This document shows positions 1 through 64,000 of a DNA stretch of 64,000 nucleotides, in pieces (the stretch's first letter is position 1; each line of letters opens with the position of its first letter). The stretch spans positions 558,001 to 622,000 of the forward strand of contig NZ_CP155449.1 of assembly GCF_040518285.1 (NCBI RefSeq), given 5' to 3'. This DNA comes from Knoellia sp. S7-12. Lineage in GTDB: Bacteria; Actinomycetota; Actinomycetes; Actinomycetales; Dermatophilaceae. The notes below the pieces were generated by a model, which saw only the letters and a program-made list of their open reading frames with translations, was not told where the DNA came from and searched no databases. The position numbers and the translations under genes are program-made.

Positions 1-532
1 GGTCGTCGTCAAGATCGACAAGACCGCCCCCACCGTGGCGTTCCATGGCGCAACCGAAGGGGCATCCGTCGGCAACGCTGGCGATGTCTCCTGGACCGCG
101 GTCGATGCGATCTCCGGTATCCAGTCGGTGACCGCGACCCTCGACGGAACCTCCGTCGCGGGCGACCAGCCGGTTGAGCTCTGGCGCCTCTCTCTCGGTG
201 CGCACACGCTCGTCGTGAGCGCCGAGGACAACGCTGGACACGTCACGAGCAAGACCCTCACCTTCACGACGACGACGTCGCTGGCCGAGCTCACCAAGCT
301 CACGCAGCGTCTTGCCGACTCCGGTGAGGTGTCTGCAGCAGGTGAGAAGCAGCTGCTCAAGCGGCTCGAGCAGGCGAAGAAGCACGCGGACGCCGGTCGC
401 GGCCACGCGGCGGCTACCCAGGTGGAGGGCTTCATCTCCCTCCTGGCCAACCGCACGCTCGTCCCCGACGTGACGGCTGCCGCAGCTTTCGACCGCGACG
501 CGAAGGCGGTGATCGCCCAGCTGCGCGGCTGA
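1..532 (+). CDS. C-terminal part of secreted protein with Ig-like and FIMAH-type domains (5' partial)
   Basis: The reading frame is open from base 2, so the gene starts outside the window and only its last 176 residues are seen. The first residues (VVVKIDKTAPTV) are typical of the strand that joins bacterial Ig-like repeats in large cell-surface or secreted enzymes. The next 80 or so residues fit one Ig-like beta-sandwich. The last 80 or so residues are helical (AELTKLTQRLADSGEV, then LLKRLEQAKKH and a late FISLLANR) and resemble the FIMAH domain found at the C-terminus of many secreted Gram-positive hydrolases. The catalytic part, if any, lies upstream, so the function is unknown. A strong hairpin follows the stop. 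Confidence 0.75.
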   Translation, partial: VVVKIDKTAPTVAFHGATEGASVGNAGDVSWTAVDAISGIQSVTATLDGTSVAGDQPVELWRLSLGAHTLVVSAEDNAGHVTSKTLTFTTTTSLAELTKLTQRLADSGEVSAAGEKQLLKRLEQAKKHADAGRGHAAATQVEGFISLLANRTLVPDVTAAAAFDRDAKAVIAQLRG

Positions 533-540
533 TCGGATCC

Positions 541-575
541 GGCCCTGCGGCGGGGACCCTCCCCGCCGCAGGGCC
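541..575 (+). terminator. Rho-independent-like terminator
   Basis: A perfect 15-bp GC-rich stem (541-555 with 561-575) with a 5-nt loop sits 8 bases after the stop of the preceding gene. There is no clear T-run, as is common for actinobacterial terminators. It separates the secreted-protein gene from the ebo-like operon. Confidence 0.75.
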
Positions 576-717
576 CACCCCGGTGCGCGACTCTCACGTT
601 CTGTCGTCGCGACGCCCTAGCCAACTCGCCATCGCCCCGCTCGTCATCGCCCCACCCGCGCCGCCACTCGGCGCGCATCGCCCTTCCACTCCGGGCTCCA
701 ACCCCGAGGAGAACCTC

Positions 718-1884
718 ATGACCTTCACGACCGAACGCACTGGACTTTGGCTGGTCGGCGCTGGCGGATCCGTCGCGACGACCGTCGCCGCGGGCCTCGC
801 CGGCCTGCGTGCCGGTGTCGCTGCCCCCATCGGGCTCGTCACCGCGCAGGCCGCCCTCGAGGGGGCCGACCTCATCGACACCGCAGATCTCGTGACCGGA
901 GGACATGACGTCAGCAACGTCTCCCTCGCCAAGCGTGCGGAGGCCCTGGCCGCAGCCGGGGTCATCCCGCATGACCTGCCCGGCCTCATCGCGCACGACC
1001 TCGACGAGGCGTCCAGCCGCGTCCGTCCCGGCTACACGCTCGGTGCCGAGGACCAGCGCGAGGCCGTCGATCGTCTCGCGGACGACCTGCGCGAGTTCCG
1101 TGAGCGCGAGGGCCTGGCCCGCGTCGTGGTCATCAACGTCTCCTCGACGGAGGCTCCCGTCGTTCCCCAACCGGCCCACGCTGACCGTCAGGCACTCGAC
1201 ATCGCCTGGGATGCGGGGGAGTCCCCACTGCCGCCAAGCTCGGTGTATGCCGCGGCTGCGTTCGCGGCAGGCTGCGCCTTCGTGGACTTCACTCCGTCCG
1301 CGGGTGCGCGCCTTCCGGTGCTCGGCACCTTCGCCGACGAGGCGGGTATGCCGTGGGGCGGCAGTGACGGCAAGACCGGTGAGACGTTGCTCAAGTCGGT
1401 GCTCGCGCCGATGTTTGCGATGCGCTCACTCGACGTGCGCTCCTGGTCCGGAACCAATCTGCTCGGAGGCGGTGACGGCGCGACCCTGGCCTCACCCGAC
1501 GCTCGTCAGAGCAAGATCGACAGCAAGGCCGCCGGGCTCGAGGCTCTCCTCGGACACTCCGTGGAGGGCCCCCTGCACATTGACCACGTGGCCGATCTCG
1601 GTGACTGGAAGACCGCGTGGGACCACGTGACCTTCGCCGGCTTCCTCGGCACCCGGATGACGCTGCAGTTCACGTGGCAGGGGTGTGACTCCGCGCTCGC
1701 GGCACCCCTGGTCATCGACCTCGCCCGGTTGCTCGACCTGGCGATGCGCCGGGGTGAGAGTGGTCCCCTTCCCGCGCTCGGATTCTTCTTCAAGGATCCG
1801 GCAGGGCTGGACGAGCACGCGCTGGCTCCGCAGCACGACCTCCTCGTCCGGTGGGCGACGGAGGGTGCGGACGTTCGCCCATGA
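718..1884 (+). CDS. myo-inositol-1-phosphate synthase-like protein, first gene of an ebo-like operon
   Basis: 388 residues. Start chosen at ATG 718, which has GAGGAG a few bases upstream; the frame is open further upstream but without a good site. An N-terminal NAD-binding Rossmann motif (VGAGGSVATT, residues 13-22) opens the protein. Internal blocks NVSSTEAP, SDGKTGETLLKSVL and GTNLLGGGDGATL match the NAD-binding and catalytic blocks of inositol-3-phosphate synthases, which isomerise glucose-6-phosphate. It overlaps the next gene by ATGA. In cyanobacterial ebo clusters the corresponding slot is usually held by a dehydroquinate-synthase-like EboD; here a MIPS-like enzyme leads the operon. The exact substrate is not proven. 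Confidence 0.8.
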   Translation: MTFTTERTGLWLVGAGGSVATTVAAGLAGLRAGVAAPIGLVTAQAALEGADLIDTADLVTGGHDVSNVSLAKRAEALAAAGVIPHDLPGLIAHDLDEASSRVRPGYTLGAEDQREAVDRLADDLREFREREGLARVVVINVSSTEAPVVPQPAHADRQALDIAWDAGESPLPPSSVYAAAAFAAGCAFVDFTPSAGARLPVLGTFADEAGMPWGGSDGKTGETLLKSVLAPMFAMRSLDVRSWSGTNLLGGGDGATLASPDARQSKIDSKAAGLEALLGHSVEGPLHIDHVADLGDWKTAWDHVTFAGFLGTRMTLQFTWQGCDSALAAPLVIDLARLLDLAMRRGESGPLPALGFFFKDPAGLDEHALAPQHDLLVRWATEGADVRP

Positions 1885-2819
1885 CGTCCCTGCGTGACCT
1901 GGCAGAGCTCGTGCGAGCGCCCGCGGGCCTGACCGTGCCCAGCGACACCCTCGCGGGTGCCGCCAGCGCAGGGTGGCCTGCGGGTCGCCGCACTGCTCTG
2001 CTGCCCCTTGCCTCGGTTTCGCTCTATTGGGCCGGGATGGCCCTCAACGACTGGGCCGACCGAGACCTGGACGCCGTCGAACGCCCCGAGCGCCCCATCC
2101 CCTCCGGTCGAGTGACCCCGGGGACCGCACTGGCTCTCGCCACGGGGCTCACCGCCGCCGGGGTGGGCCTCGCCGCCGTCGCAGGAGGTGCGCCGGCCGC
2201 TGCGGTGGCGGGCGTGCTGTCCGGTGCCGTCTGGACCTATGACCTCTCGGCGAAATCAGGGCCCGGGAGCACCGCCGTCATGGCGAGTACCCGGGGGCTC
2301 GACGTCCTCCTGGGTGCGGCGGCCGGCGGCCTGCCTGCCCTTCGACACGCAGTCGCCCCTGCAGCCCTTCTCGCTGCGCACACCGCGGGCGTCACCGCTT
2401 TGAGTCGCGGTGAAGTCCATGGGACGAAGCCTGAGACTGCCCGAGGCGCCGTCAGTCTGACGGCAGTCGTCAGCACCCTCGTTCCCGTCCTCGCGTCATC
2501 ACGCGCCCTGACCCTGGACCGCTCGCGGCCAGAGGCGCGCGCGGGCCAGGGTCGTGGAAGCCGGGACGGCTGGGTGGCGATGGGCGTCGCGATCGCCGCG
2601 GCAACGGCATACGCAAGCTCTGTCGGACGGGCGCAGGCTGCGGCGGCGACCGATCCCGGCGCGGCGACGACCCGCCGTGCCACGGTTGCCGGGATCAAAG
2701 GGATGGTGCCGCTCCAGTCGGCACTGGTCGCCTCGGCGGGTGAGGCACGGGCGGCTCTGGCACTCGGGGCGCTCTCGTGGGCCGCACGGTCAGCGATGCG
2801 CAAGGGGTCACCGACGTGA
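1881..2819 (+). CDS. eboC: UbiA-family prenyltransferase, EboC-like (SCO3242 type)
   Basis: 312 residues, a polytopic membrane protein. ATG 1881 overlaps the upstream stop (ATGA). Residues near 55-65 carry the aspartate-rich motif NDWADRDLD, which in UbiA enzymes binds Mg-prenyl-diphosphate, followed by RPERPIPSGRV, typical of the family. A second, weaker region (YDLSAKSGPGS) stands where the second aspartate-rich loop would be. Hydrophobic Ala/Val/Leu-rich segments make up most of the rest. In ebo clusters this gene is EboC. The natural acceptor is not known. The gene is translationally coupled on both sides. Confidence 0.85.
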   Translation: MTSLRDLAELVRAPAGLTVPSDTLAGAASAGWPAGRRTALLPLASVSLYWAGMALNDWADRDLDAVERPERPIPSGRVTPGTALALATGLTAAGVGLAAVAGGAPAAAVAGVLSGAVWTYDLSAKSGPGSTAVMASTRGLDVLLGAAAGGLPALRHAVAPAALLAAHTAGVTALSRGEVHGTKPETARGAVSLTAVVSTLVPVLASSRALTLDRSRPEARAGQGRGSRDGWVAMGVAIAAATAYASSVGRAQAAAATDPGAATTRRATVAGIKGMVPLQSALVASAGEARAALALGALSWAARSAMRKGSPT

Positions 2820-3679
2820 GTGGGTTGCGATTCGGCTACGGACTCAACGGGTTCACCGACCACCGGCTGCCCGACGCCCTCGCGGTTCTTGCCGACCTGG
2901 GCTACGACGGCGTGGCGATCACCCTCGACCACGCGCACCTCGACCCCATCGGGGCCGGACTCGCACAGCGCGTGGCACTGGCCGCGCGGCTGCTGGCCCG
3001 CCACGGACTCGACGTCGTTGTCGAGACCGGCGGTCGCTATGTGCTCGACCCCCGACGCAAGCACCACCCGACCTTCGTGAGCGACGAGGGCCGGGAGCGT
3101 CGTATCGACCTCGTTGCCACCGCCCTGCGCATCGCGCCCGATCTGGGTGCTCGCGTCGTCTCGTGCTGGAGCGGCACGTTGCCGGAGTCGGCCACCGCCG
3201 AGCAAGGGCGGGCTCGGGTCGATCACGCGGTGACCAGTCTGTTGCCCGTCGCCGAGGCCGCCGGGGTGACGCTCGCGCTGGAGCCGGAGCCGGGGATGTT
3301 CCTCGAGCGGGTAGGAGACGTCGTCGGGCTTCTCGACCGGTTGGACCGCCCCGCGGCACTCGCGCTGACCATCGACGTCGGTCACCTCACCTGCACGGAG
3401 GACGAGCCCCCGGGGTCGGTGATTCGGGGGGCCGGGCACCTCGTCGCCAACGTGCAGATCGATGACATGCGCCGCGGGGTCCACGAGCATCTGCCGTTTG
3501 GCGACGGCGAGGTCGACCTGCCCGACGTGCTCGCGGCTCTGGGCGACATCGGCTACGGCGGGCTCGTGCACGTCGAGCTGCCCCGGCACTCGCATGCCGC
3601 ACCGGTGCTCGCCGAGCGGAGCCTGCGCGCCCTGCGCCTTGCCGAGGCCGACGCTCGCCAACTCGAGAAGAGGATCTGA
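2816..3679 (+). CDS. sugar phosphate isomerase/epimerase-like TIM barrel
   Basis: 287 residues. GTG 2816 overlaps the previous stop (GTGA) and has AAGGGG upstream; the open frame further 5' lies inside the prenyltransferase. The sequence is a xylose-isomerase-like TIM barrel: FGYGLNGFTDHRL at the N-terminus, then the usual metal-ligand regions LALEPEPGMF, IDVGHLTCTED, NVQIDDMRRGVHEHLPFG and GLVHVELPRHSH. These supply the Glu/Asp/His ligands expected for a divalent-metal isomerase. Such a protein accompanies UbiA, EboA and EboB in actinobacterial ebo-like clusters. The substrate is unknown. A second member of the fold ends the operon at 7905-8912. Confidence 0.82.
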   Translation: MSGLRFGYGLNGFTDHRLPDALAVLADLGYDGVAITLDHAHLDPIGAGLAQRVALAARLLARHGLDVVVETGGRYVLDPRRKHHPTFVSDEGRERRIDLVATALRIAPDLGARVVSCWSGTLPESATAEQGRARVDHAVTSLLPVAEAAGVTLALEPEPGMFLERVGDVVGLLDRLDRPAALALTIDVGHLTCTEDEPPGSVIRGAGHLVANVQIDDMRRGVHEHLPFGDGEVDLPDVLAALGDIGYGGLVHVELPRHSHAAPVLAERSLRALRLAEADARQLEKRI

Positions 3680-3680
3680 C

Positions 3681-4265
3681 ATGGGATGGAAGGACGACGC
3701 CAGGCACGTGGTGGCGAACGACGCCGAGGCGGTGCTCAGCCTTTTCCCGGGTGCGGCCCGTCACGCCCGCGCGGAGGGGGACGATGGCGAGGCCGTGCGG
3801 GTCGAGCTGCTCGAGGCGATTCCCGGCGAACTCGACGACGTCGTGAGGATCACCTCGACGCTCTACAGCCGGGGCGACAGTGCCGAGAAGCAGGCGGTGC
3901 TCGCGGCGCTACCCAGCCTTGACCGGGCGACCACCGCGCGACCAGCCGTCGGCGATGCGCTCCTTCTGCTCGTGCGAGATGCGTTGCGCACCAATGACAC
4001 TCGGCTCGTCGCCCGTGCCCTCGGGGCGTATGCCGCCACGCACCTCGACGACGCCGCCTGGCGCCAAGGAGTGGTCAAGGCGATCTTCATGGGAATCCCC
4101 CTCGACACCGTCGCCGACCTCGAACGACGCACCGACGACGAGCTGCGCCGGATGGTGAGTGACTTCATCGACGAGCGACAGGCGGCGGGGCGCGACGTGC
4201 CGGCCGACGCACAGCGGATCGTCTTCACCGACCAGGACACCTCAACCCCCGGGAGCAGCAGATGA
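3681..4265 (+). CDS. eboA: EboA domain-containing protein
   Basis: 194 residues, mostly alpha-helical, no membrane segments or signal peptide. ATG 3681 lies one base after the previous stop. The C-terminal half is the recognisable EboA block: a segment around AYAATHLDDAAWRQGVVKA, then IFMGIPLDTVADLERRTD, and a final DELRRMVSDFIDERQAAGR. EboA has no known enzymatic activity; in cyanobacteria the ebo genes are needed to get the scytonemin precursor to the periplasm. Overlaps eboB by ATGA. Confidence 0.88.
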   Translation: MGWKDDARHVVANDAEAVLSLFPGAARHARAEGDDGEAVRVELLEAIPGELDDVVRITSTLYSRGDSAEKQAVLAALPSLDRATTARPAVGDALLLLVRDALRTNDTRLVARALGAYAATHLDDAAWRQGVVKAIFMGIPLDTVADLERRTDDELRRMVSDFIDERQAAGRDVPADAQRIVFTDQDTSTPGSSR

Positions 4266-5209
4266 GAATCTTCGACCCGCATATCCACATGACCTCGCGG
4301 ACGACCGATGACTACGAGCGGATGCACGCCGCCGGGGTGCGCGCGGTCGTCGAGCCGTCGTTCTGGCTCGGGCAGCCGCGCACCAGTGTCGAGACGTTCT
4401 GCGACTACTTCGACGCGCTGCTCGGGTGGGAGCCCTTCCGGGCGCAGCAGTTCGGTATTCAGCACTTCGCGACCATCGGCCTCAACCCCAAGGAAGCCAA
4501 TGACGAGCGCTGCCGCGCGGTCCTGGACGAGTTGCCCCGCTATCTCGTCAAGGACCGGGTCGTCGCCGTCGGCGAGCTCGGCTACGACTCGATGACTGCC
4601 GAGGAGGACGAGGTCTTCGCCCACCAGCTGGGTCTGGCGCGGGAGCACGGGCTGCCCGCGCTCGTGCACACGCCTCACCGCGACAAGCTTGCTGGCACGC
4701 GGCGCACGCTTGACGTCGTGCGCGAGTCGGGGCTTCCCGCCGAACGGGTTCTCGTCGACCACCTCAACGAGGTCACGGTCGGCGTCGTCGCCGGAAGCGG
4801 TTGCTGGATGGGGTTCTCGATCTATCCCGACACCAAGATGGACCCGCAGCGCATGGTCGCGATCCTGCAGGAGCACGGCACCGAGCGGATGGTCGTCAAC
4901 TCGGCCGCCGACTGGGGGCGCAGCGACCCGCTGCTCACCGTGCGTACGGCCGAGGCCATGCTCGCCGCAGACTTCTCCGGCGACGACGTCGACAAGGTCC
5001 TGTGGCGCAACCCGGTGGAGTTCTACGGCCAGAGCGGGCGCCTCGACCTCGAGGACGTCGACCTGTATGCCGTCGCCTCACCTACGGATTCACCTACCGC
5101 CTCCCCGGAGGGCGAATTCGTGGGCGCGTCGGCCGGTGCGCCCATGGGCGCGCCGACGGGTGCAACCTTCGAGGGCAACTCCGTGCTCCGCGGCTCCAAG
5201 GAGAGCTGA
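4262..5209 (+). CDS. eboB: TatD-family metal-dependent hydrolase, EboB-like
   Basis: 315 residues. The start overlaps eboA (ATGA). The N-terminal FDPHIHMTSR carries the HxH metal motif of the amidohydrolase/TatD superfamily; GELGYDSM, ALVHTPH and NSAADWGRSDPL continue the barrel, supplying the Glu, His and Asp ligands. The last 45 or so residues, rich in Ala, Gly, Pro and Ser (GASAGAPMGAPTGA), are a low-complexity tail that looks like an accessory extension. In ebo clusters this is EboB. Substrate unknown. One base separates it from eboE. Confidence 0.85.
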   Translation: MRIFDPHIHMTSRTTDDYERMHAAGVRAVVEPSFWLGQPRTSVETFCDYFDALLGWEPFRAQQFGIQHFATIGLNPKEANDERCRAVLDELPRYLVKDRVVAVGELGYDSMTAEEDEVFAHQLGLAREHGLPALVHTPHRDKLAGTRRTLDVVRESGLPAERVLVDHLNEVTVGVVAGSGCWMGFSIYPDTKMDPQRMVAILQEHGTERMVVNSAADWGRSDPLLTVRTAEAMLAADFSGDDVDKVLWRNPVEFYGQSGRLDLEDVDLYAVASPTDSPTASPEGEFVGASAGAPMGAPTGATFEGNSVLRGSKES

Positions 5210-5210
5210 A

Positions 5211-6404
5211 GTGCGCCTCCTCCATGCTGACGGCACAGTCGTACACCTCGCCTACTGCACCAATGTGCATGCCGGCGACAGCCTCGACGACGTCCTCGCC
5301 CACCTCGACCGCTTCGTGCTGCCGGTGCGCAAGCACCTGGGGTCCGATCTCCTCGGGGTCGGTCTGTGGCTCGCAGCCCCGGCCGCCCACGAGCTCGCGC
5401 AGGACGCCACGGCCACGAATGGGTTGCGCCGAGCCCTCACCCATCGGGGCCTGGAAACAGTGACGCTCAACGGTTTTCCCTACCGCGGCTTCCAGGAGCC
5501 GGTGGTCAAACAGCGCGTCTACCACCCCGACTGGTCGGAGCAGGAACGACTGGACTACACGGTCGACTGCGCTGCGGTGTTGGCCCAGCTGCTGCCCGAC
5601 GACGCGGCCCGGGGGAGCGTGTCGACCCTGCCGTTCGCGTGGCGCACGCCCTGGGACGGTGGTCAGCACCAAGCCGCTCTGGACAACCTGGGTCGCCTCT
5701 CTGACGCCCTCGAGGGCATGGAGACCCGCACCGGCCGCGTCGTGCGCGTCGGTCTGGAACCCGAGCCCGGGTGCGTGGTGGAGACGACGGCCGAGGCAGT
5801 GGAGCGGTTGGCCGGCGTCAACGCCGAGCGCATCGGAGTCAGCCTCGACCTCTGCCACCTCGCGGTCGGCTTCGAGGACCCGGCGGAGGCACGTGATCGC
5901 ATAGCGGGGGCGGGGCTCCCGGTCACCAAGGCCCAGATCTCTGCAGCCGTGCACGCCGACGACCCGACTGATCCCGCGACCCGGCGGGCACTGGCCGAAT
6001 TCGACGAGGTGCGGTTCCTCCACCAGGTGCGCGGACGGCATACCGACGGGTCGATCTCTGCGCGCGACGACCTTCCGGAAGCCCTCGGCGGCAGCGACCC
6101 TCTCGAGGAACTCTCCGACGACGGTTCAGCCGTTCCGTGGCGCGTGCACTTCCACGTGCCACTCGATCTCGATCCCGAACCGCCGCTTCGCGCGACCCGC
6201 GACCACACCGTGGCCTCGCTCGATGCCCTCGTCGGTGGCGAGCACGCCGTGACCGATCACCTCGAGGTGGAGACCTACACCTGGGGTGTGCTGCCCGACG
6301 CGGCCCGCCCCCGCACCGACGATGACCTCTCCCGGCGGATCGCCGGCGAGATCGCCTGGGTGCGCGACCAGCTGCTCGACCTCGGACTGAAGGAGACCCC
6401 GTGA
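5211..6404 (+). CDS. eboE: EboE-like metabolite traffic protein (TIM-barrel)
   Basis: 397 residues. GTG 5211 is used, one base after the eboB stop; the frame runs open through eboB but has no other plausible start. The N-terminus (HLAYCTNVHAGDSLDDVLAHL) is the hallmark of EboE. A xylose-isomerase-like barrel follows, with VGLEPEPGCVVETTAEAV, VSLDLCHLAVGFEDP, KAQISAAVHADDP and WRVHFHVPLDL carrying the presumed metal ligands. Its role in the Ebo route is not biochemically known. It overlaps the next gene (GTGA). Confidence 0.88.
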   Translation: MRLLHADGTVVHLAYCTNVHAGDSLDDVLAHLDRFVLPVRKHLGSDLLGVGLWLAAPAAHELAQDATATNGLRRALTHRGLETVTLNGFPYRGFQEPVVKQRVYHPDWSEQERLDYTVDCAAVLAQLLPDDAARGSVSTLPFAWRTPWDGGQHQAALDNLGRLSDALEGMETRTGRVVRVGLEPEPGCVVETTAEAVERLAGVNAERIGVSLDLCHLAVGFEDPAEARDRIAGAGLPVTKAQISAAVHADDPTDPATRRALAEFDEVRFLHQVRGRHTDGSISARDDLPEALGGSDPLEELSDDGSAVPWRVHFHVPLDLDPEPPLRATRDHTVASLDALVGGEHAVTDHLEVETYTWGVLPDAARPRTDDDLSRRIAGEIAWVRDQLLDLGLKETP

Positions 6405-7834
6405 CCACGACCGCCCCCCGCCAGGTTGCCCCCGTACCCGCGGGCGGAGTAGCGCCCACGCCAGTGCTCCTGCTGGACGTCGTCGGACTCACGCCCCGCG
6501 CACTCAACGACATGCCCCGCCTCCGGGAGCTCGCCGAGGCGGGAAGCCGCGCCACTCTGGGCACGGTCCTGCCGGCCGTCACCTGCTCGGTGCAGTCGAC
6601 CATCCTCACGGGCACGCTGCCGAGCGAACACGGCGTCGTCGGCAACGGCTGGTTCTTCCGGGACCTCGGCGAGATCATGTTCTGGCGCCAGCCGAACAGC
6701 CTCGTCGAGGGCGAGAAGCTCTGGGACTCGCTGCGTCGCGCCTACCCCGATGCCAAGGTCGCCAACGTGTGCTGGTGGTACGCGATGGGCATGGACGTCG
6801 ACACGGTCGTGACTCCTCGGCCCGTCTATCACGCCGACGGACGCAAGAGTCCTGACTGCTACACCCGTCCCACCTGGCTGCGCGATGAGCTGACCCAGGC
6901 CCTTGGCCAGTTCCCGTTGTTCCAGTACTGGGGGCCCACAGCGGCCATCGCGTCATCGCGGTGGATCGTCGAGGCGACCCGGCGGATCATGCCCCACCAC
7001 GACCTCACGATGGCCTACGTCCCGCACCTCGACTACGACCTCCAGCGGTTCGGGCCGCGGTCGCCGCAGGCCTCCGCCGCAGCGGCAGAACTGGACGCCG
7101 TGCTCGCGCCCCTGCTCGACGACGCGGCCCGGCTCGGCATCGAGGTGGTCGTGCTCAGTGAGTACGGCATCACCGAGGTCGACCGCCCGGTTCACCTCAA
7201 CCGGGTGCTGCGACGCGCCGGGCTGCTCGAGGTGCACACACAGGAGGGCATGGAGTACCTGGACCCGTGGGCCTCGCCAGCCTTCGCCGTGGCCGACCAC
7301 CAGGTTGCGCACGTCTACATCCAGGACGCCGAGCGACACGAGGAGGTTCGCACCCTTCTCGAGGCCACTCCCGGTGTGGAGCAGGTGCTCGATCGCGAGG
7401 CCCAGGCGGTGCACGGGCTCGACCACGAGCGCAGCGGGGACCTCGTCGTCGTCGCCGAGGACCGGGCCTGGTTCACCTACTACTACTGGCTCGAGGACGC
7501 TCGGGCTCCCGACTTCGCTCGCGGCGTCGAGATCCATCGCAAGCCGGGCTACGACCCCGCTGAACTGTTCTTCGACCCTGCCGACAGGACGGCCAAGGCG
7601 CGTGCCGGGCTATCGCTCGTGCGAAAGAAGGTCGGACTGCGCTACTCGATGAAGGTCGTGCCGCTCGACGCCCGCTGGGTGAAGGGAAGTCACGGGCGGC
7701 TGCCGGAGGACCCGGCCGACGGACCTGTCCTGATCACCTCCACGCCGGGTCAACTGCGTGAGACGGTGGCAGCGACCGAGGTGCGTGACCTCGTCCTGCG
7801 GGCCGCGGGTGTCGAGGCTGCCTTGACCCACTGA
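6401..7834 (+). CDS. eboF: alkaline-phosphatase-superfamily protein, EboF-like (nucleotide pyrophosphatase/phosphodiesterase fold)
   Basis: 477 residues, GTG 6401 overlapping the eboE stop. No signal peptide is seen, so the product is probably cytoplasmic. The block [19 protein letters not shown] matches the nucleophile region of NPP-type phosphodiesterases, and [12 protein letters not shown] supplies an Asp/His pair. The usual SDHGM metal motif reads SEYGI here (about 7154-7168), so one aspartate is Glu and the histidine is Tyr; [11 protein letters not shown] follows later. This may be normal for EboF or may signal changed metal binding. Last of the seven tightly coupled ebo-like genes. Confidence 0.82.
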
Positions 7835-7904
7835 CGGATCGACCAGCATTGCGTTGCAACCACTTTCACACTCCCGCACCACCCCGATTGCTAGGAGCGC
7901 CACG

Positions 7905-8912
7905 ATGACCCGTCCGATCACCCTCTTCACCGGCCAGTGGGCCGACCTGCCCTTCGAAGAGGTGTGCCGTCTGGCCGCTTCGTGGGGCTACGACGGCCTT
8001 GAGATCGCCTGCTGGGGCGACCACTTCGAGGTCGACCGCGCACTGGCCGAGGACGACTATGTGGCCGGACGTCGCGAGATCCTCGAGCGTCACGGACTCG
8101 GCGTCTGGGCGATCTCGAATCACCTTGTGGGACAGGCGGTCTGCGACGACCCGATCGACCAGCGCCACAAGGACATCTTGCCGGCGGACATCTGGGGTGA
8201 CGGCGACCCCGAGGGTGTGCGGCAGCGGGCCGCTCAGCGGATGGCCGACACCGCGCGGGCTGCGGCCAAGCTCGGCGTCGACGTCGTCATCGGCTTCACC
8301 GGGTCGGCCATCTGGAAGTACGTCGCGATGTTCCCGCCGGTGTCGGCGCAGACGATCGACGCGGGCTACCAGGACTTCGCCGACCGGTGGAACCCGATCC
8401 TCGACGTCTATGACGAGGTCGGTGTGCGGTTCGCCCACGAGGTGCACCCGAGCGAGATCGCCTACGACCACTGGACGACGGTGCGCACCCTCGAGGCGAT
8501 CGGGCACCGTCCGGCGTTCGGGCTCAACTGGGACCCGTCGCACATGGTCTGGCAGGACCTCGACCCCGTCGCGTTCATCTGGGACTTCCAGGATCGGATC
8601 TATCACGTCGACTGCAAGGACGTGAGGATGCGAGTGGGCAACGGCCGCAACGGAAGGCTGTCGTCCCACCTGCCCTGGAACGACCCCCGCCGCGGTTGGG
8701 ACTTCGTCTCGACCGGACATGGCGACGTGCCGTGGGAGGACTGCTTCAGGACGCTCGGTGCGATCGGCTACTCCGGCCCCATCTCGGTGGAGTGGGAGGA
8801 CGCCGGCATGGACCGCCTCGTCGGCGCGGCCGAAGCTGTCGGCTTCGTGCGTCGACTCGCGTTCGAGGCTCCGGAGGCCTCCTTCGACTCAGCCTTCAGC
8901 TCGGGTGACTGA
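7905..8912 (+). CDS. sugar phosphate isomerase/epimerase-like TIM barrel
   Basis: 335 residues. Start ATG 7905 has AGGAG five to nine bases upstream; it lies 70 bases after eboF, so it may have its own ribosome entry but probably shares the transcript. [20 protein letters not shown] and [17 protein letters not shown] are typical of the family; [44 protein letters not shown] and [12 protein letters not shown] carry the four expected metal ligands. It is more like the inositol-catabolism/dehydrogenase-associated isomerases than the one at 2816. Given the MIPS-like first gene, a substrate of inositol or sugar-phosphate type is possible; this is inference. Confidence 0.82.
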
Positions 8913-8949
8913 CAGCGGCGTATGCCGTCAGCTCGCCTTGCGCTCGCAC

Positions 8950-8955
8950 TAGAGT
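8950..8955 (+). promoter_or_regulatory. -10-like hexamer TAGAGT, possible leaderless start
   Basis: TAGAGT lies 7 bases before the GTG at 8963, placing a predicted transcription start at or next to the start codon. No Shine-Dalgarno sequence is present between them. Confidence 0.45.
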
Positions 8956-8962
8956 TCCGAGG

Positions 8963-10507
8963 GTGACTGAGAACGCGACCCATCTCGACGAGATTCGTGC
9001 CGGCTACTCCTTCGAGGGCCCCGCCCTCGAGTTCGGTGCGGCCGTCATCGACGACACCGCCCACCCCGACACTCCGGTGCGCATCCCGCTCGCCGTCCTC
9101 AACCGCCACGGACTCGTCGCCGGCGCCACCGGCACCGGCAAGACCAAGACTCTCCAGGTCATGGCCGAGCAGCTGAGCAGCCAGGGCGTCCCGGTCTTCC
9201 TCGCCGACATCAAGGGCGACCTGTCCGGCATGGCCAGCCCGGGCGAGGCCAGCGACCGGACCACAGCGCGAGCCAAGGATGTCGGGCAGGACTGGCAGGC
9301 CACGGCATACCCGACGGAGTTCTTGTCGCTGGGTGGACAGGGCAAGGGCATCGCGATTCGCGCGACCATCACGGACTTCGGTCCCACTCTGCTCGCCAAG
9401 GTGCTCGGCCTCAACGACACGCAGGAGTCGAGCCTTGGTCTCGTCTTCCACTACGCCGACAAGAACGGCCTCGCGCTCCTCGACCTCAAGGACCTGCGGG
9501 CCGTCATCGCGCACCTCGTGAGTGATGAGGGCAAGCCCGAGCTCAAGGCTCTCGGTGGCCTCTCGTCCGCCACCGCCGGTGTCATACTGCGCGAACTCAT
9601 CGCCTTCGAGGACCAGGGCGCCGACGCGTTCTTTGGTGAGCCGGCGTTCGACACGGCCGACCTGATGCGCATGACCCCCGACGGCAAGGGTCTGGTCACC
9701 TGCCTCGAGCTGCCCGGGGTGCAGGACCGTCCCGCGCTCTTCTCGACCTTCCTCATGTGGATGCTCGCGGACCTCTTCCACGACCTGCCCGAGGTCGGCG
9801 ACATCGACAAGCCCAAGCTCGTCTTCTTCTTCGATGAGGCGCATCTGCTCTTCGCCGATGCGAGCAAGGCCTTCCAGGACGCCATCGAGCAGACCGTCCG
9901 CCTCATCCGCTCCAAGGGTGTTGGCGTGTTCTTCGTGACGCAGTCGCCCAAGGACGTCCCCGCCGGCGTGCTCGGTCAGCTCGGCAACCGGGTGCAGCAC
10001 GCCCTGCGCGCTTTCACACCCGACGACGCCAAGGCCCTCAAGGCGGCGGTGCGGACCTACCCGCACAGTCAGTATGACCTCGAGAAGCTCCTCACCTCGC
10101 TCGGCACCGGCGAGGCCGTCATCACCGTCCTCTCCGAGAAGGGTGCACCGACGCCGGTGGCCTGGACGCGGATGCGCGCGCCGCAGTCGCTCATGGCCCC
10201 GTCGACCGAGGCGGTCATGGACCAGACGATCGCGGCGTCCTCGATCGCGGCGAAGTACGCCGAGGTCGCTGACCGTGAGTCGGCCTACGAGAAGCTCGCG
10301 GCCCGCGTGGCTGCAGCTCCGGCCGAGGCTGCGCCCCAGCAGACTCCTGCCCCCACGGTCGCGAAGAAGGCGGCCGCGCCCAAGGAGGACCCGGGCATGG
10401 TGAGTCAGGTCATCAAGTCGAGTGCCTTCAAGTCGGCCCTGCGTTCAGCGGGCACGGTCATCGGACGCGAGATCACGCGCTCGCTCTTCGGCACGCGCCG
10501 CCGCTGA
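8963..10507 (+). CDS. HerA-helicase-like DUF853 ATPase (YjgR family)
   Basis: 514 residues. Walker A GATGTGKTKT is near residue 52, after LNRHGLVA; Walker B is FFFDEAHLLF near residue 292. An early AEQLSSQGVPVFLADIKGDL block and a long central region match the DUF853/YjgR family of HerA-like motor ATPases. The last 80 residues are Ala/Pro/Lys-rich and then basic (EITRSLFGTRRR). The family is widespread and its cellular role is not settled. Single gene; it ends against a hairpin shared with the convergent gene. Confidence 0.85.
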   Translation: MTENATHLDEIRAGYSFEGPALEFGAAVIDDTAHPDTPVRIPLAVLNRHGLVAGATGTGKTKTLQVMAEQLSSQGVPVFLADIKGDLSGMASPGEASDRTTARAKDVGQDWQATAYPTEFLSLGGQGKGIAIRATITDFGPTLLAKVLGLNDTQESSLGLVFHYADKNGLALLDLKDLRAVIAHLVSDEGKPELKALGGLSSATAGVILRELIAFEDQGADAFFGEPAFDTADLMRMTPDGKGLVTCLELPGVQDRPALFSTFLMWMLADLFHDLPEVGDIDKPKLVFFFDEAHLLFADASKAFQDAIEQTVRLIRSKGVGVFFVTQSPKDVPAGVLGQLGNRVQHALRAFTPDDAKALKAAVRTYPHSQYDLEKLLTSLGTGEAVITVLSEKGAPTPVAWTRMRAPQSLMAPSTEAVMDQTIAASSIAAKYAEVADRESAYEKLAARVAAAPAEAAPQQTPAPTVAKKAAAPKEDPGMVSQVIKSSAFKSALRSAGTVIGREITRSLFGTRRR

Positions 10508-10519
10508 GACGGATTCTCA

Positions 10520-10541
10520 GCGCGGCTGGCGGCAGCCGCGC
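10520..10541. terminator. bidirectional hairpin between convergent genes
   Basis: A perfect 9-bp stem (10520-10528 with 10533-10541) with a 4-nt loop lies in the 44-bp gap between two converging genes. It could terminate both; no T-run is present. Confidence 0.55.
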
Positions 10542-10551
10542 ACGATTCACG

Positions 10552-10947
10552 TCACAGCGTGAGCAGGGCTCTCGCGTAGGCGCACTCGACGTCAGCATCG
10601 GTGACGGTATGCCGGGTGCCATCGCTCGCGGCATACGCCACCTCCCAGCCGTCATCGGTCCGCCGGAGGGAGTCGAACCGGTCTCCGAGCAACGTTCGGA
10701 GCTGGTCCTCGCGGGGCAGCCACAAGGACTGGTCGAGGCTGACCGAGTCGAGCGCCCACTCCGTCGTGCCGTTGAAGCCGAGGACGGTCTGGTCAGCGAA
10801 ATGCTGCGGCTCGATCGTCAGGTTGCTGACCCAGAAGACTTCGTCAGTGAGGAGCTTGGTGTCAATGACGAACCGGTCGCCGGGCGCAGGCTGCCACAAC
10901 ACTCCGGCGTCGTGAGCAAGCCGGCGGGCGAGGTCGAGGCTGATCAT
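10552..10947 (-). CDS. conserved hypothetical protein
   Basis: 131 residues, ATG at 10947. No signal peptide or membrane segment. It contains LWQPAPGDRFVIDTK, VLGFNGTTEWALDSVS and SLWLPREDQLRTLLGDRF, which I recognise from a small actinobacterial family sometimes labelled CpaE-like or pilus-assembly in databases, although there is no ParA-type ATPase motif and no pilus gene nearby. That label is probably unreliable. Function unknown. Confidence 0.7.
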   Translation of the reverse strand: MISLDLARRLAHDAGVLWQPAPGDRFVIDTKLLTDEVFWVSNLTIEPQHFADQTVLGFNGTTEWALDSVSLDQSLWLPREDQLRTLLGDRFDSLRRTDDGWEVAYAASDGTRHTVTDADVECAYARALLTL

Positions 10948-10977
10948 CGCCCCATCATGGCCCCTGTCGGTCCTCCC

Positions 10978-11790
10978 TCAGTCGGAGGTCAGGGACGCAC
11001 GGGACACGGGGAAGTCGAAGAACGTGTCCGGGAACAGCTCCGGCTTGTGGGTGAAGTGCCACCATTCGTTCTCGTAGTTGGCGAACCCCTCCGCGGCGAG
11101 CACGTCGACGAGGAGGTCGCGGTTCTCGCGCACTTCGCCGGTGAATGCGGGGTTGGCGGTGTGCGAAAGGACGTCGAAGCAGTCATAGGCGGTGCCCATG
11201 TCGAGCGAGGCGTCAGGCACCCGCTCCTCGACTGGTCCAAAGCATGAGCCCGCCGGCTTGGGTGAGTGCGGTGCCGGCACGCGGCGACCGTCGAGGGGCT
11301 GGATCGTCAGGTCGACTGTGCTGGCGCGGGAGTGGCCGGACTTGGCTGCGATGTAGCCGTCGGCGAAGAGCCGTGACTTCGCGACCCGAGGATAGAACTC
11401 TGCCTTCATCTGCTCGTCGTCGAGGTCCTCGGCCCAGCGGACGAAGTGGTTGACCGCGCTCTGGGGCCGGTAGCAGTCATAGACCTTGAGGGTGAGGCCC
11501 TGCGGTCGGAGCTCGTCCTGCGCCCGGGCGAGCGCTTCGGCAGCGGGTCGGGTCAGGAGGCAGAGCGGCGCGCGATAGGCATCGATGCGCTCGCCGACGA
11601 AGTTGTGGTTCGTCGTGTAGCGGATCTCGTGGACGATCGTGGGGTCGATGTCGCGCAGGGCGACGATCTCCTCCGGTGCCCTGGTCGGGGTGTCTGCCAC
11701 AGCGGCTGAGGATGCACCGCCTGCGGTGAGGGAAGCGGTGGCGGTCAGGACGAGAGCGGCGACAAGGGTCGGCAGAGGACGGCGAGTCAT
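10978..11790 (-). CDS. secreted M15-family D-Ala-D-Ala dipeptidase (VanX/DdpX-like)
   Basis: 270 residues with an N-terminal signal peptide (MTRRPLPTLVAALVLTATAS, then an Ala-rich region ending near AAVADT). The zinc site is visible: SGHSRASTVDLT gives the SxHxxxxxxD pair, and NEWWHFTH gives the catalytic Glu and third ligand. YDCYRPQSAVNHF is the family's YRP motif. M15D enzymes cleave D-Ala-D-Ala dipeptide or related wall peptides; secretion suggests a wall-recycling role here rather than vancomycin resistance, since no vanHA genes are present. Confidence 0.87.
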   Translation of the reverse strand: MTRRPLPTLVAALVLTATASLTAGGASSAAVADTPTRAPEEIVALRDIDPTIVHEIRYTTNHNFVGERIDAYRAPLCLLTRPAAEALARAQDELRPQGLTLKVYDCYRPQSAVNHFVRWAEDLDDEQMKAEFYPRVAKSRLFADGYIAAKSGHSRASTVDLTIQPLDGRRVPAPHSPKPAGSCFGPVEERVPDASLDMGTAYDCFDVLSHTANPAFTGEVRENRDLLVDVLAAEGFANYENEWWHFTHKPELFPDTFFDFPVSRASLTSD

Positions 11791-11841
11791 GGGTCGTTCT
11801 TAGCAGGGGGCGCCGAGCCTCGCCACCGGAGCGGTCGGCTG

Positions 11842-12306
11842 TCACCACCACGACATGACCGCTGAAGTGCCTCCGATGATGGCCCAGAAGCGGAGCCCCC
11901 GACCCACGAGGCCGGTCGCGAGGAAGATCCACAAACGGACCCGGAGGGTGCCAGCGACAACCGCCAGGACGGCATATGGAGGGATGCCCCCGGCGGCCGA
12001 GAGGAGCAGGAGACCTGCCGTGAACCACGGGCGTCCCTCGGTGCGCGCCTGCCACCGTTCCATGGCCGCTCGCGCCCTGGGCTTGGCCATGCGACGGGCG
12101 ACGAACGAGAAGCGCCCGAGCTCTCGGCCGCCGTAGTACCAGAGCAGCTTGCCCGCCATCTGTCCGACCGTCGCGGCCGCCACGAGCAGCCAGGTGGGTG
12201 CTCGATCCTGCGTTGCGGCGACCGCGACGATGGCTTCGATGTTGATGACGGGGATCACGGCTGACGCGACGGCCAGACCTGCGACTCCGAAGGCCTCAGC
12301 CCACAT
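11842..12306 (-). CDS. small membrane protein, VTT/DedA-like
   Basis: 154 residues with about four hydrophobic segments. SAVIPVINIEAIVAVAA near the N-terminus and LLSAAGGIPPYAVLAVVAG in the C-terminal half resemble the two re-entrant regions of VTT/DedA (YqaA-like) proteins, which in known cases move lipids across the membrane. The gene overlaps the upstream CDP-alcohol phosphatidyltransferase gene by 11 bases, suggesting co-translation and a shared phospholipid role. Assignment is from pattern only. Confidence 0.65.
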   Translation of the reverse strand: MWAEAFGVAGLAVASAVIPVINIEAIVAVAATQDRAPTWLLVAAATVGQMAGKLLWYYGGRELGRFSFVARRMAKPRARAAMERWQARTEGRPWFTAGLLLLSAAGGIPPYAVLAVVAGTLRVRLWIFLATGLVGRGLRFWAIIGGTSAVMSWW

Positions 12307-12946
12307 GCGGCGAGCCCGGGGGGCCGTCAGCCGCGACCGTCGGCACCGGGATCCCGATCCGGAGCAACCGCGCTGCAGACCAGCACTTCACCGCGAGCAG
12401 CGCCACCGCGATGGCCAGGCCGAGCCACATCCAGCCCGTCACCAGCAGGAGCACAGCGAAGAGTGCGCTGTTGACGGCCTTGGCCGGCTTGGACCAGTTC
12501 CACAACCAGATCTGGCGATCGACGACGTAGAAGTAGTTGGGACTGCGGATCGGCCACGCGAGGAAGGCCAACGACAGGAAGCTGTCGACGACCATGAACT
12601 CGGCGAGGTAGACGAAGACCGCCGGTGCGAGTTCGGGCTGCAGCCAGACCAGTCCGAAGTAGAAGGCGGCCGCGTTGAACCGGTCACAGAAGATGTCGAG
12701 AACTGCACCGATTCGGGTCTCGCAGCCCCGCAGTCGCGCCCACGTGCCATCGAGGATGTCACCAACCCAATAGATGGCGAGGGCGACGACGAGCAGGGTG
12801 AGACTGCGGTCGTGAATGGCCCAGGCAGCCACTGCCGCCGAGCCGATGGTGCGGATGGCGGTGATGATTGTCGCCCCGGTCCACAGGCGTTCCAGCCCGA
12901 TCCCGACGTCGGCCGGCGTCTCCCCCAAGAGTGCAGATCCCCACAT
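12296..12946 (-). CDS. CDP-alcohol phosphatidyltransferase family membrane protein
   Basis: 216 residues with several membrane segments. The family motif DG(x2)AR(x8)G(x3)D(x3)D is present as DGTWARLRGCETRIGAVLD followed by IFCDR, giving the conserved aspartates that bind metal and the CDP-alcohol. Enzymes of this type join a CDP-diacylglycerol or CDP-alcohol to an alcohol acceptor in phospholipid synthesis. The acceptor cannot be read from the sequence. It is followed by the VTT-like gene with an 11-base overlap. Confidence 0.8.
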   Translation of the reverse strand: MWGSALLGETPADVGIGLERLWTGATIITAIRTIGSAAVAAWAIHDRSLTLLVVALAIYWVGDILDGTWARLRGCETRIGAVLDIFCDRFNAAAFYFGLVWLQPELAPAVFVYLAEFMVVDSFLSLAFLAWPIRSPNYFYVVDRQIWLWNWSKPAKAVNSALFAVLLLVTGWMWLGLAIAVALLAVKCWSAARLLRIGIPVPTVAADGPPGSPHVG

Positions 12947-12948
12947 CC

Positions 12949-13003
12949 GCTCAGGATAGGTCGCTCACCCCAGATGTGCGGCGACGATGGGAATCACCGA
13001 CGC
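12949..13003. repeat. direct repeat, copy 1 (about 55 bp)
   Basis: Matches 13416-13470 at about 47 of 55 positions, including an identical 22-base block at the left end. It covers the leader of the CDP-alcohol gene and the stop of the small membrane gene at 12994. Confidence 0.75.
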
Positions 13004-13413
13004 AGCAGATCCCAGATCGGGTAGCGAAAGACACGCCCCGTGCGCCACGTCTGGAGGGCGCCGAGCAGCGGGCACAGGAGCGCGGCGGCCAGCCAGACCA
13101 GCGTGAGAACGCCTGCAGTCTGATCGTGGTGGGTGACGAGCGCGAGACCGACACCCGCCACGAGAAGGATCAGCTGCTGTGCGTGAAACCGCAGGATGGC
13201 AGAGGCGGTCATCCGCACGAGGGGCCGGTGGTCCTTGCGCGAGACGTGCGTGACCAGAGCGATAGGCGGCACGAGGACGGTCGTGGCGGCGATGACGTGG
13301 AGCGCGGCGGCGAACCGCCGACCGTCGTCGACCTTGAGGGCCGCAGACGGAGCGGACGGAGCAGACGGATGGAGCTCTCGTCGCAGCTGCTCCTGGTAGT
13401 TCCCCTCACTCAC
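12994..13413 (-). CDS. small membrane protein, DUF4870-like
   Basis: 139 residues, GTG start at 13413. The first 30 residues are charged and low-complexity (PSAPSAPSAALK). Three hydrophobic segments follow (AAALHVIAATTVLVPPIALV; LILLVAGVGLALVT; LTLVWLAAALLCPLLGAL), and the end RVFRYPIWDLLRR resembles the RYP motif closing DUF4870/Tic20-like proteins. The gene sits between two copies of a 55-bp direct repeat, and its stop codon lies inside copy 1, suggesting it arrived or was duplicated through the repeat. Confidence 0.65.
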   Translation of the reverse strand: MSEGNYQEQLRRELHPSAPSAPSAALKVDDGRRFAAALHVIAATTVLVPPIALVTHVSRKDHRPLVRMTASAILRFHAQQLILLVAGVGLALVTHHDQTAGVLTLVWLAAALLCPLLGALQTWRTGRVFRYPIWDLLRR

Positions 13414-13415
13414 TG

Positions 13416-13470
13416 GCTCAGGATAGGTCGCTCACCCGAGCAGTGCGGCGACGACGAGAATCACCGGCAC
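13416..13470. repeat. direct repeat, copy 2 (about 55 bp)
   Basis: Partner of 12949-13003. It spans the leader of the small membrane gene and the last codons and stop of the AEC transporter gene, so both copies mark a gene-start/gene-stop junction. Confidence 0.75.
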
Positions 13471-14355
13471 GGAACCCATCGTGGTGATGAGGATGGTGTC
13501 GCGCGCAAGCACGGTCGCGCGGTCGTAGCGGGTCGCGTGGACAAAGATGTTCTGCGCCGTGGGCAGGGCCGAGCAGACCACGATGGCGAGCAGAGCGTGA
13601 CCGTCGACGCCGAGCGCAAAGTGCGCCACGGCATACGCCACGAGCGGTTGCAAGATCAGCTTGAGCAACGACGTCGTCGCCAGCTCGCTCACCGACCCCG
13701 CCGTGCCCAGTCCGGGACCCAGTCGCAAGGCGATGCCGTAGGCGACGAGCATCGCCGGGACCGCCAGGTTGCCCAGGAGCTCGAGCGGGTTGCCGACGAA
13801 GTCGGGCAGGGTCCACCCGGTCACCGACAGCAGCAGACCGATGAGCGACCCGACGGTGAGCGGGTTCTTGAAGGGGCGCGTGACGAGCTGCACGAGCGAT
13901 GGCGGGCGGCCCAGTGCGTCAGCATCCAGCAGTGCCAACGCAATGGGCTGCAGGACGAGGAGCTGGAGCAGGAGGGTCGGCGCGACGTAGGACGCGTCGC
14001 CGAGGACGTAGCTCGCCACCGGAATACCCAGGTTTCCTGCATTCACGTATGCCGCCGAGAGGGCTCCGATCGTCGCGTCGCCCAGGCGTCGCCGCCAGAC
14101 AAAACGGGCGAGGGAGACATAGATGACCAGCGTGACGAGGATGGCCGCGGTCGTGGCGACGAGGTTGGCCGACAGGACGTCGTGAACATCCGCCCGGCTC
14201 AACGTCATCACCATGAGGGCCGGTGAGCCGACGTAGAACGAGACCTGTGACAGGGCCCGCTGGGCGGTCAGGTCGAGGATGCGCAGGTGTGCGAGGAGAG
14301 CGCCGACGCCGATGACGACGGCGATCGTGGCAAACCCCGTGAAGACTCCCTGCAC
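13432..14355 (-). CDS. AEC-family (auxin efflux carrier-like) transporter
   Basis: 307 residues, GTG start at 14355, with about ten membrane segments. The early block HLRILDLTAQRALSQVSFYV and LVATTAAILVTLVIYVSLAR, the mid YVNAGNLGIPVASYVLGD with the NxGN element, and the late AYGIALRLGPGL and VCSALPTAQNIFVHATRY match the two mirrored halves of AEC permeases, which export or exchange organic acids such as malate or malonate. The substrate is unknown. The 3' end carries one copy of the 55-bp direct repeat. Confidence 0.85.
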   Translation of the reverse strand: MQGVFTGFATIAVVIGVGALLAHLRILDLTAQRALSQVSFYVGSPALMVMTLSRADVHDVLSANLVATTAAILVTLVIYVSLARFVWRRRLGDATIGALSAAYVNAGNLGIPVASYVLGDASYVAPTLLLQLLVLQPIALALLDADALGRPPSLVQLVTRPFKNPLTVGSLIGLLLSVTGWTLPDFVGNPLELLGNLAVPAMLVAYGIALRLGPGLGTAGSVSELATTSLLKLILQPLVAYAVAHFALGVDGHALLAIVVCSALPTAQNIFVHATRYDRATVLARDTILITTMGSVPVILVVAALLG

Positions 14356-14364
14356 CCGGTCAGG

Positions 14365-16275
14365 CTAGGTGGATCGGCGCAGGACGGTCGCCAGCGTCTC
14401 AAGGACGGACGCGTCCTCGATGGTCCCGGGCACCACCGGCGTGCGGCCGTCGGCGATCTCGCGCATCGTCTTGCGCAGGATCTTGCCCGAGCGGGTCTTG
14501 GGCAGCGCGGCCACCACGTCGACCTGCCTCAGGGCGGCCACGGGACCCACCTCGTCGCGGACCCGCTGGACGAGTTCGGCGCAGATCCGCTCGCCCTCGG
14601 CGCCTGTCCCGTCCACTCCACCCTTGAGGACGACGAGCCCTCGCGGCACCTGCCCCTTGAGCTCGTCGGCGACACCGATGACCGCGCACTCGGCGACGTC
14701 CTGGTGGCCGGCGAGCGCCGCTTCGATCGAGCCGGTCGACAGCCTGTGCCCGGCGACGTTGAGGATGTCGTCGGTCCGCCCCATGACATAGAGGTAGCCG
14801 TCCTCGTCGACATATCCACCGTCACCGGACACGTAGTAGCCGGGGAACGTCGACAGGTAGCCGTCGACGAAGCGCTGGTCATCGCCCCAGAGCGTCGGCA
14901 ACGTCCCCGGCGGCATCGGCAGCTTGAGGCAGATCGCACCCTCCTGGCCCGCAGGCAGGGGCGCACCGGTCTCGTCGAGGATCGCCACGGCATACCCCGG
15001 CACCGGCACCGACGGAGAACCCGGCTTGAGCGGCATCGGTTCGAGTCCGCGCAGGTTGGACGCGATCGGCCAGCCGGTCTCGGTCTGCCACCAGTTGTCG
15101 ACGACGGGAACCCCGAGCCTCGACGTCGCCCACTCGTAGGTGTCGGGGTCAAGGCGCTCACCTGCGAGGAAGACCGTGTCGAGCGAGGAGAGGTCGTGCT
15201 CGCGCATCAGCTCACCCTGGGGGTCCAGCCGTTTGATCGCCCGGTATGCCGTGGGCGCAGTGAACATGGCCCGCACCTTGTGCTCGGCGATGAGTCTCCA
15301 GAAGGCTCCGGCGTCCGGTGTGCCGACCGGTTTGCCCTCGTAGAGAACGGTGGTGGCGCCGGTGAGCAGTGGCGCATAGACGATGTAGGAGTGGCCGACG
15401 ACCCACCCGACGTCGCTCGCGGTGAACCACACGTCGCCCGGGTGGATGCCATAGATGTTGTCCATCGACCAGCGCAGGGCGACCGCGTGACCACCGTTGT
15501 CCCGGACGATTCCCTTGGGTCGCCCGGTGGTGCCGGACGTGTAGAGGACATAGAGCGGGTCGGTCGCCGCGACCTCGACGCAATCGGCAGGCTCGGCGTC
15601 GGCGACGAGTTCGTCCCAGTCCATCTCCTCCCAGTCCGTGTCGCGCTCGCCGACCGCGGCCCGGGCCTGCTCGCGCTGGAGGACGATGACCGATTCGGGC
15701 TTGTGCGAGCTGCGGTCGAGGGCTGCGTCGAGCATCGGCTTGTATTCGACGACGCGGCTCGGCTCGATCCCACAGCTCGCGGCGACGACGACCTTGGGCT
15801 GCGCGTCCTCGATGCGGGCGGCCAGCTCGGCCGGGGCGAACCCGCCGAACACCACCGAGTGGATGGCGCCGAGCCGGGCGCACGCGAGCATCGCGATGAC
15901 GGCCTCCGGCACCATCGGCATGTAGATGACGACCCGGTCGCCTTTCTCGACACCGAGACTCGCCAACGCACCAGCGAACGTCGCGACGCGACCCAGCAGG
16001 TCGGCATACGTGATGGTCGTTGTCGTTGCGGTGACGGGACTGTCGTGGATGAGCGCGGGCTGCTCGCCGCGCCCGTCGCGGACGTGGCGGTCGAGCGCGT
16101 TGAAGCAGGTGTTCAGGGTCGCACCGGTGAACCAGCGATGGAGCGGTGCGTTCGTGCTGTCGAGGATCGTCGTCGGGGGAGTGATCCACTCGATCCGCTC
16201 TGCGGCCCGTCGCCAGAACTCGTCCGGATGCTCCAAGGACTGGGCGTATGCCGCTGCGTAACCGTTGGGGGTCAT
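14365..16275 (-). CDS. prpE: propionyl-CoA synthetase-like acyl-CoA synthetase
   Basis: 636 residues, normal length for PrpE/Acs. It opens with YAAAYAQSLEHPDEFWRRAA, typical of PrpE. The AMP-binding signature is VLYTSGTTGRPKGIVRD, followed by WWQTETGWPI, YYVSGDGGYVDEDGYLYV and the C-terminal lysine motif PKTRSGKILRKTMRE, whose first lysine in KILRK is the catalytic and acetylation-regulated residue in the family. It converts a short-chain acid, ATP and CoA to acyl-CoA. Propionate rather than acetate preference is inferred from overall similarity. No 2-methylcitrate genes are nearby. Confidence 0.88.
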   Translation of the reverse strand: MTPNGYAAAYAQSLEHPDEFWRRAAERIEWITPPTTILDSTNAPLHRWFTGATLNTCFNALDRHVRDGRGEQPALIHDSPVTATTTTITYADLLGRVATFAGALASLGVEKGDRVVIYMPMVPEAVIAMLACARLGAIHSVVFGGFAPAELAARIEDAQPKVVVAASCGIEPSRVVEYKPMLDAALDRSSHKPESVIVLQREQARAAVGERDTDWEEMDWDELVADAEPADCVEVAATDPLYVLYTSGTTGRPKGIVRDNGGHAVALRWSMDNIYGIHPGDVWFTASDVGWVVGHSYIVYAPLLTGATTVLYEGKPVGTPDAGAFWRLIAEHKVRAMFTAPTAYRAIKRLDPQGELMREHDLSSLDTVFLAGERLDPDTYEWATSRLGVPVVDNWWQTETGWPIASNLRGLEPMPLKPGSPSVPVPGYAVAILDETGAPLPAGQEGAICLKLPMPPGTLPTLWGDDQRFVDGYLSTFPGYYVSGDGGYVDEDGYLYVMGRTDDILNVAGHRLSTGSIEAALAGHQDVAECAVIGVADELKGQVPRGLVVLKGGVDGTGAEGERICAELVQRVRDEVGPVAALRQVDVVAALPKTRSGKILRKTMREIADGRTPVVPGTIEDASVLETLATVLRRST

Positions 16276-16371
16276 GTCGCCATCGTGGTGGGTAGGTGGC
16301 GCGTGGACCAGCCGTTCGACGAGCGGAAAGCCGAGCGGTGGTGGCGTTGCGGCGAGTGGGAGAAGTGCGGC

Positions 16372-16740
16372 TCAGCCCCAGTTCGCGGCCTGGGTGAGGC
16401 AGAACGGGTGACCACTCGGGTCGAGCAGGACGCGCCACGTCTCGCCGGGCTGCTCGTCGGGCAGGGTCGCGCCGAGTGCGACGCACTCCTCGGCTGCCGC
16501 ATCGATGTCGTCGACGGCGAGGTCGAGATGGAACTGCTTGGTGCCGTGCTCGTTGGGCCAAGCGGGAGGTTCGTGGTCCGGGAGGGTGCCGAAGCCGATC
16601 GCGTTGTCGGGGCCCGTGAGCATCGCGTAGCCGTCCCCATCGTGTGCGACGTCCCAGCCGAGGACGGCCGACCAGAAGGCGGCGTCGCGACTCGCGTCGG
16701 AGCTGTCGAGGCTGAGCATCTTGAGGGCGGCGATGGCCAT
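16372..16740 (-). CDS. VOC-family (glyoxalase/bleomycin-resistance fold) protein
   Basis: 122 residues. ATG 16740 with AGGAGACC just upstream. LKMLSLDSSDASRDAAFWSA, LGWDVAHDGDGYAML, QFHLDLAVDDIDAA and LLDPSGHPFCLTQ are the typical two beta-alpha-beta-beta-beta units of the VOC fold, with the C-terminal DPSGHPFCL block of the glyoxalase-like subfamily. Specific function unknown. Divergent from the AraC regulator, with which it may share its 58-bp promoter region. Confidence 0.8.
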   Translation of the reverse strand: MAIAALKMLSLDSSDASRDAAFWSAVLGWDVAHDGDGYAMLTGPDNAIGFGTLPDHEPPAWPNEHGTKQFHLDLAVDDIDAAAEECVALGATLPDEQPGETWRVLLDPSGHPFCLTQAANWG

Positions 16741-16786
16741 GGGGTCTCCTGGGGTCGAGATGGGGTGCGTTGTCGCCCAGCCTGCC

Positions 16787-16792
16787 TAGGCT
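16787..16792 (+). promoter_or_regulatory. -10-like TAGGCT, possible leaderless start
   Basis: TAGGCT ends 6 bases before GTG 16799, in the short divergent gap between the VOC and AraC genes. No Shine-Dalgarno sequence precedes the GTG. Confidence 0.4.
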
Positions 16793-16798
16793 GGGTCG

Positions 16799-17674
16799 GT
16801 GCTCGATAGGACAAACCCGCCACCGACGGCGACCTTCGCGGGGATCCTGCGGCCCGACCAGCTCGCGGAGTACGTCCAGGTGAGGCGCTGGCCCGCCGCT
16901 CCCCGGGTGTCGCACTGGGTCGAGAACCACTGGTCGCTGCGCTGGGACCTGCCCGAGGGTGCGTCGTTCTCGAGTGAGGTGCTGCCGCATCCGACCTGCT
17001 CACTCACGGTGGAGCGCGGCGATCACCCGCGGCCGGCGCTCGCGGGTGAGGAGGTTGTCGTCACCGGCGTCGTGACGCGGCGCTTTGACGTCGAGATCCG
17101 CGGGAGTGGCCGGGTGGCCGGTCTGCGGTTTCGGCCCGGAGGGTTGGCGGCGCTCAGTGGTCATTCGGCGAGGTCGTGGACCGACCGCACCGTTGCCGCT
17201 GCCGACGTCACGTCCCCCGAGATCGTCGAGGCCCTGGCTTTGCTCGATCTGGACGGCGACGCGGGTGCCATCGAGGCGGGGATGGTTGCGGTGGAGGCGG
17301 CGTTCCCGGAGCTCCCAGAGCACCCGGAGCTCCCGGAGGGGAGGGCGGCTGATTCCCGCTACGCCCGCGTGCTGCGGGTGGTGTCGGACATGCTCGACGA
17401 CCGGTCGATCCTCGCCGTGACCGATCTCGAGGAGCGGCACGGGATCTCGGCGAGGACGCTGCAGCGTGACTTCCTCCATTACGTCGGGGTCGGGCCGAAG
17501 TGGGTGCTTGGGCGCTATCGGATGCATGACGTCGTTGTCGAGCTCGATGGTGGCTATGACGGGTCGCTGACCGACCTCGCGCTGCGCCACGGCTGGTACG
17601 ACCAGGCCCACTTCACCCGCGACTTCACGGCGCTGGTGGGTGTGCCGCCCAGCCGCTATCGGGCCCAGAACTGA
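16799..17674 (+). CDS. AraC-family transcriptional regulator
   Basis: 291 residues. The N-terminal part (RPDQLAEYVQVRRW, HWVENHWSLRWDLP) is the effector/dimerisation domain seen in a group of actinobacterial AraC proteins. The C-terminal 100 residues carry the double helix-turn-helix: HGISARTLQRDFLHYVGV and WYDQAHFTRDFTALVGVPPS, with the closing YR. Divergent to the VOC gene, so the pair may be a regulator/target unit. No ligand is evident. Confidence 0.85.
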   Translation: MLDRTNPPPTATFAGILRPDQLAEYVQVRRWPAAPRVSHWVENHWSLRWDLPEGASFSSEVLPHPTCSLTVERGDHPRPALAGEEVVVTGVVTRRFDVEIRGSGRVAGLRFRPGGLAALSGHSARSWTDRTVAAADVTSPEIVEALALLDLDGDAGAIEAGMVAVEAAFPELPEHPELPEGRAADSRYARVLRVVSDMLDDRSILAVTDLEERHGISARTLQRDFLHYVGVGPKWVLGRYRMHDVVVELDGGYDGSLTDLALRHGWYDQAHFTRDFTALVGVPPSRYRAQN

Positions 17675-17717
17675 GCGGATTTCGTGGGGCATCAGCGCTC
17701 GGGTAATCTCCTCCGTT

Positions 17718-17802
17718 GGAGGATTCGCATAGTGGCCTAGTGCGCGCGCTTGGAAAGCGCGTTGGGGTAACACCCGCAGGGGTTCGAATCCCCTATCCTC
17801 CG
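17718..17802 (+). tRNA. tRNA-Ser (anticodon GGA)
   Basis: An 85-nt class II tRNA. Acceptor GGAGGAT pairs with ATCCTCC, the discriminator is G as in serine tRNAs, the anticodon loop is CTTGGAAAG with anticodon GGA, and there is a long variable arm followed by the T-arm GGGGTTCGAATCCCC. CCA is not encoded. A strong hairpin follows. Confidence 0.96.
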
Positions 17803-17810
17803 CGCAGATG

Positions 17811-17841
17811 AAAGGGCCCCGGCTTCGTGCCGGGGCCCTTT
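17811..17841 (+). terminator. terminator after tRNA-Ser
   Basis: A perfect 13-bp stem (17811-17823 with 17829-17841) around a TTCGT loop, starting in AAA and ending in TTT, lies 8 bases after the tRNA. The symmetric A/T ends allow bidirectional action. Confidence 0.9.
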
Positions 17842-18017
17842 CGCGTTGTCCGGGGCCTTCTTCCATCTCGTTCTCGCTGGCGCACGTCGATCCCGCCCCC
17901 GCACGCCGCTGCAGCGCCATGACCCTGCGGGAACGACATGCGGTGGCGGGACCTGCAGCTGTCGCACCTTGCATGGCGTCGGGGTGCTCACGTTCCGAAA
18001 TGACCAGTCGGTAGCGG

Positions 18018-18046
18018 TTGCGCGGGCCACTGTCTGTGGCTAAGTT
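18018..18046 (+). promoter_or_regulatory. predicted sigma-A-type promoter of the MurNAc cluster
   Basis: TTGCGC (18018-18023) and TAAGTT (18041-18046) are separated by 17 bases, a canonical layout. It lies about 65 bases before the nagZ start and 27 bases before a palindromic operator candidate. Confidence 0.5.
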
Positions 18047-18073
18047 CCACTACTGAGACCTAGTGCGTTAATT

Positions 18074-18091
18074 GTTCACACCGCCGTGAAC
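18074..18091. promoter_or_regulatory. palindromic operator candidate upstream of nagZ
   Basis: GTTCAC and GTGAAC form a perfect 6-bp inverted repeat with a 6-base spacer, between the predicted promoter and the nagZ start. The cluster-encoded MurR/RpiR protein (23073-23957) is the obvious candidate binder; this is inference. Confidence 0.45.
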
Positions 18092-18111
18092 GCCGATGAA
18101 TCGGAGAGCTC

Positions 18112-19917
18112 ATGTCCCGTCCGTCCGTCACTCGCCGCACCGCGATCGCCTCGGCGGTCGCTGCGACACTCGCCGCCGGCGCCTTCCCGGCCCTGTCCGC
18201 AGATGCTGCCGTCCCGGCCGGCCCCAACGGTTGGGTCCAGTCGACTCTCGTGCGCATGACGCTGGAAGAGAAGGTCGGTCAGCTCTTCGTCCAGTACGCC
18301 TACGGCAAGGACGCGAACACCCCCGACCCGCGCAACACCGCCATCTTCGGCGTCGCCACCCCCGCCGAGGCTGTGAAGAAGTACCACCTCGGCGGCGTCA
18401 TCTACTTTGCCTGGACCAACAGCGTGCAGAACCCGCAGCAGATCGCCAGCCTCTCCAACGGGCTCCAGCAGGCTTCGCTCTCCCGGGACTCCAAGGTCGA
18501 CATCCCGCTCGGCATCTCGATCGACCAGGAGATGGGTGTGGTGACGCGTGTCGGTCCGCCTGCCACGCAGTTCCCCGGCAGCATGGCGCTCGGCGCAGGC
18601 CGCTCCACCACCGACGCGCGCACCGCCGCTGCCATCACCGGCAAGGAGCTGCGTGCCCTCGGCGTCAACACGAACTTCGCCCCCGTCGCCGACGTCAACG
18701 TCAACCCGCTCAACCCGGTCATCGGCACGCGCGCGTTCTCGAGCAACCCGGCCCTCACGGCCGACATGGTGGCAGCGCAGGTCGCCGGATACCAGGAGGA
18801 CGGCAAGGTCTCGGCCAGCGCCAAGCACTTCCCCGGCCACGGTGACACCGCGACCGACAGCCACGTGGCGTTCCCTGTCATCACCCACACGCGTGAGCAG
18901 TGGGAGGAGATGGACGCGCCGCCGTTCAAGGCGGCCATCGCCCAGGGCATCGACATGATCATGACGGCTCACCTCAACTTCCCGGCCCTCGATGACTCCG
19001 GCGACCCCGCAACGTTGAGCAAGCCCATCCTCACCGACCTGCTCCGCAACGAGCTCGGCTACAAGGGCGTCATCATCACCGACTCGCTCGAGATGCAGGG
19101 TGTGCGGGACCGCTACGGCGACGCCGAGGTGGCCGTGCGTGCTCTCGAGGCCGGCGCCGACCAGCTGCTCATGACCCCGGTGATGACCAAGGCCTTCCCG
19201 GCGGTCGTCGCGGCAGTGAAGTCCGGTCGGATCAGCCAGACCGATCTGGACGCCAAGGTGCGTCGAGTGCTCGAGCAGAAGGTGCGCCGCGGGATCGTGA
19301 ACGACCACATGGTCGACGCGGCCGCGATCGACTCGGTCGTCGGAACCCCTGAGCACCTCGCCGCAGCCGATGCCGTCACCAACCGCACCGGCACCCTCGT
19401 CCGCAACGACGACGCCGTCCTGCCGATCGCGGCAGCTGACAAGAAGGTCCTCGTAACCGGCTACGGCGACGTGGCCACAACCACCCTCGCCGCGGCCCTC
19501 GACAGAGCCGGGTCGACCAGCACCAAGGTCACGACAGGCGCTGCCCCCAACGACGCCCAGATCGCGTCCTCCGTCGCAGCTGCCGCGGGCAAGGACTATG
19601 TCGTCGTCAACACGATGAAGGCCTGGGACACCGCGGTCACGGACAAGAAGGCTGGGCAGCAGCGACTCGTGAAGGCGCTGCAGGACACCGGAGTTCCGGT
19701 CATCGTCGTCGCGACGCGTGACCCCTACGACATCGCCTACCTGCCGGGGACTCGCACCTATCTCGCGACGTACTCCTACAACGCCGTCTCCATGGAGTCG
19801 GCCGCCAAGATCATCACCGGTGCTGTCGCACCGACCGGCAAGCTCCCCGTCGACATCCCCACCAAGGGCGACCCGAACGTCGTGCTCTACCCGTTCGGCC
19901 ACGGCCTGTCCTTCTAA
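18112..19917 (+). CDS. nagZ: secreted beta-N-acetylglucosaminidase (glycoside hydrolase family 3)
   Basis: 601 residues. The N-terminus has a Tat-like signal (TRRTAIASAVAATLAAG, cleavage near SADAA). The GH3 domain follows: MTLEEKVGQLFVQY, IDQEMGVVTRV, the KHFPGHGDT motif whose His/Asp act as general acid/base in NagZ-type enzymes, and IITDSLEMQGV, whose Asp is the nucleophile. A C-terminal domain of about 200 residues follows, as in Bacillus subtilis NagZ. It removes GlcNAc from peptidoglycan fragments outside the cell. First gene of the MurNAc cluster. The alternative is a GH3 enzyme of other specificity, but the neighbours argue for NagZ. Confidence 0.9.
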   Translation: MSRPSVTRRTAIASAVAATLAAGAFPALSADAAVPAGPNGWVQSTLVRMTLEEKVGQLFVQYAYGKDANTPDPRNTAIFGVATPAEAVKKYHLGGVIYFAWTNSVQNPQQIASLSNGLQQASLSRDSKVDIPLGISIDQEMGVVTRVGPPATQFPGSMALGAGRSTTDARTAAAITGKELRALGVNTNFAPVADVNVNPLNPVIGTRAFSSNPALTADMVAAQVAGYQEDGKVSASAKHFPGHGDTATDSHVAFPVITHTREQWEEMDAPPFKAAIAQGIDMIMTAHLNFPALDDSGDPATLSKPILTDLLRNELGYKGVIITDSLEMQGVRDRYGDAEVAVRALEAGADQLLMTPVMTKAFPAVVAAVKSGRISQTDLDAKVRRVLEQKVRRGIVNDHMVDAAAIDSVVGTPEHLAAADAVTNRTGTLVRNDDAVLPIAAADKKVLVTGYGDVATTTLAAALDRAGSTSTKVTTGAAPNDAQIASSVAAAAGKDYVVVNTMKAWDTAVTDKKAGQQRLVKALQDTGVPVIVVATRDPYDIAYLPGTRTYLATYSYNAVSMESAAKIITGAVAPTGKLPVDIPTKGDPNVVLYPFGHGLSF

Positions 19918-19934
19918 CCCTGCCAAACCCCCGG

Positions 19935-19981
19935 CCTGTGTGCCCCAGAGGACGTTCCAGCGTCCCTTGAGGCACACAAGG
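19935..19981 (+). other. imperfect hairpin between nagZ and namZ
   Basis: Two arms of about 20 bases (19935-19954 and 19961-19981) containing TGTGTGCC/GGCACACA and GGACG/CGTCC pair with a few mismatches around a 6-base loop. It lies in the 87-bp gap and could attenuate or protect the 3' end of the nagZ transcript. Confidence 0.5.
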
Positions 19982-20004
19982 CGAGATGAAATTGGAGAAC
20001 TGAC

Positions 20005-21342
20005 ATGACCACTCCCAACCGCCGCCAGCTCCTCACGGGCGGGGCCGGCGTCGCCGGCGTCGCCGCACTCGGACTCGGCGCGTCGCCCGCGTCCGCTTCA
20101 GCGCTCGGCAGCGCCACGGCATACGCCACGGCGAGCGACCCCCACCGCAAGGTGACACCGGGCGCGGATGTCGCAGCGGCCGCCAACTGGTCCATCCTCG
20201 CGGGCCGCAAGGTCGGCATCATCACGAACCCAACCGGCGTCCTGCTCAACCTGCGCACGATCGTGGACGAGATGCACTTCGCGGGCACGGTCGACATCCG
20301 GGGGGTCTTCGGGCCGGAGCACGGCTTCCGCGGCACAGCCCAGGCCGGCGAGGCCGAGGACACCTACGTCGACGAGCGCACGGGCATCACCGTGTATGAC
20401 GCGTACGGCGCCAACACCGCGAAGTTCGCCTCGATGATCCGCGCATCCGGCACCGACACCGTGGTCTTCGACATCCAGGACGTGGGCTGCCGCTTCTACA
20501 CCTACATCTGGACGATGTACACGGCGATGAAGGCGTGCGTCGAGACCGGTGCTTCGCTCGTCGTCCTCGACCGTCCGAACCCGATCGGTGGCAAGGCATT
20601 CGGCCCGATGATGACCGACGCGTGGACCTCCGGGGTCGGCGCCGAGAACATCGTCCAGGCGCACGGCATGACCGTGGGAGAGATGGCTCGCTACCTCGAC
20701 GCCATCATCCTGCCGACGGACACAGGTGGTCCCCGTCTCTCCGAGCTCACGGTCGTCGAGGTCAAGGGCTGGCGGCGTGACGTCACGTATGCCGGCACCG
20801 GACTTCCGTGGGTCATGCCCAGTCCCAACATGCCGACTCCCGACACCGCGCTCGTCTATCCGGGAACGGGCATGTTCGAGGGCACGAACCTCTCGGAGGG
20901 CCGCGGCACGACCCGTCCGTTCGAGCTCATCGGTGCTCCCTACGTCGACTACAAGTGGGCCGAGCGGCTCGCCGACCGGGGAGTCGATGGCGTCGCCTTC
21001 CGCGAGGCCTACTTCACGCCGACGTTCAACAAGCACGTCGGCAAAGTGTGTGGTGGCGTGCAGGTCCACATCGTTGACCCCTCCGCGATCGACCCGATGC
21101 GGGTGGGCGTCGAGATGCTCGTCGCGGCCAAGTCGATCTATACCGAATTCCAGTGGCGCTTCGACACCTACGACCCGGCCCGGCCCTACTGGATCGACAA
21201 GCTCACCGGCTCCACGCGGCTGCGTGACCAGATCACCGCCGGCGCCGATGTCGAGACGGTCATGGGTGCCTGGAAGGCCGAGCTCGCGGCCTTCGACGCC
21301 CGCCGCCAGCCTTTCCTCATCTATGGAGGTCCGACCCGATGA
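20005..21342 (+). CDS. namZ: exo-beta-N-acetylmuramidase (DUF1343, GH171)
   Basis: 445 residues. Tat-like signal NRRQLLTGGAGVAGVAALGL, Ala-rich to about residue 40. The DUF1343 domain fills the rest: GIITNPTGV, FGPEHGFRG, DIQDVGCRFYTYIWTM and VVLDRPNPIGG are its hallmark blocks, including the glutamate in PEHG. NamZ of Bacillus subtilis releases terminal MurNAc from peptidoglycan chains and acts with NagZ and AmiE; the gene order here is the same type. The ATG start is 14 bases after a weak GGAGA. Confidence 0.9.
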   Translation: MTTPNRRQLLTGGAGVAGVAALGLGASPASASALGSATAYATASDPHRKVTPGADVAAAANWSILAGRKVGIITNPTGVLLNLRTIVDEMHFAGTVDIRGVFGPEHGFRGTAQAGEAEDTYVDERTGITVYDAYGANTAKFASMIRASGTDTVVFDIQDVGCRFYTYIWTMYTAMKACVETGASLVVLDRPNPIGGKAFGPMMTDAWTSGVGAENIVQAHGMTVGEMARYLDAIILPTDTGGPRLSELTVVEVKGWRRDVTYAGTGLPWVMPSPNMPTPDTALVYPGTGMFEGTNLSEGRGTTRPFELIGAPYVDYKWAERLADRGVDGVAFREAYFTPTFNKHVGKVCGGVQVHIVDPSAIDPMRVGVEMLVAAKSIYTEFQWRFDTYDPARPYWIDKLTGSTRLRDQITAGADVETVMGAWKAELAAFDARRQPFLIYGGPTR

Positions 21343-23063
21343 ACCTGTCCCGACGTGTGGTCCTGGGCGGCGGCCTGGCCGCTGGCACAGCCTTTTTCGT
21401 CCCAGGTATGGCCCGAGCCGACGACTTCGACCGGCCGTTCACCGGTTTCGCGCCGCCGTCGACGGTGTTGCGTGAGGGCACTCCGGAGTCCGTGGGTCTC
21501 GACGCTGCGCCGATCGAGCTCGCCAAGCAGCAGGTGCGCAGCCATCAGGTGGCTGCGCCCGGTGGGCGCCCGCTGTATCCCGGGCACGTGGGCCTCATGG
21601 CACACGCAGGGGTCGTCGTCGCCACCCAGGTCGACGGCTTCGCCCTGCGCTATCGCAACGCGACAGAGGAGCTGCCGCGCAGCGAATGGGTCCCCATGCG
21701 CCGCGACACGATCTTTGACATGGCCTCGGTCTCGAAGCTCTTCACCTCGATTGCCGTCGTCCAGCTCATCGAGGAGGGGCGCGTCGAGCTGGAGACGGCG
21801 GTCGCGGCCTACCTGCCGGAGTTCGCCGCAGCGGGCAAGGAGTCGGTGACGATCCGGCACCTTCTCACCCACACGAGCGGGTTCACGTCGTGGCTGCCGC
21901 TCTACAGCAAGTACCCCGACAAGGCTTCACGCATCGCTGCGGTGATGAACCAGAAGCTCACCAACCCTGCGGGCACGGTCTACCTCTACAGCGACCTCAA
22001 CCTCATCACCCTCGCCGTCGTCGTCGAGCGGCTGCGGGGCCAGTCACTTGACGAGGTCGTCGCCGCGCGGCTCACCGAGCCCCTGGGCATGAAGGACACC
22101 GGCTACAACCCGGCGGTCAAGGAGCGGACGGCTGCGACCGAGTACCAAGCCGTTCCCGCCCGAGGCATGGTCTGGGGAGAGGTCCACGACGAGAACGCGT
22201 GGTCCCTCGAGGGGGTCGCCGGTCACGCCGGTGTGTTCTCGTCGGTGGACGACATGGCCATCCTGTCCCAGGCCCTGCTCAACGGGGGCGTCTATCGAGG
22301 CGCAAGGATCCTGGATCGCAAGAGCGTCGCGCTGCTCATCACGAACTTCAACGAGGCCTTCCCCGGCGACGACCACGGACTCGGGTTCGAGCTCAACCAG
22401 ACCTGGTACATGGACGCCCTGAGTGGGCCCCGCACGGCCGGCCACACCGGCTACACGGGGACGTCGATCGTCATCGACTTCACGTCGCGCTCGTTCGCCA
22501 TCCTGCTCACCAACCGCGTCCACCCCTCCCGTGCGTGGGGGAGCATCAATGTTGCGCGCCAGCAATGGGCTGGAGGCCTCGGCCGGGCCCTCCCGATCAC
22601 CCCGCGCGGCAATCACGCCGCCTGGGAGACCCAGGCGTCGCACGCCATCAGCGCGATCCTCTCCGTGCCGCTGGCCGTGCCGACGGGCGGAGCCAGGCTC
22701 GGCTTCGATCTCATCACCGAGACCGAGGAGACCGACATCCTCCGGCTCGAGTCCTCGACCGACGGCACGACGTGGACCCTCGTCCCGATGGAGATCCGGC
22801 ACCCGGGCGACAGTCGCGCGGGCGAGGAGGACGGCTCCGTGAGCGGCACGCCCGGTGAACGGCGGTGGACGCAGGTCCGTGCCGAGCTCGCCAATGGCCA
22901 GCAGGCCCTGAGATGGCGCTACACGACCGACGGCAACACCCTCGGACGTGGTGTCTCGGTGAGCCGGATCCGGGTCGTGGGCGCCGGTGGAGTCATCGTC
23001 GACAGTGATGACTCGTCCGACACATTCACCGCTTCGGGCTGGACAAAGAGGTCGAGGTCGTAG
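21339..23063 (+). CDS. secreted serine hydrolase of the beta-lactamase fold, AmiE-like
   Basis: 574 residues; ATGA overlap with namZ. Tat-like signal LSRRVVLGGGLAAGT, cleavage near GMARA. The catalytic SxxK is in MASVSKLFTS, the second motif is YSDLNL in place of YxN, and HTGYTGTS is the third (HTG). In Bacillus subtilis the beta-lactamase-fold AmiE is a MurNAc-L-Ala amidase encoded with nagZ and namZ, so an amidase role is likely here. The last 150 residues are a beta-rich domain (LESSTDGTTWTLVPM) that may bind wall or sugar. Alternative: carboxypeptidase or esterase of the same fold. Confidence 0.8.
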   Translation: MNLSRRVVLGGGLAAGTAFFVPGMARADDFDRPFTGFAPPSTVLREGTPESVGLDAAPIELAKQQVRSHQVAAPGGRPLYPGHVGLMAHAGVVVATQVDGFALRYRNATEELPRSEWVPMRRDTIFDMASVSKLFTSIAVVQLIEEGRVELETAVAAYLPEFAAAGKESVTIRHLLTHTSGFTSWLPLYSKYPDKASRIAAVMNQKLTNPAGTVYLYSDLNLITLAVVVERLRGQSLDEVVAARLTEPLGMKDTGYNPAVKERTAATEYQAVPARGMVWGEVHDENAWSLEGVAGHAGVFSSVDDMAILSQALLNGGVYRGARILDRKSVALLITNFNEAFPGDDHGLGFELNQTWYMDALSGPRTAGHTGYTGTSIVIDFTSRSFAILLTNRVHPSRAWGSINVARQQWAGGLGRALPITPRGNHAAWETQASHAISAILSVPLAVPTGGARLGFDLITETEETDILRLESSTDGTTWTLVPMEIRHPGDSRAGEEDGSVSGTPGERRWTQVRAELANGQQALRWRYTTDGNTLGRGVSVSRIRVVGAGGVIVDSDDSSDTFTASGWTKRSRS

Positions 23064-23066
23064 TTT
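23061..23066 (+). promoter_or_regulatory. -10-like TAGTTT before murR
   Basis: TAGTTT overlaps the stop of the serine hydrolase gene and ends 6 bases before the murR ATG, suggesting a separate, leaderless murR transcript inside the cluster. Confidence 0.45.
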
Positions 23067-23072
23067 TGGGCC

Positions 23073-23957
23073 ATGCCCTCACCGAATCCTGTGTCCGACG
23101 TGGCTGACGCGCCTCTCCTCGTGCGCCTGCGCGGTATCCGACCGACGCTGACGCCTGCGGAGGATCGTGTCGCCGCGCAGGTCCTGGCCGACGCCCGGCG
23201 CGCGTCCGACCTGACGATCACCGAGTTGGCGCTGGCGGCGCTGACCTCGGAGACGACGGTGCTGCGCTTCTGCAAGCGCCTGGGGCTCAAGGGATATCCC
23301 CAGCTGCGACTCGGGCTGGCCGCCGAGTCCGCCCTGCCGCGAGAGCAGCGCATGTCCGGCAGTGACATCAGTGCGACCGACACGATCGACGACATCATCG
23401 CCAAGGTCGCCTCCATCGACTCCAGCGCCGTCGAGGAGACCGCCCAGCAGCTCGACCGCAAGGCGCTGAAGTCGGCTGCCGATGCGCTGGCGGGCGCGAC
23501 CCGGGTCGACATCTATGGCATCGGTGCCAGCGCGATCGTGGGCACCGACCTGCAGCAGAAGCTGCACCGCATCGGTGTGGTCTCGTTCGCGTGGAACGAC
23601 CCGCACATCGCCCTCACGAGCGCCACGCTGCTGACCAAGAAGGATGTGGCCATCGGGATATCCCACTCCGGTGCAACGAGCGAGACGATCGAGTCCCTCG
23701 CGGCCGCGCGCGAGCGAGGGGCCACGACGATCGCCGTCACGAACTTCCCGCTCTCGCTCCTCGCGAAGTCGGCGGACATCGTGCTCACGACCGCGGCTCG
23801 CGAGACGTCGCTGCGTTCGGGAGCGACGGCCAGTCGCATCGCGGCCCTCGTCGTCGTCGACTGCCTCTACATCGCCGTGGCCCAGCGCGATCTGCCCCGA
23901 GCACGCAAGGCCGTGGCAGAGACTCGCAAGGCTGTTGCCGGACACCACCTCGCGTAG
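23073..23957 (+). CDS. murR: MurR/RpiR-family transcriptional regulator
   Basis: 294 residues. The N-terminal helix-turn-helix of the RpiR type is visible (TPAEDRVAAQVLADARRAS, TITELALAALTSETTVLRFC, then KRLGLKGYPQLRLGLA). The C-terminal SIS domain (about residues 125-260) has GIGASAIVGTDLQQKLHRIG and IGISHSGATSETIESLAAA, the sugar-phosphate binding loops. The position in the MurNAc cluster suggests it senses MurNAc-6-phosphate and controls nagZ to murK. Confidence 0.88.
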   Translation: MPSPNPVSDVADAPLLVRLRGIRPTLTPAEDRVAAQVLADARRASDLTITELALAALTSETTVLRFCKRLGLKGYPQLRLGLAAESALPREQRMSGSDISATDTIDDIIAKVASIDSSAVEETAQQLDRKALKSAADALAGATRVDIYGIGASAIVGTDLQQKLHRIGVVSFAWNDPHIALTSATLLTKKDVAIGISHSGATSETIESLAAARERGATTIAVTNFPLSLLAKSADIVLTTAARETSLRSGATASRIAALVVVDCLYIAVAQRDLPRARKAVAETRKAVAGHHLA

Positions 23958-23970
23958 GTGATTCACGTCA

Positions 23971-23999
23971 TTGACGCTGGCCGCGTGAGAAACTAACCT
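23971..23999 (+). promoter_or_regulatory. sigma-A-type promoter of murQ
   Basis: TTGACG (23971-23976), a 17-base spacer and TAACCT (23994-23999) form a near-consensus promoter. Its -10 ends 6 bases before ATG 24006, so the murQ mRNA is probably leaderless. Confidence 0.65.
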
Positions 24000-24005
24000 G
24001 CGAGC

Positions 24006-24959
24006 ATGGCCATTGACGTCCGGGTGAGTGCAACCACCGAAGTCGGGGTGGGTGCTCCCACTGATGTCCGGGTGAGTGCACCCACCGAAGAGCGCCATCC
24101 GGGCACGACCGAGATCGACACCGCGTCGACGCTCGAGATCCTCACTCTGATGAACGACGCCGACCGCACGGTGGCCGACGCTGTCGCCGCAGTCCTGCCC
24201 GAGCTCGCCGTGCTGGTCGACCACGCCGTCGCCGCAATCCGGGCCGGTGGCCACGTCCACTACTTCGGTGCCGGGACCTCCGGACGACTCGCCGTCCTCG
24301 ACGCCGCCGAGCTGCTGCCGACCTTCAACGCTCCCGCAGGGCTGTTCGTCGCGCACCACGCCGGTGGCTCTGCGGCCCTGGTGAATGCGGTGGAGAACGT
24401 CGAGGACGATGTCGATCTCGGGCGCGCCGAGGCCGCCACCCTCACCCCGCACGACATCGCCATCGGCCTCACCGCGTCCGGTCGCACGCCCTTTGTCCAG
24501 GGTGCGCTCGCCGAGGCACGCGAACGAGGCGCGCGCACAGCGCTCGTGACGGCGAACCCGGGAGCCGAGCTGGCGGCATACGCCGATCATCTGTTGGCAC
24601 CTGAGACCGGACCGGAAGTGCTCACCGGTTCCACCCGACTCAAGGCGGGCACCGCCCAGAAGCTCATCCTCAACGCCTTCTCGACCGCGGTGATGATCCG
24701 CCTCGGCCGCACCTGGTCCAACCTCATGGTCGAGCTCGTCGCGACCAACGCCAAGCTGCGCGGACGCGTGGTCCGGATCCTTCAGGAGGCGAGCGGCGCC
24801 AGCGAGGCCGACGCTCGGACCACCCTCGAGGCAGCCGAAGGTCAGCTCAAGCCCGCGCTTCTGTCGCTCCTCGCCGGCGTCCCCGTCGCGGACGCGGTCA
24901 CCGCGCTCAGCGTTCATGACGACTCGGTCGCAGCGGCGCTCACTTCCCTGACGACCTGA
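24006..24959 (+). CDS. murQ: N-acetylmuramic acid 6-phosphate etherase
   Basis: 317 residues. It removes D-lactate from MurNAc-6-phosphate to give GlcNAc-6-phosphate in the cytoplasm. The SIS fold shows GAGTSGRLAVLDAAELLP and GLTASGRTPFVQGAL, with the etherase blocks STRLKAGTAQKLILNAFSTA and TWSNLMVELVATNAKLRGR. The first 28 residues contain three tandem 8-residue repeats (VRVSATTE, VGVGAPTD, VRVSAPTE) not seen in typical MurQ. ATG 24006 fits the promoter; GTG 24072, inside the third repeat, gives the usual MurQ N-terminus and is an alternative. Overlaps the kinase start by one base (TGATG). Confidence 0.92.
   Translation: MAIDVRVSATTEVGVGAPTDVRVSAPTEERHPGTTEIDTASTLEILTLMNDADRTVADAVAAVLPELAVLVDHAVAAIRAGGHVHYFGAGTSGRLAVLDAAELLPTFNAPAGLFVAHHAGGSAALVNAVENVEDDVDLGRAEAATLTPHDIAIGLTASGRTPFVQGALAEARERGARTALVTANPGAELAAYADHLLAPETGPEVLTGSTRLKAGTAQKLILNAFSTAVMIRLGRTWSNLMVELVATNAKLRGRVVRILQEASGASEADARTTLEAAEGQLKPALLSLLAGVPVADAVTALSVHDDSVAAALTSLTT
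24018..24089 (+). repeat. 24-bp tandem repeat, three units
   Basis: Units at 24018-24041, 24042-24065 and 24066-24089. Units 1 and 3 are nearly identical and unit 2 is diverged. The repeat encodes 8-residue units at the start of MurQ. Confidence 0.85.
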
Positions 24960-25912
24960 TGGGTGCCGTCGTCGGCGTCGACGTGGGCGGTTCCGGACTT
25001 CGCCTGCAATGGGCGTATGCCGGTCAGCTGAGTTCCGTGTTCACCGCCCCTGGCGCTCAGATCGTCGAGCGCGGCGTGGACGTGGCAGCCCTGACGGCTG
25101 ACGCGGTCGAGCTGCTGTCCGAGGGTGGTGTGGGTGCCGCGACAGAGGTCGACATCGACGCCGTGTGCTGGTCGCAGCGAGGCCTGCTCTTCCTGTCGGA
25201 CCCGGCCGAGGTCGTCGGGGCCGTGGTGTCGGGCCTGGGTGCAGCGCGCACGGCCGTCGTAAGTGACGCGGTGGCCTCGCTCGCCGGTGCGTTGGGTGCA
25301 GTGCGTCCGGGTGCTGTGGTCGCGGCGGGGACGGGCGCGGTGGCGTTCGGGTCGGACTTCGGGTCGAAGGACACCTCGATCTGGCGGCTCGTCGACGGCT
25401 GGGGCCACGTCCTCGGCGACCGCGGGTCGGCCGCGTGGGTGGGGCTCTCGGGGTTGCGGGCCGGGTTGCGTCACCACGACGGGCTGCCCGACGGTTCGGA
25501 GCGGCTGCTCGTCGAGGGGGAGTTGGTCTTCGGGACGACCTCGCACTGGCCCCGCCGGATCATGACCGCCAGCAACGCCCCCGAACTGCTTGCGTCGTTC
25601 GCGCCACGTGTCGTCGGTGCCGCGGTGGCTGGTGACTCGGTCGCGCAGCGGATCTGTCAGGAGGCAGGGGAGTCGTTGGCGCAGTCGCTGCTGTCCGCGG
25701 CCGTCGGCATCGCTTCTCCCACCCTCGTGGCCACGGGCGGGTTGCTCAACGCGGAGCCGGTGCGTGCTGCGCTCGAGTCATCGGTCGCCGCTGCCGGGGA
25801 GTCCCTGACCCCGTCTGCGGGTGGTGCGCTCGAGGGCGCTCTGCTCCTGGCCACGATGCTCGGTGAGACGGGCGCGATTCCCAGGCACCCGGCGTACGTG
25901 CACCTCAGCTGA
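24959..25912 (+). CDS. BadF/BadG-type sugar kinase, probable MurNAc/GlcNAc kinase
   Basis: 317 residues; ATG shares its A with the murQ stop. ASKHA ATPase fold: GVDVGGSGLRLQWAYAG is the first phosphate loop, AVVAAGTGAVAFG the second, and VDGWGHVLGDRGSAAWVG is typical of N-acetylglucosamine kinases of the BadF family. ATGGLLNAEPV is the adenosine region. MurK of Clostridium acetobutylicum, of this family, phosphorylates MurNAc and GlcNAc; placement after murQ suggests the same here. Alternative: GlcNAc-only kinase. Confidence 0.85.
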   Translation: MGAVVGVDVGGSGLRLQWAYAGQLSSVFTAPGAQIVERGVDVAALTADAVELLSEGGVGAATEVDIDAVCWSQRGLLFLSDPAEVVGAVVSGLGAARTAVVSDAVASLAGALGAVRPGAVVAAGTGAVAFGSDFGSKDTSIWRLVDGWGHVLGDRGSAAWVGLSGLRAGLRHHDGLPDGSERLLVEGELVFGTTSHWPRRIMTASNAPELLASFAPRVVGAAVAGDSVAQRICQEAGESLAQSLLSAAVGIASPTLVATGGLLNAEPVRAALESSVAAAGESLTPSAGGALEGALLLATMLGETGAIPRHPAYVHLS

Positions 25913-25926
25913 CGGCAGTCGATCTG

Positions 25927-26009
25927 CCGGCGGACTATCAGCTGGCAACTCATCTGGGATCTGTGAGCACGCAGTTCGGGCTGAAGGCCGAGAGCTGATA
26001 GTCCGCCGG
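25927..26009. repeat. inverted repeat after the kinase gene
   Basis: 17-bp perfect arms (25927-25943 and 25993-26009) around a 49-base loop, starting 15 bases after the kinase stop. A transcript through it could form a long-stemmed hairpin. The arm sequence differs from the 40225/62094/63141 family. Confidence 0.75.
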
Positions 26010-26116
26010 TCGGGGATCCAGCTCGACCGGCGGCGAGTGCGCTGGACGGCGTCACGGCCAGGCAGTCCTTGCGACTACGAGTTGGAGGGAGCCGCCGGGA
26101 GCGGGTTAGACTCGGA

Positions 26117-26208
26117 GCCGGCACCCCGCGTGGTGGTACCTCGCCGAACTCCCCCAGGGCAGGAATGCAGCAAGGGCAGGTGAGCTCTTCCAGGTACGCG
26201 GGGTGTCT
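26117..26208 (+). ncRNA. ffs: signal recognition particle RNA (4.5S, bacterial small type)
   Basis: Outer helix CACCCCGCGT (26122-26131) pairs with ACGCGGGGTG (26196-26205). The apical part has the conserved SRP domain IV: AGGGCAGGAATGCAGCAAGG, with the GGAA-like loop and the AGCA of the asymmetric bulge that binds Ffh. Ends are approximate. The RNA is part of membrane-protein targeting. Confidence 0.9.
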
Positions 26209-26237
26209 TCTCTGTCCCGACGCCGGTCCGACGCCGG

Positions 26238-26939
26238 TCAGGCGCCGCAGGCGCAGCCGCCCTCGCACCCACCACAGCCGCCGCCACGAGCCTCGGGGGA
26301 GTTGCCCCGGTCCTCCCACGTCAGCTCGAGCGCGCGCAGCAGGCCGTCGACGGGCTGGGCGCCGGTCACCGCGAACTTCTGATCGAGCACGAACGTGGGC
26401 ACGGCGGTGATGCCGATCTGGTTGGCCGTTGCTTCGTCGGCACGCACGTCATAGCCATATGCGTCGGACCCGAGCGTCTCGCGCACATCCTTCTCGCCGA
26501 GCCCGCCCTCGACGGCCAGCCGCACCAACGTGTCGGTGTCGCCGATGGCCGCACCCTCGGAGTACCAGCCGCGCATCACGCGTTCGGTCACCGGCGCCTC
26601 GAGGCCGCGGGCCCGGGCCAGGTGGATGACCCGGTGGGCGTCAAAGCTGTTGCCGCCCACGACCTTCTCCCATTGGAAGTCGAGTCCGACCTCTGCCGCA
26701 TCAGCAGCCATGGCCTCGTGCTGCGCGACCATCTCCTCGCGGGGCCGGTCGTACTTCGCCGCGATGCGGTCGACGTTCGAACCCTCGATGACGGGCGGCG
26801 CCGACCGGTCGAGCTGATAGCTGTGCCAGGTCACCTCCACCTCGTCGCCGTGTTCAAACTGCTCGAGAGCAAGTTCGAGGCGTCGGCGGCCCACGTGGCA
26901 GAAGGGGCAGACCAGGTCGGACCAGACGTCAATACGCAC
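26238..26939 (-). CDS. DsbA-family oxidoreductase, FrnE-like, with Cys-rich tail
   Basis: 233 residues, GTG start, no signal peptide, so cytoplasmic. The thioredoxin-fold active site is CPFC (residues 11-14 in SDLVCPFCHVGRRRLE). NSFDAHRVIHLARARGL and GITAVPTFVLDQKFAVTGAQ, with the cis-Pro in AVPT, are typical of FrnE/2-hydroxychromene isomerase-like DsbA proteins. The last 20 or so residues are unusual: CGGCEGGCACG has four cysteines in a Gly-rich tail, a possible metal or redox site. Role probably in disulphide or stress handling; substrate unknown. Confidence 0.86.
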   Translation of the reverse strand: MRIDVWSDLVCPFCHVGRRRLELALEQFEHGDEVEVTWHSYQLDRSAPPVIEGSNVDRIAAKYDRPREEMVAQHEAMAADAAEVGLDFQWEKVVGGNSFDAHRVIHLARARGLEAPVTERVMRGWYSEGAAIGDTDTLVRLAVEGGLGEKDVRETLGSDAYGYDVRADEATANQIGITAVPTFVLDQKFAVTGAQPVDGLLRALELTWEDRGNSPEARGGGCGGCEGGCACGA

Positions 26940-26976
26940 ACCTTGACGATACGTCCACCCGGCCCGCGCCCCTCAA

Positions 26977-27020
26977 TCGCACGCCAGTCGCACGCCAGTC
27001 GCACGTCAGTCGCACGTCTG
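26977..27020. repeat. 11-bp tandem repeat, four units
   Basis: Four copies of a unit close to TCGCACGCCAG run from the gap downstream of the membrane hydrolase gene into its last codons (stop at 27006-27008). Confidence 0.7.
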
Positions 27021-28199
27021 CAGGCGGTCGGGCTGCTCGGCGCCATAGCGGTGACCAGAGCCCAAGGGCACGGCGAGCGCACCCAGGACATCCGCTCCGG
27101 CGTGGACGACCGAGACCACGGGCAGCCACGGCCTGTCCTCACCGGTCGGCACGATCGCCATCGACGGACGGGCGTGGACGATCGGGTCATCGGCGTTGGC
27201 GGCGATCGTCTCCCGGGGGAGTCCGGTCCGGCCACCGCCAGGCGTCCCCAACCAGAAGGTCGAGCACACCGTCTCGCGCCGAGCATCACCCGCGGCCCCC
27301 GGCGCCAGCAGCGCCGCCTGACCAGCTGTGGCGCCGAGGCTCTCACCGACGACGTGCACCTGCGGCCGCTGAACCAACGGCAGCGCCGACACCTCGGCCA
27401 CCACGGTGTCGAGCAGCGTCTGAGCGCCCGCCACTGCACCCTCACGGTCGAGGAGGAAGGCGACCCAGCTGGGCCGGTCGTCGTACTGCATCGACACGGT
27501 CGCGACCTCCGACCCGAACCGTCGCTCCGTGCCCGCGACGAACTCAGGGTTGACCCAGCCGGACCCGGTCGGGATCGCGACGAGCAGATGCTCCCGCGTC
27601 AGGCCACCGGCAGCGACCAGTCGGTCGACGGCGATGCGAGCGCGAGCTGCGTCGTCTGCGGAGTCGGACAGGCCGGCATACGCCCGCACGGCACCGACTG
27701 GCGACTTCAGGAGCAGGACCTGGTCGGAGGAGATCGAGGCGGCCTGCGCACTTGCCGGAGCGAATGTGAGGACCGACAGGCCCGCCACGAACGCGACCAT
27801 GCGACGTGACATGCGCGGACGAAGACGCCACAGCCATCCCACCCCCCGGACGGCTCCCACGACACCGAGCGCGGCGCCCACGAGGACGCCAATGTCGCTG
27901 AGCGACAACGGATCCATCCCGATGTTGGCGCGCATCGCGGCCTGGGTGGTCCAGGTGACGAACATCAGGTATGCCGTGAGCGCACCTCCCAGCGCGACCG
28001 CCACCTGGTGGGCCGGTCCGGTGAGGTGCTGGCGCGAGCCGGCGATGCGGCGCGCGATGGCGAGCACCGCGAGGAACGAGAGCGCGACCAGCACGCCGAG
28101 CGCGACGGGCAGTGCGGGCAGATAGGACGGGAAGGTGGCGACGGCCAGGGCCACCGGTGTCGCCAGCGCGGTCGAGGCGCGGGGGAGGCGGGCCTTCAT
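27006..28199 (-). CDS. polytopic membrane protein with alpha/beta-hydrolase domain
   Basis: 397 residues. The N-terminal 160 residues hold four to five membrane segments (LPALPVALGVLVALSFLAVL and others). The C-terminal part carries a serine-hydrolase elbow VVGESLGATAG, an earlier LLVAIPTGSGWVNPEF and FWLGTPGGG, matching the actinobacterial membrane alpha/beta-hydrolase family. The substrate is unknown; a lipid ester is plausible because the gene is translationally coupled (ATGA at 28196-28199) to an upstream phospholipase A2. Confidence 0.82.
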   Translation of the reverse strand: MKARLPRASTALATPVALAVATFPSYLPALPVALGVLVALSFLAVLAIARRIAGSRQHLTGPAHQVAVALGGALTAYLMFVTWTTQAAMRANIGMDPLSLSDIGVLVGAALGVVGAVRGVGWLWRLRPRMSRRMVAFVAGLSVLTFAPASAQAASISSDQVLLLKSPVGAVRAYAGLSDSADDAARARIAVDRLVAAGGLTREHLLVAIPTGSGWVNPEFVAGTERRFGSEVATVSMQYDDRPSWVAFLLDREGAVAGAQTLLDTVVAEVSALPLVQRPQVHVVGESLGATAGQAALLAPGAAGDARRETVCSTFWLGTPGGGRTGLPRETIAANADDPIVHARPSMAIVPTGEDRPWLPVVSVVHAGADVLGALAVPLGSGHRYGAEQPDRLQTCD

Positions 28200-28825
28200 C
28201 GCGCACCCCCGATCCGACGACGCAGGCCCGGCACGACGAGCACGACCCCACCCGCGGCAGCCACACCGAGGCTGATGCCCGGCGCGATCGACATGGCCGT
28301 CTCGGACTCGGGGACCGCGTAGCCCTGACGCGCGCTGTTGATCCGCACGAAGCCCTCGGCGATGTCGGCCCAGGCGAGGCAGGTGGCCCGGCTCAGGGAC
28401 TCCTCGCGCGTCGAGCAGGAGTTCTCGAACTCGATGCCGAGCCGGGAGTCGACGGACCGGCGCGCGTCGGGAGGGAGGTCGCGACCGGACCGGCCGGCAT
28501 ACCGGAGGAGGTCATAGCCCAGGTCGTGCTGGCGGCATGCCGGCGTGAACTCCGCCGGCAACGGGACCGGTGACGAGCACGCGCCCGACGGGTCGCCGAG
28601 GAGTCCGTTGGCGACGGTCGGCCGGTAGCCGAAGCGAGTCGAGAAGTCCTGCGGCAGTGCGGCGTTCGCCGCGGCCGGGGGTCGGGAAACGAGTGCGGTG
28701 AGGGCTTGCTCGGCCGCGCGGTCCGGCGCCGGCAGCGAAGACGCGGTCGGGGCGAGGGAGAGTCCGGCTGCGGTGGCGAGGCCGGTGACGACGACGACTC
28801 GAAGTGCATGGTGTCTCGTGAACAT
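28196..28825 (-). CDS. secreted phospholipase A2 (prokaryotic type)
   Basis: 209 residues, starting at ATG 28825; a longer open frame to 28942 lacks a sensible N-terminus. Signal peptide: basic MFTRHHALR then VVVVTGLATAAGLSLAPTA. The PLA2 core has TRFGYRPTVANGLLGDPSGA, FTPACRQHDLGYDLLR with the catalytic His-Asp pair, and ATCLAWADIAEGF. The C-terminus has a hydrophobic segment (ISLGVAAAGGVVLVVPGL) followed by RRR, a likely membrane anchor. It hydrolyses sn-2 acyl bonds of phospholipids outside the membrane. Divergent to the sensor kinase. Confidence 0.86.
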   Translation of the reverse strand: MFTRHHALRVVVVTGLATAAGLSLAPTASSLPAPDRAAEQALTALVSRPPAAANAALPQDFSTRFGYRPTVANGLLGDPSGACSSPVPLPAEFTPACRQHDLGYDLLRYAGRSGRDLPPDARRSVDSRLGIEFENSCSTREESLSRATCLAWADIAEGFVRINSARQGYAVPESETAMSIAPGISLGVAAAGGVVLVVPGLRRRIGGAR

Positions 28826-28976
28826 GCGGCAAGGCTCGGAGCCGGGAGCACCTGCGGTCGTCGCCCTCTGGAGCGGTTCGCGGGCAGAACCCGGGGTGGA
28901 CGGTCGGGCGCGAGTGATACCCGGGAGTGACGCCGGGTTCACTCCGTCGTATGACGACCTGGCGGCGCTCGCTGCC

Positions 28977-28982
28977 TACTGT
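28977..28982 (+). promoter_or_regulatory. -10-like TACTGT before the sensor kinase
   Basis: TACTGT ends 7 bases before ATG 28990, which supports that start over the upstream in-frame ATG 28951 and suggests a leaderless mRNA. Confidence 0.45.
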
Positions 28983-28989
28983 TGGGTGC

Positions 28990-30276
28990 ATGGTCGGAGG
29001 CAGAGTGATCGGAGCCAGCGGACGCGCAGTCCGCAGGTTGGCGCAACCCCTGTGGCGGGGTGTCAGCGCGCTGACCCGTCACACTGACCTCGCGCTGGGC
29101 CTGCTCTCACTCGTCACCTTCGTCATCACCTGGTCGACGATGAGCATCTCCCACGACGTCCCGATCTCGCTCATGCCCGTCCTGGCGCTCTGCGTGGCGT
29201 TCCCGGTCGTCCTCCTGCGCCGGGTGCCGTTCGTCGCGTGGGCTGTCGCGGCCGGGACCTCGCTGGTGTGGTGGGCGGTCGTGCCGGCCTACGCGGCCTC
29301 ACCGATGCCGTGGCCGGTCATGCAGTTCCTCGTGCTCCTCGCGTCGATCGTCGCCGTCGGTTTGTGGAGCCAGTGGCGCGAGATCCCCATCGTCATTGCG
29401 GCCACTGGTGTGCTGCTCGTGGTCGCCATGCCCGACGACCTCAAGGCGTGGGCGCTCGGTCAGGCGCTCATCATGGGCGTCGCCCTGCTCGTGCGTTGGC
29501 TCGTCATCTCGCGCCGCCAGATAGCGGTGCAGCAGGACGAGGTCGAGACCGAGCGGGCCCGCCGCGCCGTCGTCGAGGAACGCAGTCGCATCGCCCGCGA
29601 GCTCCACGACGTCGTGGCGCACCACATGTCGATGATCGTCGTCCAGGCGCAGAGTGCTCCGATCCGTCACGGAATCTCGGATCTCGAGGTGGTGGGGGAG
29701 TTCTCGGCCATCGAGGGCTCGGCGCGGCAGGCGCTCACCGAGGTGAGGTCGGTGTTGGGGGTGTTGCGGGACGAACGCGGCCCGGTCGAGACGGCGCCCC
29801 TGCCAGATCTCACCCGCCTCCCAGCGCTGGCCAAGGCGTCCAAAGCAGCGGGTATGCCGCTCACCTCCCGTATGCGCCTCGACGCCGCGAAGGTGCCCCC
29901 GGGCACGGCTCTCGTGCTCTATCGCGTGGCGCAGGAGTCGCTGGCGAACGCGGCTCGGCACGCGCCCGGCGCCGCCGTCGAGCTCACCCTTGAAGAGGAC
30001 TCCGGCTGGGCCCGACTCATGATCCGCAACTCACCGCCACCCGCGCACGTTTCCAGGGTCGGCGACCCTGGCGCCGACGCCGACCAGATGCACGGACGCA
30101 ACGGGGAGAGCGGGGCCGGAGGTCGGGACGAGAACGGTGGGAACGGCATACCCGGCATGTCCGAGCGCGTGCGCGCCGTCGGTGGAACGTTCGAAGCAGA
30201 GCCGGTCGGCGAGGGCTTTGTCGTCATCGCGACCGTCCCCTTGACCGGCCGCCCGCAGGTCGCCGGGCTAGGTTGA
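28990..30276 (+). CDS. sensor histidine kinase (HisKA_3 type)
   Basis: 428 residues; ATG 28990 follows a -10-like hexamer. About five membrane segments (about residues 30-180), then a short linker of charged helix. The HisKA_3 box ERSRIARELHDVVAHHMSMI holds the phosphorylated His in ELHDVVAHH. The ATPase domain has LVLYRVAQESLANAARHAPG (N box) and, near the end, GIPGMSERVRAVGGTFEAEP (G box). A typical NarL-partner kinase. The response regulator follows at 6 bases. The signal is unknown. Confidence 0.92.
   Translation: MVGGRVIGASGRAVRRLAQPLWRGVSALTRHTDLALGLLSLVTFVITWSTMSISHDVPISLMPVLALCVAFPVVLLRRVPFVAWAVAAGTSLVWWAVVPAYAASPMPWPVMQFLVLLASIVAVGLWSQWREIPIVIAATGVLLVVAMPDDLKAWALGQALIMGVALLVRWLVISRRQIAVQQDEVETERARRAVVEERSRIARELHDVVAHHMSMIVVQAQSAPIRHGISDLEVVGEFSAIEGSARQALTEVRSVLGVLRDERGPVETAPLPDLTRLPALAKASKAAGMPLTSRMRLDAAKVPPGTALVLYRVAQESLANAARHAPGAAVELTLEEDSGWARLMIRNSPPPAHVSRVGDPGADADQMHGRNGESGAGGRDENGGNGIPGMSERVRAVGGTFEAEPVGEGFVVIATVPLTGRPQVAGLG
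30269..30274 (+). promoter_or_regulatory. -10-like TAGGTT before the response regulator
   Basis: TAGGTT at the end of the kinase gene lies 7 bases before ATG 30282. It supports that start over the in-frame TTG 30273 and hints at independent expression. Confidence 0.4.
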
Positions 30277-30281
30277 GCCGC

Positions 30282-30941
30282 ATGATCACAGTGGTCATCG
30301 TCGATGATCAGGCGATGGTGCGGCAGGGGCTCGGCGCACTTCTCAACGCACAACCCGACCTCCAGGTCGTCGGCGAGGCTGCCGATGGCGCCGCTGCCGT
30401 GCGCGAGGTCGCCCGCCTGCGGCCGGACGTGGTGTTGATGGATGTGCGCATGCCCGAGGTCAATGGCCTTGATGCGGCGGCGACGATCCTCGGGTCACCT
30501 AGTCCTGACCGGCCGCACGTGTTGATGTTGACGACGTTCGACGTCGACGACTACGTCTATGAGGCGCTGCGCATCGGTGCGAGCGGGTTCATGCTCAAGG
30601 ACGCGCCGTCGGAGGAGCTCGCCCGGGCCGTTCGCGTTGTGGCGGCGGGGGATTCGCTTCTTGCGCCGAGTGTGACGAAGCGGCTCATCGCCGAGGTGAC
30701 CAGGTCGCGGTCGGGCGTCCCCAAGGACTCGCCGCGGCTGCGGGAGCTCACTCCGCGCGAGCTCGAGGTGCTCGAGCTGATTGCGCGTGGCTTCTCCAAC
30801 ATCGAGATCGCGACGAGGCTCTTTGTCGCCGAGCAGACCGTCAAGACGCACGTGTCGAGGGTCTTCACCAAGTTGGGGCTGCGCGACCGGGCTCAGGCCG
30901 TGGTGTTCGCCTACGAGCACGGAGTCGTCAGCGCCGGCTGA
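30282..30941 (+). CDS. NarL/LuxR-family response regulator
   Basis: 219 residues. Receiver domain: VVIVDDQAMVRQGLGALL with the acidic pair, VVLMDVRMPEVNGLDAA with the phosphoacceptor Asp, LMLTTFDVDDYVYEALR and the conserved Lys in GFMLKDAP. C-terminal LuxR helix-turn-helix: LTPRELEVLELIARGFSNIE, then FVAEQTVKTHVSRVFTKLGL. Works with the kinase immediately upstream. Confidence 0.93.
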   Translation: MITVVIVDDQAMVRQGLGALLNAQPDLQVVGEAADGAAAVREVARLRPDVVLMDVRMPEVNGLDAAATILGSPSPDRPHVLMLTTFDVDDYVYEALRIGASGFMLKDAPSEELARAVRVVAAGDSLLAPSVTKRLIAEVTRSRSGVPKDSPRLRELTPRELEVLELIARGFSNIEIATRLFVAEQTVKTHVSRVFTKLGLRDRAQAVVFAYEHGVVSAG

Positions 30942-30947
30942 GCGGCC

Positions 30948-30953
30948 TACGGT
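30948..30953 (+). promoter_or_regulatory. -10-like TACGGT before the DoxX-like gene
   Basis: TACGGT ends 6 bases before ATG 30960. Confidence 0.4.
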
Positions 30954-30959
30954 GAGGGC

Positions 30960-31430
30960 ATGGGCTTCCTGACGCGCAAGGTCTCGGCCACGCTCCCGCA
31001 GAACCTCACCCGGCTTGCGCTCGGTGCCTTCATGGTCGGCGCCGGCGTCCTGCACCTCACGGTGGCCCGGGACGAGTTCCGGGCGCAGGTGCCCAGCTGG
31101 GTTCCGGTCGATGAGGACCTCGTCGTTCTCGGGTCCGGCGTGGCCGAGATCGGACTCGGTCTGGCGCTGCTCACGCTGCCAAAACACCGGCGCCTCACGG
31201 GGGTGGCCCTCGCGGGGTTCTTCATCGCGATCTTCCCGGGCAACATCGCGCAGTATGTCGACGGTGTGAGCGCGTTCGGGCTCGACACGGACACCAAGCG
31301 ACTCGTGCGGCTCGCCTTCCAGCCCCTGCTCGTCGGGGCTGCGCTGTATGCCGCGGGTCTGCCCGAGGGGGGCCTCGCACGTCGCGGTGGCGGCAGCGGT
31401 GGCCAGGACGTGGAACTGATCCGGGGGTGA
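30960..31430 (+). CDS. DoxX-like small membrane protein
   Basis: 156 residues with four hydrophobic segments. LTRLALGAFMVGAGVLHLTV, LVVLGSGVAEIGLGLALLTL, TGVALAGFFIAIFPGNIAQY and LVRLAFQPLLVGAALYAAGL follow the four-helix pattern of the DoxX superfamily. The C-terminal 25 residues are Gly/Arg-rich. No catalytic site is seen; function unknown. Confidence 0.75.
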   Translation: MGFLTRKVSATLPQNLTRLALGAFMVGAGVLHLTVARDEFRAQVPSWVPVDEDLVVLGSGVAEIGLGLALLTLPKHRRLTGVALAGFFIAIFPGNIAQYVDGVSAFGLDTDTKRLVRLAFQPLLVGAALYAAGLPEGGLARRGGGSGGQDVELIRG

Positions 31431-31548
31431 GATCCGGAGCGCATTGTGGCCGGTTGGGGACGGCTCGTTTTGGCTACTGTGGCCCGTCTCGCTGCGCCCT
31501 AACCTCGATAGGGGCGGGATTCCTACCACCCGCCGGAGGAGGTTGACC

Positions 31549-32091
31549 ATGAAGGTGGCCAGATGCGCTGCCGCGGCGGCGCTGACCCTGTTGGGAGTCA
31601 CCGTGGGAGTCGGCAATGCCGACGCGCGCGGTGGCGGTGATACCGAACGCATCGACATCCGGGATGACTGCGATCCAGTCACGTTCAACGCGGCTCTCGG
31701 AGAAGGTGCGTGCATTGGCGACGGCGACACGACCGTCGAGGAACTCTTCGAGCGCCTCCAAGATCGTGGATTCCACGGTGCGTGGAGGAACAACCCCGTG
31801 CTCACGGATGTCTCGAAAGGAACGAAGCTGAGGCTCGTCAACCGGGGTGGTGAGTTCCACACCTTCACCCCCGTCCAGAGGTTCGGTCCGGGATGTGTGC
31901 CGGAGCTGAACGAAGCGGCAGGTCTCGAAGGTGCGCCCGTCATGGACTGCGGTTTCGATACCTTCGTCAACACGGGCATCGATGCGAAGACGTCCCGCGA
32001 TCTCGCGCCGCTGGGTGTGGGTACACATCGCTTCGAGTGCGCCATCCACCCGTGGATGCACACGACCGTCGAGGTGAAGGCTCACCACTGA
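31549..32091 (+). CDS. secreted cupredoxin-like copper protein
   Basis: 180 residues. ATG 31549 has a strong GGAGGAGG upstream. A short signal peptide (MKVARCAAAAALTLLGVTVG) ends near ADA. The C-terminal 100 residues look like a single blue-copper cupredoxin: LRLVNRGGEFHTFTPV gives the first His ligand, and HRFECAIHPWMHTTVEV gives the Cys-x2-His-x2-Met cluster. A few further Cys may form disulphides. Probable extracellular electron carrier or copper binder; no partner is nearby. Confidence 0.78.
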   Translation: MKVARCAAAAALTLLGVTVGVGNADARGGGDTERIDIRDDCDPVTFNAALGEGACIGDGDTTVEELFERLQDRGFHGAWRNNPVLTDVSKGTKLRLVNRGGEFHTFTPVQRFGPGCVPELNEAAGLEGAPVMDCGFDTFVNTGIDAKTSRDLAPLGVGTHRFECAIHPWMHTTVEVKAHH

Positions 32092-32235
32092 GCCGTAACA
32101 GCGCTCCGGGTCATACGGCAATGCCCGACGGGCGCCACACGCAACACATGTTCGACGATTGCCGAGCAGTGGTCGGCTGCTCGGCCCTCGAACCGGGGGT
32201 AGTACCACTGCGGGAAAGCCGGTGCAGCCTGCGCC

Positions 32236-33642
32236 CTAGACGTCGCGGTGGGCGAGGTTCTCTCGTTGGACCCGGTTGAGGCCGGCATAGATCATCCACA
32301 CCGCAGCGACCCAGGTGGCGATGACGAAGTAGCCGTTGGTGGGGAACTGCGTTGCGCCCCAGACCATCCCGCCGATGAGCAGGGTGCCGAGGATGAGGGG
32401 GAAGGAGTACCAGATCGCAATGGTCTGCACACTCGGCACGGGGTTGAACGGGCTCGTCGGAGGTCGTCCGCGATAGGCGGCGAGGAGACTGGCGCCGGCG
32501 AGGAACAGGGTCGTCATGACGAGCCAGGGGAGGACGGCGCCCACGTCGGCGCCGACGGCGACTCCCGTGATGCTGCCGACCGCCACCGTGGTGATGAGGT
32601 GGGTCGCGCCGGGGACGAGCAGGTGGGCAGCAGCCGCGCGCACCGGTGGGGCGCCGAAGAGGGGAGGCGTCCCGACGGTGTCGGCCTCGAGGCGCAGCCC
32701 CTCCGACAGGGCGCCGAAGCCCAAGTGGCTGACGAGGGCTGCGACGAAGCCGACCAGTGGGGGCACGGCAGAACTGCCCAGGGTCGCCCCGAGTGCGGCG
32801 GCGGCTGCGGCACAGAGCAGCAGTCCCACGAGTCCGGCTGCAGGCGAACGCCGAAGTCCCAGAACGTCCCTCGCGACCAACGTCATGATCGGACCGCGGT
32901 GTCGCAGACGCAGGCCGCGACCGCGGGTGATCGGTCGGGCGGCCTCGAGACGGACAGCGCGCAGGTCTCCGGAGTGGACGCCGCCGACGATGCGGTTGGA
33001 GCGGGCCGACTGGGTGCGCAGGTCGTGGACCCCGAGGCGTCGCACCTCACGCACCCACGGCGACGCGTCGGCGAACGCGGCAGGCAGAGGCGCTGAGTCA
33101 ACGGTCGAGCCGGAGCGGCTCTGCCCGAGGAGCCACGCGACGCCGGCGAGGAGTCCGACGAACAACCCCACGACGAGGGCGACCGGCAGGATCCACAACC
33201 CCGCAGCGCGGGCGCCGGCGAAGGCCGCACCCACGAGCAGGCCGGACAGCGCTCCCGCGAACAGTGCTGCAAACAGGGAGTATCCGAACCAGGGCCGCAA
33301 ACTCGCCCACCGGTCGATGGACGATGCAACGACTTGGTCGATCCAGGGCACGGGAGCCACGATCGGTCCTCGCACCCGCCCGGCCTCTCGTGCCGCAGCA
33401 GCCACTGATCCAACGACCACGATCAGGACGAGTGCCGACCACGGTGAGCGCAGTGATGAGGCCATGGCCTCGCGATCCGCCGCGATGACGAGGGCGCGCA
33501 GCAGCGGGAAGCCGTAGAGGCCGACCAGGATGACGGCGACGTACGCGGCATACGCAACTTCTTTGCGGGCCGGATTGCCGCCCGGCCCGTGGAGGACGTG
33601 GACGGCGTCATCGAGGCGCTCGGCGTCCGTCATGCCACTCAT
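32236..33642 (-). CDS. polytopic membrane protein, probable ABC transporter permease partner
   Basis: 468 residues, ATG 33642, with an in-frame ATG at 33633. About ten to twelve hydrophobic segments in two groups, with a soluble section in between (VREVRRLGVHDLRTQSARSN and LRLRHRGPIMTLVARDVLGL). It starts 5 bases after the stop of the ATPase gene, so the two form an operon. No known permease motif is seen, so the assignment rests on context. Confidence 0.65.
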   Translation of the reverse strand: MSGMTDAERLDDAVHVLHGPGGNPARKEVAYAAYVAVILVGLYGFPLLRALVIAADREAMASSLRSPWSALVLIVVVGSVAAAAREAGRVRGPIVAPVPWIDQVVASSIDRWASLRPWFGYSLFAALFAGALSGLLVGAAFAGARAAGLWILPVALVVGLFVGLLAGVAWLLGQSRSGSTVDSAPLPAAFADASPWVREVRRLGVHDLRTQSARSNRIVGGVHSGDLRAVRLEAARPITRGRGLRLRHRGPIMTLVARDVLGLRRSPAAGLVGLLLCAAAAAALGATLGSSAVPPLVGFVAALVSHLGFGALSEGLRLEADTVGTPPLFGAPPVRAAAAHLLVPGATHLITTVAVGSITGVAVGADVGAVLPWLVMTTLFLAGASLLAAYRGRPPTSPFNPVPSVQTIAIWYSFPLILGTLLIGGMVWGATQFPTNGYFVIATWVAAVWMIYAGLNRVQRENLAHRDV

Positions 33643-33647
33643 GCGCG

Positions 33648-34295
33648 TCAGCCTTCGGCGGCGACGAGGTCGACGACCTGATCGGCGGCCTGCCCGGTGA
33701 CCCGCTCGGTGATGACCGGGTCGTGGCAGGCGAGAACGACGGTCGTGCCCGCGTCGCGGCGGGCGGCGAGCAGGTCGGCGACGAGGACGCGCTTGCTCGT
33801 GTCGAGTCGCTGCTCCGGTTCGTCGAGGACGAGCACCTCGCACGGTCGGAAGAGCGTGAGCGCCAACCGGAAGAGCTGGGTCTGACCAGACGACAGCTCG
33901 TGCGGGAACCGCCCGCCGAGCTCACCGATCCCCAGGTCCGACAGCGCCGCTGCCACCCGCTCGTCGGTGGTGTCCGCATCCCCGGCCCACGTCGCATCGA
34001 GCAGCACGAGGTGGTCGCGCAGGGTGAGGTCGCGATAGGTCGCTGGCGCTCCCACGAGGGCGGCGACGGCGGCTCGGACAGCAGGGTCACGCTCGTCGGC
34101 GGCCACGTCCCCGATGAAGGCCTGGCCCGTCGTCGCCGGCAGCATCCCCATGAGGATGCGGAGCAAGGTGGTCTTGCCGGAGCCGTTGGGGCCGCGCAGC
34201 ACCAGGCACGAGCCAGTGGGGGCGGTGACCGAGACGGGCGCGAGGAGCGTCGCCGGGCCGATCACCTTCGACACGTCTGCGGCTCGGACATCCAT
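33648..34295 (-). CDS. ABC transporter ATP-binding protein
   Basis: 215 residues; ATG 34295 chosen because it gives the normal N-terminus (MDVRAADVSKVIGPATLL), although the frame is open far upstream. Walker A GPNGSGKTTLLRIL, Q-loop region VGAPATYRDLTLRDHL, signature LSSGQTQLFRLAL, Walker B VLVLDEPEQRLD and the H-switch VLACHDP are all present. Exporter-like, small ATPase with the membrane protein at 32236 as partner. Substrate unknown. Divergent to dnaX across a 93-bp gap. Confidence 0.9.
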   Translation of the reverse strand: MDVRAADVSKVIGPATLLAPVSVTAPTGSCLVLRGPNGSGKTTLLRILMGMLPATTGQAFIGDVAADERDPAVRAAVAALVGAPATYRDLTLRDHLVLLDATWAGDADTTDERVAAALSDLGIGELGGRFPHELSSGQTQLFRLALTLFRPCEVLVLDEPEQRLDTSKRVLVADLLAARRDAGTTVVLACHDPVITERVTGQAADQVVDLVAAEG

Positions 34296-34375
34296 GAAGG
34301 GCACGCTAGCGACCCACCCGGTCACCCCGTCCACAGGCCGGTGAACGCGGCATACCGGCTGTCGTTCACGGCGAC

Positions 34376-34381
34376 TAGGTT
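34376..34381 (+). promoter_or_regulatory. -10-like TAGGTT before dnaX
   Basis: TAGGTT ends 7 bases before GTG 34389, with no Shine-Dalgarno sequence in between. This fits a leaderless dnaX mRNA. Confidence 0.45.
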
Positions 34382-34388
34382 GGGGGCC

Positions 34389-36755
34389 GTGAGCACCGCC
34401 CTGTATCGCCGCTACCGCCCCGAGACGTTCGTCGACGTCATCGGGCAGGAGCACGTGACCGAGCCGCTCATGCAGGCACTGCGCACCGAGCGCGTCAACC
34501 ACGCCTATCTCTTCAGCGGGCCGCGTGGTTGTGGCAAGACGACGAGCGCCCGCATCCTCGCGCGCTGCCTCAACTGCGAGCAGGGCCCGACACCGATCCC
34601 GTGCGGTGAGTGCGACTCGTGCGTGGCCCTGGCCCGCGGCGGCGCCGGCACCGTTGACGTCATCGAGATCGACGCAGCCAGCCACGGTGGTGTCGACGAC
34701 GCGCGTGACCTGCGCGAACGCGCCAGCTATGGGCCGGCGCAGAGCCGCTACAAGATCTACATCATCGACGAGGCGCACATGGTGACGCCGCAGGGCTTCA
34801 ACGCGCTGCTCAAGATCGTCGAGGAGCCGCCCGAGCACGTGAAGTTCATCTTTGCGACGACCGAGCCCGAAAAGGTCATCGGCACGATCCGGTCGCGCAC
34901 CCACCACTACCCCTTCCGGTTGGTGCCCCCGGGGCAGCTCACCGAATACATGGAGAAGCTCTGCGTCTCCGAGAAGGTCGCAGTGGCGCCGGGTGTCCTG
35001 TCGTTCGTCGTGCGCGCCGGTGGCGGGTCCGTGCGTGACTCGCTGTCCGTGCTCGACCAGCTCATCGCCGGGTCTGGGCCCGAGGGGCTCACCTATGAGT
35101 CGGCGGCATCGCTCCTGGGTTTCACCGACAGCGAGCTGCTCGACGCCGCGATCGACGCGTTCGCCGCAGGTGATGGTGCTGGCGCGTTCTCGTCGATCGA
35201 GCGGGTCATCGAGACCGGGCTCGACCCGCGCCGCTACATCGAGGACCTGCTGGAGCGGCTGCGTGACCTCATCGTCGTTGCGGCTGTGCCCGATGGCGCC
35301 TCGGCCGTGCTGCGTGCCCTCCCGCCGGACCAGCTCGAGCGGATGCGCCAGCAGGCGGCTGCGTTCGGCCCCGGCGCGCTCTCGCGGGCGGCCGACATCG
35401 TCAACGCCGGACTCTCCGAGATGACCGGCGCCACCGCACCTCGCCTCCAGCTCGAGCTCATCGCCGCGCGCCTTCTCCTGCCGGCTGCCGCCGGAGAAGC
35501 GGGGTATGCCGCCCGCCTCGATCGGCTCGAACGTCGCCTCGACGTCGGCGGAGTCCCGACCGGAGCGGCTGCGTCGCCGCCGTCCGCTCCGGTGCGCCAG
35601 CAGAGCCAGCCCACTCAGTCGAGCCAGCCGGCGCAGCAGGCTCCGCCCGTCCAACAGGCTCCCCCGGCGCCGCAGCAGCGGCCGGTCGAGCAGTCGCAGC
35701 CCGTCGCACCTGCGGTGCAACCGTCGAGCCAGCCCGACCGCCAACCGCCGCAGCACACGGCGCCCGCTTCCGCTCCCGCCTCTGTCGTTCCCGCATCTGT
35801 CGTTCCCGCGCGACCGGTCGACGAGCCTCCTGAGTTGGACGAGCCGGAGTTCATCGAGCCCGAGCAGCCGTCCCGAGACTCTCAGCGAGCGCCGGAGACA
35901 CAGCAGTCCGCTCCTCAGGCTCCCGTCTTCCAGGCGCCCCCTCAGCAGCAGTCGCCGTCACCGCAGCAGCAGCAGGCCCCGGTCGACACCCCGCCTCCGT
36001 CGATCGCCCCCGCGCGGAGCGGAGGCCTCGACACGGCTGCGATCCGGCGGTCATGGCCCGACGTCCTCGCCAAGGTCTTCGAGCTCCGGCGCACGACCTG
36101 GACCTTCGTGTCCGAGCACGCCCAGGTCATTGACTACGACGGTGAGCGCCTGCTTCTGGGCATCTCGACCACCGGTCTGGCCAACACGTTCCGTCGCGGT
36201 CCGCACGCGACCTACGTCCAGCAGGCCCTCATCGACGTCCTCGGCATCGACACCCGCGTCGAGGGCGTGCCAGCCGACGGTTCCGCGCCGGCCGGCGGTG
36301 TCCCCGGGGTGGCGACGATCGACCCCAGCCGACCCGACCCCGTCCCCGCGCCCCGGCAGGAGCAGGCCCGCCCCGCGCAGACCCAGCAGTCAGCTCAGGA
36401 GCGTGCCGTTGCCAACGGTGCGGCAGCGCAAGGTGAGTCGGACCGCGCAGGTGAGCCGGCGGCATACACGCCGAGTCAGCCGCCCACGACGCAAGCCGAG
36501 TGGGGGAGCGGACCTGCCGGCAGCGCGACCGCGCCCGACTGGGCCAGCGCATCCGGCAACGCTGACGCGGCGGTCAGCCCCTTCGCCCGTGCCAAGGAAG
36601 CCGTGGCGTCCGAGCCCGACCCCGACGAGCCCCCCGTGGCCGACGACTCGGCGCGCAGGGACGACGACGAAGACATCGAAGGCCTCGGGGAGGTTGGTGT
36701 CCCCGTGATCGAGCGCGTCCTCGGTGGGACAGTCATTCACGAAGAGGACGCATGA
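34389..36755 (+). CDS. dnaX: DNA polymerase III gamma/tau subunit
   Basis: 788 residues. GTG 34389 gives the standard N-terminus STALYRRYRPETFVDVIGQ. Walker A GPRGCGKTT is at residues 44-52; the zinc module is CLNCEQ and CGECDSC; Walker B is YIIDEAHMV; the sensor 1 region is FIFATTEPEKV. This is the clamp-loader ATPase. After about residue 390 comes a 180-residue Pro/Gln-rich linker, then a tau-like C-terminal domain beginning near RRSWPDVLAKVFELRRTTW. No slippery A/T run for a gamma-producing frameshift was seen. It overlaps the acyltransferase gene by ATGA. Confidence 0.96.
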   Translation: MSTALYRRYRPETFVDVIGQEHVTEPLMQALRTERVNHAYLFSGPRGCGKTTSARILARCLNCEQGPTPIPCGECDSCVALARGGAGTVDVIEIDAASHGGVDDARDLRERASYGPAQSRYKIYIIDEAHMVTPQGFNALLKIVEEPPEHVKFIFATTEPEKVIGTIRSRTHHYPFRLVPPGQLTEYMEKLCVSEKVAVAPGVLSFVVRAGGGSVRDSLSVLDQLIAGSGPEGLTYESAASLLGFTDSELLDAAIDAFAAGDGAGAFSSIERVIETGLDPRRYIEDLLERLRDLIVVAAVPDGASAVLRALPPDQLERMRQQAAAFGPGALSRAADIVNAGLSEMTGATAPRLQLELIAARLLLPAAAGEAGYAARLDRLERRLDVGGVPTGAAASPPSAPVRQQSQPTQSSQPAQQAPPVQQAPPAPQQRPVEQSQPVAPAVQPSSQPDRQPPQHTAPASAPASVVPASVVPARPVDEPPELDEPEFIEPEQPSRDSQRAPETQQSAPQAPVFQAPPQQQSPSPQQQQAPVDTPPPSIAPARSGGLDTAAIRRSWPDVLAKVFELRRTTWTFVSEHAQVIDYDGERLLLGISTTGLANTFRRGPHATYVQQALIDVLGIDTRVEGVPADGSAPAGGVPGVATIDPSRPDPVPAPRQEQARPAQTQQSAQERAVANGAAAQGESDRAGEPAAYTPSQPPTTQAEWGSGPAGSATAPDWASASGNADAAVSPFARAKEAVASEPDPDEPPVADDSARRDDDEDIEGLGEVGVPVIERVLGGTVIHEEDA

Positions 36756-37429
36756 ACACCTACTACTGGGTGGGTCGCACCGCCATGATGTCGCTCTCCC
36801 ACGCGATCTGGCGGCCCACGATTCTCGGCAAGGCCAACGTCCCCAAGGAGGGTGGCGTCCTCCTCGCGAGCAACCACCTGTCCTTCATCGACAGCTTCGC
36901 CATCCCCGTCGCTGCGCCGCGCAAGGTGTCGTTCCTTGCGAAGCACGAATACTTCACGGGGACTGGCCTGCGCGGTCGGTTCGTGCGTGGCTTCATGGAG
37001 GCTGGCGACGCCATCCCCGTCGACCGTGACAGTTCCCGGGGCGCCCAGGACTCTCTCGACCTCGCGCTCCAGGTGTTGCGCGACGGCAAGGCGTTCGGCA
37101 TCTATCCCGAGGGCACGCGCTCGCGCGACGGTCGGCTCTATCGCGGCAAGACGGGCGTCGCGTTCCTGTCCCTCACGGCTGGGGTGCCGGTGGTGCCGGT
37201 CGGCCTCATCGGGACCGACAAGGTCCAACCGGCCGACAAGCGTGGGTTGCACTACGCCGACGTCACCATCGCGTTCGGGACGCCGATCCTGCCTTCGGCG
37301 TATGCCGGCCTGCCCGCCGGTCGCGCTCGCCGCCAGCTCACCGACGACGTCATGGACGCGATCGCTGCCCTCACCGGACAAGAGCGCGCTGACGGCTACA
37401 ACGAGCGCCCCACCACCCACGAACTCTGA
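36752..37429 (+). CDS. lysophospholipid acyltransferase (PlsC/AGPAT family)
   Basis: 225 residues. The family's four blocks are visible: block I SNHLSFIDSFAIPV (an NHLSFID variant of NHxxxxD), block II GRFVRGFMEAGDAIPVDRD, block III FGIYPEGTRSRDG, and block IV GVPVVPVGLIGTDKV. It transfers an acyl chain to lysophosphatidic acid or a related lipid at the membrane. It stands directly between dnaX and recR, overlapping dnaX by four bases, in the position where ybaB is usual. Confidence 0.9.
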   Translation: MNTYYWVGRTAMMSLSHAIWRPTILGKANVPKEGGVLLASNHLSFIDSFAIPVAAPRKVSFLAKHEYFTGTGLRGRFVRGFMEAGDAIPVDRDSSRGAQDSLDLALQVLRDGKAFGIYPEGTRSRDGRLYRGKTGVAFLSLTAGVPVVPVGLIGTDKVQPADKRGLHYADVTIAFGTPILPSAYAGLPAGRARRQLTDDVMDAIAALTGQERADGYNERPTTHEL

Positions 37430-37474
37430 GCCGTCGGACCCGCGCCCCAACTTTTGCTCCCCATGAGGGAATCG

Positions 37475-37511
37475 GGTGGGACCGGAGGGCGAATAACCCT
37501 CCGGACCCACC
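37475..37511 (+). terminator. hairpin between acyltransferase gene and recR
   Basis: Arms 37475-37489 and 37497-37511, GC-rich, pair around the loop CGAATAA with one A-A mismatch. It lies 45 bases after the acyltransferase stop and ahead of the recR promoter. Confidence 0.65.
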
Positions 37512-37570
37512 AGGTTTCCTCCGGATGCCATCCCTCCCGCGCGGCGGGCGCCAGTGACGGTCGGGTGGCC

Positions 37571-37576
37571 TAGGCT
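37571..37576 (+). promoter_or_regulatory. -10-like TAGGCT before recR
   Basis: TAGGCT ends 6 bases before GTG 37583, the same arrangement as at several other starts in this window. Confidence 0.45.
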
Positions 37577-37582
37577 CATGGT

Positions 37583-38182
37583 GTGTACGAAGGCGCTGTG
37601 CAGGACCTCATCGACGAACTCGGACGACTCCCGGGCGTCGGTCCCAAGAGCGCGCAGCGGATCGCCTTCCACCTGCTCACCCAGGACGCGGTCGACGTCC
37701 AGCGACTCGTCGACGCCCTGACCCAGGTCAAGGTCAAGGTGCGCTTCTGCGTGACCTGCTTCAACATCGCCGAGTCCGAGCAGTGCCGCATCTGCGCTGA
37801 CCCCCGCCGCGACCTGACCAAGATCTGTGTCGTCGAGGAGCCCAAGGACGTCGTCGCCATCGAGCGCACCCGCGAGTTCCGAGGTCGCTACCACGTGCTG
37901 GGTGGTGCGATCAGCCCCATCGACGGCATCGGCCCCGACGACCTGACCTTCCGTGAGCTGATGACCCGCCTCGCGAGCTCTGAGGTCACCGAGATCATCA
38001 TCGCGACCGACCCCAACCTCGAAGGGGAGGCGACGGCGAGCTATCTCGCGCGCTTCCTCAAGGGCATGGAGATCCGGGTCACCCGCCTCGCCTCCGGTCT
38101 GCCCGTGGGAGGCGACCTTGAGTACGCCGATGAGGTCACCCTCGGCCGCGCCTTCGAAGGACGGAGACTGCTCGATGCCTGA
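37583..38182 (+). CDS. recR: recombination mediator protein RecR
   Basis: 199 residues, the usual length. It begins [20 protein letters not shown] with the helix-hairpin-helix motif; the zinc finger is [16 protein letters not shown]; the TOPRIM domain starts [16 protein letters not shown] and has [19 protein letters not shown] and [19 protein letters not shown]. With RecF and RecO it loads RecA at gaps. The DUF5063 gene starts 8 bases inside its end. Confidence 0.97.
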
Positions 38183-38786
38183 CCAGGTCACGCCCGAAAC
38201 AGCTGCCGCCTCGGGAGCCGCCGACCCCGAACTTCTCTCGGACCTGCGCGCACTCGCGGCCGACTCGGCCGCCGAGGCCCGGACCTACTTGGCCACCGTC
38301 AGTGACATCGCTTCCGGTGCCAATCCCGCGGCAGCACTCCCGCTCGGACTGCTGGCCCTGTCGCAGGTGCTGGTGATGGGGGCCCGTCTCGGCGCGATCG
38401 AGGACATCGTGCCGGAGGACCGGTTCGAGGTGGACCCGGGCCCGGACGTCGAGCTCGACCCGTTGCGTGAGAACCTCAGCAACCTCCTCGAGGGCCTCGA
38501 TGACTACGCGGATGTCGTTGACCCCGTCACGGAGCCCCAGCTCACGACCGGTTCGCTGTCCAACGACCTGACCGTCGTCGCGTCGGCCCTCGCCCACGGC
38601 CTGCGTCACCACGAGGAGGGCCGCATCCTCGAAGCCCTCTGGTGGTGGCAGTTCAGCTATCTCTCCGACTGGGGCGAGCGGGCCGCCAGTGCCCTGCGGG
38701 TTCTCCAGGCGCTGCTCGCGCACATCCGTCTCGATGCCGACGCCGATGCCGTCGCCGAGGCAGAGTTCGACGCCCTCCACCCATAG
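38175..38786 (+). CDS. DUF5063 domain-containing protein
   Basis: 203 residues, acidic, alpha-helical, no membrane segment. ATG 38175 overlaps the recR stop. The central region [20 protein letters not shown] and [20 protein letters not shown] is the recognisable DUF5063 block, found next to recR in many actinobacteria. The C-terminus is Ala/Asp-rich. Function unknown; conservation of position suggests a link with recR or dnaX. Confidence 0.85.
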
Positions 38787-38861
38787 GCGAAGGGGCAGGT
38801 GGTCAGTGGGCCACCCGTCATGGATGTGGACGCTGCGCCCCCGAAGTGCCACCGTTGACCC

Positions 38862-40247
38862 ATGACGCGGACCCTCGAAGCCGACTACCTGGTGGTGGGT
38901 GCGGGCGCCATGGGGATGGCGTTCTGTGATGCGGTCATCGACCACTCCGACGCGCGCATGGTGCTGGTCGACCGACGCCACGGCGTGGGAGGTCACTGGC
39001 TTGAGGCGTACCCCTTCGTCCGGCTCCACCAGTCGTCTGCGTTCTACGGTGTTGCGTCGACGCTGCTCGGGGGCGGCAAACTGCAGGAGAGTGGACCCGA
39101 GGCAGGGCTCCAGGAGCGCGCGACCCAGTCCGAGATCACTGCCTACTACGCACGGGCGCTGGACCGGATGGTGCAGTCGGGGCGCCTCGAGTTCTTCCCG
39201 AACAGCGACCACGTCGGCGACCGCACTGTCGTGTCGCGCATCTCGGGCGACCGCTTCGAGGTCCCCGCGTCGTGCCGGATCGTCAATGCTCACTATCTGG
39301 CGCCCAGCATCCCAGCTGAGAAGCCGGCGCCGTTCGACGTCGGCGACGGCGCTCGAGTGCTGCCCGTCAACGACCTCGCTCGTCTGGACGAGGCGCCGAG
39401 TGAGTATGTCGTCGTCGGTTCGGGCAAGACCGCGACCGACGCGTGCATCTGGTTGCTGGCGCGAGGCGTCGACCCGGACACCATCTGCTGGGTTCGGCCC
39501 CGCGAGCCGTGGATGTTCAACCGGGCACGCGTCCAGCCGGACCCGGCGATTTTCATCGACCTCGCCGCCGACATCATGCAGGCGGCCGCGTCAGCGAGAA
39601 CGGTCGAGGACCTGTTCCTTCGCATGGAGGACGCCGACGTGATGATGCGGATCGATCGCTCCCTTGCGCCGACGATGGCCAAGGCACCCACCCTGGCGAA
39701 GTGGGAGCTCGATCAGCTGCGAACCCTGGAGAACGTCGTGCGCCGCGGGCACATCGAGGCCGCTGAACGGGGCCGACTGCGATTCGCCGACGGGTCCGTC
39801 GGCGTGGCAGACGACGCGATCGTGGTGCACTGCGCGGCGGACGGACTGAAGTATCCCCCTCTCGTCCCGGTGTGGCGGCCCGACGTCATCACGCTGCAAC
39901 CGATCAGGTCCGGCTTCCCCGCCTTCGGAGCGGCGATCATCGGCTACGTCGAGGCGACCCGGCCGCACGACGACGAGAAGAACAGGCTCTGCCCGCCGTC
40001 GAACTACGGCAACTCGATGACCGACTGGGCGCGCATGGTCTTTCGCGGCACGCGCGCGACCATGTCCTTCTCGGCGGAGCCTGACATCAAGGCGTGGGCG
40101 GACGGCGTGGCCCTCAACCCGTCGCGTGTCCCCGCGGGCTATCCAGCGTCTCCCGTGCTGGACGACGCCCGCGAGCGCCTCGCGACCCACACACCGTCGG
40201 GGATGTCGCGCCTCGCGGAACTGGGCGCGCCCACGGACATGCAGTAG
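38862..40247 (+). CDS. NAD(P)/FAD-dependent monooxygenase-like flavoprotein
   Basis: 461 residues. Two Rossmann motifs: VVGAGAMGMAF near residue 10 for FAD, and VVVGSGKTATDACIW near residue 185 for NAD(P). Between them is GGHWLEAYPFVRLHQSSAFY, which fits flavin monooxygenase-like enzymes. Substrate unknown. The 3' end is notable: the last codons and stop form the left arm of an inverted-repeat element (40225-40329), so the C-terminal GAPTDMQ is encoded by the repeat. Confidence 0.8.
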   Translation: MTRTLEADYLVVGAGAMGMAFCDAVIDHSDARMVLVDRRHGVGGHWLEAYPFVRLHQSSAFYGVASTLLGGGKLQESGPEAGLQERATQSEITAYYARALDRMVQSGRLEFFPNSDHVGDRTVVSRISGDRFEVPASCRIVNAHYLAPSIPAEKPAPFDVGDGARVLPVNDLARLDEAPSEYVVVGSGKTATDACIWLLARGVDPDTICWVRPREPWMFNRARVQPDPAIFIDLAADIMQAAASARTVEDLFLRMEDADVMMRIDRSLAPTMAKAPTLAKWELDQLRTLENVVRRGHIEAAERGRLRFADGSVGVADDAIVVHCAADGLKYPPLVPVWRPDVITLQPIRSGFPAFGAAIIGYVEATRPHDDEKNRLCPPSNYGNSMTDWARMVFRGTRATMSFSAEPDIKAWADGVALNPSRVPAGYPASPVLDDARERLATHTPSGMSRLAELGAPTDMQ

Positions 40248-40329
40248 CGCCTGCAGTAGTCGTCGGCACGGCGCACCCCGAGCACACGGACGTGCCCAAC
40301 CGACGGGCACTGCATGTCCATTGGCCCGC
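40225..40329. repeat. about 105-bp inverted-repeat element, copy C
   Basis: Left arm 40225-40246, right arm 40308-40329, matching at 18 of 22 positions, loop 61 bases. The arms contain the shared core GGACATGCAGT. Same family as 62094-62193 and 63141-63239. It overlaps the stop of the flavoprotein gene. Confidence 0.8.
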
Positions 40330-40447
40330 AGCAAGGCCGAGGTGGGCGACCGGCATACGGGCGTGAGTTCGACAACTCAACCCCGTCGTTAGACTCGCTG
40401 GCGACCGCTCAACCGACCCCGCGACCTCACCGCATGGGAGTGCAGAC

Positions 40448-41722
<1,275 letters not shown>

Positions 41723-41749
41723 CAGTTGACGCACAGGGGGGATGACCGT

Positions 41750-42820
41750 ATGACCGTTGTGACACCACCCGCGCCGACGCTCGCCATCGTCGGCGCCACC
41801 GGGGCCGTGGGCACCGTCGTGCTCGACGTGCTGCCCATGCGGCGCCACATCTGGGGGCAGGTGCGCCTTGCCGCTGCGGTCGAGGACGTCGGTTCCGTAT
41901 GCCGTGTGGCCGGCGAAGACCTCACCGTCGAGGCCCTGACGCCGGAGTTCTTCGACGGCGTCGATGTCGCTGTCGTCGACATCCCACCAGAGCTCTCGGC
42001 CAAGTGGGCCGCGATCGCTGTCGAACGCGGTGTCATCGTCATCGACAACAGTCCGACGTTCCGTCGCGACCCTGACGTGCCGCTCGTCGTCCCCGAAATC
42101 AATCCGGAGGCAGTGAACGACCGGCCCAAGGGCGTCATCGCCAACCCCGGCGCCACGGTGATGACGATGATCGACGTCCTCGCCGTGCTGCACGAGAGGT
42201 GGCAACTCACCGAACTCGTCGTCACGAGTTTCCAGGCGGCATCGGGGCTCGGGCGGGCCGGCATGAGTCGGCTTCATGACGAGATTGCCGTCGTCGCTGG
42301 GGACCGCGAGCTCGGGATGCGCCCGGGTGACGTGCGTCGGGCGATCGACCACGAGCTCGGCCCGAGCATGTTTGGCGGTCCGCTGGCCCTCAACGTTCTC
42401 CCGTTCGCGGGTTCGCACGTGGGTGACGGGTGGAGCTCGGAGGAGTCCAAGATCCGTCAGGAGACCCGCAAGATCCTCGACATGCCCGACCTCAAGGTGT
42501 CGGCGACCTGTGTGCGGGTGCCGGTCGTGTCCACGCACTCGGTGTCGGTCCATGCGACGTTCGCAAAGTCGATCACCGTGGCCAAGGCACGGCAGGCCCT
42601 CGTCGAGGCACCGGCGGTCGTGGTCATGGACGATCCGGACCACGGCGAGTTCCCCACCCCGGTCGACATCGTGGGTGCCGACCCGCGTTTCGTCGGTCGG
42701 ATGCGTCAGGCCATCGACTTCCCGCGCACCCTTGACCTGTTCGTCTGCGGTGACAACCTGCGCAAGGGGGCGGCCCTCAACATGCTGCAGACCGCCGAGC
42801 TCGTCGCCGCCACCCTCTGA
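41750..42820 (+). CDS. asd: aspartate-semialdehyde dehydrogenase
   Basis: 356 residues. ATG 41750 with AGGGGGGATG upstream; the in-frame TTG 41726 is less likely. NADP-binding IVGATGAVGTVVLDVLPMR is at the N-terminus. DNSPTFRRDPDVPLVVPEIN is the usual block. The expected catalytic Cys position reads IANPGATVMTMI, where most enzymes have NPNCxT, so the Cys appears to be missing and replaced by Gly-Ala. FQAASGLGRAGM and SVSVHATFAKSITVAKARQAL are present. Catalyses the step after LysC if active. Confidence 0.88.
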   Translation: MTVVTPPAPTLAIVGATGAVGTVVLDVLPMRRHIWGQVRLAAAVEDVGSVCRVAGEDLTVEALTPEFFDGVDVAVVDIPPELSAKWAAIAVERGVIVIDNSPTFRRDPDVPLVVPEINPEAVNDRPKGVIANPGATVMTMIDVLAVLHERWQLTELVVTSFQAASGLGRAGMSRLHDEIAVVAGDRELGMRPGDVRRAIDHELGPSMFGGPLALNVLPFAGSHVGDGWSSEESKIRQETRKILDMPDLKVSATCVRVPVVSTHSVSVHATFAKSITVAKARQALVEAPAVVVMDDPDHGEFPTPVDIVGADPRFVGRMRQAIDFPRTLDLFVCGDNLRKGAALNMLQTAELVAATL

Positions 42821-42833
42821 CCCACCACTTGTG

Positions 42834-42898
42834 CGACTGATTGCCCGTTCGGCCAGTTCGTCGCTGCGCTCCTCAGTGGCCGAACGGGCAATAAGTCG
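42834..42898. terminator. strong hairpin after asd
   Basis: Arms of 22 bases (42834-42855 and 42877-42898) match at 21 positions around a 21-base loop, starting 14 bases after the asd stop. A likely terminator or mRNA-end stabiliser for lysC-asd. Confidence 0.75.
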
Positions 42899-43117
42899 GT
42901 GTGGGTGGGCTGCGTGACACCGACGTGACCTCGTGGCCAACCGCAGTCCATGTGCGTCTGTCACCGTGCGCAGCAGATGGGGCGGCAGTGTTCGGGTCAG
43001 CGACGATCTCGATCTGGTGACGGTCTTCGGCGTGTTACTAGTGTGACGGGTGTGACTCATGGTGCAATTCCCTCAGCGGTTGTGGGACCGCTGTCGCAGG
43101 TCGAGCCTTGAGGAGGC

Positions 43118-44113
43118 GTGGTGTTCAGGAAGCAGGGATCAGAGCCCGAGCGTTCGCCTCTGCCGGTGCGCGCCGTCTCCGCGGCAAGTGACCTCGCTCG
43201 CCGCAGTGTCGGCATGACGCGCGACACCGTGCACAAGGAGCTCCTCGAGCGGGCCAAGTCCCAAGAGGCGATGAGCGACGAGCAGATCTGGCGCCGCTAC
43301 CAGTTCCGCCATCTCGCAGCGTTCGTCACCATCCCGGCCCTGCTGCTCGGCACGGCCAGCATCGCGACGGCCTATGGCACAGGCCTCCTGACCAGTGACC
43401 CGAAGCCGGCGGCCTGCGAACCCGTCGTCGTCCTCGCCCCCGCGCCCGGGTCCTTCAAGGTCAAGGTCCTCAACTCCTCCGGTGTGAACGGCGCGGGTCA
43501 GGTGGTGGGTCGTGACCTGTCCCGCCGTGGCTTCGTCGTCGGCGATGTCTCCACTGCTCCGCGCGGGCTCTATGTCAAGGCCCCGGCGCGGATCTATCAC
43601 GGCAAGGCGGGCCTCGACCAAGCCCTGCTGGTCGCTCAGACGATCGCTGGTTCCGAGCTCGAGTACGACGGCCGCGCAGGCACGGGCGTCGCGCTGGTCA
43701 TCGGTGCCGACTTCACGACGATGCTTCCGGCCCCGCCGCCCAAGCCACCGGAGCAGAAGTCCTACACGGTCAACGTCTACAACGCGACGTGGCGGGCGGG
43801 CCTGGCCAAGACCGCACTCAGCGAGCTCACCGCGCGTGGCTTCTCACCGGGCAAGCAGGGCAATGACCCGGACAAGTCGTTCCTGCCCAACGACGTTGCG
43901 GTCATCCGTCACGGGCCCGAGGCCGACCTTGCGGCCGAGCAGGTCGCTCGTCACATCAAGGGCGCTGTCCTCAGTGAGGTCCCGCGCGACAACATGATCA
44001 TCGACGTCGTCATCGGCAACAAGTTCGAGACCGTGACGCCGTTGGCGCAGATGCCCAAGAAACAGGTGACCCGCAAGGACCCGCCACACACGGTGTCCCG
44101 CCCCTGCAAGTGA
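43118..44113 (+). CDS. membrane-anchored protein with two LytR_C domains
   Basis: 331 residues. The start is one of two adjacent GTGs (43118/43121) after GAGGAGGC. A cytoplasmic N-terminal stretch of about 75 residues is followed by one membrane segment (FVTIPALLLGTASIATAYGT). Outside are two similar domains: FKVKVLNSSGVNGAGQVVGR and YTVNVYNATWRAGLAKTALS each start the LytR_C fold. LytR_C domains are found on LCP ligases and alone; they are thought to bind wall or glycan. There is no LCP catalytic domain here. Confidence 0.82.
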   Translation: MVFRKQGSEPERSPLPVRAVSAASDLARRSVGMTRDTVHKELLERAKSQEAMSDEQIWRRYQFRHLAAFVTIPALLLGTASIATAYGTGLLTSDPKPAACEPVVVLAPAPGSFKVKVLNSSGVNGAGQVVGRDLSRRGFVVGDVSTAPRGLYVKAPARIYHGKAGLDQALLVAQTIAGSELEYDGRAGTGVALVIGADFTTMLPAPPPKPPEQKSYTVNVYNATWRAGLAKTALSELTARGFSPGKQGNDPDKSFLPNDVAVIRHGPEADLAAEQVARHIKGAVLSEVPRDNMIIDVVIGNKFETVTPLAQMPKKQVTRKDPPHTVSRPCK

Positions 44114-44210
44114 TCTCGGGCGTCCACCTGTCGGTCGCGTCCTGCCTGTGTCCCCGGTCACACTGAGAGACTGAGCCCAGTTCGTCACCCGTGATCGAGG
44201 AGAGCAGTCC

Positions 44211-45410
44211 ATGCCCGTCCAGACCGTTGCCCTGTTGACCGCTGGCGGGCTCGCCCCTTGCCTCTCGTCGGCGGTGGGTGGACTCATCGAGCGCTACACC
44301 GAGGTCGCTCCGGACGTGCGGATCATCAGTTATCAGAACGGGTATGCCGGTCTGCTCACCGGCCGCTCGGTGGAGGTCACCCCCGAAGTCCGTGAGGGCG
44401 CGGCCCTGCTCCACCGCTTCGGTGGCTCGCCGATCGGCAACAGCCGGGTCAAGCTCACCAACGTCGCCGACTGCGTGAAGCGCGGACTCGTCCAGGAGGG
44501 GCAGGACCCCCTGCAGGTCGCGGCCGAGCAACTCACGGCTGACGGCGTCGACGTGCTCCACACCATCGGTGGCGACGACACCAACACCACGGCTGCCGAT
44601 CTCGCGGCCTACCTCGCGGAGCACGACTACCCGCTCACGGTGGTGGGGCTCCCCAAGACCATCGACAACGACATCATCCCGATCCGGCAGTCGCTCGGTG
44701 CCTGGACCGCGGCCGAGCAGGGCGCGATCTTTGCCCGCAACGTCCTCGCCGAGCACTCGTCCAACCCGCGGATGCTGATCATCCACGAGGTCATGGGGCG
44801 TCACTGCGGCTGGCTGACCGCCGAGACCGCCCGCCGTCACCACGCGTGGGTCAGCGAGCAGCAGTGGCTGCCCGGTGTGGGGCTCGACGCCCGCCGTTGG
44901 GACGTCCATGCGGTCTTCGTCCCTGAGGTGCCGATCGACCTCACCGCCGAGAGCGATCGCCTCAAGGCGGTCATGGACCAGATCGGCTGCGTCAACATCT
45001 TCCTGTCCGAGGGTGCCGGAGTGGCCGAGGTCGTCGCGGAGCTCGAGGCGGCTGGACTCGAGGTTCCCGTCGACCCGTTCGGCCACGTGCAGCTCGACAA
45101 GGTCAACCCCGGCGCCTGGTTCGGCAAGCAGTTCGCCGCCCTGCTCGGCGCCGAGAAGGTCATGGTCCAGAAGTCCGGCTACTTCTCGCGCTCGGCCGCG
45201 GCAGGCGACGAGGACCTCGCCCTGATCCGAGAATGCACGGAGTATGCCGTCGACGCAGCCCTACGGGGCGAGTCCGGTCTCGTGGGTGAGGACGAAGAGC
45301 GCGGCAACGAGCTGCGCGCCGTCGAGTTCCCGCGGGTCGCCGGAGGCAAACAGTTCGACATCACCGCCCCGTGGTTCACCGAGCTGCGCACCTCGATCGG
45401 CCACGCCTGA
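44211..45410 (+). CDS. pfp: 6-phosphofructokinase, probably PPi-dependent
   Basis: 399 residues. ATG with GAGGAGAG upstream. The phosphate loop VALLTAGGLAPCLSSAVGG differs from the typical TGGD of ATP enzymes. HTIGGDDTNTTAADLAAYL has Asp in the position that in the family favours pyrophosphate (GGDD against GGDG). VVGLPKTIDNDI and IIHEVMGRHCGWLTAETAR hold the fructose-6-phosphate and catalytic residues. It converts fructose-6-phosphate to the bisphosphate. Single gene. Confidence 0.88.
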   Translation: MPVQTVALLTAGGLAPCLSSAVGGLIERYTEVAPDVRIISYQNGYAGLLTGRSVEVTPEVREGAALLHRFGGSPIGNSRVKLTNVADCVKRGLVQEGQDPLQVAAEQLTADGVDVLHTIGGDDTNTTAADLAAYLAEHDYPLTVVGLPKTIDNDIIPIRQSLGAWTAAEQGAIFARNVLAEHSSNPRMLIIHEVMGRHCGWLTAETARRHHAWVSEQQWLPGVGLDARRWDVHAVFVPEVPIDLTAESDRLKAVMDQIGCVNIFLSEGAGVAEVVAELEAAGLEVPVDPFGHVQLDKVNPGAWFGKQFAALLGAEKVMVQKSGYFSRSAAAGDEDLALIRECTEYAVDAALRGESGLVGEDEERGNELRAVEFPRVAGGKQFDITAPWFTELRTSIGHA

Positions 45411-45501
45411 GCGCAAGGCGCGCACACGGCATACGCCGCGTGTATCTGTGCGGGTCGTGACGGCTCCTCTCTAGTGACACCGTCACGAAAGGGAGCCCGC
45501 C

Positions 45502-46482
45502 ATGCATGACTCGACCCAGAGCGCTGCAGCCATCGCCACGATCACGCCGCCCCGGGTGCGGGCGAGCGCAGCGGTGCGGACCTATCGCTATCTGAGGCTG
45601 AGTCTCGTCGGCCTCGTGCTGCTGCTCCTCGGCTGTGTGTGGCTCGAGCGGATCGGCGGCCTCGAGGCCAACCAGCATCTCGGCTCGATCAGCGCGTACT
45701 ACTACACGCCCGCGCGCAGTGTCTTCGTTGGCGCGCTCGTCGCAGTCGGCATGAGCCTCGCGGCCATTGTCGGTCGGCGAGGTTTCGAGGACTCGGCGCT
45801 CAACATCGCGGGGATGCTCGCGCCCATCGTCGCGTTCGTCCCGACACCGAGAGGTGCTGGGGGAGCGCCCTGCGACCCGGAGGGGCGCTGCTCGGTGCCG
45901 CCGGAGTTCGTCCCGTCCGTGGTCAACAACGTGTGGGGCCTGATCGGGTTGGGGCTCGCGGCTCTCGGTCTGGGGGCGGTCACGATCATCCGCCGCCCCG
46001 AGACGTCGCGAGCGACCAAGATCGGGTTCGCCATCGCCACCCTCACGTGGGTGGCGTTCGTGGCGTGGTTCGTGTTCGGTCGGGAGTCGTTCCTTGGTGG
46101 TGCCCACTTCGGTGCGGCTGTTCCGCTCTTCGGGCTCATCACCGGTGTCGCCTATGTCAACGCGCGCCGCGCATCGGCGCGACGTGAGGGCATCCCGACT
46201 CGCGAGGCCAAGGCCTACGCCACGATCTATGGGGCGGTCGCTGTGGTGATGGCCGTGACCTTCGCGGTGGCCATCGTGTTCGTGGTCGTCGACCAGTTCC
46301 TCGGTGGTGGCACGCCGACCGAGTGGGTGCTCTGGGTCGAGGTGGTCCTGCTCGTCGCCTTTGCGACCTTCTGGATCACGCAGACCTTTGACTACTGGAC
46401 CGACGGGCTCCCCGAGGAGGCCGCGACCACGCCGGCGCTCGCTGCGACCACGCGGGCGCCCGCTGCCTCCGGGAGGGTCTGA
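45502..46482 (+). CDS. polytopic membrane protein of unknown function
   Basis: 326 residues, ATG with AAAGGGAG upstream. About seven to eight hydrophobic segments; the first is LRLSLVGLVLLLLGCVWLER. Conserved-looking residues lie in HLGSISAYYYTPARSVFVGA and FEDSALNIAGMLAPIVAFVP, a pattern reminiscent of DUF998-type proteins. The tail repeats ATTPALAATTRAPAA. No enzyme motif. Function unknown. Confidence 0.7.
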   Translation: MHDSTQSAAAIATITPPRVRASAAVRTYRYLRLSLVGLVLLLLGCVWLERIGGLEANQHLGSISAYYYTPARSVFVGALVAVGMSLAAIVGRRGFEDSALNIAGMLAPIVAFVPTPRGAGGAPCDPEGRCSVPPEFVPSVVNNVWGLIGLGLAALGLGAVTIIRRPETSRATKIGFAIATLTWVAFVAWFVFGRESFLGGAHFGAAVPLFGLITGVAYVNARRASARREGIPTREAKAYATIYGAVAVVMAVTFAVAIVFVVVDQFLGGGTPTEWVLWVEVVLLVAFATFWITQTFDYWTDGLPEEAATTPALAATTRAPAASGRV

Positions 46483-46486
46483 AGCG

Positions 46487-47254
46487 TCACGACCAGAGGT
46501 AGGCGGCGGCAGCGATGCCCGCCGCCACGATGAGGCCGCGCAACACGGACTCGGGCAGGTGGCGACCGAGATGCGAACCCACGTAGCCACCGACGACAGA
46601 CCCGGCCGCCAGCGCGAGGATCGCCTGCCAGTCGACCGGGGCGATGACCACGAACACGACGGTCGCGACGAGGTTGGCCACCATGACGGCAAACGTCTTG
46701 AGCGCGTTGAGGATCCGGAACTCCAACGAGGTGCCGAGGCCGAGGACGGCGAGCATCATCACGCCGGAGCCAGCCCCGAAGTAGCCGCCGTAGACCCCGG
46801 TCACGGTCGCCATGACGCGCGTGAGGGGCGACACCCTGGACAGGTCGTCGTGACCGCCGGGGGAGGCGTTGCGAGAGCGGGCCCACGCCTTGAGTCGGGG
46901 TTGGATGCCCACGAGCAGACAGGTGCCGAGGATGAGCCACGGCACGATCAGCTCAAAGACTGTGCTCGGGAGCCCGAGCAGGAGAGCCGACCCGGCCACG
47001 GCCCCGAGCGCCGAGGTCACCATCACCACCCGGGTCACCGTCGGGTGCTCACGCAGTTCGCGCCGGTAGCCGTAGGAGCCGCTCACTCCGGCGGGGGCCA
47101 TGCCGATTGTGTTCGAGGTGTTGGCGACGACGGGTGGGAGGCCGATCGCAAGGAGGACCGGGAAGCTGACGAGCGAGGCGACGCCGACGGTCGAGGTGAG
47201 GATGCCCGCGACGAACCCGGCCGCGAGGACAAGGGCGGCGTCCGAAGGATCCAC
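46487..47254 (-). CDS. TauE/SafE-family sulfite/organosulfur exporter-like permease
   Basis: 255 residues, GTG start, seven to eight hydrophobic segments. The family signature is clear: LAAGFVAGILTSTVGVASLV near the N-terminus and VTGVYGGYFGAGSGVMMLAV in the middle. TauE/SafE members export sulfite, sulfoacetate or other small anions. It starts 6 bases after the GntR gene stop, so the two are one operon pointing away from the matC operon. Confidence 0.85.
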   Translation of the reverse strand: MDPSDAALVLAAGFVAGILTSTVGVASLVSFPVLLAIGLPPVVANTSNTIGMAPAGVSGSYGYRRELREHPTVTRVVMVTSALGAVAGSALLLGLPSTVFELIVPWLILGTCLLVGIQPRLKAWARSRNASPGGHDDLSRVSPLTRVMATVTGVYGGYFGAGSGVMMLAVLGLGTSLEFRILNALKTFAVMVANLVATVVFVVIAPVDWQAILALAAGSVVGGYVGSHLGRHLPESVLRGLIVAAGIAAAAYLWS

Positions 47255-47260
47255 GCGACC

Positions 47261-47911
47261 TCAGCCGCCCAGGACGGCTCGCACAGCACCCGGGACGTCA
47301 TCGACCCGACCGCGTCGAACCGCCTCGGCCAGGGCGCGCACCTGGGTCGGGTGTGATCCCGCGCCACCCAGCTGGCGAGCCCGATCGGCGAGTGCGGTGT
47401 CGACCCGGGCGAGCAACGACTCCGCGTCGGTGAGCCGCAGGACGCACTCCCACACGTCGTCGAGCTCGCGGTGACCCCCGTCGTCGGCGAGGAGCGCGGA
47501 GCGCAGGGCGCTGTCCGGGTGGATGGCGGCCAGGGTCGCCAACTCGGTCATGGTCGTGAGTCGGGTGGCGAGCAGCTCGTGGAGCGGGACGTCGTCGAGC
47601 GGGGGCAGCGCCACCCGGGTCTGCGGATCGCGCACGACTGCGCCGTCCCCATGGCGCACCTCGAGGCGACCCCTGACCTCCAGAGCAACCAGTGCACGGC
47701 TCAGCGTGGCTCGGCTCACGCCGAGGTCCTTGGCCAGGCGCCGCTCAGGAGGCAGGCGGTCGCCGGGGACGAGACCTTGCGCATCGATGAAGTCAGCGAT
47801 GTGGTCGGCCAGCTGCTCGTAGAGGCGCGGGCGTAACAACTTCCGTGGCGCGCCGGCGTCCGCGCCGCCACCTTCGCTGGTGCTCGGCCCGGTCGGGGCG
47901 GACCTGCTCAC
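47261..47911 (-). CDS. GntR-family transcriptional regulator
   Basis: 216 residues. After a low-complexity 20-residue lead comes the winged helix: LYEQLADHIADFIDAQGLVP, GDRLPPERRLAKDLGVSRAT and LSRALVALEVRGRLEVRHGD. The C-terminal half is helical, FadR/FCD-like. Divergent to the matC-like operon, so it probably represses or activates that operon and its own, using the palindrome at 47974-47992. Confidence 0.88.
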   Translation of the reverse strand: MSRSAPTGPSTSEGGGADAGAPRKLLRPRLYEQLADHIADFIDAQGLVPGDRLPPERRLAKDLGVSRATLSRALVALEVRGRLEVRHGDGAVVRDPQTRVALPPLDDVPLHELLATRLTTMTELATLAAIHPDSALRSALLADDGGHRELDDVWECVLRLTDAESLLARVDTALADRARQLGGAGSHPTQVRALAEAVRRGRVDDVPGAVRAVLGG

Positions 47912-47956
47912 CAGAGATCCGGGAGGCGCGTGGCTGAGGTCATGGGGCCCAATCTA

Positions 47957-47962
47957 TTGACA
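47957..47962 (+). promoter_or_regulatory. -35-like TTGACA upstream of matC operon
   Basis: A consensus -35 hexamer 75 bases before the transporter start. No clear -10 hexamer is seen 17 bases downstream, where the palindrome lies. Confidence 0.35.
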
Positions 47963-47973
47963 AGATGGTCCGT

Positions 47974-47992
47974 TGGCCAAGAGGCTAGGCCA
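47974..47992. promoter_or_regulatory. palindromic operator candidate for the GntR protein
   Basis: TGGCC and GGCCA with a 9-base spacer, 45 bases before the transporter start and downstream of the TTGACA. The position suits a repressor of the GntR family. Confidence 0.4.
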
Positions 47993-48036
47993 CTGAACCA
48001 CCGAGGCGCTGGGCCTCGATGAGCAAAGGAGCTCAC

Positions 48037-49398
48037 ATGAACGACGTCATCGCCCTCGGGGTCCTGGTCCTCGTCTTCTTGATCGCCACGGTGCGGTCGA
48101 TCAACATGGGCGCCCTGGCGCTCGTGGCCGCAGCCGTCGTGGGCGTCACCGTCTTCGATGTGGGCCCGGCCGAAGTTGTCGGCGGCTTCCCCGCCAACTT
48201 GTTCGTCATCCTCGTGGGTGTCACCTACTTGTTTGCCCTCGCCAAGAACAACGGCACGGTCGACTGGATGGTCCACGCGAGCGTGCGCGCCGTGCGAGGA
48301 CGAGTGGCGCTCGTGCCGTGGGCGATGTTCGGCATCTGTGCCGTCATCGCCGGCATCGGGGCCGCCACCCCAGCGACGGTCGCCATCGTCGCTCCTGTCG
48401 GCATGGGCTTTGCTGCCCGCTATCGCATCAGCCCGGTCCTCATGGGCATGGCGATCACGCTCGGCGCGACCGGCGGCTCGTTCTCGCCGATCGGGATCTT
48501 CGGTGCGATCACCAACGGCGTCGTCGACGACAACGACCTCCCCGGAAACCCCGCCCTGCTCTTCTCGATGTCGGTCCTCTCCTGCTTCGTCATCACCGCT
48601 GTGGCCTTCGTCCTGTTCGGCGGGCGCGAGCTGATCAACCGCGGTCGGGACGCCGACGCCGAGAGCGAGATCAGCGAGACCGCGGTCTCTGCCAGCCGCA
48701 CAGCTACCCGTTCCGCCGTGACCGGGACCCCCGACGCGGCCGTCGAGCGGGCACGCGCGGGTGGCGTCGACACCGAGCAGGTGGAGGATGACGACACCCG
48801 ACTCAACGCCGAGCGCATCCTCACTCTCGTGGGCCTCGCGTTCCTCGCGATCTCGGCGCTCCTGCTGAAGTTCGATGTCGGATTCACGGCGCTCGGCGTC
48901 GCGGTCGTCCTCACCCTGATCTATCCCGACTCGGCCAAGGGTGCCGTCGACAAGATCGCCTGGGGGACTGTCCTGCTCGTCGGCGGCATCGTCACCTACG
49001 TCACCCTCCTTCAGGACCAGGGCACGGTCGATTGGCTCGGGACCCAGGTCGCTGGCGTGGGCGCTCCCCTCCTCGCGGCCCTGCTCATCTGCCTCATCGG
49101 CGCGGTCGTGTCCGCCTTCGCCTCGACGACGGGCATCCTGGGTGCCCTCATCCCGCTCGCGGTGCCGTTCCTGCTCACCGGGCAGATCGGGGCTGTCGGC
49201 GTCGTCATCGCGCTTGCCATCTCCTCGTCCGTCGTCGACATCAGCCCGTTCTCGACGAACGGCGCCCTGTGTGTCGCCAACGCGGAGCCCCGCGAGCGCG
49301 ACCTCGTGTTCCGCCAGCTCATGCGCTGGGGCATGAGCCTCGTCATCGTCGCGCCGCTCGTGACCTGGGGCCTGCTCGTTGCTCCGGGCTGGCTGTGA
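48037..49398 (+). CDS. MatC-type dicarboxylate (malonate-like) transporter
   Basis: 453 residues. ATG 48037 has AAAGGAG six bases upstream, preferred to ATG 48019. Eleven to twelve membrane segments. The MatC N-terminal domain is clear: GGFPANLFVILVGVTYLFAL, AKNNGTVDWM, GIGAATPATVAIVAPVGM and ATGGSFSPIGIFGAITNGVV. A charged loop of about 60 residues divides the two halves. The family imports malonate or other dicarboxylates. Overlaps the CoA-transferase gene (GTGA). Confidence 0.87.
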   Translation: MNDVIALGVLVLVFLIATVRSINMGALALVAAAVVGVTVFDVGPAEVVGGFPANLFVILVGVTYLFALAKNNGTVDWMVHASVRAVRGRVALVPWAMFGICAVIAGIGAATPATVAIVAPVGMGFAARYRISPVLMGMAITLGATGGSFSPIGIFGAITNGVVDDNDLPGNPALLFSMSVLSCFVITAVAFVLFGGRELINRGRDADAESEISETAVSASRTATRSAVTGTPDAAVERARAGGVDTEQVEDDDTRLNAERILTLVGLAFLAISALLLKFDVGFTALGVAVVLTLIYPDSAKGAVDKIAWGTVLLVGGIVTYVTLLQDQGTVDWLGTQVAGVGAPLLAALLICLIGAVVSAFASTTGILGALIPLAVPFLLTGQIGAVGVVIALAISSSVVDISPFSTNGALCVANAEPRERDLVFRQLMRWGMSLVIVAPLVTWGLLVAPGWL

Positions 49399-50585
49399 GC
49401 GCCGGGCCGCTCAGCGGCACCCTTGTCGTCGACCTCAGCCGCGCACTCGCCGGACCTCACGCAGGCATGATGCTCGGCGACCTCGGAGCCCGCGTCATCA
49501 AGGTGGAGTCACCCGGGCATGGCGATGACACACGTGGCTGGGGTCCGCCCTTTGTCGACCGCGAGGGACGACCGGCCACCCCCGCCGACGGGGTGTCGAC
49601 CTACTTCCTGTCGTGCAATCGCAACAAGGAGTCGATCGCCCTCGACCTGAAGTCCGACGAGGGCGCGGAAGTGCTCACCGCCCTGGTCGAGCGGGCCGAC
49701 GTCCTCGTGGAGAACTTCCGCACCGGTGTTCTCGACCGCCTCGGCTTCTCCGCCGAGCGTCTTCTCGAGTTGAACCCGCGGCTCGTCGTCCTCAGCATCA
49801 CCGGGTTCGGTCACGACGGCCCCGAGGGTGGTCGAGCAGGTTATGACCAGATCGCCCAGGGGGAGGCCGGTCTCATGTCGGTCACTGGCTCCCGTCCTGA
49901 GGATCCGCAGCGGGTCGGCGTGCCCATCGCTGATCTCCTCGCGGGGATGTGGGGTGGCTACGGCGTGCTCGCTGCCCTCCTCGAACGCGAGCGCACCGGT
50001 CGCGGTCAGGTGGTCCGCACGTCCCTGCTCGCGGGTGTCGTCGGCATCCACGCCTTCCAGGGCACCCGGCAGACCGTCGCCGGTGAGACGGGGCGGGCAC
50101 AGGGCAACCACCACCCGTCGATCTCGCCCTACGGCCTGTTCCGGTGCCGCGACGGGGCCGTGCAGATAGCCGTGGGCAGCGAGGGCCTCTGGCGTCGTTT
50201 CTGTGACGCCTTCGACCTGGACGCCGACACCCCGGGCATGACGACCAACCCCGAGCGGGCAGGGAACCGCGAGCCGGTGATCGAGCTCGTGGAGCGCGCC
50301 TTCGCACCCTTCGACGGTGCCGACCTCCTCGAGAAGCTCGCTGCCGCAGGCATTCCCGCCGGGAAGGTGCGCACCCTGGACGAGGTCTATGAGTGGGACC
50401 AGGTGCGCTCGCAGGGCCTGCTCATCGAGGTCGACCACGCGTCCCTGGGTCCCGTCACCCTCCCCGGCCCACCGTTGCGGTTCTTCGACGAAGCGGGCGC
50501 CGAGACGACGATGTCATCGCACTCTGCCCCTCCGCTCCTCGACGCGGACCGTGACTCGGTCCTCGCCTGGCTGGATCAGTCATGA
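49395..50585 (+). CDS. family III (CaiB/BaiF) CoA-transferase
   Basis: 396 residues; GTG 49395 overlaps the transporter stop. VVDLSRALAGPHAGMMLGDL, GARVIKVESPGHGDDTRGWG, SCNRNKESIALDLKSDEGAE and GYDQIAQGEAGLMSVTGS are the classic CaiB/BaiF blocks, and IADLLAGMWGGYGVLAALLE follows. It moves CoA between carboxylic acids. With MatC upstream, the substrate is likely a dicarboxylate, e.g. malonate; the CoA donor is unknown. ATGA overlap with the next gene. Confidence 0.88.
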   Translation: MSAGPLSGTLVVDLSRALAGPHAGMMLGDLGARVIKVESPGHGDDTRGWGPPFVDREGRPATPADGVSTYFLSCNRNKESIALDLKSDEGAEVLTALVERADVLVENFRTGVLDRLGFSAERLLELNPRLVVLSITGFGHDGPEGGRAGYDQIAQGEAGLMSVTGSRPEDPQRVGVPIADLLAGMWGGYGVLAALLERERTGRGQVVRTSLLAGVVGIHAFQGTRQTVAGETGRAQGNHHPSISPYGLFRCRDGAVQIAVGSEGLWRRFCDAFDLDADTPGMTTNPERAGNREPVIELVERAFAPFDGADLLEKLAAAGIPAGKVRTLDEVYEWDQVRSQGLLIEVDHASLGPVTLPGPPLRFFDEAGAETTMSSHSAPPLLDADRDSVLAWLDQS

Positions 50586-52096
50586 CCCCACGCCTGTCAG
50601 CGCACGAACTGCTCTCGCTCGTCCTCGACACTGGTTCGTTCCAGTCGTGGGACGAGGCTCCGGTCGACGTCGAACCCGATGCAGCGTATGCCGCGGCGCT
50701 CGCGGGTGCCCGTGAGAAGTCTGGCGTCGACGAGGCCATCGTCACGGGCGAAGGTTTGCTGCGTGGTCGTCGAGTCGCCGTCGTCATGGGCGAGTTCGCG
50801 TTCCTGGCGGGCAGCATCGGCGTCGCCACGGCTGACCGGCTCGCGCAGGCCATCCGGCGCGCCACCGAGCAGGGCCTGCCGCTCCTTGCGGGCCCTGCCA
50901 GCGGCGGCACCCGGATGCAGGAAGGCACTGTCGCCTTCCTCCAGATGGTGCGGATCACCGCAGCCATCACTGCCCACAAAGCAGCAGGTCTCCCGTACCT
51001 CGTCTACCTGCGCAACCCCACGACGGGCGGGGTCCTCGCGTCGTGGGGATCGCCCGGCCATGTCACCGTCGCCGAGCCAGGGGCCCTCATCGGCTTCCTC
51101 GGCCCGCGCGTCTACGAGGCGCTGTACGGCCGGCCCTTCCCCGAGGGAGTCCAGGTTGCTGAGAACCTCTTCGCCCACGGCATCGTTGACGCAGTGCTCG
51201 AACCCGAGCGGGTGGCCGACGTCCTCGATCGCGCCCTCACCGTCCTCGCAGCACCTCGGACACCGACCATCCCGGCGCTGCCGCCGGGACTCGAGGAGCT
51301 CGTGCGAGACGTCCCCGCGTGGGAGTCGGTGACGACGTCGCGACGCAAGGAACGGCCCGGCATACGCCGTCTGTTGCGTTATGCCGCGCATGATGTCCTG
51401 CCGCTCAACGGAACTGGTGCGGGGGAGTCCGACCCTGGCCTGTTGCTCGCCCTCGCGCGCTTCGGTGAGGTGCCGTGCGTGGTCCTCGGACAGGACCGCC
51501 GAGGTCAGACCGAGCACCGACCCATGGGCCCGGCCGCGCTACGCGAGGCGCGGCGAGGAATGCGTCTCGCGAGCGAACTACGTCTCCCACTCGTCACGGT
51601 GATCGACACCCCTGGTGCGGCGCTCTCGCGCGAGGCCGAGGAGGGCGGCATGGCCGGTGAGATCGCGCGCTGCCTCGCCGAACTCGTCGACCTCGAGGCG
51701 CCCACCCTGTCGGTCCTGCTCGGCCAGGGAACCGGCGGAGGGGCGCTGGCGCTGGTGCCGGCGGACCGCACGGTGGCTGCTCAGCACGGATGGCTCTCTC
51801 CGCTGCCGCCCGAGGGTGCGTCGGCCATCGTCCACCGCGACACGGACCATGCTCCGGAGATGGCACAGGCCCAGGGCGTGCGCTCACTCGACCTGCAGAC
51901 CCACGGGCTCGTCGACCGCATCGTGCCCGAACTGCCGGACGCCGCCGACGAGCCCGAGGAGTTCTGCCGCCGACTCGGTGCGGTCCTCCAGCACGAGCTC
52001 GCGACCCTGTTGGGGGCCGACCCCGCAGCCAGACACGAGGCTCGCCTCGAGCGGTTTGCGCGGCTCGGACAACTGTCGGTGTCGGCGCCGTCCTGA
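50582..52096 (+). CDS. acyl-CoA carboxyltransferase-like protein, fused beta and alpha halves
   Basis: 504 residues. The N-terminal half is an AccD-like crotonase-fold domain (LPLLAGPASGGTRMQEGTVA, PYLVYLRNPTTGGVLASWG); the C-terminal half is AccA-like (LPLVTVIDTPGAALSREAEE, GTGGGALALVPADRTVAAQH). No biotin-carrier, biotin carboxylase or N-terminal zinc finger is present. Standard acetyl-CoA carboxylases need these partners, so it may work in reverse as a malonyl-CoA-type decarboxylase half or use subunits encoded elsewhere. Last gene of the matC-like operon. Confidence 0.78.
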   Translation: MTPRLSAHELLSLVLDTGSFQSWDEAPVDVEPDAAYAAALAGAREKSGVDEAIVTGEGLLRGRRVAVVMGEFAFLAGSIGVATADRLAQAIRRATEQGLPLLAGPASGGTRMQEGTVAFLQMVRITAAITAHKAAGLPYLVYLRNPTTGGVLASWGSPGHVTVAEPGALIGFLGPRVYEALYGRPFPEGVQVAENLFAHGIVDAVLEPERVADVLDRALTVLAAPRTPTIPALPPGLEELVRDVPAWESVTTSRRKERPGIRRLLRYAAHDVLPLNGTGAGESDPGLLLALARFGEVPCVVLGQDRRGQTEHRPMGPAALREARRGMRLASELRLPLVTVIDTPGAALSREAEEGGMAGEIARCLAELVDLEAPTLSVLLGQGTGGGALALVPADRTVAAQHGWLSPLPPEGASAIVHRDTDHAPEMAQAQGVRSLDLQTHGLVDRIVPELPDAADEPEEFCRRLGAVLQHELATLLGADPAARHEARLERFARLGQLSVSAPS

Positions 52097-52103
52097 CGAG
52101 AAC

Positions 52104-52147
52104 GACAAAGCCCTCGGCCAGCATCTCTGCTGGTCGAGGGCCTTGTC
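52104..52147. terminator. bidirectional terminator between carboxyltransferase gene and tRNA-Pro
   Basis: A 20-bp stem (52104-52123 with 52128-52147; one A-C mismatch and one G-U pair) with a TCTC loop and A/T-rich outer ends. It serves both the operon on its left and the minus-strand tRNA on its right. Confidence 0.85.
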
Positions 52148-52150
52148 ATG

Positions 52151-52227
<77 letters not shown>

Positions 52228-52322
52228 TGGCTGTCGCCGCCCTCGCAGGCAGCGACACCAGAGGATAGCCGACGGCGACCCACCTCCCGAAATCCGTTCC
52301 GCAAACAGGGCAGGCTGTCCCC

Positions 52323-53351
52323 ATGGCAACGAGTTCGATCACCCGGCGGCGTGCGCTGTCACCCGTCGCGACAACCCTGACCGCGGCCCTGGTCGTGGCT
52401 CTCCTTGGTGGCTGTTCGTTCCCCGAACCGGACGAGGCCGAGGTGGTCAGGGTCATCAGCGAGCTACCCGGCGTGACCGCGGTCGACGCGTCCTACGACC
52501 CACCGAGCCTGGGTCACTCCAGCGACGGCAGCCTGGGAGTGACCGTCGCGACGTCGCCGGACCCGAATCAGATGGAGGACCTCGTGCAACGGCTGCAGAG
52601 CCAGCTGGCCAAGGTGCCCGATGCTGACGGCTATCGGTCGTTCACGCTCTCCGCTCCTGGGGTGGATCCTCGCACCTCGGCTCCCGCGCCCTCGACCTTC
52701 ACCTTCCTCAGGGGCCCGGTCCCGCCCGGCCTCGCCAAGGATTGGGCCACCGCACTCGCCTCGTCGCCACCGTCGGCCATCGGCGTTCGGGCCCCCTCGA
52801 AGGACCAGCCCGCCGCAGCGTCCCTCTCTGCCCCCGTTTCCGTCTCCTCGTCCCTCGCCTGGGTGCTCGCCAGTAGCCTCCGGACCCTGCCCTGGACGGT
52901 GGGCCAGCTGAGTGCCGAAGACCGTCCCTATGTCCGGTTCGCCCCTGGGTCACCGGTCAGCGCACAGATGGTCCAGGACTGGAAGGGGATCGAGGCGAAG
53001 TTCGGGGAGGTGCCGGGTCGCTATGACGCAGAGCCAATGGTCCGCTTCGTCATCGTCGAGAACGTCGAGCAGGTCCGACGAGTGCGCATCATCTTCCAGC
53101 GACCCGACGTCGACGGCTCCCTCCTCGAGGCCACGCATGGGCAGCGCGTGTGGCCCCTCGTCGACGCCATCCACGCGGCCACGCCCGGAGGTGCGGTTCT
53201 CGACCTTGACCTGATCCGGTCCGAGGGCGAGGAACCCGGCCCCACACCAAAAACCGACCTGATCGACGGCGGCAAGGGGGCTGCCGACTGGGAAGCCGCC
53301 TATCGCCAGCGGTTCCCTGACGCGGTGACGCCTACCGCGACACCAAAGTGA
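52323..53351 (+). CDS. secreted lipoprotein of unknown function
   Basis: 342 residues. Basic start (SSITRRR), hydrophobic LTAALVVALLGG and lipobox LLGGC (Cys near residue 32). The mature part has two alpha/beta segments (EAEVVRVISELPGVTAVDA and PMVRFVIVENVEQVRRVRII). No known domain recognised. It converges on and overlaps the phosphoesterase gene by 20 bases. Confidence 0.78.
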   Translation: MATSSITRRRALSPVATTLTAALVVALLGGCSFPEPDEAEVVRVISELPGVTAVDASYDPPSLGHSSDGSLGVTVATSPDPNQMEDLVQRLQSQLAKVPDADGYRSFTLSAPGVDPRTSAPAPSTFTFLRGPVPPGLAKDWATALASSPPSAIGVRAPSKDQPAAASLSAPVSVSSSLAWVLASSLRTLPWTVGQLSAEDRPYVRFAPGSPVSAQMVQDWKGIEAKFGEVPGRYDAEPMVRFVIVENVEQVRRVRIIFQRPDVDGSLLEATHGQRVWPLVDAIHAATPGGAVLDLDLIRSEGEEPGPTPKTDLIDGGKGAADWEAAYRQRFPDAVTPTATPK

Positions 53352-54276
53352 GCAGGGTGGCCTCGGGGCGACACGCGAAGCGCACCGGCGCATAGGGCGA
53401 GGTCCCGAGACCGGCAGAGACGTGCAGGTATGCCGCGTCGCTGGGTTGCGTGGGTGCGTCGCCTCCCGCTCCCGGCCACCACCGCGACAGGCCCTTGGCC
53501 CGGCCCCGGTCGAGGTCGCAGTTGGTCACGAGGGCGCCATAGAAGGGCAGGGCCAGCTGGCCGCCGTGGGTGTGCCCGGCGAGGATGAGTCCGGCGCCGT
53601 CGGCGGTCATGGCATCGAGGACCCGCTGGTAGGGCGCATGGACCAGACCCAGCGTCAGCGCAACGTCAGGGGAAGCGGGAGCTGACACGGCGGCATACCG
53701 ATCTCGTTCGATGTGGGGGTCGTCGACCCCGACGAGCTCGACGCGGTGCGGCCCGACCGTCACCGTCGTCCGGGCGTTGTCGAGGTCGAGCCAGCCGCCA
53801 TCGCGCATGCCGGCGGTGAGGTCGTCGACCGGGAGGTCCGGGCGGGTGACGCGCGGCGCCCGAGCGTGATGGCGGGTGAGGTAGCGGGCAGGGTTCTTGG
53901 CGATCGGGGCATAGCGGTCGTTGGAGCCCAGGACGAACGCACCAGGGAAGTCCATGAGCGGCTCCATGGCGCGCAGCAAGGGTCCCACAGCGTCGACGTG
54001 CGCCAGGTTGTCGCCCGAGTTGACCACGAAATCCGGTGAGAGAGAGGCGAGTTCGCGCACCCACTCGATCTTGCGACGCTGATCCGGCATCAGGTGCAGG
54101 TCGCTCACCTGGAGCACACGCACGGGCGCCGCGCCCGACGGCAGCACCGGCACCTCGAAGCGGCGCAGCGTGAAGAGATTGCGTTCGACGAGCCCCGCGT
54201 AGGCAACCCCTGCGATTCCAGCGGCTGCAACTCCGGCAAGAGTCCGCAGGAGGGCAGTCCCGGTCGTCGATGTCAT
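53332..54276 (-). CDS. membrane-anchored metallophosphoesterase
   Basis: 314 residues, starting at ATG 54276, with the open frame extending further upstream. N-terminal membrane segment LLRTLAGVAAAGIAGVAYAG. Calcineurin-like motifs: VLQVSDLHLM (DxH), VVNSGDNLA (GD), VLGSNDRYAP (a GSND variant of GNHD) and LAGHTHGGQLALP (GHxH). Related to the YkuE/YaeI-type phosphoesterases. The GSND variant retains the Asn and Asp. Divergent to the yqeY gene. Confidence 0.88.
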   Translation of the reverse strand: MTSTTGTALLRTLAGVAAAGIAGVAYAGLVERNLFTLRRFEVPVLPSGAAPVRVLQVSDLHLMPDQRRKIEWVRELASLSPDFVVNSGDNLAHVDAVGPLLRAMEPLMDFPGAFVLGSNDRYAPIAKNPARYLTRHHARAPRVTRPDLPVDDLTAGMRDGGWLDLDNARTTVTVGPHRVELVGVDDPHIERDRYAAVSAPASPDVALTLGLVHAPYQRVLDAMTADGAGLILAGHTHGGQLALPFYGALVTNCDLDRGRAKGLSRWWPGAGGDAPTQPSDAAYLHVSAGLGTSPYAPVRFACRPEATLLTLVSR

Positions 54277-54318
54277 CGCCCCAGTATCCCGGTTGACGCT
54301 GAGTGCGAGACTGGGGCC

Positions 54319-54780
54319 ATGACCGACACGACTCTCAAGGGCACGCTCCGGAGCGACCTCCACGACGCCATGCGCACCAAGGACAAGGTCCGCGCGGGCA
54401 CGCTGCGGATGACGCTCACCGCGATCACCAACGCCGAGGTGGCCGGGGTCGAGGCCAAGGAACTCACCGACGACGAGGTCCTCAAGGTCATCGCCAAGGA
54501 AGCCAAGAAGCGCAAGGAGTCGTCCACGGCATACGTGGATGCGGACCGTCCGGAACTGGCCGCGATCGAGGACGCCGAGCTCGTCATCCTTGAGGCCTAC
54601 CTGCCCAAGCAGCTCGATGACGCCGAGCTGGAGCGCATCGTGCGCGCCGCTGTCGAGTCGACGGGTGCGACCGGGATGGCGCAGATGGGGCAGGTCATGA
54701 AGGCCGCCCAGGGCGAGATCGCCGGTCGCGCTGACGGTGGCCGCGTCGCCGCGATCGTCAAGCAGGTCATCGCCGGCTGA
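54319..54780 (+). CDS. GatB/YqeY domain-containing protein
   Basis: 153 residues, ATG 54319. KGTLRSDLHDAMRTKDKVRA, KKRKESSTAYVDADRPELAA, EDAELVILEAYLPKQLDDAE and GQVMKAAQGEIAGRADGGRV are the diagnostic YqeY blocks, an alpha-helical domain like the tail of GatB. A role in tRNA-dependent amidation is suspected from homology but not shown. Confidence 0.92.
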   Translation: MTDTTLKGTLRSDLHDAMRTKDKVRAGTLRMTLTAITNAEVAGVEAKELTDDEVLKVIAKEAKKRKESSTAYVDADRPELAAIEDAELVILEAYLPKQLDDAELERIVRAAVESTGATGMAQMGQVMKAAQGEIAGRADGGRVAAIVKQVIAG

Positions 54781-54853
54781 CACCCCTGCCGCTGTTGACC
54801 AACGACAAGGGCCGGATCAACTCACTGAGAGTCGACCCGGCCCGTCGTCGGTG

Positions 54854-57319
54854 TCAGCCCCGAGGTTTGGGGGGTGTCGTCGGTTTCGTTGGCTTGGTCG
54901 GCTTCGTCGGCGCCTTGGTCGTGGGCTTGGTCGTGGGCGTGATGACGGGGGTCGCGACCTTCTTGGTCGGCTGGGGCACGAACCTCTTGGTCGTCCTCGC
55001 CGGAGCCGCGGTGTAGCCGCTCGAGATGAGCAGGGTGATCGTGGATCCCTTCGCGGCCCGCGCGTCGGGACTCGTCCGCGCTACGCGACCGGCGTCGATC
55101 GGACTGTCGACCCGGGAGCCGACGTTGACCTTGAACCCGGCATTCTCGAGCATGTCGGTCGCGGTTCTGATGCTGTTGCCAGCCACGTTCGGAACGCTGA
55201 CGTAGTTGCCGTTGCGCACTGCGGCCGAGGGTGTCGTGAACCTCGCGATGGGCAGGCCGTTGGAAGCGGCCTCCATGATCTCGCCCCAGACGGGAGCCGC
55301 GATCGTGCCACCGAAGACCTGGCGGGGGCAGCCGTAGGGGCCGAAGCACTTCCCATTGAGCGTGGTGAAGCGACCGTTGGGCTTGGAAACCACGACGTTG
55401 CCGATCCACACGGACACGGAGCGCTGCGGGGTGTAGCCGACGAACCAGGACTGGTTGTGCGCGTTGGTGGTGCCGGTTTTGCCGGCGGCCGGTCGGGAAG
55501 GCTGGTCCCAGGATCCCTGGGCGGTGCCGGTGTCGTCCCTCAGGGGGCCCTGAAGCAGTTCGTTCACGCCGTCCGCGATGTCGGCCTTGACGACCTGCTT
55601 GCACGCGGCAGCCGGCACCTTGATGGCCTTGCCGTTCGAGGTGGTGATCGAGGCGATGGGCGTCGGCTCGCAGTACTTGCCGCGGGCAGCGAGGGCGGCG
55701 TAGGACGCGGCGATCGTCATCGGCGTCACGGTGCCGGCCCCGAGGGAGACGGAGGGGATGGCTTTGTCGATCGGCTTGCCGTTGGCCGCGTGCAGGCCCA
55801 TGCGGTTCATCGTCTCCCAAACCTTGCAGGCACCCAGATCGATGGTGAGCTGCGCGAACGCGGTGTTGATCGACGCCGTCGTGGCCTTGGCGAGGGACAT
55901 CTTGCCGCCACTGCGATAGTCGTTCCCGACGGGCCAGCCCTTCGGGCCTGTGCCGCACTCGTCCTTCATCTCTTCGTTGTAGAAGGTGTGCGGGTCGTCA
56001 GGCGAGGCGGACGGGGCGTCGATCGTCCCGTCGAGGGGCATGCCCGACTCGAGGGCAGTGACGAGGGCATAGGTCTTGGCAGTCGACCCGAACTGGTAGC
56101 CGAACGGGCCGCCGCCATAGCGCTGGTCGACGTTGAGGTTGACCTGGGTCTTGCTGAAGTCGGCCGACTGCGCCATGGCGAGGATCTTGCCGGTGCCGGG
56201 CTCGAGGACGGTCGAGGCCGCACCAAGGTTGGCCTTGTTGCCGATCGGCACCGCCTTGGTCAACTCACGTAGCGTCGCGGCCTGGAGCTTGGGGTCGAGC
56301 GTGGTCTTGATCGTCAGGCCGCCCTGCTTGATGTTCTTGTCACGCTCGGCCGGGTTCTTGCCCAGGACAGCCATCTGGGGCGAAGACTTGAGGTACTCCA
56401 TCATGTAGGCGCAGAAGAATGGCTCGTTGGAACGCTGGCAGACACCCTTGGGCGGCTTGCGGTTCTTGAGCATGTCGGCGACCGGAATCTTCTTGGCTGC
56501 GGCAACCTCCGCGGCGGTGGCGGATCCCACTGCCTGCATGCGGTCGAGCACGACGTTGCGGCGAGTCTGCGAGTCCTTGGGGTTGAGGACCGGGTTGAAC
56601 TTGGTCGGCTGCTGGACGACGCCGGCGAGAAGGGCCGCCTGGCCGATGTTCAGCTTGCTGGCGTTGATGCCGAAGTAGTTCTGCGACGCAGCCTCGACGC
56701 CATAGGCCTGGTCACCGTAGTAGACGAGGTTGAGATAACCCGTGAGGATCTGCTCCTTGGTGAAGTTGCGCTCGACGTCGAGGGCGTACTTCAACTCCTG
56801 GAGCTTGCGGGTGTAGGTCTTCTCGATGGCGGCCGCGGCGCCCTCTTTGTCGTCCTTGCGCAGGGCGTTCTCCTGCAGCGTGATCTTGACGTACTGCTGG
56901 GTGAGGGTCGAGGCGCCCTGGACGCTGTTGCTCTGGAGGTTGGCGATCATCGCGCGGCTGAAGCCTCGGACGTCGAGACCGCCGTGCTCATAGAAGCGGG
57001 AGTCCTCGATCGCGATCTGCGCCTTCTGCATCCACGGCGAGATCGACTTGAGCGGCACGATGATGCGGTTCTCGTCATAGGGGTTGGCGATGAGCTTGCC
57101 GCTGGCGTCGAGGATCTTGGACTGCTGGGCCAGTGGGGAGACCGAGAACTCGCTCGGAAGGTCGTTGAACGCCTTCACGCCGCTCTTGGTGGCGGTGCCA
57201 CCGACTCCGATTGCGGGGATCGCGAGCCCGGCCATGAGCAGGCCCATGAGCACGCTGAAGGCGACGAGCCCCGTCAACAGACGGAGGACGTGGGGCAAGT
57301 TCTGGGCGCGACCTTCCAT
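54854..57319 (-). CDS. class A penicillin-binding protein with PASTA domain (PonA2-like)
   Basis: 821 residues; ATG 57319 taken in frame, preferred to a TTG at 57385. A short cytoplasmic start, one membrane segment (VAFSVLMGLLMAGLAIPAIG). The GT51 glycosyltransferase has IEDSRFYEHGGLDVRGF and GASTLTQQYVKITLQ. The transpeptidase has the serine motif GSTAKTYALV (SxxK), SINTAFAQ (SxN) and KTGTTNAHN (KTG). One PASTA domain follows (VPNVAGNSIRTATDMLENAG). The last 45 residues are Thr/Lys/Pro repeats (TKPTKPTKPTTPPK). It builds and crosslinks peptidoglycan. Confidence 0.95.
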   Translation of the reverse strand: MEGRAQNLPHVLRLLTGLVAFSVLMGLLMAGLAIPAIGVGGTATKSGVKAFNDLPSEFSVSPLAQQSKILDASGKLIANPYDENRIIVPLKSISPWMQKAQIAIEDSRFYEHGGLDVRGFSRAMIANLQSNSVQGASTLTQQYVKITLQENALRKDDKEGAAAAIEKTYTRKLQELKYALDVERNFTKEQILTGYLNLVYYGDQAYGVEAASQNYFGINASKLNIGQAALLAGVVQQPTKFNPVLNPKDSQTRRNVVLDRMQAVGSATAAEVAAAKKIPVADMLKNRKPPKGVCQRSNEPFFCAYMMEYLKSSPQMAVLGKNPAERDKNIKQGGLTIKTTLDPKLQAATLRELTKAVPIGNKANLGAASTVLEPGTGKILAMAQSADFSKTQVNLNVDQRYGGGPFGYQFGSTAKTYALVTALESGMPLDGTIDAPSASPDDPHTFYNEEMKDECGTGPKGWPVGNDYRSGGKMSLAKATTASINTAFAQLTIDLGACKVWETMNRMGLHAANGKPIDKAIPSVSLGAGTVTPMTIAASYAALAARGKYCEPTPIASITTSNGKAIKVPAAACKQVVKADIADGVNELLQGPLRDDTGTAQGSWDQPSRPAAGKTGTTNAHNQSWFVGYTPQRSVSVWIGNVVVSKPNGRFTTLNGKCFGPYGCPRQVFGGTIAAPVWGEIMEAASNGLPIARFTTPSAAVRNGNYVSVPNVAGNSIRTATDMLENAGFKVNVGSRVDSPIDAGRVARTSPDARAAKGSTITLLISSGYTAAPARTTKRFVPQPTKKVATPVITPTTKPTTKAPTKPTKPTKPTTPPKPRG

Positions 57320-57399
57320 ACCATCAGGGTAACTGGCGAACCCGTGAGGTCGGTCGAGCCGCACCGGGGGCTGGTCTATGCACAACTGGGATGGAGTGT

Positions 57400-57477
57400 C
57401 TAGACTAGTAACTAGTTAGTTTTAACCATATAACTAGTTCTAGATTCGTCATGGTAACTGTTTCACCTAGTGCCTAG
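57400..57477. promoter_or_regulatory. AT-rich CTAG-repeat island between PBP and wblA genes
   Basis: Seven CTAG tetramers in 78 bases: 57400, 57405, 57412, 57434, 57440, 57467 and 57474. Two of them lie in identical 8-bp palindromes AACTAGTT (57410-57417 and 57432-57439), 22 bases apart. The region is far less GC-rich than anything around it. It sits in the 209-bp gap between divergent genes and is probably a regulator-binding platform. Confidence 0.7.
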
Positions 57478-57528
57478 TTTTCGGGTAGCGCCAGTCGGGA
57501 GGGACGGGCCTTAGCAAAGGGAAATCGC

Positions 57529-57831
57529 ATGACGATCACTTCGGCTCCACTCGCCCAGAGCACGTCCGACTGGTCCACACGCGGCACGTGCGTGGGGACC
57601 GACCCGGACGCGCTGTTCGTGCAGGGCAAGGAGCAGCGCACGGCCAAGGTCGTGTGCCGCGAATGCCCTGTTGCCCTCGAATGCCTTTCGGACGCGCTCG
57701 ACAACCGCACCGAGTTCGGTGTGTGGGGCGGCATGACTGAGCGTGAGCGTCGCGCCCTGCTCCGCCGCCACCCTGGAGTTCGCTCCTGGCGCGAGGTCCT
57801 CAGCAAGACCATGGGTCGCCCGCCGGTCTGA
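57529..57831 (+). CDS. wblA: WhiB-family iron-sulfur regulator, WblA/WhiB4 type
   Basis: 100 residues. ATG 57529 with AAAGGGAAA upstream. The four cluster cysteines are in STRGTCVGTDPD and VVCRECPVALEC (C...CxxC...C). ALDNRTEFGVWGGMTERERR and ALLRRHPGVRSWRE are the signature of the WblA/WhiB4 clade. These are [4Fe-4S] proteins that respond to redox state and act on transcription. Next to a divergent PonA2-like PBP, as in mycobacteria (whiB4-ponA2). A terminator follows. Confidence 0.93.
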   Translation: MTITSAPLAQSTSDWSTRGTCVGTDPDALFVQGKEQRTAKVVCRECPVALECLSDALDNRTEFGVWGGMTERERRALLRRHPGVRSWREVLSKTMGRPPV

Positions 57832-57844
57832 CAGATCGCGTATG

Positions 57845-57879
57845 CCGGGTCCTCACCTTTGCGGTGAAGGCCCGGTTTT
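57845..57879 (+). terminator. terminator after wblA
   Basis: Stem 57845-57857 with 57863-57875 (one mismatch, one G-U) and a TTTT run right after it, 13 bases after the wblA stop. Confidence 0.8.
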
Positions 57880-57971
57880 CGTGTGTCTGGGGGGATTAAC
57901 AGGAGGTATGCCGTCGGGCTGGGTTTGCCCGATGAGCCGCCGCTCCCGCGGGGGCGTGTCAGCATCGTTCA

Positions 57972-58460
57972 GTGGGGGCACGACGAACGATGGTCATGGC
58001 CGGGGCGGCGACGGCAGCGGTCCTCGGTGTCTCCGGCTGCTCAAGCCAGGAAGAATTGGCGTTCGACCAGGCGCGTGAGCGGGTGAACACGCAGGCAGTG
58101 AATGTGCAGGAGTTTCTCGGCGATTGGGCGCGAGCGCGGCCATCCTCAACCACCTCTGCCCAGGTCAGGAGTGCCGTGGAGTACCAGTACGGGACGACCA
58201 GCGACAACTGGATGCTGCTCGAAGTACGCGATGCGCCATCGGGGACGGAAGTTGATGTGTCCCTTCGCGCGACTGGCGAGTCCGGGGGCGGCGGCTTTTA
58301 CGCTCAGCAGTCGCTTCGGACGTGCCTCCGGCTGACTCTCAGGACTGGTCAGGATGGGGGAGTGTCCGCGATGAAACTCACCTGTCCGCCCTTGGGTGAG
58401 ACGACTTGGGACGGTCGAGTGAACGCGGACGTGGAACTCGATGAGGAGTCCCTACGCTGA
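57972..58460 (+). CDS. small lipoprotein of unknown function
   Basis: 162 residues, GTG 57972, or ATG 57990 which gives a shorter signal (MVMAGAATAAVLGVSGC). Lipobox LGVSGC with Cys near residue 23. The mature part is about 140 residues (TSDNWMLLEVRDAPSGTEVD and others), with no recognised domain. Codon usage is slightly less GC-biased at the third position than neighbours, and it interrupts an otherwise conserved gene order, so it may be a later arrival. Confidence 0.7.
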   Translation: MGARRTMVMAGAATAAVLGVSGCSSQEELAFDQARERVNTQAVNVQEFLGDWARARPSSTTSAQVRSAVEYQYGTTSDNWMLLEVRDAPSGTEVDVSLRATGESGGGGFYAQQSLRTCLRLTLRTGQDGGVSAMKLTCPPLGETTWDGRVNADVELDEESLR

Positions 58461-58482
58461 CCGATCCCTGGTTCTGTTCGGG

Positions 58483-59655
58483 TCAGCCGGCGAGCAGCCG
58501 GCCCACCTCACGCAGTCCGTCGAGGTCATGGACGTCCGTCGCCGACGCGGCCACCGTCGACAGCTTCACGTCGGGGTGCGAGGCCGCGAATCGGCCGACG
58601 ATGGCGTTCTGTCGGGCCGACGTCGACGCCAGGTCCGCATGGAGCTGCAGCAGTCCGGCCGTGAGCGTGTCCTCCGCGCCGTCCTCGAAGAGCTGGTCGG
58701 CTCCGTCCTCCGCGCGAGACGCCGACAACGCGGCCGCCCCGAGCGACTGGAGACGGTTCACGACAACTCCGGCGAGCGGCATACTCTCCTCGCCCAACCG
58801 GGCCACGAAGAAAGCGGCCTCTCGCAACGCATCTCGGTCCGGTGAGGCCACGACGACGAACGCCGTCGTGTGCTCCTTGAGCAACGCGTAGGTGACGTCG
58901 GCGCGTTCACGGAAGCCGCCGAACATCGTGTCGAGGGCGGCGACGAACGTCTGCACGTCCATGAGCAGTTGGCCGCCGAGCACGCGGCTGATGGTGCGCT
59001 GGGCGAGGTCGACGCCGACGCTGAACACCTTGAGATAGGCGCGCCCACCCGCCTTGGCCGGGGCCATGAGCAGCCGCACGAACCGACCGTCGAGGAAGGA
59101 GCCGAGCCGTTTGGGGGCGTCCAGGAAGTCGAGTGCGGAGCGCGACGGAGGGGTGTCGACGATGATGAGGTCCCACGTGCCATCACGCTCGGCCTGCGCG
59201 CGCAGCTGGCCGAGTTTCTCCATCGCCATGTATTCCTGTGTGCCCGCGAACGAGCTGGATACGGCCTGGTAGAAGGGGTTCTCGAGGATCTGGGCGGCCT
59301 TGTCGGGTGTGGAGTGGGCCTCGACGACCTCGTCGAAGGTCCGCTTCATGTCGAGCATCATCGCGTCGAGCGAGCCGCCGCTCGAGAGGTCCACGCCGGC
59401 GACCGGCCGGGGGGTGTTGTCGAGCTCGGTCAGGCCCAGAGCCTGGGCGAGGCGGCGCGCCGGGTCGATGGTGAGGACGACGACCTTGCGTCCGGATTCG
59501 GCCGCGCGGATGCCGAGGGCGGCGGCCGTGGTCGTCTTGCCGACTCCACCGGCGCCGCAGCACACGATGATGCCCACGCCACGGTCGGCGAGCAGTGCGT
59601 CGACGTCGAGGTGGGGGTGGTCAGGTGTCTTGGGACTGGTGCGTGCTGCCATCAC
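58483..59655 (-). CDS. ArsA/Get3-like P-loop ATPase (second of pair)
   Basis: 390 residues. The deviant Walker A is CCGAGGVGKTTTAAALG near residue 35, followed by VVLTIDPARRLAQALGL, typical of ArsA/Get3. Switch-like DLIIVDTPPSRSALDFLDAP follows. The closing helical part has HTTAFVVVASPDRDAL. Homologous in order and type to Mycobacterium Rv3680. The start overlaps the partner gene stop (GTGA). These pairs are thought to be anion-stress or tail-anchor-like ATPases; the substrate is unknown. Confidence 0.9.
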   Translation of the reverse strand: MMAARTSPKTPDHPHLDVDALLADRGVGIIVCCGAGGVGKTTTAAALGIRAAESGRKVVVLTIDPARRLAQALGLTELDNTPRPVAGVDLSSGGSLDAMMLDMKRTFDEVVEAHSTPDKAAQILENPFYQAVSSSFAGTQEYMAMEKLGQLRAQAERDGTWDLIIVDTPPSRSALDFLDAPKRLGSFLDGRFVRLLMAPAKAGGRAYLKVFSVGVDLAQRTISRVLGGQLLMDVQTFVAALDTMFGGFRERADVTYALLKEHTTAFVVVASPDRDALREAAFFVARLGEESMPLAGVVVNRLQSLGAAALSASRAEDGADQLFEDGAEDTLTAGLLQLHADLASTSARQNAIVGRFAASHPDVKLSTVAASATDVHDLDGLREVGRLLAG

Positions 59656-60683
59656 TTCATCCCCTGCTCGAGGAGCTCGTCGGCCAGGACCGCGATGCCG
59701 CCGTCCTCGACGCCGCCAACGAGTGCCGGCAACTCGATGACTGGTGGTCCGGCATCGGCGATCTCGCGGGCCATGTCGTCCTGGAGCTGCAGGCGCAGGG
59801 CGTGGTCGCGGCCCTCTGTGATGAGACCGCGGACCATCGGGTTGGTCGGTCGCAGGCCGGCGCTCGTGAGCTCGGTGCGCAGCAGCTCCTCGAGGTCTGA
59901 GTCGTCCACGTCAGTGTCGTTGCTGCGCAGGGCTGTGAGATGAGCGGCCGTGAGGTGTGGCTCGCGGATCTGGTTGACGATGATCGCCCCCAGGTGAAGG
60001 CCGGCCCCGGCGAGGTCGCGCAGCCCGTCGAGGCTCTCCTGCACGGGCATCTCCTCGAGCAGGGTCACCATGTGCACGAGGGTCCGCTTGTCGCGCAGCA
60101 TGCCCGTGATCGAATCGGCCTGCGAGCGGATCGGCCCGACCTTGGCGACGTCGGCGAGTCCGGCGTTGACGTTGAGGAAGCGCACGGCCCGCCCGGTCGG
60201 TGGCGCGTCGAGGACGAGGGCGTCGTAGTGCAGGCCCTTCTGCTTCGACCCGCGACCCCCCTTGGGGCGACCAGCCGCCTCATAGATCTTGCCGGTCAGC
60301 AGGACGTCACGCACCCCCGGCGCGATGGTCGTGGCGAAGTCGATGGCGCCGATCTTCTCGAGGGCCGATCCGGCCCGGCCGAGCTTGTAGAAGAGCTGGA
60401 GGTACTCGAGCAGCGCAGCCTTGGCGTCGATCGCCAGCCCCCACAGCTCGCCGCCGCTGGGGTGAGTGACGAGCTTGACCTCGCCGGTGCCGAGCGGGGG
60501 GACGTCAAACGTCTGCGACAGCCCTTGCCGACCCTCGACCTCGACGATCAGGACGCGCTTGCCGGTGCTCGCCAGGGCGAGGGCCAGAGCCGCAGCCACG
60601 GTGGTCTTGCCGACCCCTCCCTTGCCCGTGACGACGTGCAGCCGGGCTGCCGTGAGCTCGGCGGGGAGGGTGGGTGAGGGCAC
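59652..60683 (-). CDS. ArsA/Get3-like P-loop ATPase (first of pair)
   Basis: 343 residues, GTG start. P-loop GKGGVGKTTVAAALALAL near residue 18, then VLIVEVEGRQGLSQTFDVPP. The switch region is DALVLDAPPTGRAVRFL. It pairs with the following ATPase and is similar to Mycobacterium Rv3679. The two may form a heterodimer. No membrane segments. Divergent to the DUF4177 gene. Confidence 0.9.
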   Translation of the reverse strand: MPSPTLPAELTAARLHVVTGKGGVGKTTVAAALALALASTGKRVLIVEVEGRQGLSQTFDVPPLGTGEVKLVTHPSGGELWGLAIDAKAALLEYLQLFYKLGRAGSALEKIGAIDFATTIAPGVRDVLLTGKIYEAAGRPKGGRGSKQKGLHYDALVLDAPPTGRAVRFLNVNAGLADVAKVGPIRSQADSITGMLRDKRTLVHMVTLLEEMPVQESLDGLRDLAGAGLHLGAIIVNQIREPHLTAAHLTALRSNDTDVDDSDLEELLRTELTSAGLRPTNPMVRGLITEGRDHALRLQLQDDMAREIADAGPPVIELPALVGGVEDGGIAVLADELLEQGMK

Positions 60684-60708
60684 GGAGCCAGCGTACGTGG
60701 GGCGGCGC

Positions 60709-60714
60709 TAGGGT
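60709..60714 (+). promoter_or_regulatory. -10-like TAGGGT before the DUF4177 gene
   Basis: TAGGGT ends 7 bases before ATG 60722. No Shine-Dalgarno sequence. Confidence 0.45.
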
Positions 60715-60721
60715 GGGCCGC

Positions 60722-60880
60722 ATGCAGACTTGGGAGTACGCAACGGTGCCGCTGATGATCCACGCGACCAAGCAGATCCTCGACCAGTGGGGCGAGGACG
60801 GCTGGGAGCTCGTGCAGGTTGTGGCAGGCCCGGACGGCAACGGTCTCGTGGCCTACTTCAAGCGCCCCAAGGGAGCCTGA
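60722..60880 (+). CDS. DUF4177 small protein
   Basis: 52 residues. QTWEYATVPLMIHATKQILD and QWGEDGWELVQVVAGPDGN are the compact DUF4177 fold, ending in YFKRPKGA. The same small gene stands beside the ArsA pair and the RidA gene in mycobacteria (Rv3678A). Function unknown. The next gene starts 2 bases later. Confidence 0.88.
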   Translation: MQTWEYATVPLMIHATKQILDQWGEDGWELVQVVAGPDGNGLVAYFKRPKGA

Positions 60881-60882
60881 CG

Positions 60883-61356
60883 ATGAGTGCCGTCGAGGAC
60901 CGTCTCGCCGAGCTCGGGCTGGTTGTGCCGGACGTCGCGCCGCCCGTCGCGGTCTATGTCCCGGCCGTGCAGGACGGCTCGCGCGTCTTCACGTCCGGCC
61001 AGCTGCCCATGATCTCGGGCAAGCTCGCCGACACGGGCAAAGTGGGCGAGGGCGACGGGTTCGTCTCTGCTGAGCGGGCCAAGGAGCTGGCGCAGATCTG
61101 TGCCCTCAACGCCATCGCTGCCGTGAAGTCCATCGTCGGTGACCTCGACAAGGTCGAGCGCGTGGTCAAGGTCGTCGGCTTCGTCGCGTCCGACCCCGCC
61201 TTCACCGGTCAGCCCGGCGTCATCAACGGTGCCAGCGAGTTGCTGGGCCACGCCTTCGGCGACAGGGGCGTCCACGCCCGCTCCGCAGTCGGCGTCACGG
61301 TGCTGCCCCTCGACGCTCCCGTTGAGGTCGAGGTCATCTTCCACGTCGGCGACTGA
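60883..61356 (+). CDS. RidA-family protein (enamine/imine deaminase fold)
   Basis: 157 residues, ATG 60883. EDRLAELGLVVPDVAPPVA and RVFTSGQLPMISGKLADTG form the first half; AAVKSIVGDLDKVERVVKVV, RSAVGVTVLPLDAPVEVEVI close the fold. The Arg of the deaminase RidA group is in ARSAVGV. Such proteins remove reactive enamine/imine intermediates. Conserved neighbour of the ArsA pair (Rv3678c position). Confidence 0.88.
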   Translation: MSAVEDRLAELGLVVPDVAPPVAVYVPAVQDGSRVFTSGQLPMISGKLADTGKVGEGDGFVSAERAKELAQICALNAIAAVKSIVGDLDKVERVVKVVGFVASDPAFTGQPGVINGASELLGHAFGDRGVHARSAVGVTVLPLDAPVEVEVIFHVGD

Positions 61357-61383
61357 CGCTACGAGACGTCAAAGACTTTCGGT

Positions 61384-62082
61384 ATGCCGCTGCGCGAGTT
61401 CCCTGCCCCGCGCTCGTCCGCATGGGTCGAGAACGCGCGCGCCTGGCTCGCGTCGCCGGGTGAGCCCTTGGTTCCCCGGGGTGCGGCCACGGTGCTCGTG
61501 GTGCGCGACACCCCGCTGGGGCCGGTCGTGTTCGTCCAGCGACGGGTGCCGACGATGGAGTTCGCTCCGTCGATGTATGTCTTCCCCGGTGGCGGTGTCG
61601 ACGCCGCCGATGCCGAGGCGGAGGTGGATGCCGGGGCCGTCGAGGCCTTGGCCGCACGCATGCAGCTCTCTGCTGCGGAGGCAAAACCGTTGGTGGCAGC
61701 CGCGATCCGTGAGGTCGAGGAGGAGTGCGGGCTGCAACTGCGGCTCGCCGACCTCGTGCCGCGCGCCCACTGGATCACCCCGGCCTTCGAGAAGCGGCGC
61801 TACGACACCTGGTTCTTCGCGGCTCCGATGCCCGAGGGTCAGAGCGCCCTCGGCGCTTCGACTGAGACCGACCACGACGCCTGGGTGCTCCCGCGAAGTC
61901 TCCTCACGGCATACGCCGAAGGCAGGGCCGTGATGCTGCCACCCACCGTGGTGATGCTGGAGCAGCTGGCCACCTTCGAGTCAGTGGCCGCGTTCTTGTC
62001 CGACAGCCCGGCGCTCACCGCGGTCTCGCCCGACCTCGTGGACCTCGGCGACCGCCTCGTCGTGCGCTCCGACATCCCCTGA
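61384..62082 (+). CDS. NUDIX hydrolase (NUDT19-like)
   Basis: 232 residues, ATG 61384. The NUDIX box is split: VFPGGGVDAADAEAEVDAG, then about 25 extra residues, then AAIREVEEECGLQL. This spaced arrangement is typical of the NUDT19-like subgroup. FEKRRYDTWFFAAPMPEGQS follows. It probably cleaves a nucleoside-diphosphate-linked or CoA-type substrate; the substrate is unknown. Confidence 0.85.
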   Translation: MPLREFPAPRSSAWVENARAWLASPGEPLVPRGAATVLVVRDTPLGPVVFVQRRVPTMEFAPSMYVFPGGGVDAADAEAEVDAGAVEALAARMQLSAAEAKPLVAAAIREVEEECGLQLRLADLVPRAHWITPAFEKRRYDTWFFAAPMPEGQSALGASTETDHDAWVLPRSLLTAYAEGRAVMLPPTVVMLEQLATFESVAAFLSDSPALTAVSPDLVDLGDRLVVRSDIP

Positions 62083-62093
62083 CCCCAGCGGGC

Positions 62094-62193
62094 GGGCCAA
62101 TGGACATGCAATGCTCTGCGGTTCTGGGGGACGCCGTGCTCAGGGGACTCGCCTTGGCCTCCAAAAGCTGGATCACTGCATGTCCATTGCCCC
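62094..62193. repeat. about 100-bp inverted-repeat element, copy A
   Basis: Arms 62094-62113 and 62174-62193 match at about 17 to 18 of 20 positions around a 60-base loop. It starts 12 bases after the NUDIX stop. The right arm contains an ATG (62180) open into the next gene, but this is not taken as its start. Confidence 0.85.
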
Positions 62194-62242
62194 TGTGGAC
62201 AACTCGGCGGGCGTCAGCTCGAGGTTGTGCAGGCTGGTGGTC

Positions 62243-63142
62243 ATGTCCGTCGCGCTCACGCTCACCCGCTTGGGTGGATGCGCGCGCGCCAAGGAGCTGC
62301 GACGCAGACACTCGGGCAGAGCCCTTGCCAAGGCGCTGCGCAACGGCGAGGTCATCAAGGTGGGGCGAGGTCGCTACGCCCTCCCCGCCACCGCCGAGCA
62401 TCGCCGCATCGCCCACGCACGCACGGGGGTCCTGTCCCACCTGAGTGCAGCACAGGAGCACGGCTGGAAGGTCAAGAACGTGCCCGAGAGGCCGCAGGTG
62501 GCGTTCCCCCGAACGCGTCGCCTCCGGCCTGGCCAGCGAGAGGGCATCGACCCGCACTGGGCCGACCTCGCCGAGACAGAGCTGGCGGCCGGGGTCACCG
62601 CGCCCCGGCGCACCGTCCTTGACTGTGCCCGAACCCTCCCGTTCGACGAGGCCCTGGCAGTCGCCGACTCAGCCCTCCGCTCCGGCAAGATCGATGCGGC
62701 TGAGCTCCGAGCGGGAGCCGCTGGACTACAGGGCAAGGGCGCCGGGGCCGCGCGGCGGGTTGCTGAGCACTCAGACGGTCGTGCTGCCAATCCGCTGGAG
62801 TCGGTGTTGCGCGCCTTGTGCATCGAAGAAGAGCTGCTCCTCACCCCTCAACTCCAGGTCGCGGACCCGGGCCTGTTTGCTGTCGTCGATCTGGGGAGCG
62901 AGGAGTTGCGTCTCATCATCGAGGCCGAGGGTTACGAGACCCATGGCACTCGCAAGGGGCTACGGCGCGACTGCCAGCGGCACTCACTCTTCGCGATCTG
63001 GGGCTGGGTGTCGCTGCAGTTCTCCTACGAGGACGTGATGTTCGAGCAGGAGTGGACGCGCTGGGTGCTCAGCTCGTGGGTCGTCACGCACGGGGGTGGG
63101 ACGCCGGCCTCGCCACCGAACAGATTCCGTGCGGCAGCCTGA
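62243..63142 (+). CDS. AbiEi-like winged-helix protein with DUF559/Vsr-type nuclease domain
   Basis: 299 residues. ATG 62243 gives a sensible start; the longer frame runs through a repeat element. The N-terminal 60 residues resemble the AbiEi-type winged helix (LTRLGGCARAKELRRRHSGR, EVIKVGRGRYALP). The C-terminal 100 residues resemble a DUF559/PD-(D/E)xK nuclease: NPLESVLRALCIEEELLLTP, FAVVDLGSEELRLIIEAEGY, then HGTRKGLRRDCQRHSLFAI. No antitoxin gene is adjacent. It is flanked by two copies of the inverted-repeat element. Role unknown. Confidence 0.75.
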   Translation: MSVALTLTRLGGCARAKELRRRHSGRALAKALRNGEVIKVGRGRYALPATAEHRRIAHARTGVLSHLSAAQEHGWKVKNVPERPQVAFPRTRRLRPGQREGIDPHWADLAETELAAGVTAPRRTVLDCARTLPFDEALAVADSALRSGKIDAAELRAGAAGLQGKGAGAARRVAEHSDGRAANPLESVLRALCIEEELLLTPQLQVADPGLFAVVDLGSEELRLIIEAEGYETHGTRKGLRRDCQRHSLFAIWGWVSLQFSYEDVMFEQEWTRWVLSSWVVTHGGGTPASPPNRFRAAA

Positions 63143-63239
63143 GCCAATGGACATGCAGTGCCTCTCGCGGGACCTCGCCGTCGTGGGGCGGCCCCCCGAG
63201 GATCTGGGCTCGACTGGACCACTGCATGTCCGTTGGCTC
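63141..63239. repeat. about 99-bp inverted-repeat element, copy B
   Basis: Arms 63141-63160 and 63220-63239 match at 19 of 20 positions (GCCAATGGACATGCAGTG type) around a 59-base loop. It begins at the stop of the nuclease-like gene. Confidence 0.87.
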
Positions 63240-63270
63240 GCCGATGTGGCGAGGGTGGGAGGGTGGGGGC

Positions 63271-64000
63271 ATGAGTGAGACGGCGTGGACGGGTGGGCAG
63301 ATCACGGCGCGTGCGCACTGCGTCCTCGCGCCCAATCCCGGGCCAATGACGCTGGATGGCACCAACACGTGGGTGCTCCTCGAGCCGGGCTCGACCGAAG
63401 CCATCGTCATCGATCCCGGTCCGCTCGACGAACAGCACTTGCAGCGCGTATGCCGTGTGGTCGCCGATGCCGGCGCCCGCGTCACCCACACGATCCTCAC
63501 CCACGGCCACGCCGACCACGCCGAGGCAGCCCCCCGCTTCGCCGAGCTCACGGGCAGCCGGGTCCGAGCCGTCGGACGCGGACACGACGACCTCGCCGAC
63601 GGTGACGTCATCCGCGCGGGCTCCCTCGAGATCCGCGTCGTCGCCACCCCGGGTCACACGAGCGACTCGGTGTCCTTCGCGCTCGCGGCCGACCACACCC
63701 TGCTCACCGGCGACACCATCCTGGGGAGGGGCACCACAGTGGTGGCGCACCCGGACGGCGAGCTCACGGCATACCTCGCGTCGTTGAAACGCCTCGCAGA
63801 CCTGACCGGCAACGGAGAGGTGACCAGCATCCTCCCCGGCCACGGACCCGTGGTCCCCGATGCGGCAGCGATGGTCGCGTTCTATCGCACCCACCGTCAG
63901 GAGCGGCTCGAGCAGGTGCGGCAGGCGCTCACCGACGGTGCGTCACGCGAAGCGGACCCGGTCGAGGGCGTGCTGACGCGGGTCTATGCGGATGTGCCAC
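63271..64000 (+). CDS. MBL-fold metallo-hydrolase (3' partial)
   Basis: 243 codons are visible and the gene runs off the window. ATG 63271. LAPNPGPMTLDGTNTWVLLE opens the fold; the zinc motif is ILTHGHADHAEAAP (HxHxDH); ATPGHTSDSVSFALAADHTL and LTGDTILGRGTTV hold the next His and Asp ligands, and SILPGHGPVV a further His. A LACTB2-like C-terminal helix region begins. It corresponds to Rv3677c in the mycobacterial order. Probable hydrolase or RNase-like; substrate unknown. Confidence 0.88.
   Translation, partial: MSETAWTGGQITARAHCVLAPNPGPMTLDGTNTWVLLEPGSTEAIVIDPGPLDEQHLQRVCRVVADAGARVTHTILTHGHADHAEAAPRFAELTGSRVRAVGRGHDDLADGDVIRAGSLEIRVVATPGHTSDSVSFALAADHTLLTGDTILGRGTTVVAHPDGELTAYLASLKRLADLTGNGEVTSILPGHGPVVPDAAAMVAFYRTHRQERLEQVRQALTDGASREADPVEGVLTRVYADVP

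Follow-up and report, generated by a model that had tools for sequence, protein, structure and literature searches.

A variant ebo operon in Knoellia sp. S7-12 with a MIPS-like cyclase in the place of EboD

Introduction

Ebo clusters are widespread and poorly understood, and the question of their product has been standing since 2016; we know of no ebo cluster for which a product has been identified. What such a cluster might build in a soil actinobacterium is the question raised by a locus of Knoellia sp. S7-12, which was analysed computationally within a window of 64,000 nucleotides (the whole stretch of DNA under study). An earlier note on this DNA had described a complete ebo-like metabolite pathway in a coupled operon.

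Layout of the operon and its neighbourhood

Seven plus-strand genes occupy 718 to 7834, and their six junctions measure -4, -4, +1, -4, +1 and -4 bases. Another gene, the eighth (7905-8912), follows 70 bases 3' of the EboF gene (6401-7834). The coordinates and junctions of the coupled operon were thus reproduced. The features of the region are as follows.

35..532, plus strand: FIMAH-domain C-terminal end of a large secreted GSDH-type protein (PF07995, PKD, CBM_6, FIMAH)
541..575, plus strand: terminator-like GC-rich hairpin of 16 pairs, no T tail, situated after the GSDH gene and before gene 1
718..1884, plus strand: gene 1, INO, MIPS-like sugar-phosphate cyclase in the place of EboD (PF07994, PF01658, match to 1u1i)
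1881..2819, plus strand: UbiA-superfamily membrane prenyltransferase of the SCO3242 family, counterpart of EboC (NF045897, PF01040)
2816..3679, plus strand: T3, xylose-isomerase-like TIM barrel, near-constant partner of INO (profile matches, co-occurrence)
3681..4265, plus strand: EboA (NF035938)
4262..5209, plus strand: EboB, TatD-like metal-dependent hydrolase (PF01026, metal-site residues)
5211..6404, plus strand: EboE, xylose-isomerase-like TIM barrel (NF035939)
6401..7834, plus strand: EboF, type I phosphodiesterase/alkaline-phosphatase superfamily, with an altered metal site (PF01663)
7905..8912, plus strand: T8, neighbouring TIM barrel (2zds, 582 bits; 8ro4, 132 bits)
8963..10507, plus strand: HerA-like ATPase, right flank for the empty-site comparison (weak HerA-type matches below cut-offs)

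The ebo identity of the operon had been staked on the family placement of 3681-4265 and 5211-6404, and both exceed the curated cut-offs, the former as EboA (NF035938, 151 bits, cut-off 50) and the latter as EboE (NF035939, 419 bits, cut-off 250). The list of products given in the earlier note stands for EboA, EboB, EboE, EboF and the UbiA superfamily, but it omitted gene 1, the MIPS-like cyclase. The word "complete" had to be given up, since EboD is absent from the operon and a different cyclase, INO, occupies its place. The seven genes have a GC content of 0.68-0.74 and a GC3 of 0.77-0.89 and are not outliers against the window (GC 0.689), so there is no sign of very recent transfer. A promoter and terminator search yielded neither a sigma-70-like promoter nor an informative terminator match.

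Upstream of the operon lie a set of sugar ABC transporter, Gfo/Idh/MocA and TIM-barrel genes and the gene of the GSDH-type protein. This protein has 1124 amino acids (whole ORF L237:9159-12533, equal to G000:C1:555158-558532), an N-terminal signal sequence judged by eye, and the domains GSDH (PF07995, 93 bits), PKD, CBM_6 (CBM6) and FIMAH. Its gene is a linked neighbour, probably on a separate transcript. The hairpin that follows it has a folding energy of -39.9 kcal/mol (z -6.9), and none of 200 shuffles was as stable. The genes identified in the roughly 10 kb upstream of the operon, and the first gene after it, agree with the earlier statement that no biosynthetic core genes adjoin it.

The HerA-like ATPase gene is present in all nine genomes of the genus, and in four of the eight that lack EboE, T8 lies near this same gene. 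The eighth gene does follow after 70 bases, but because ebo-less genomes of the genus keep it beside the ATPase gene, T8 is a resident neighbour outside the ebo unit, and its candidacy as an operon member was rejected. It is closely related to 2zds and is also a relative of the 2-hydroxy-3-keto-glucal hydratase 8ro4. INO-type clusters of other families, too, have relatives of T8 and of TIM0 at their flanks, and both are therefore treated as linked neighbours.

The MIPS-like cyclase encoded by gene 1

INO exceeds the cut-offs of PF07994 (157 bits) and PF01658 (104 bits) and matches the MIPS of A. fulgidus (1u1i) with an E value of 1.7e-59. All seven catalytic Lys, Asp and Asn residues checked by alignment (D217, N247, K266, K270, K298, D324 and K359) are intact in the INO of the window, and every one of the 44 sequences aligned has them, so the protein is a competent-looking MIPS. 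On the mycothiol Ino1 equivalog TIGR03450 (cut-off 638) it scores 39 bits; a canonical mycothiol Ino1 encoded elsewhere in the same genome reaches 711. Judged from its sequence, gene 1 is a second, archaeal-type MIPS paralogue of this genome. INO sequences cluster separately from the other archaeal-type MIPS of Actinomycetota compared (30 sequences), and 14 positions differ consistently between these 30 and 43 INO sequences chosen from ebo loci.

The archaeal-type MIPS (A. fulgidus Ino1, 1u1i/3qvs) and Ari2 (6k96, among the matches of INO) share with INO both the sequence family and the checked catalytic residues. Ari2 is a MIPS orthologue that makes another cyclitol phosphate, as described in a passage of PMC11188666, so the family can make other cyclitols and membership does not fix the product of INO.

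Exchange of cyclases between ebo clusters

The only DHQ-synthase-family match of the genome (151 bits) lies 1.34 Mb from the operon. As the sole match of this kind it is taken as aroB, and the idea of an EboD, itself a DHQ-synthase-type cyclase, hidden elsewhere in the genome was dropped. Among 107 typed ebo clusters (those with at least three of EboA, B, C, E and F), 45 contain INO only, 58 EboD only, none both and four neither; T3 accompanies INO in 44 of the 45 and is found in none of the 58 EboD-type clusters. On the EboE tree the distribution of the two cyclases requires one change. The swap thus has an apparent single origin in this sample, and the exclusivity of INO and EboD accordingly rests on one event, not many.

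The same association is seen genome by genome. Within Knoellia's order and class, a sample of 398 Actinomycetota genomes has 23 that are EboE-positive, and it is precisely these that have a PF07994 match. This test separates INO from the canonical Ino1, because the copy in the Knoellia genome is invisible to PF07994. Of the 30 EboE genomes of this sample, 28 have INO at a distance of at most about 6 kb from EboE; the exceptions are G241, which is of the EboD type, and G279, which has a fragment beside EboE and the full match on another contig. A contig scan gave 52 clusters, three of which show neither cyclase over the stretch covered (L093, L094 and L096, of which only L096 is on a short contig). 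The locus L048 has the other ebo genes without INO, and no third cyclase was found among its scanned ORFs. In L048, an ORF upstream of the UbiA gene resembles CrtO (144 bits, cut-off 1000) and an inositol-monophosphatase-family gene lies nearby. No INO-type cluster occurred among the typed non-actinobacterial loci, which include a set biased to the EboD type (the best 80 of 587 loci by likeness to Azospirillum EboE).

MIPS normally uses glucose 6-phosphate and retains the phosphate of its substrate in the product. DHQ-synthase-type cyclases shed it, according to a passage of PMC5133447, so INO and EboD are not strictly interchangeable. Ebo clusters without eboD have already been reported in the same source.

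The remaining Ebo proteins

The earlier assignment "UbiA (EboC)" was right as to the superfamily (PF01040, 73 bits), but the protein stays below the cut-off of the EboC model NF035940 (117 bits, cut-off 250) and passes that of the SCO3242 family NF045897 (337 bits, cut-off 260). The EboC model is narrow, since among five EboD-type UbiA proteins scanned only one (L037) exceeds its cut-off. UbiA prenyltransferases are expected to carry a second Asp-rich motif. In these proteins the first is retained, and the second reads [SA][RK]xE in nearly all sequences; as it is missing in both INO-type and EboD-type clusters, prenyl transfer is not assured.

EboA homologues carry PF28008. EboB is TatD-like (PF01026, 53 bits), with HxH, E, H, H and D residues that do not vary among the 45 INO-type and 53 EboD-type sequences compared. 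A sequence search found no solved structure related to EboE. EboF (PF01663, 217 bits) is missing three PhnA-type metal ligands and may therefore not be a phosphatase; the altered site is common to EboF of EboD-type clusters, which calls the label "ordinary phosphodiesterase" into question for both types.

Proposed pathway and alternative explanations

We lean, with modest confidence, towards a variant ebo pathway in which EboD has been replaced by the unrelated INO together with T3 and which makes a prenylated cyclitol. The exclusivity of the two cyclases, the single swap, the linkage of INO to EboE across genomes, the canonical Ino1 elsewhere in the Knoellia genome, the intact active site of INO, its separate grouping and the example of Ari2 count for this reading, as does the isoprenoid-cyclitol product proposed in 2016 for EboD clusters (passage of PMC5133447). 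In PMC9235831, by contrast, the compounds farnesylated in vitro by UbiA relatives from EboD-type clusters were quinoline acids, not cyclitols, which counts against the cyclitol. The lack of the second Asp-rich UbiA motif, the different fate of the phosphate in the two cyclase families, the altered metal site of EboF and the clusters with neither cyclase also weigh against this reading.

INO would convert a hexose 6-phosphate, most likely glucose 6-phosphate, into a cyclitol phosphate using NAD+. T3, EboE, EboB and EboF would then convert this compound by isomerisation or epimerisation, hydrolysis and removal or transfer of phosphate, possibly with EboA as a helper, and the membrane UbiA protein would add a prenyl chain. 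By analogy with Nostoc, the resulting prenylated cyclitol lipid might assist something that acts outside the membrane, as its carrier or cofactor. The genes, the swap with its exclusivity and apparent single origin in the sample, and the intact active site of INO come directly from the computation; the substrate of INO, the order of steps, the product and the export or cofactor role are what we infer. Building and export are not equally well supported: that a prenylated cyclitol is built is argued by conserved genes, and an export role of the Knoellia operon would have as its sole basis the analogy with one cyanobacterium.

Gene 1 might instead simply supply inositol to phosphatidylinositol or mycothiol synthesis and sit in the operon by chance, as its look of a competent MIPS would allow. 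This household-Ino1 reading is already disfavoured and was rejected as highly improbable: the genome has a canonical Ino1 at another place, and INO tracks the ebo genes from genome to genome, stands apart from other MIPS and never occurs with EboD in a typed cluster. Sugar catabolism would be another function, with the operon extending the adjacent set of ABC transporter, Gfo/Idh/MocA dehydrogenase and TIM barrel, which looks like an anhydrosugar or 3-keto-glycoside pathway, and with ebo handling a cyclitol glycoside or its release. Against the levoglucosan dehydrogenase model the upstream Gfo/Idh/MocA protein scores 379 bits (cut-off 650, not reached), the transporter is of the sugar type, T8 is related to the hydratase named above, and in other families relatives of several sugar-set genes lie beside INO-type clusters (L053, L054, L060, L069 and L070). 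However, three genomes of the same genus (L230, L232 and L233) keep the binding protein, the dehydrogenase, TIM0 and T8 uninterrupted by an ebo block, which means that the sugar set works without ebo; from several INO-type loci the set is missing in the stretch covered, and a UbiA prenyltransferase has no obvious role in simple catabolism. We regard a catabolic operon as improbable.

An export module for a secondary metabolite, in line with the earlier note, would carry an aromatic or polyketide cargo across the membrane. Such a module is suggested by the Nostoc mutants (PMC6282210) and by Streptomyces plasmid loci beside natural-product-like genes: L042 adjoins FAD mono-oxygenase and methyltransferase genes, and L041, an EboE alone, lies among type II polyketide genes. 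No natural-product-like gene was identified beside the operon in the stretch examined, though, and the recurrent neighbours are sugar-related or GSDH genes; we consider an export module unlikely. A further reading is that the INO-type product might assist the adjacent secreted GSDH-type protein as a cofactor, as a maturation factor or as a partner in electron transfer. In the 398-genome sample, at least 21 of 29 INO-type genomes have GSDH (PF07995) within 12 kb of EboE, where about 0.6 would be expected from copy number, although species of the same family are not independent in these counts; the linkage spans five of eight families with rearranged gene order, and of the 12 INO-type loci in the family sample, 11 have a GSDH by BLAST. 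The Knoellia genome has no PqqE match over cut-off, but neither have 14 control genomes, which leaves this test without a positive control. Against the linkage, eight of the 29 genomes have no nearby GSDH (two end at contig ends and one has GSDH beside a displaced INO copy), none of three plasmid INO-type loci has it, and with the GSDH of the window as sole query, one strong and four weak BLAST matches were obtained in 58 EboD-type clusters; GSDH proteins also exist away from ebo (three matches in the Knoellia genome, that of the window included). A service to this protein seems to us rather improbable. It could be extended to the wider class of extracellular beta-propeller oxidoreductases, with GSDH in actinobacteria and ScyE in cyanobacteria. 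Next to the operon of one plasmid INO-type locus a ScyD/ScyE-family protein is encoded (NF033206, 253 bits), but the Nostoc data indicate a transport-like defect, not a loss of ScyE activity. That ebo supplies these secreted oxidoreductases with a prenylated cyclitol as a dedicated lipid cofactor or carrier, not as cargo, with a ring from either cyclase, is a speculative idea to which we give slightly less credence still.

Relation to known systems

The classical eboABCDEF operon of Bacteroidetes, Cyanobacteria and eustigmatophyte plastids, as defined by Yurchenko et al. 2016 (PMC5133447), shares with the Knoellia operon EboA, EboB, EboE, EboF, tight clustering and a UbiA-superfamily protein as EboC or its counterpart. 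In contrast to it, the Knoellia operon lacks EboD, has a MIPS-like cyclase and the second TIM barrel T3, and encodes a UbiA protein of the SCO3242 family. Five gene families are shared with the ebo cluster of Nostoc punctiforme, and a prenyl-cyclitol carrier, speculated on for that organism in a passage of PMC6282210, would fit both clusters. The Nostoc cluster is tied to scytonemin genes, whereas the Knoellia operon, judged from its genes, is tied to a secreted GSDH-type protein and sugar genes. The ubiA-297 clusters of Flavobacteria and Saccharomonospora (part of PMC9235831) likewise have a UbiA-like enzyme in an ebo cluster and include one actinobacterial genus, but the enzymes tested came from Maribacter, Zobellia and Algoriphagus and not from the actinobacterial type. 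The word "inositol" is absent from the main text of PMC5133447, PMC6282210 and PMC9235831, and the parts of these papers used here give no physiological substrate for any Ebo enzyme. A search of the open-access literature for ebo or UbiA/TatD with inositol-phosphate synthase found nothing relevant beyond PMC5133447.

Significance

The replacement of EboD by INO, a member of a family with well understood chemistry, provides independent comparative support for a cyclitol core. Since MIPS normally takes glucose 6-phosphate, the assumed EboD substrate, sedoheptulose 7-phosphate, is called into question. The swap in this soil actinobacterium points to a cyclitol, a ring-shaped sugar alcohol, as a core building block of the product, and it offers, through INO, a tractable entry point to ebo chemistry.

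The cyclase gene of the ebo operon

The genome of Knoellia sp. S7-12 is a single contig of 4.16 Mb, in which the window occupies positions 558,001 to 622,000. Seven plus-strand genes at 718-7834 are joined by successive junctions of -4, -4, +1, -4, +1 and -4 bases, which bears out the claim of an earlier note that the ebo genes are coupled.

Features of the ebo region in window coordinates
35-532, + strand, end of the gene for a large secreted GSDH-PKD-CBM6-FIMAH protein of 1124 residues, from domain matches (whole gene at 9159-12533 of L237, a stretch of the own genome)
541-575, between the GSDH gene and INO, very stable GC hairpin of 16 pairs without a T tail (z -6.9)
718-7834, + strand, operon in the order INO (718-1884), UbiA protein (SCO3242 family), T3 (a TIM barrel), EboA, EboB, EboE, EboF (6401-7834), from family matches
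7905-8912, T8, the eighth gene, a TIM barrel

That note left out gene 1, and its description of the pathway as 'complete' fails because EboD is missing. Gene 1 (INO), a MIPS-like sugar-phosphate cyclase standing in EboD's place, is the operon's most informative gene. The nearest named protein relatives of INO, EboE and EboA are found in Knoellia, Oryzobacter, Phycicoccus and similar genera.

The canonical mycothiol Ino1 of this genome lies at 4,084,132 and scores 711 bits, compared to 39 bits for INO with the same model; INO is thus a second, divergent MIPS-like protein. The DHQ-synthase family has one match in the genome, at 1,903,031. In sequence, INO most resembles the archaeal-type A. fulgidus enzyme (1u1i, E 1.7e-59), and Ari2 (6k96) is a further match. 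Seven active-site positions (D217, N247, K266, K270, K298, D324 and K359, window numbering), residues with catalytic roles, are identical in 44/44 ebo-linked INO proteins and in 30/30 further archaeal-type MIPS of Actinomycetota belonging to other classes, which were taken as household enzymes. Two of these lysines are alanine at the aligned positions of 3qvw and 3qvx. The ebo-linked INO proteins and the 30 other MIPS are separate in a tree built by a quick method with warnings on long rows, including L076 and L072 (SH-aLRT 91 for INO, not starred, and 98 for the others).

Survey of ebo clusters

By BLAST against reference proteins (>60 bits), 140 loci were typed: 12 from plasmids (among 48 matching plasmid records), 31 from a sample of 398 Actinomycetota genomes (32 EboE places minus the window's own), 80 from a scan of genome contigs (the best 80 of 587), 16 from the family sample (17 places, less the one in the own genome) and the window itself. 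A cluster was counted if at least three of A, B, C, E and F were present, which was the case in 107 loci. Among these clusters, whose scan part is the best 80 of 587, 45 carry only INO, 58 only EboD, none both and four neither (L048, L093, L094 and L096). T3 occurs in 44 of the 45 INO clusters (exception L059) and in 0/58 EboD clusters. The locus L056 (genome G241) is actinobacterial yet of EboD type, without INO and T3. In the EboE tree (130 of the 140 rows), INO versus EboD is a single change, which makes the cyclase swap look like one event with subsequent spread within Actinomycetota.

The remaining 33 typed loci have EboE and at most one further core gene, six of them also EboD. The 27 without EboD include L041, L106, L117, L133, L149, L204, L205, L209 and L211; EboE is the sole ebo gene listed in 24, some of which are contig ends. 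It stands beside transketolase, E3-binding, FMN_dh and aldehyde dehydrogenase genes in L205, and beside a sugar ABC transporter and a BKACE gene in L106. At least some of these EboE proteins exceed the cut-off of the EboE model NF035939. L048 (about 13800-16800) is the second ebo cluster of genome G109, with T3 but no INO; upstream of it are a CrtO-like ORF and a gene of the inositol-monophosphatase family. Two EboD-type plasmid clusters, from Aureibacter (L037:3835-5103) and Mycetohabitans (L043:4987-6069), share an upstream ferritin-like protein as well as a large hypothetical protein.

Among the 398 genomes, EboE is found in 30 and a PF07994 match in 88. Within the own order and class, EboE and PF07994 pick out an identical set of 23 genomes; G271 and G160 carry additional PF07994 matches that are not near EboE, including a strong one (185 bits) in G271. 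Many genomes of other classes contain a strong archaeal-type MIPS; in G045, G066 and G085 a second, weaker match adjoins EboE, and in G126, G194 and G341 the one match does so. G241 alone has EboE without any PF07994 match. In G279 the full match is on another contig and just a short piece (88 aligned residues) is beside EboE.

Genomic setting and the GSDH neighbour

EboE occurs in 14/148 genomes of the family and in 1/9 of the genus, the window's own. Three same-genus loci (L230, L232 and L233) show a sugar-binding protein, Gfo/Idh/MocA, the upstream TIM barrel TIM0 and T8 in unbroken order, followed after another 1 to 2 kb by a HerA-like ATPase, which in the window is 50 bases away. In the own genome, TIM0 and T8 are separated by a ~10.9-kb block comprising the secreted GSDH-type protein and the seven ebo genes. 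Therefore, gene 8 is a resident gene and the GSDH gene travels with the ebo block; the comparison does not distinguish gain of this block from its loss. L231 has T8 without TIM0, and T8 was not found in the stretches taken of L229, L234, L235 and L236 (the last 6 kb upstream only).

The sugar genes were not counted as part of ebo because they stand without it in the three same-genus genomes. The upstream transporter is of the monosaccharide type, the Gfo/Idh/MocA protein reaches 379 bits with the levoglucosan dehydrogenase model (cut-off 650), and T8 is closely related to the protein of structure 2zds (582 bits) and shows a relationship to the 2-hydroxy-3-keto-glucal hydratase 8ro4 (132 bits). 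The set resembles the oxidation-elimination-hydration of anhydrosugars (PMC7676230).

The GSDH protein has an N-terminal signal sequence, judged by eye, and the hairpin at 541-575 suggests that its gene and INO are separate transcripts. Counted by hand from match positions, PF07995 lies within 12 kb of EboE in at least 21 of the 29 INO-type genomes of the sample, compared to about 0.6 expected from per-genome copy numbers; among the matches listed, these belong to f1, f8, f10, f20 and f34 of the eight families. Of the eight genomes without a GSDH nearby, the sequences of G132 and G085 stop close to the cluster, G279 has a match beside a displaced INO copy, and G193, G351, G125, G231 and G341 have none near EboE among the matches listed. 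With the window's protein as BLAST query, a GSDH gene was found in 11/12 INO-type loci of the family sample and in 0/3 INO-type plasmid loci; as sole query against the 58 EboD-type clusters, it gave a strong match in L142 and weak ones in L083, L085, L098 and L115. Gene order varies: most own-family loci read TIM0-GSDH-INO to F-T8, many f8 genomes have GSDH-INO to F-TIM0 (some of them with T8 past GSDH, if the stretch extends that far), and f10 has INO to F-GSDH-T8. A PqqE search, run without a positive control, gave no match over the cut-off in the own genome.

On a Streptomyces plasmid (L039), a ScyD/ScyE-family protein (2963-4162) and a multicopper oxidase (13125-14603, some 1.5 kb past the operon) flank an INO-type ebo operon, an arrangement outside the cyanobacteria that is reminiscent of the scytonemin one.

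Conserved residues in EboB, EboF and UbiA

The 45 INO-type and 53 EboD-type sequences of EboB keep every metal-site residue that was checked. Phosphonoacetate hydrolase (PhnA) binds its metals through Asp29, Thr68, Asp250 and His251 together with Asp211, His215 and His377 (PMC7916636). In EboF, which aligns weakly with PhnA (37 bits), His215 is replaced by Gln and His251 by Tyr in all 45 INO-type and 56 EboD-type sequences, and Asp250 by Glu in 45/45 and 53/56 (Asp in the other three). EboF thus appears to have lost three metal ligands in both cluster types, as far as this weak alignment carries. The threonine of the site is kept in 45/45 and 54/56 (two gaps). The first Asp of the usual motif, assumed to be the Asp29 equivalent in a stretch outside the PhnA alignment, is kept in 38/45 INO-type proteins and is mostly Asn or Leu in the EboD type.

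UbiA proteins of both types keep N-D-x-x-D-x-x-x-D (35 INO-type and 53 EboD-type rows). Where we would expect the second Asp-rich motif they have [SA][RK]xE, with Gln for the basic residue in a few; its Glu is kept in 35/35 and 52/53.

Implications for the ebo product

Clusters without eboD were known before from one Leeuwenhoekiella and two Planctomycetes, as was a fusion of EboA with a xylose-isomerase-like domain in Actinobacteria (PMC5133447); actinobacterial ebo clusters were known from Saccharomonospora (PMC9235831). No text joining ebo with inositol-phosphate synthase was found in the open-access literature, and the main text of PMC5133447, PMC6282210 and PMC9235831 does not contain the word inositol. 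NCBI annotation names inositol-3-phosphate synthase, SCO3242 family prenyltransferase, EboA and EboE side by side, so the gene content was already visible and the cyclase-swap reading seems to be the new part.

An isoprenoid-cyclitol product of EboD and EboC was proposed in 2016 (PMC5133447). In Nostoc ebo mutants the scytonemin monomer is confined to the cytoplasm, and a lipid carrier was speculated on; the genes analysed there did not include eboD (PMC6282210). The present comparison adds that a lineage without EboD has recruited an unrelated cyclase, as expected if a cyclitol is needed, and glucose 6-phosphate becomes a serious candidate for the substrate. Weak points of this reading are that the exclusivity of INO and EboD traces to one event, and that MIPS keeps the phosphate, which, according to PMC5133447, EboD-type cyclases shed. 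On balance, a cyclitol lipid is slightly favoured as the product of the ebo cluster; its use as a carrier or cofactor is a considerably more tentative proposal.
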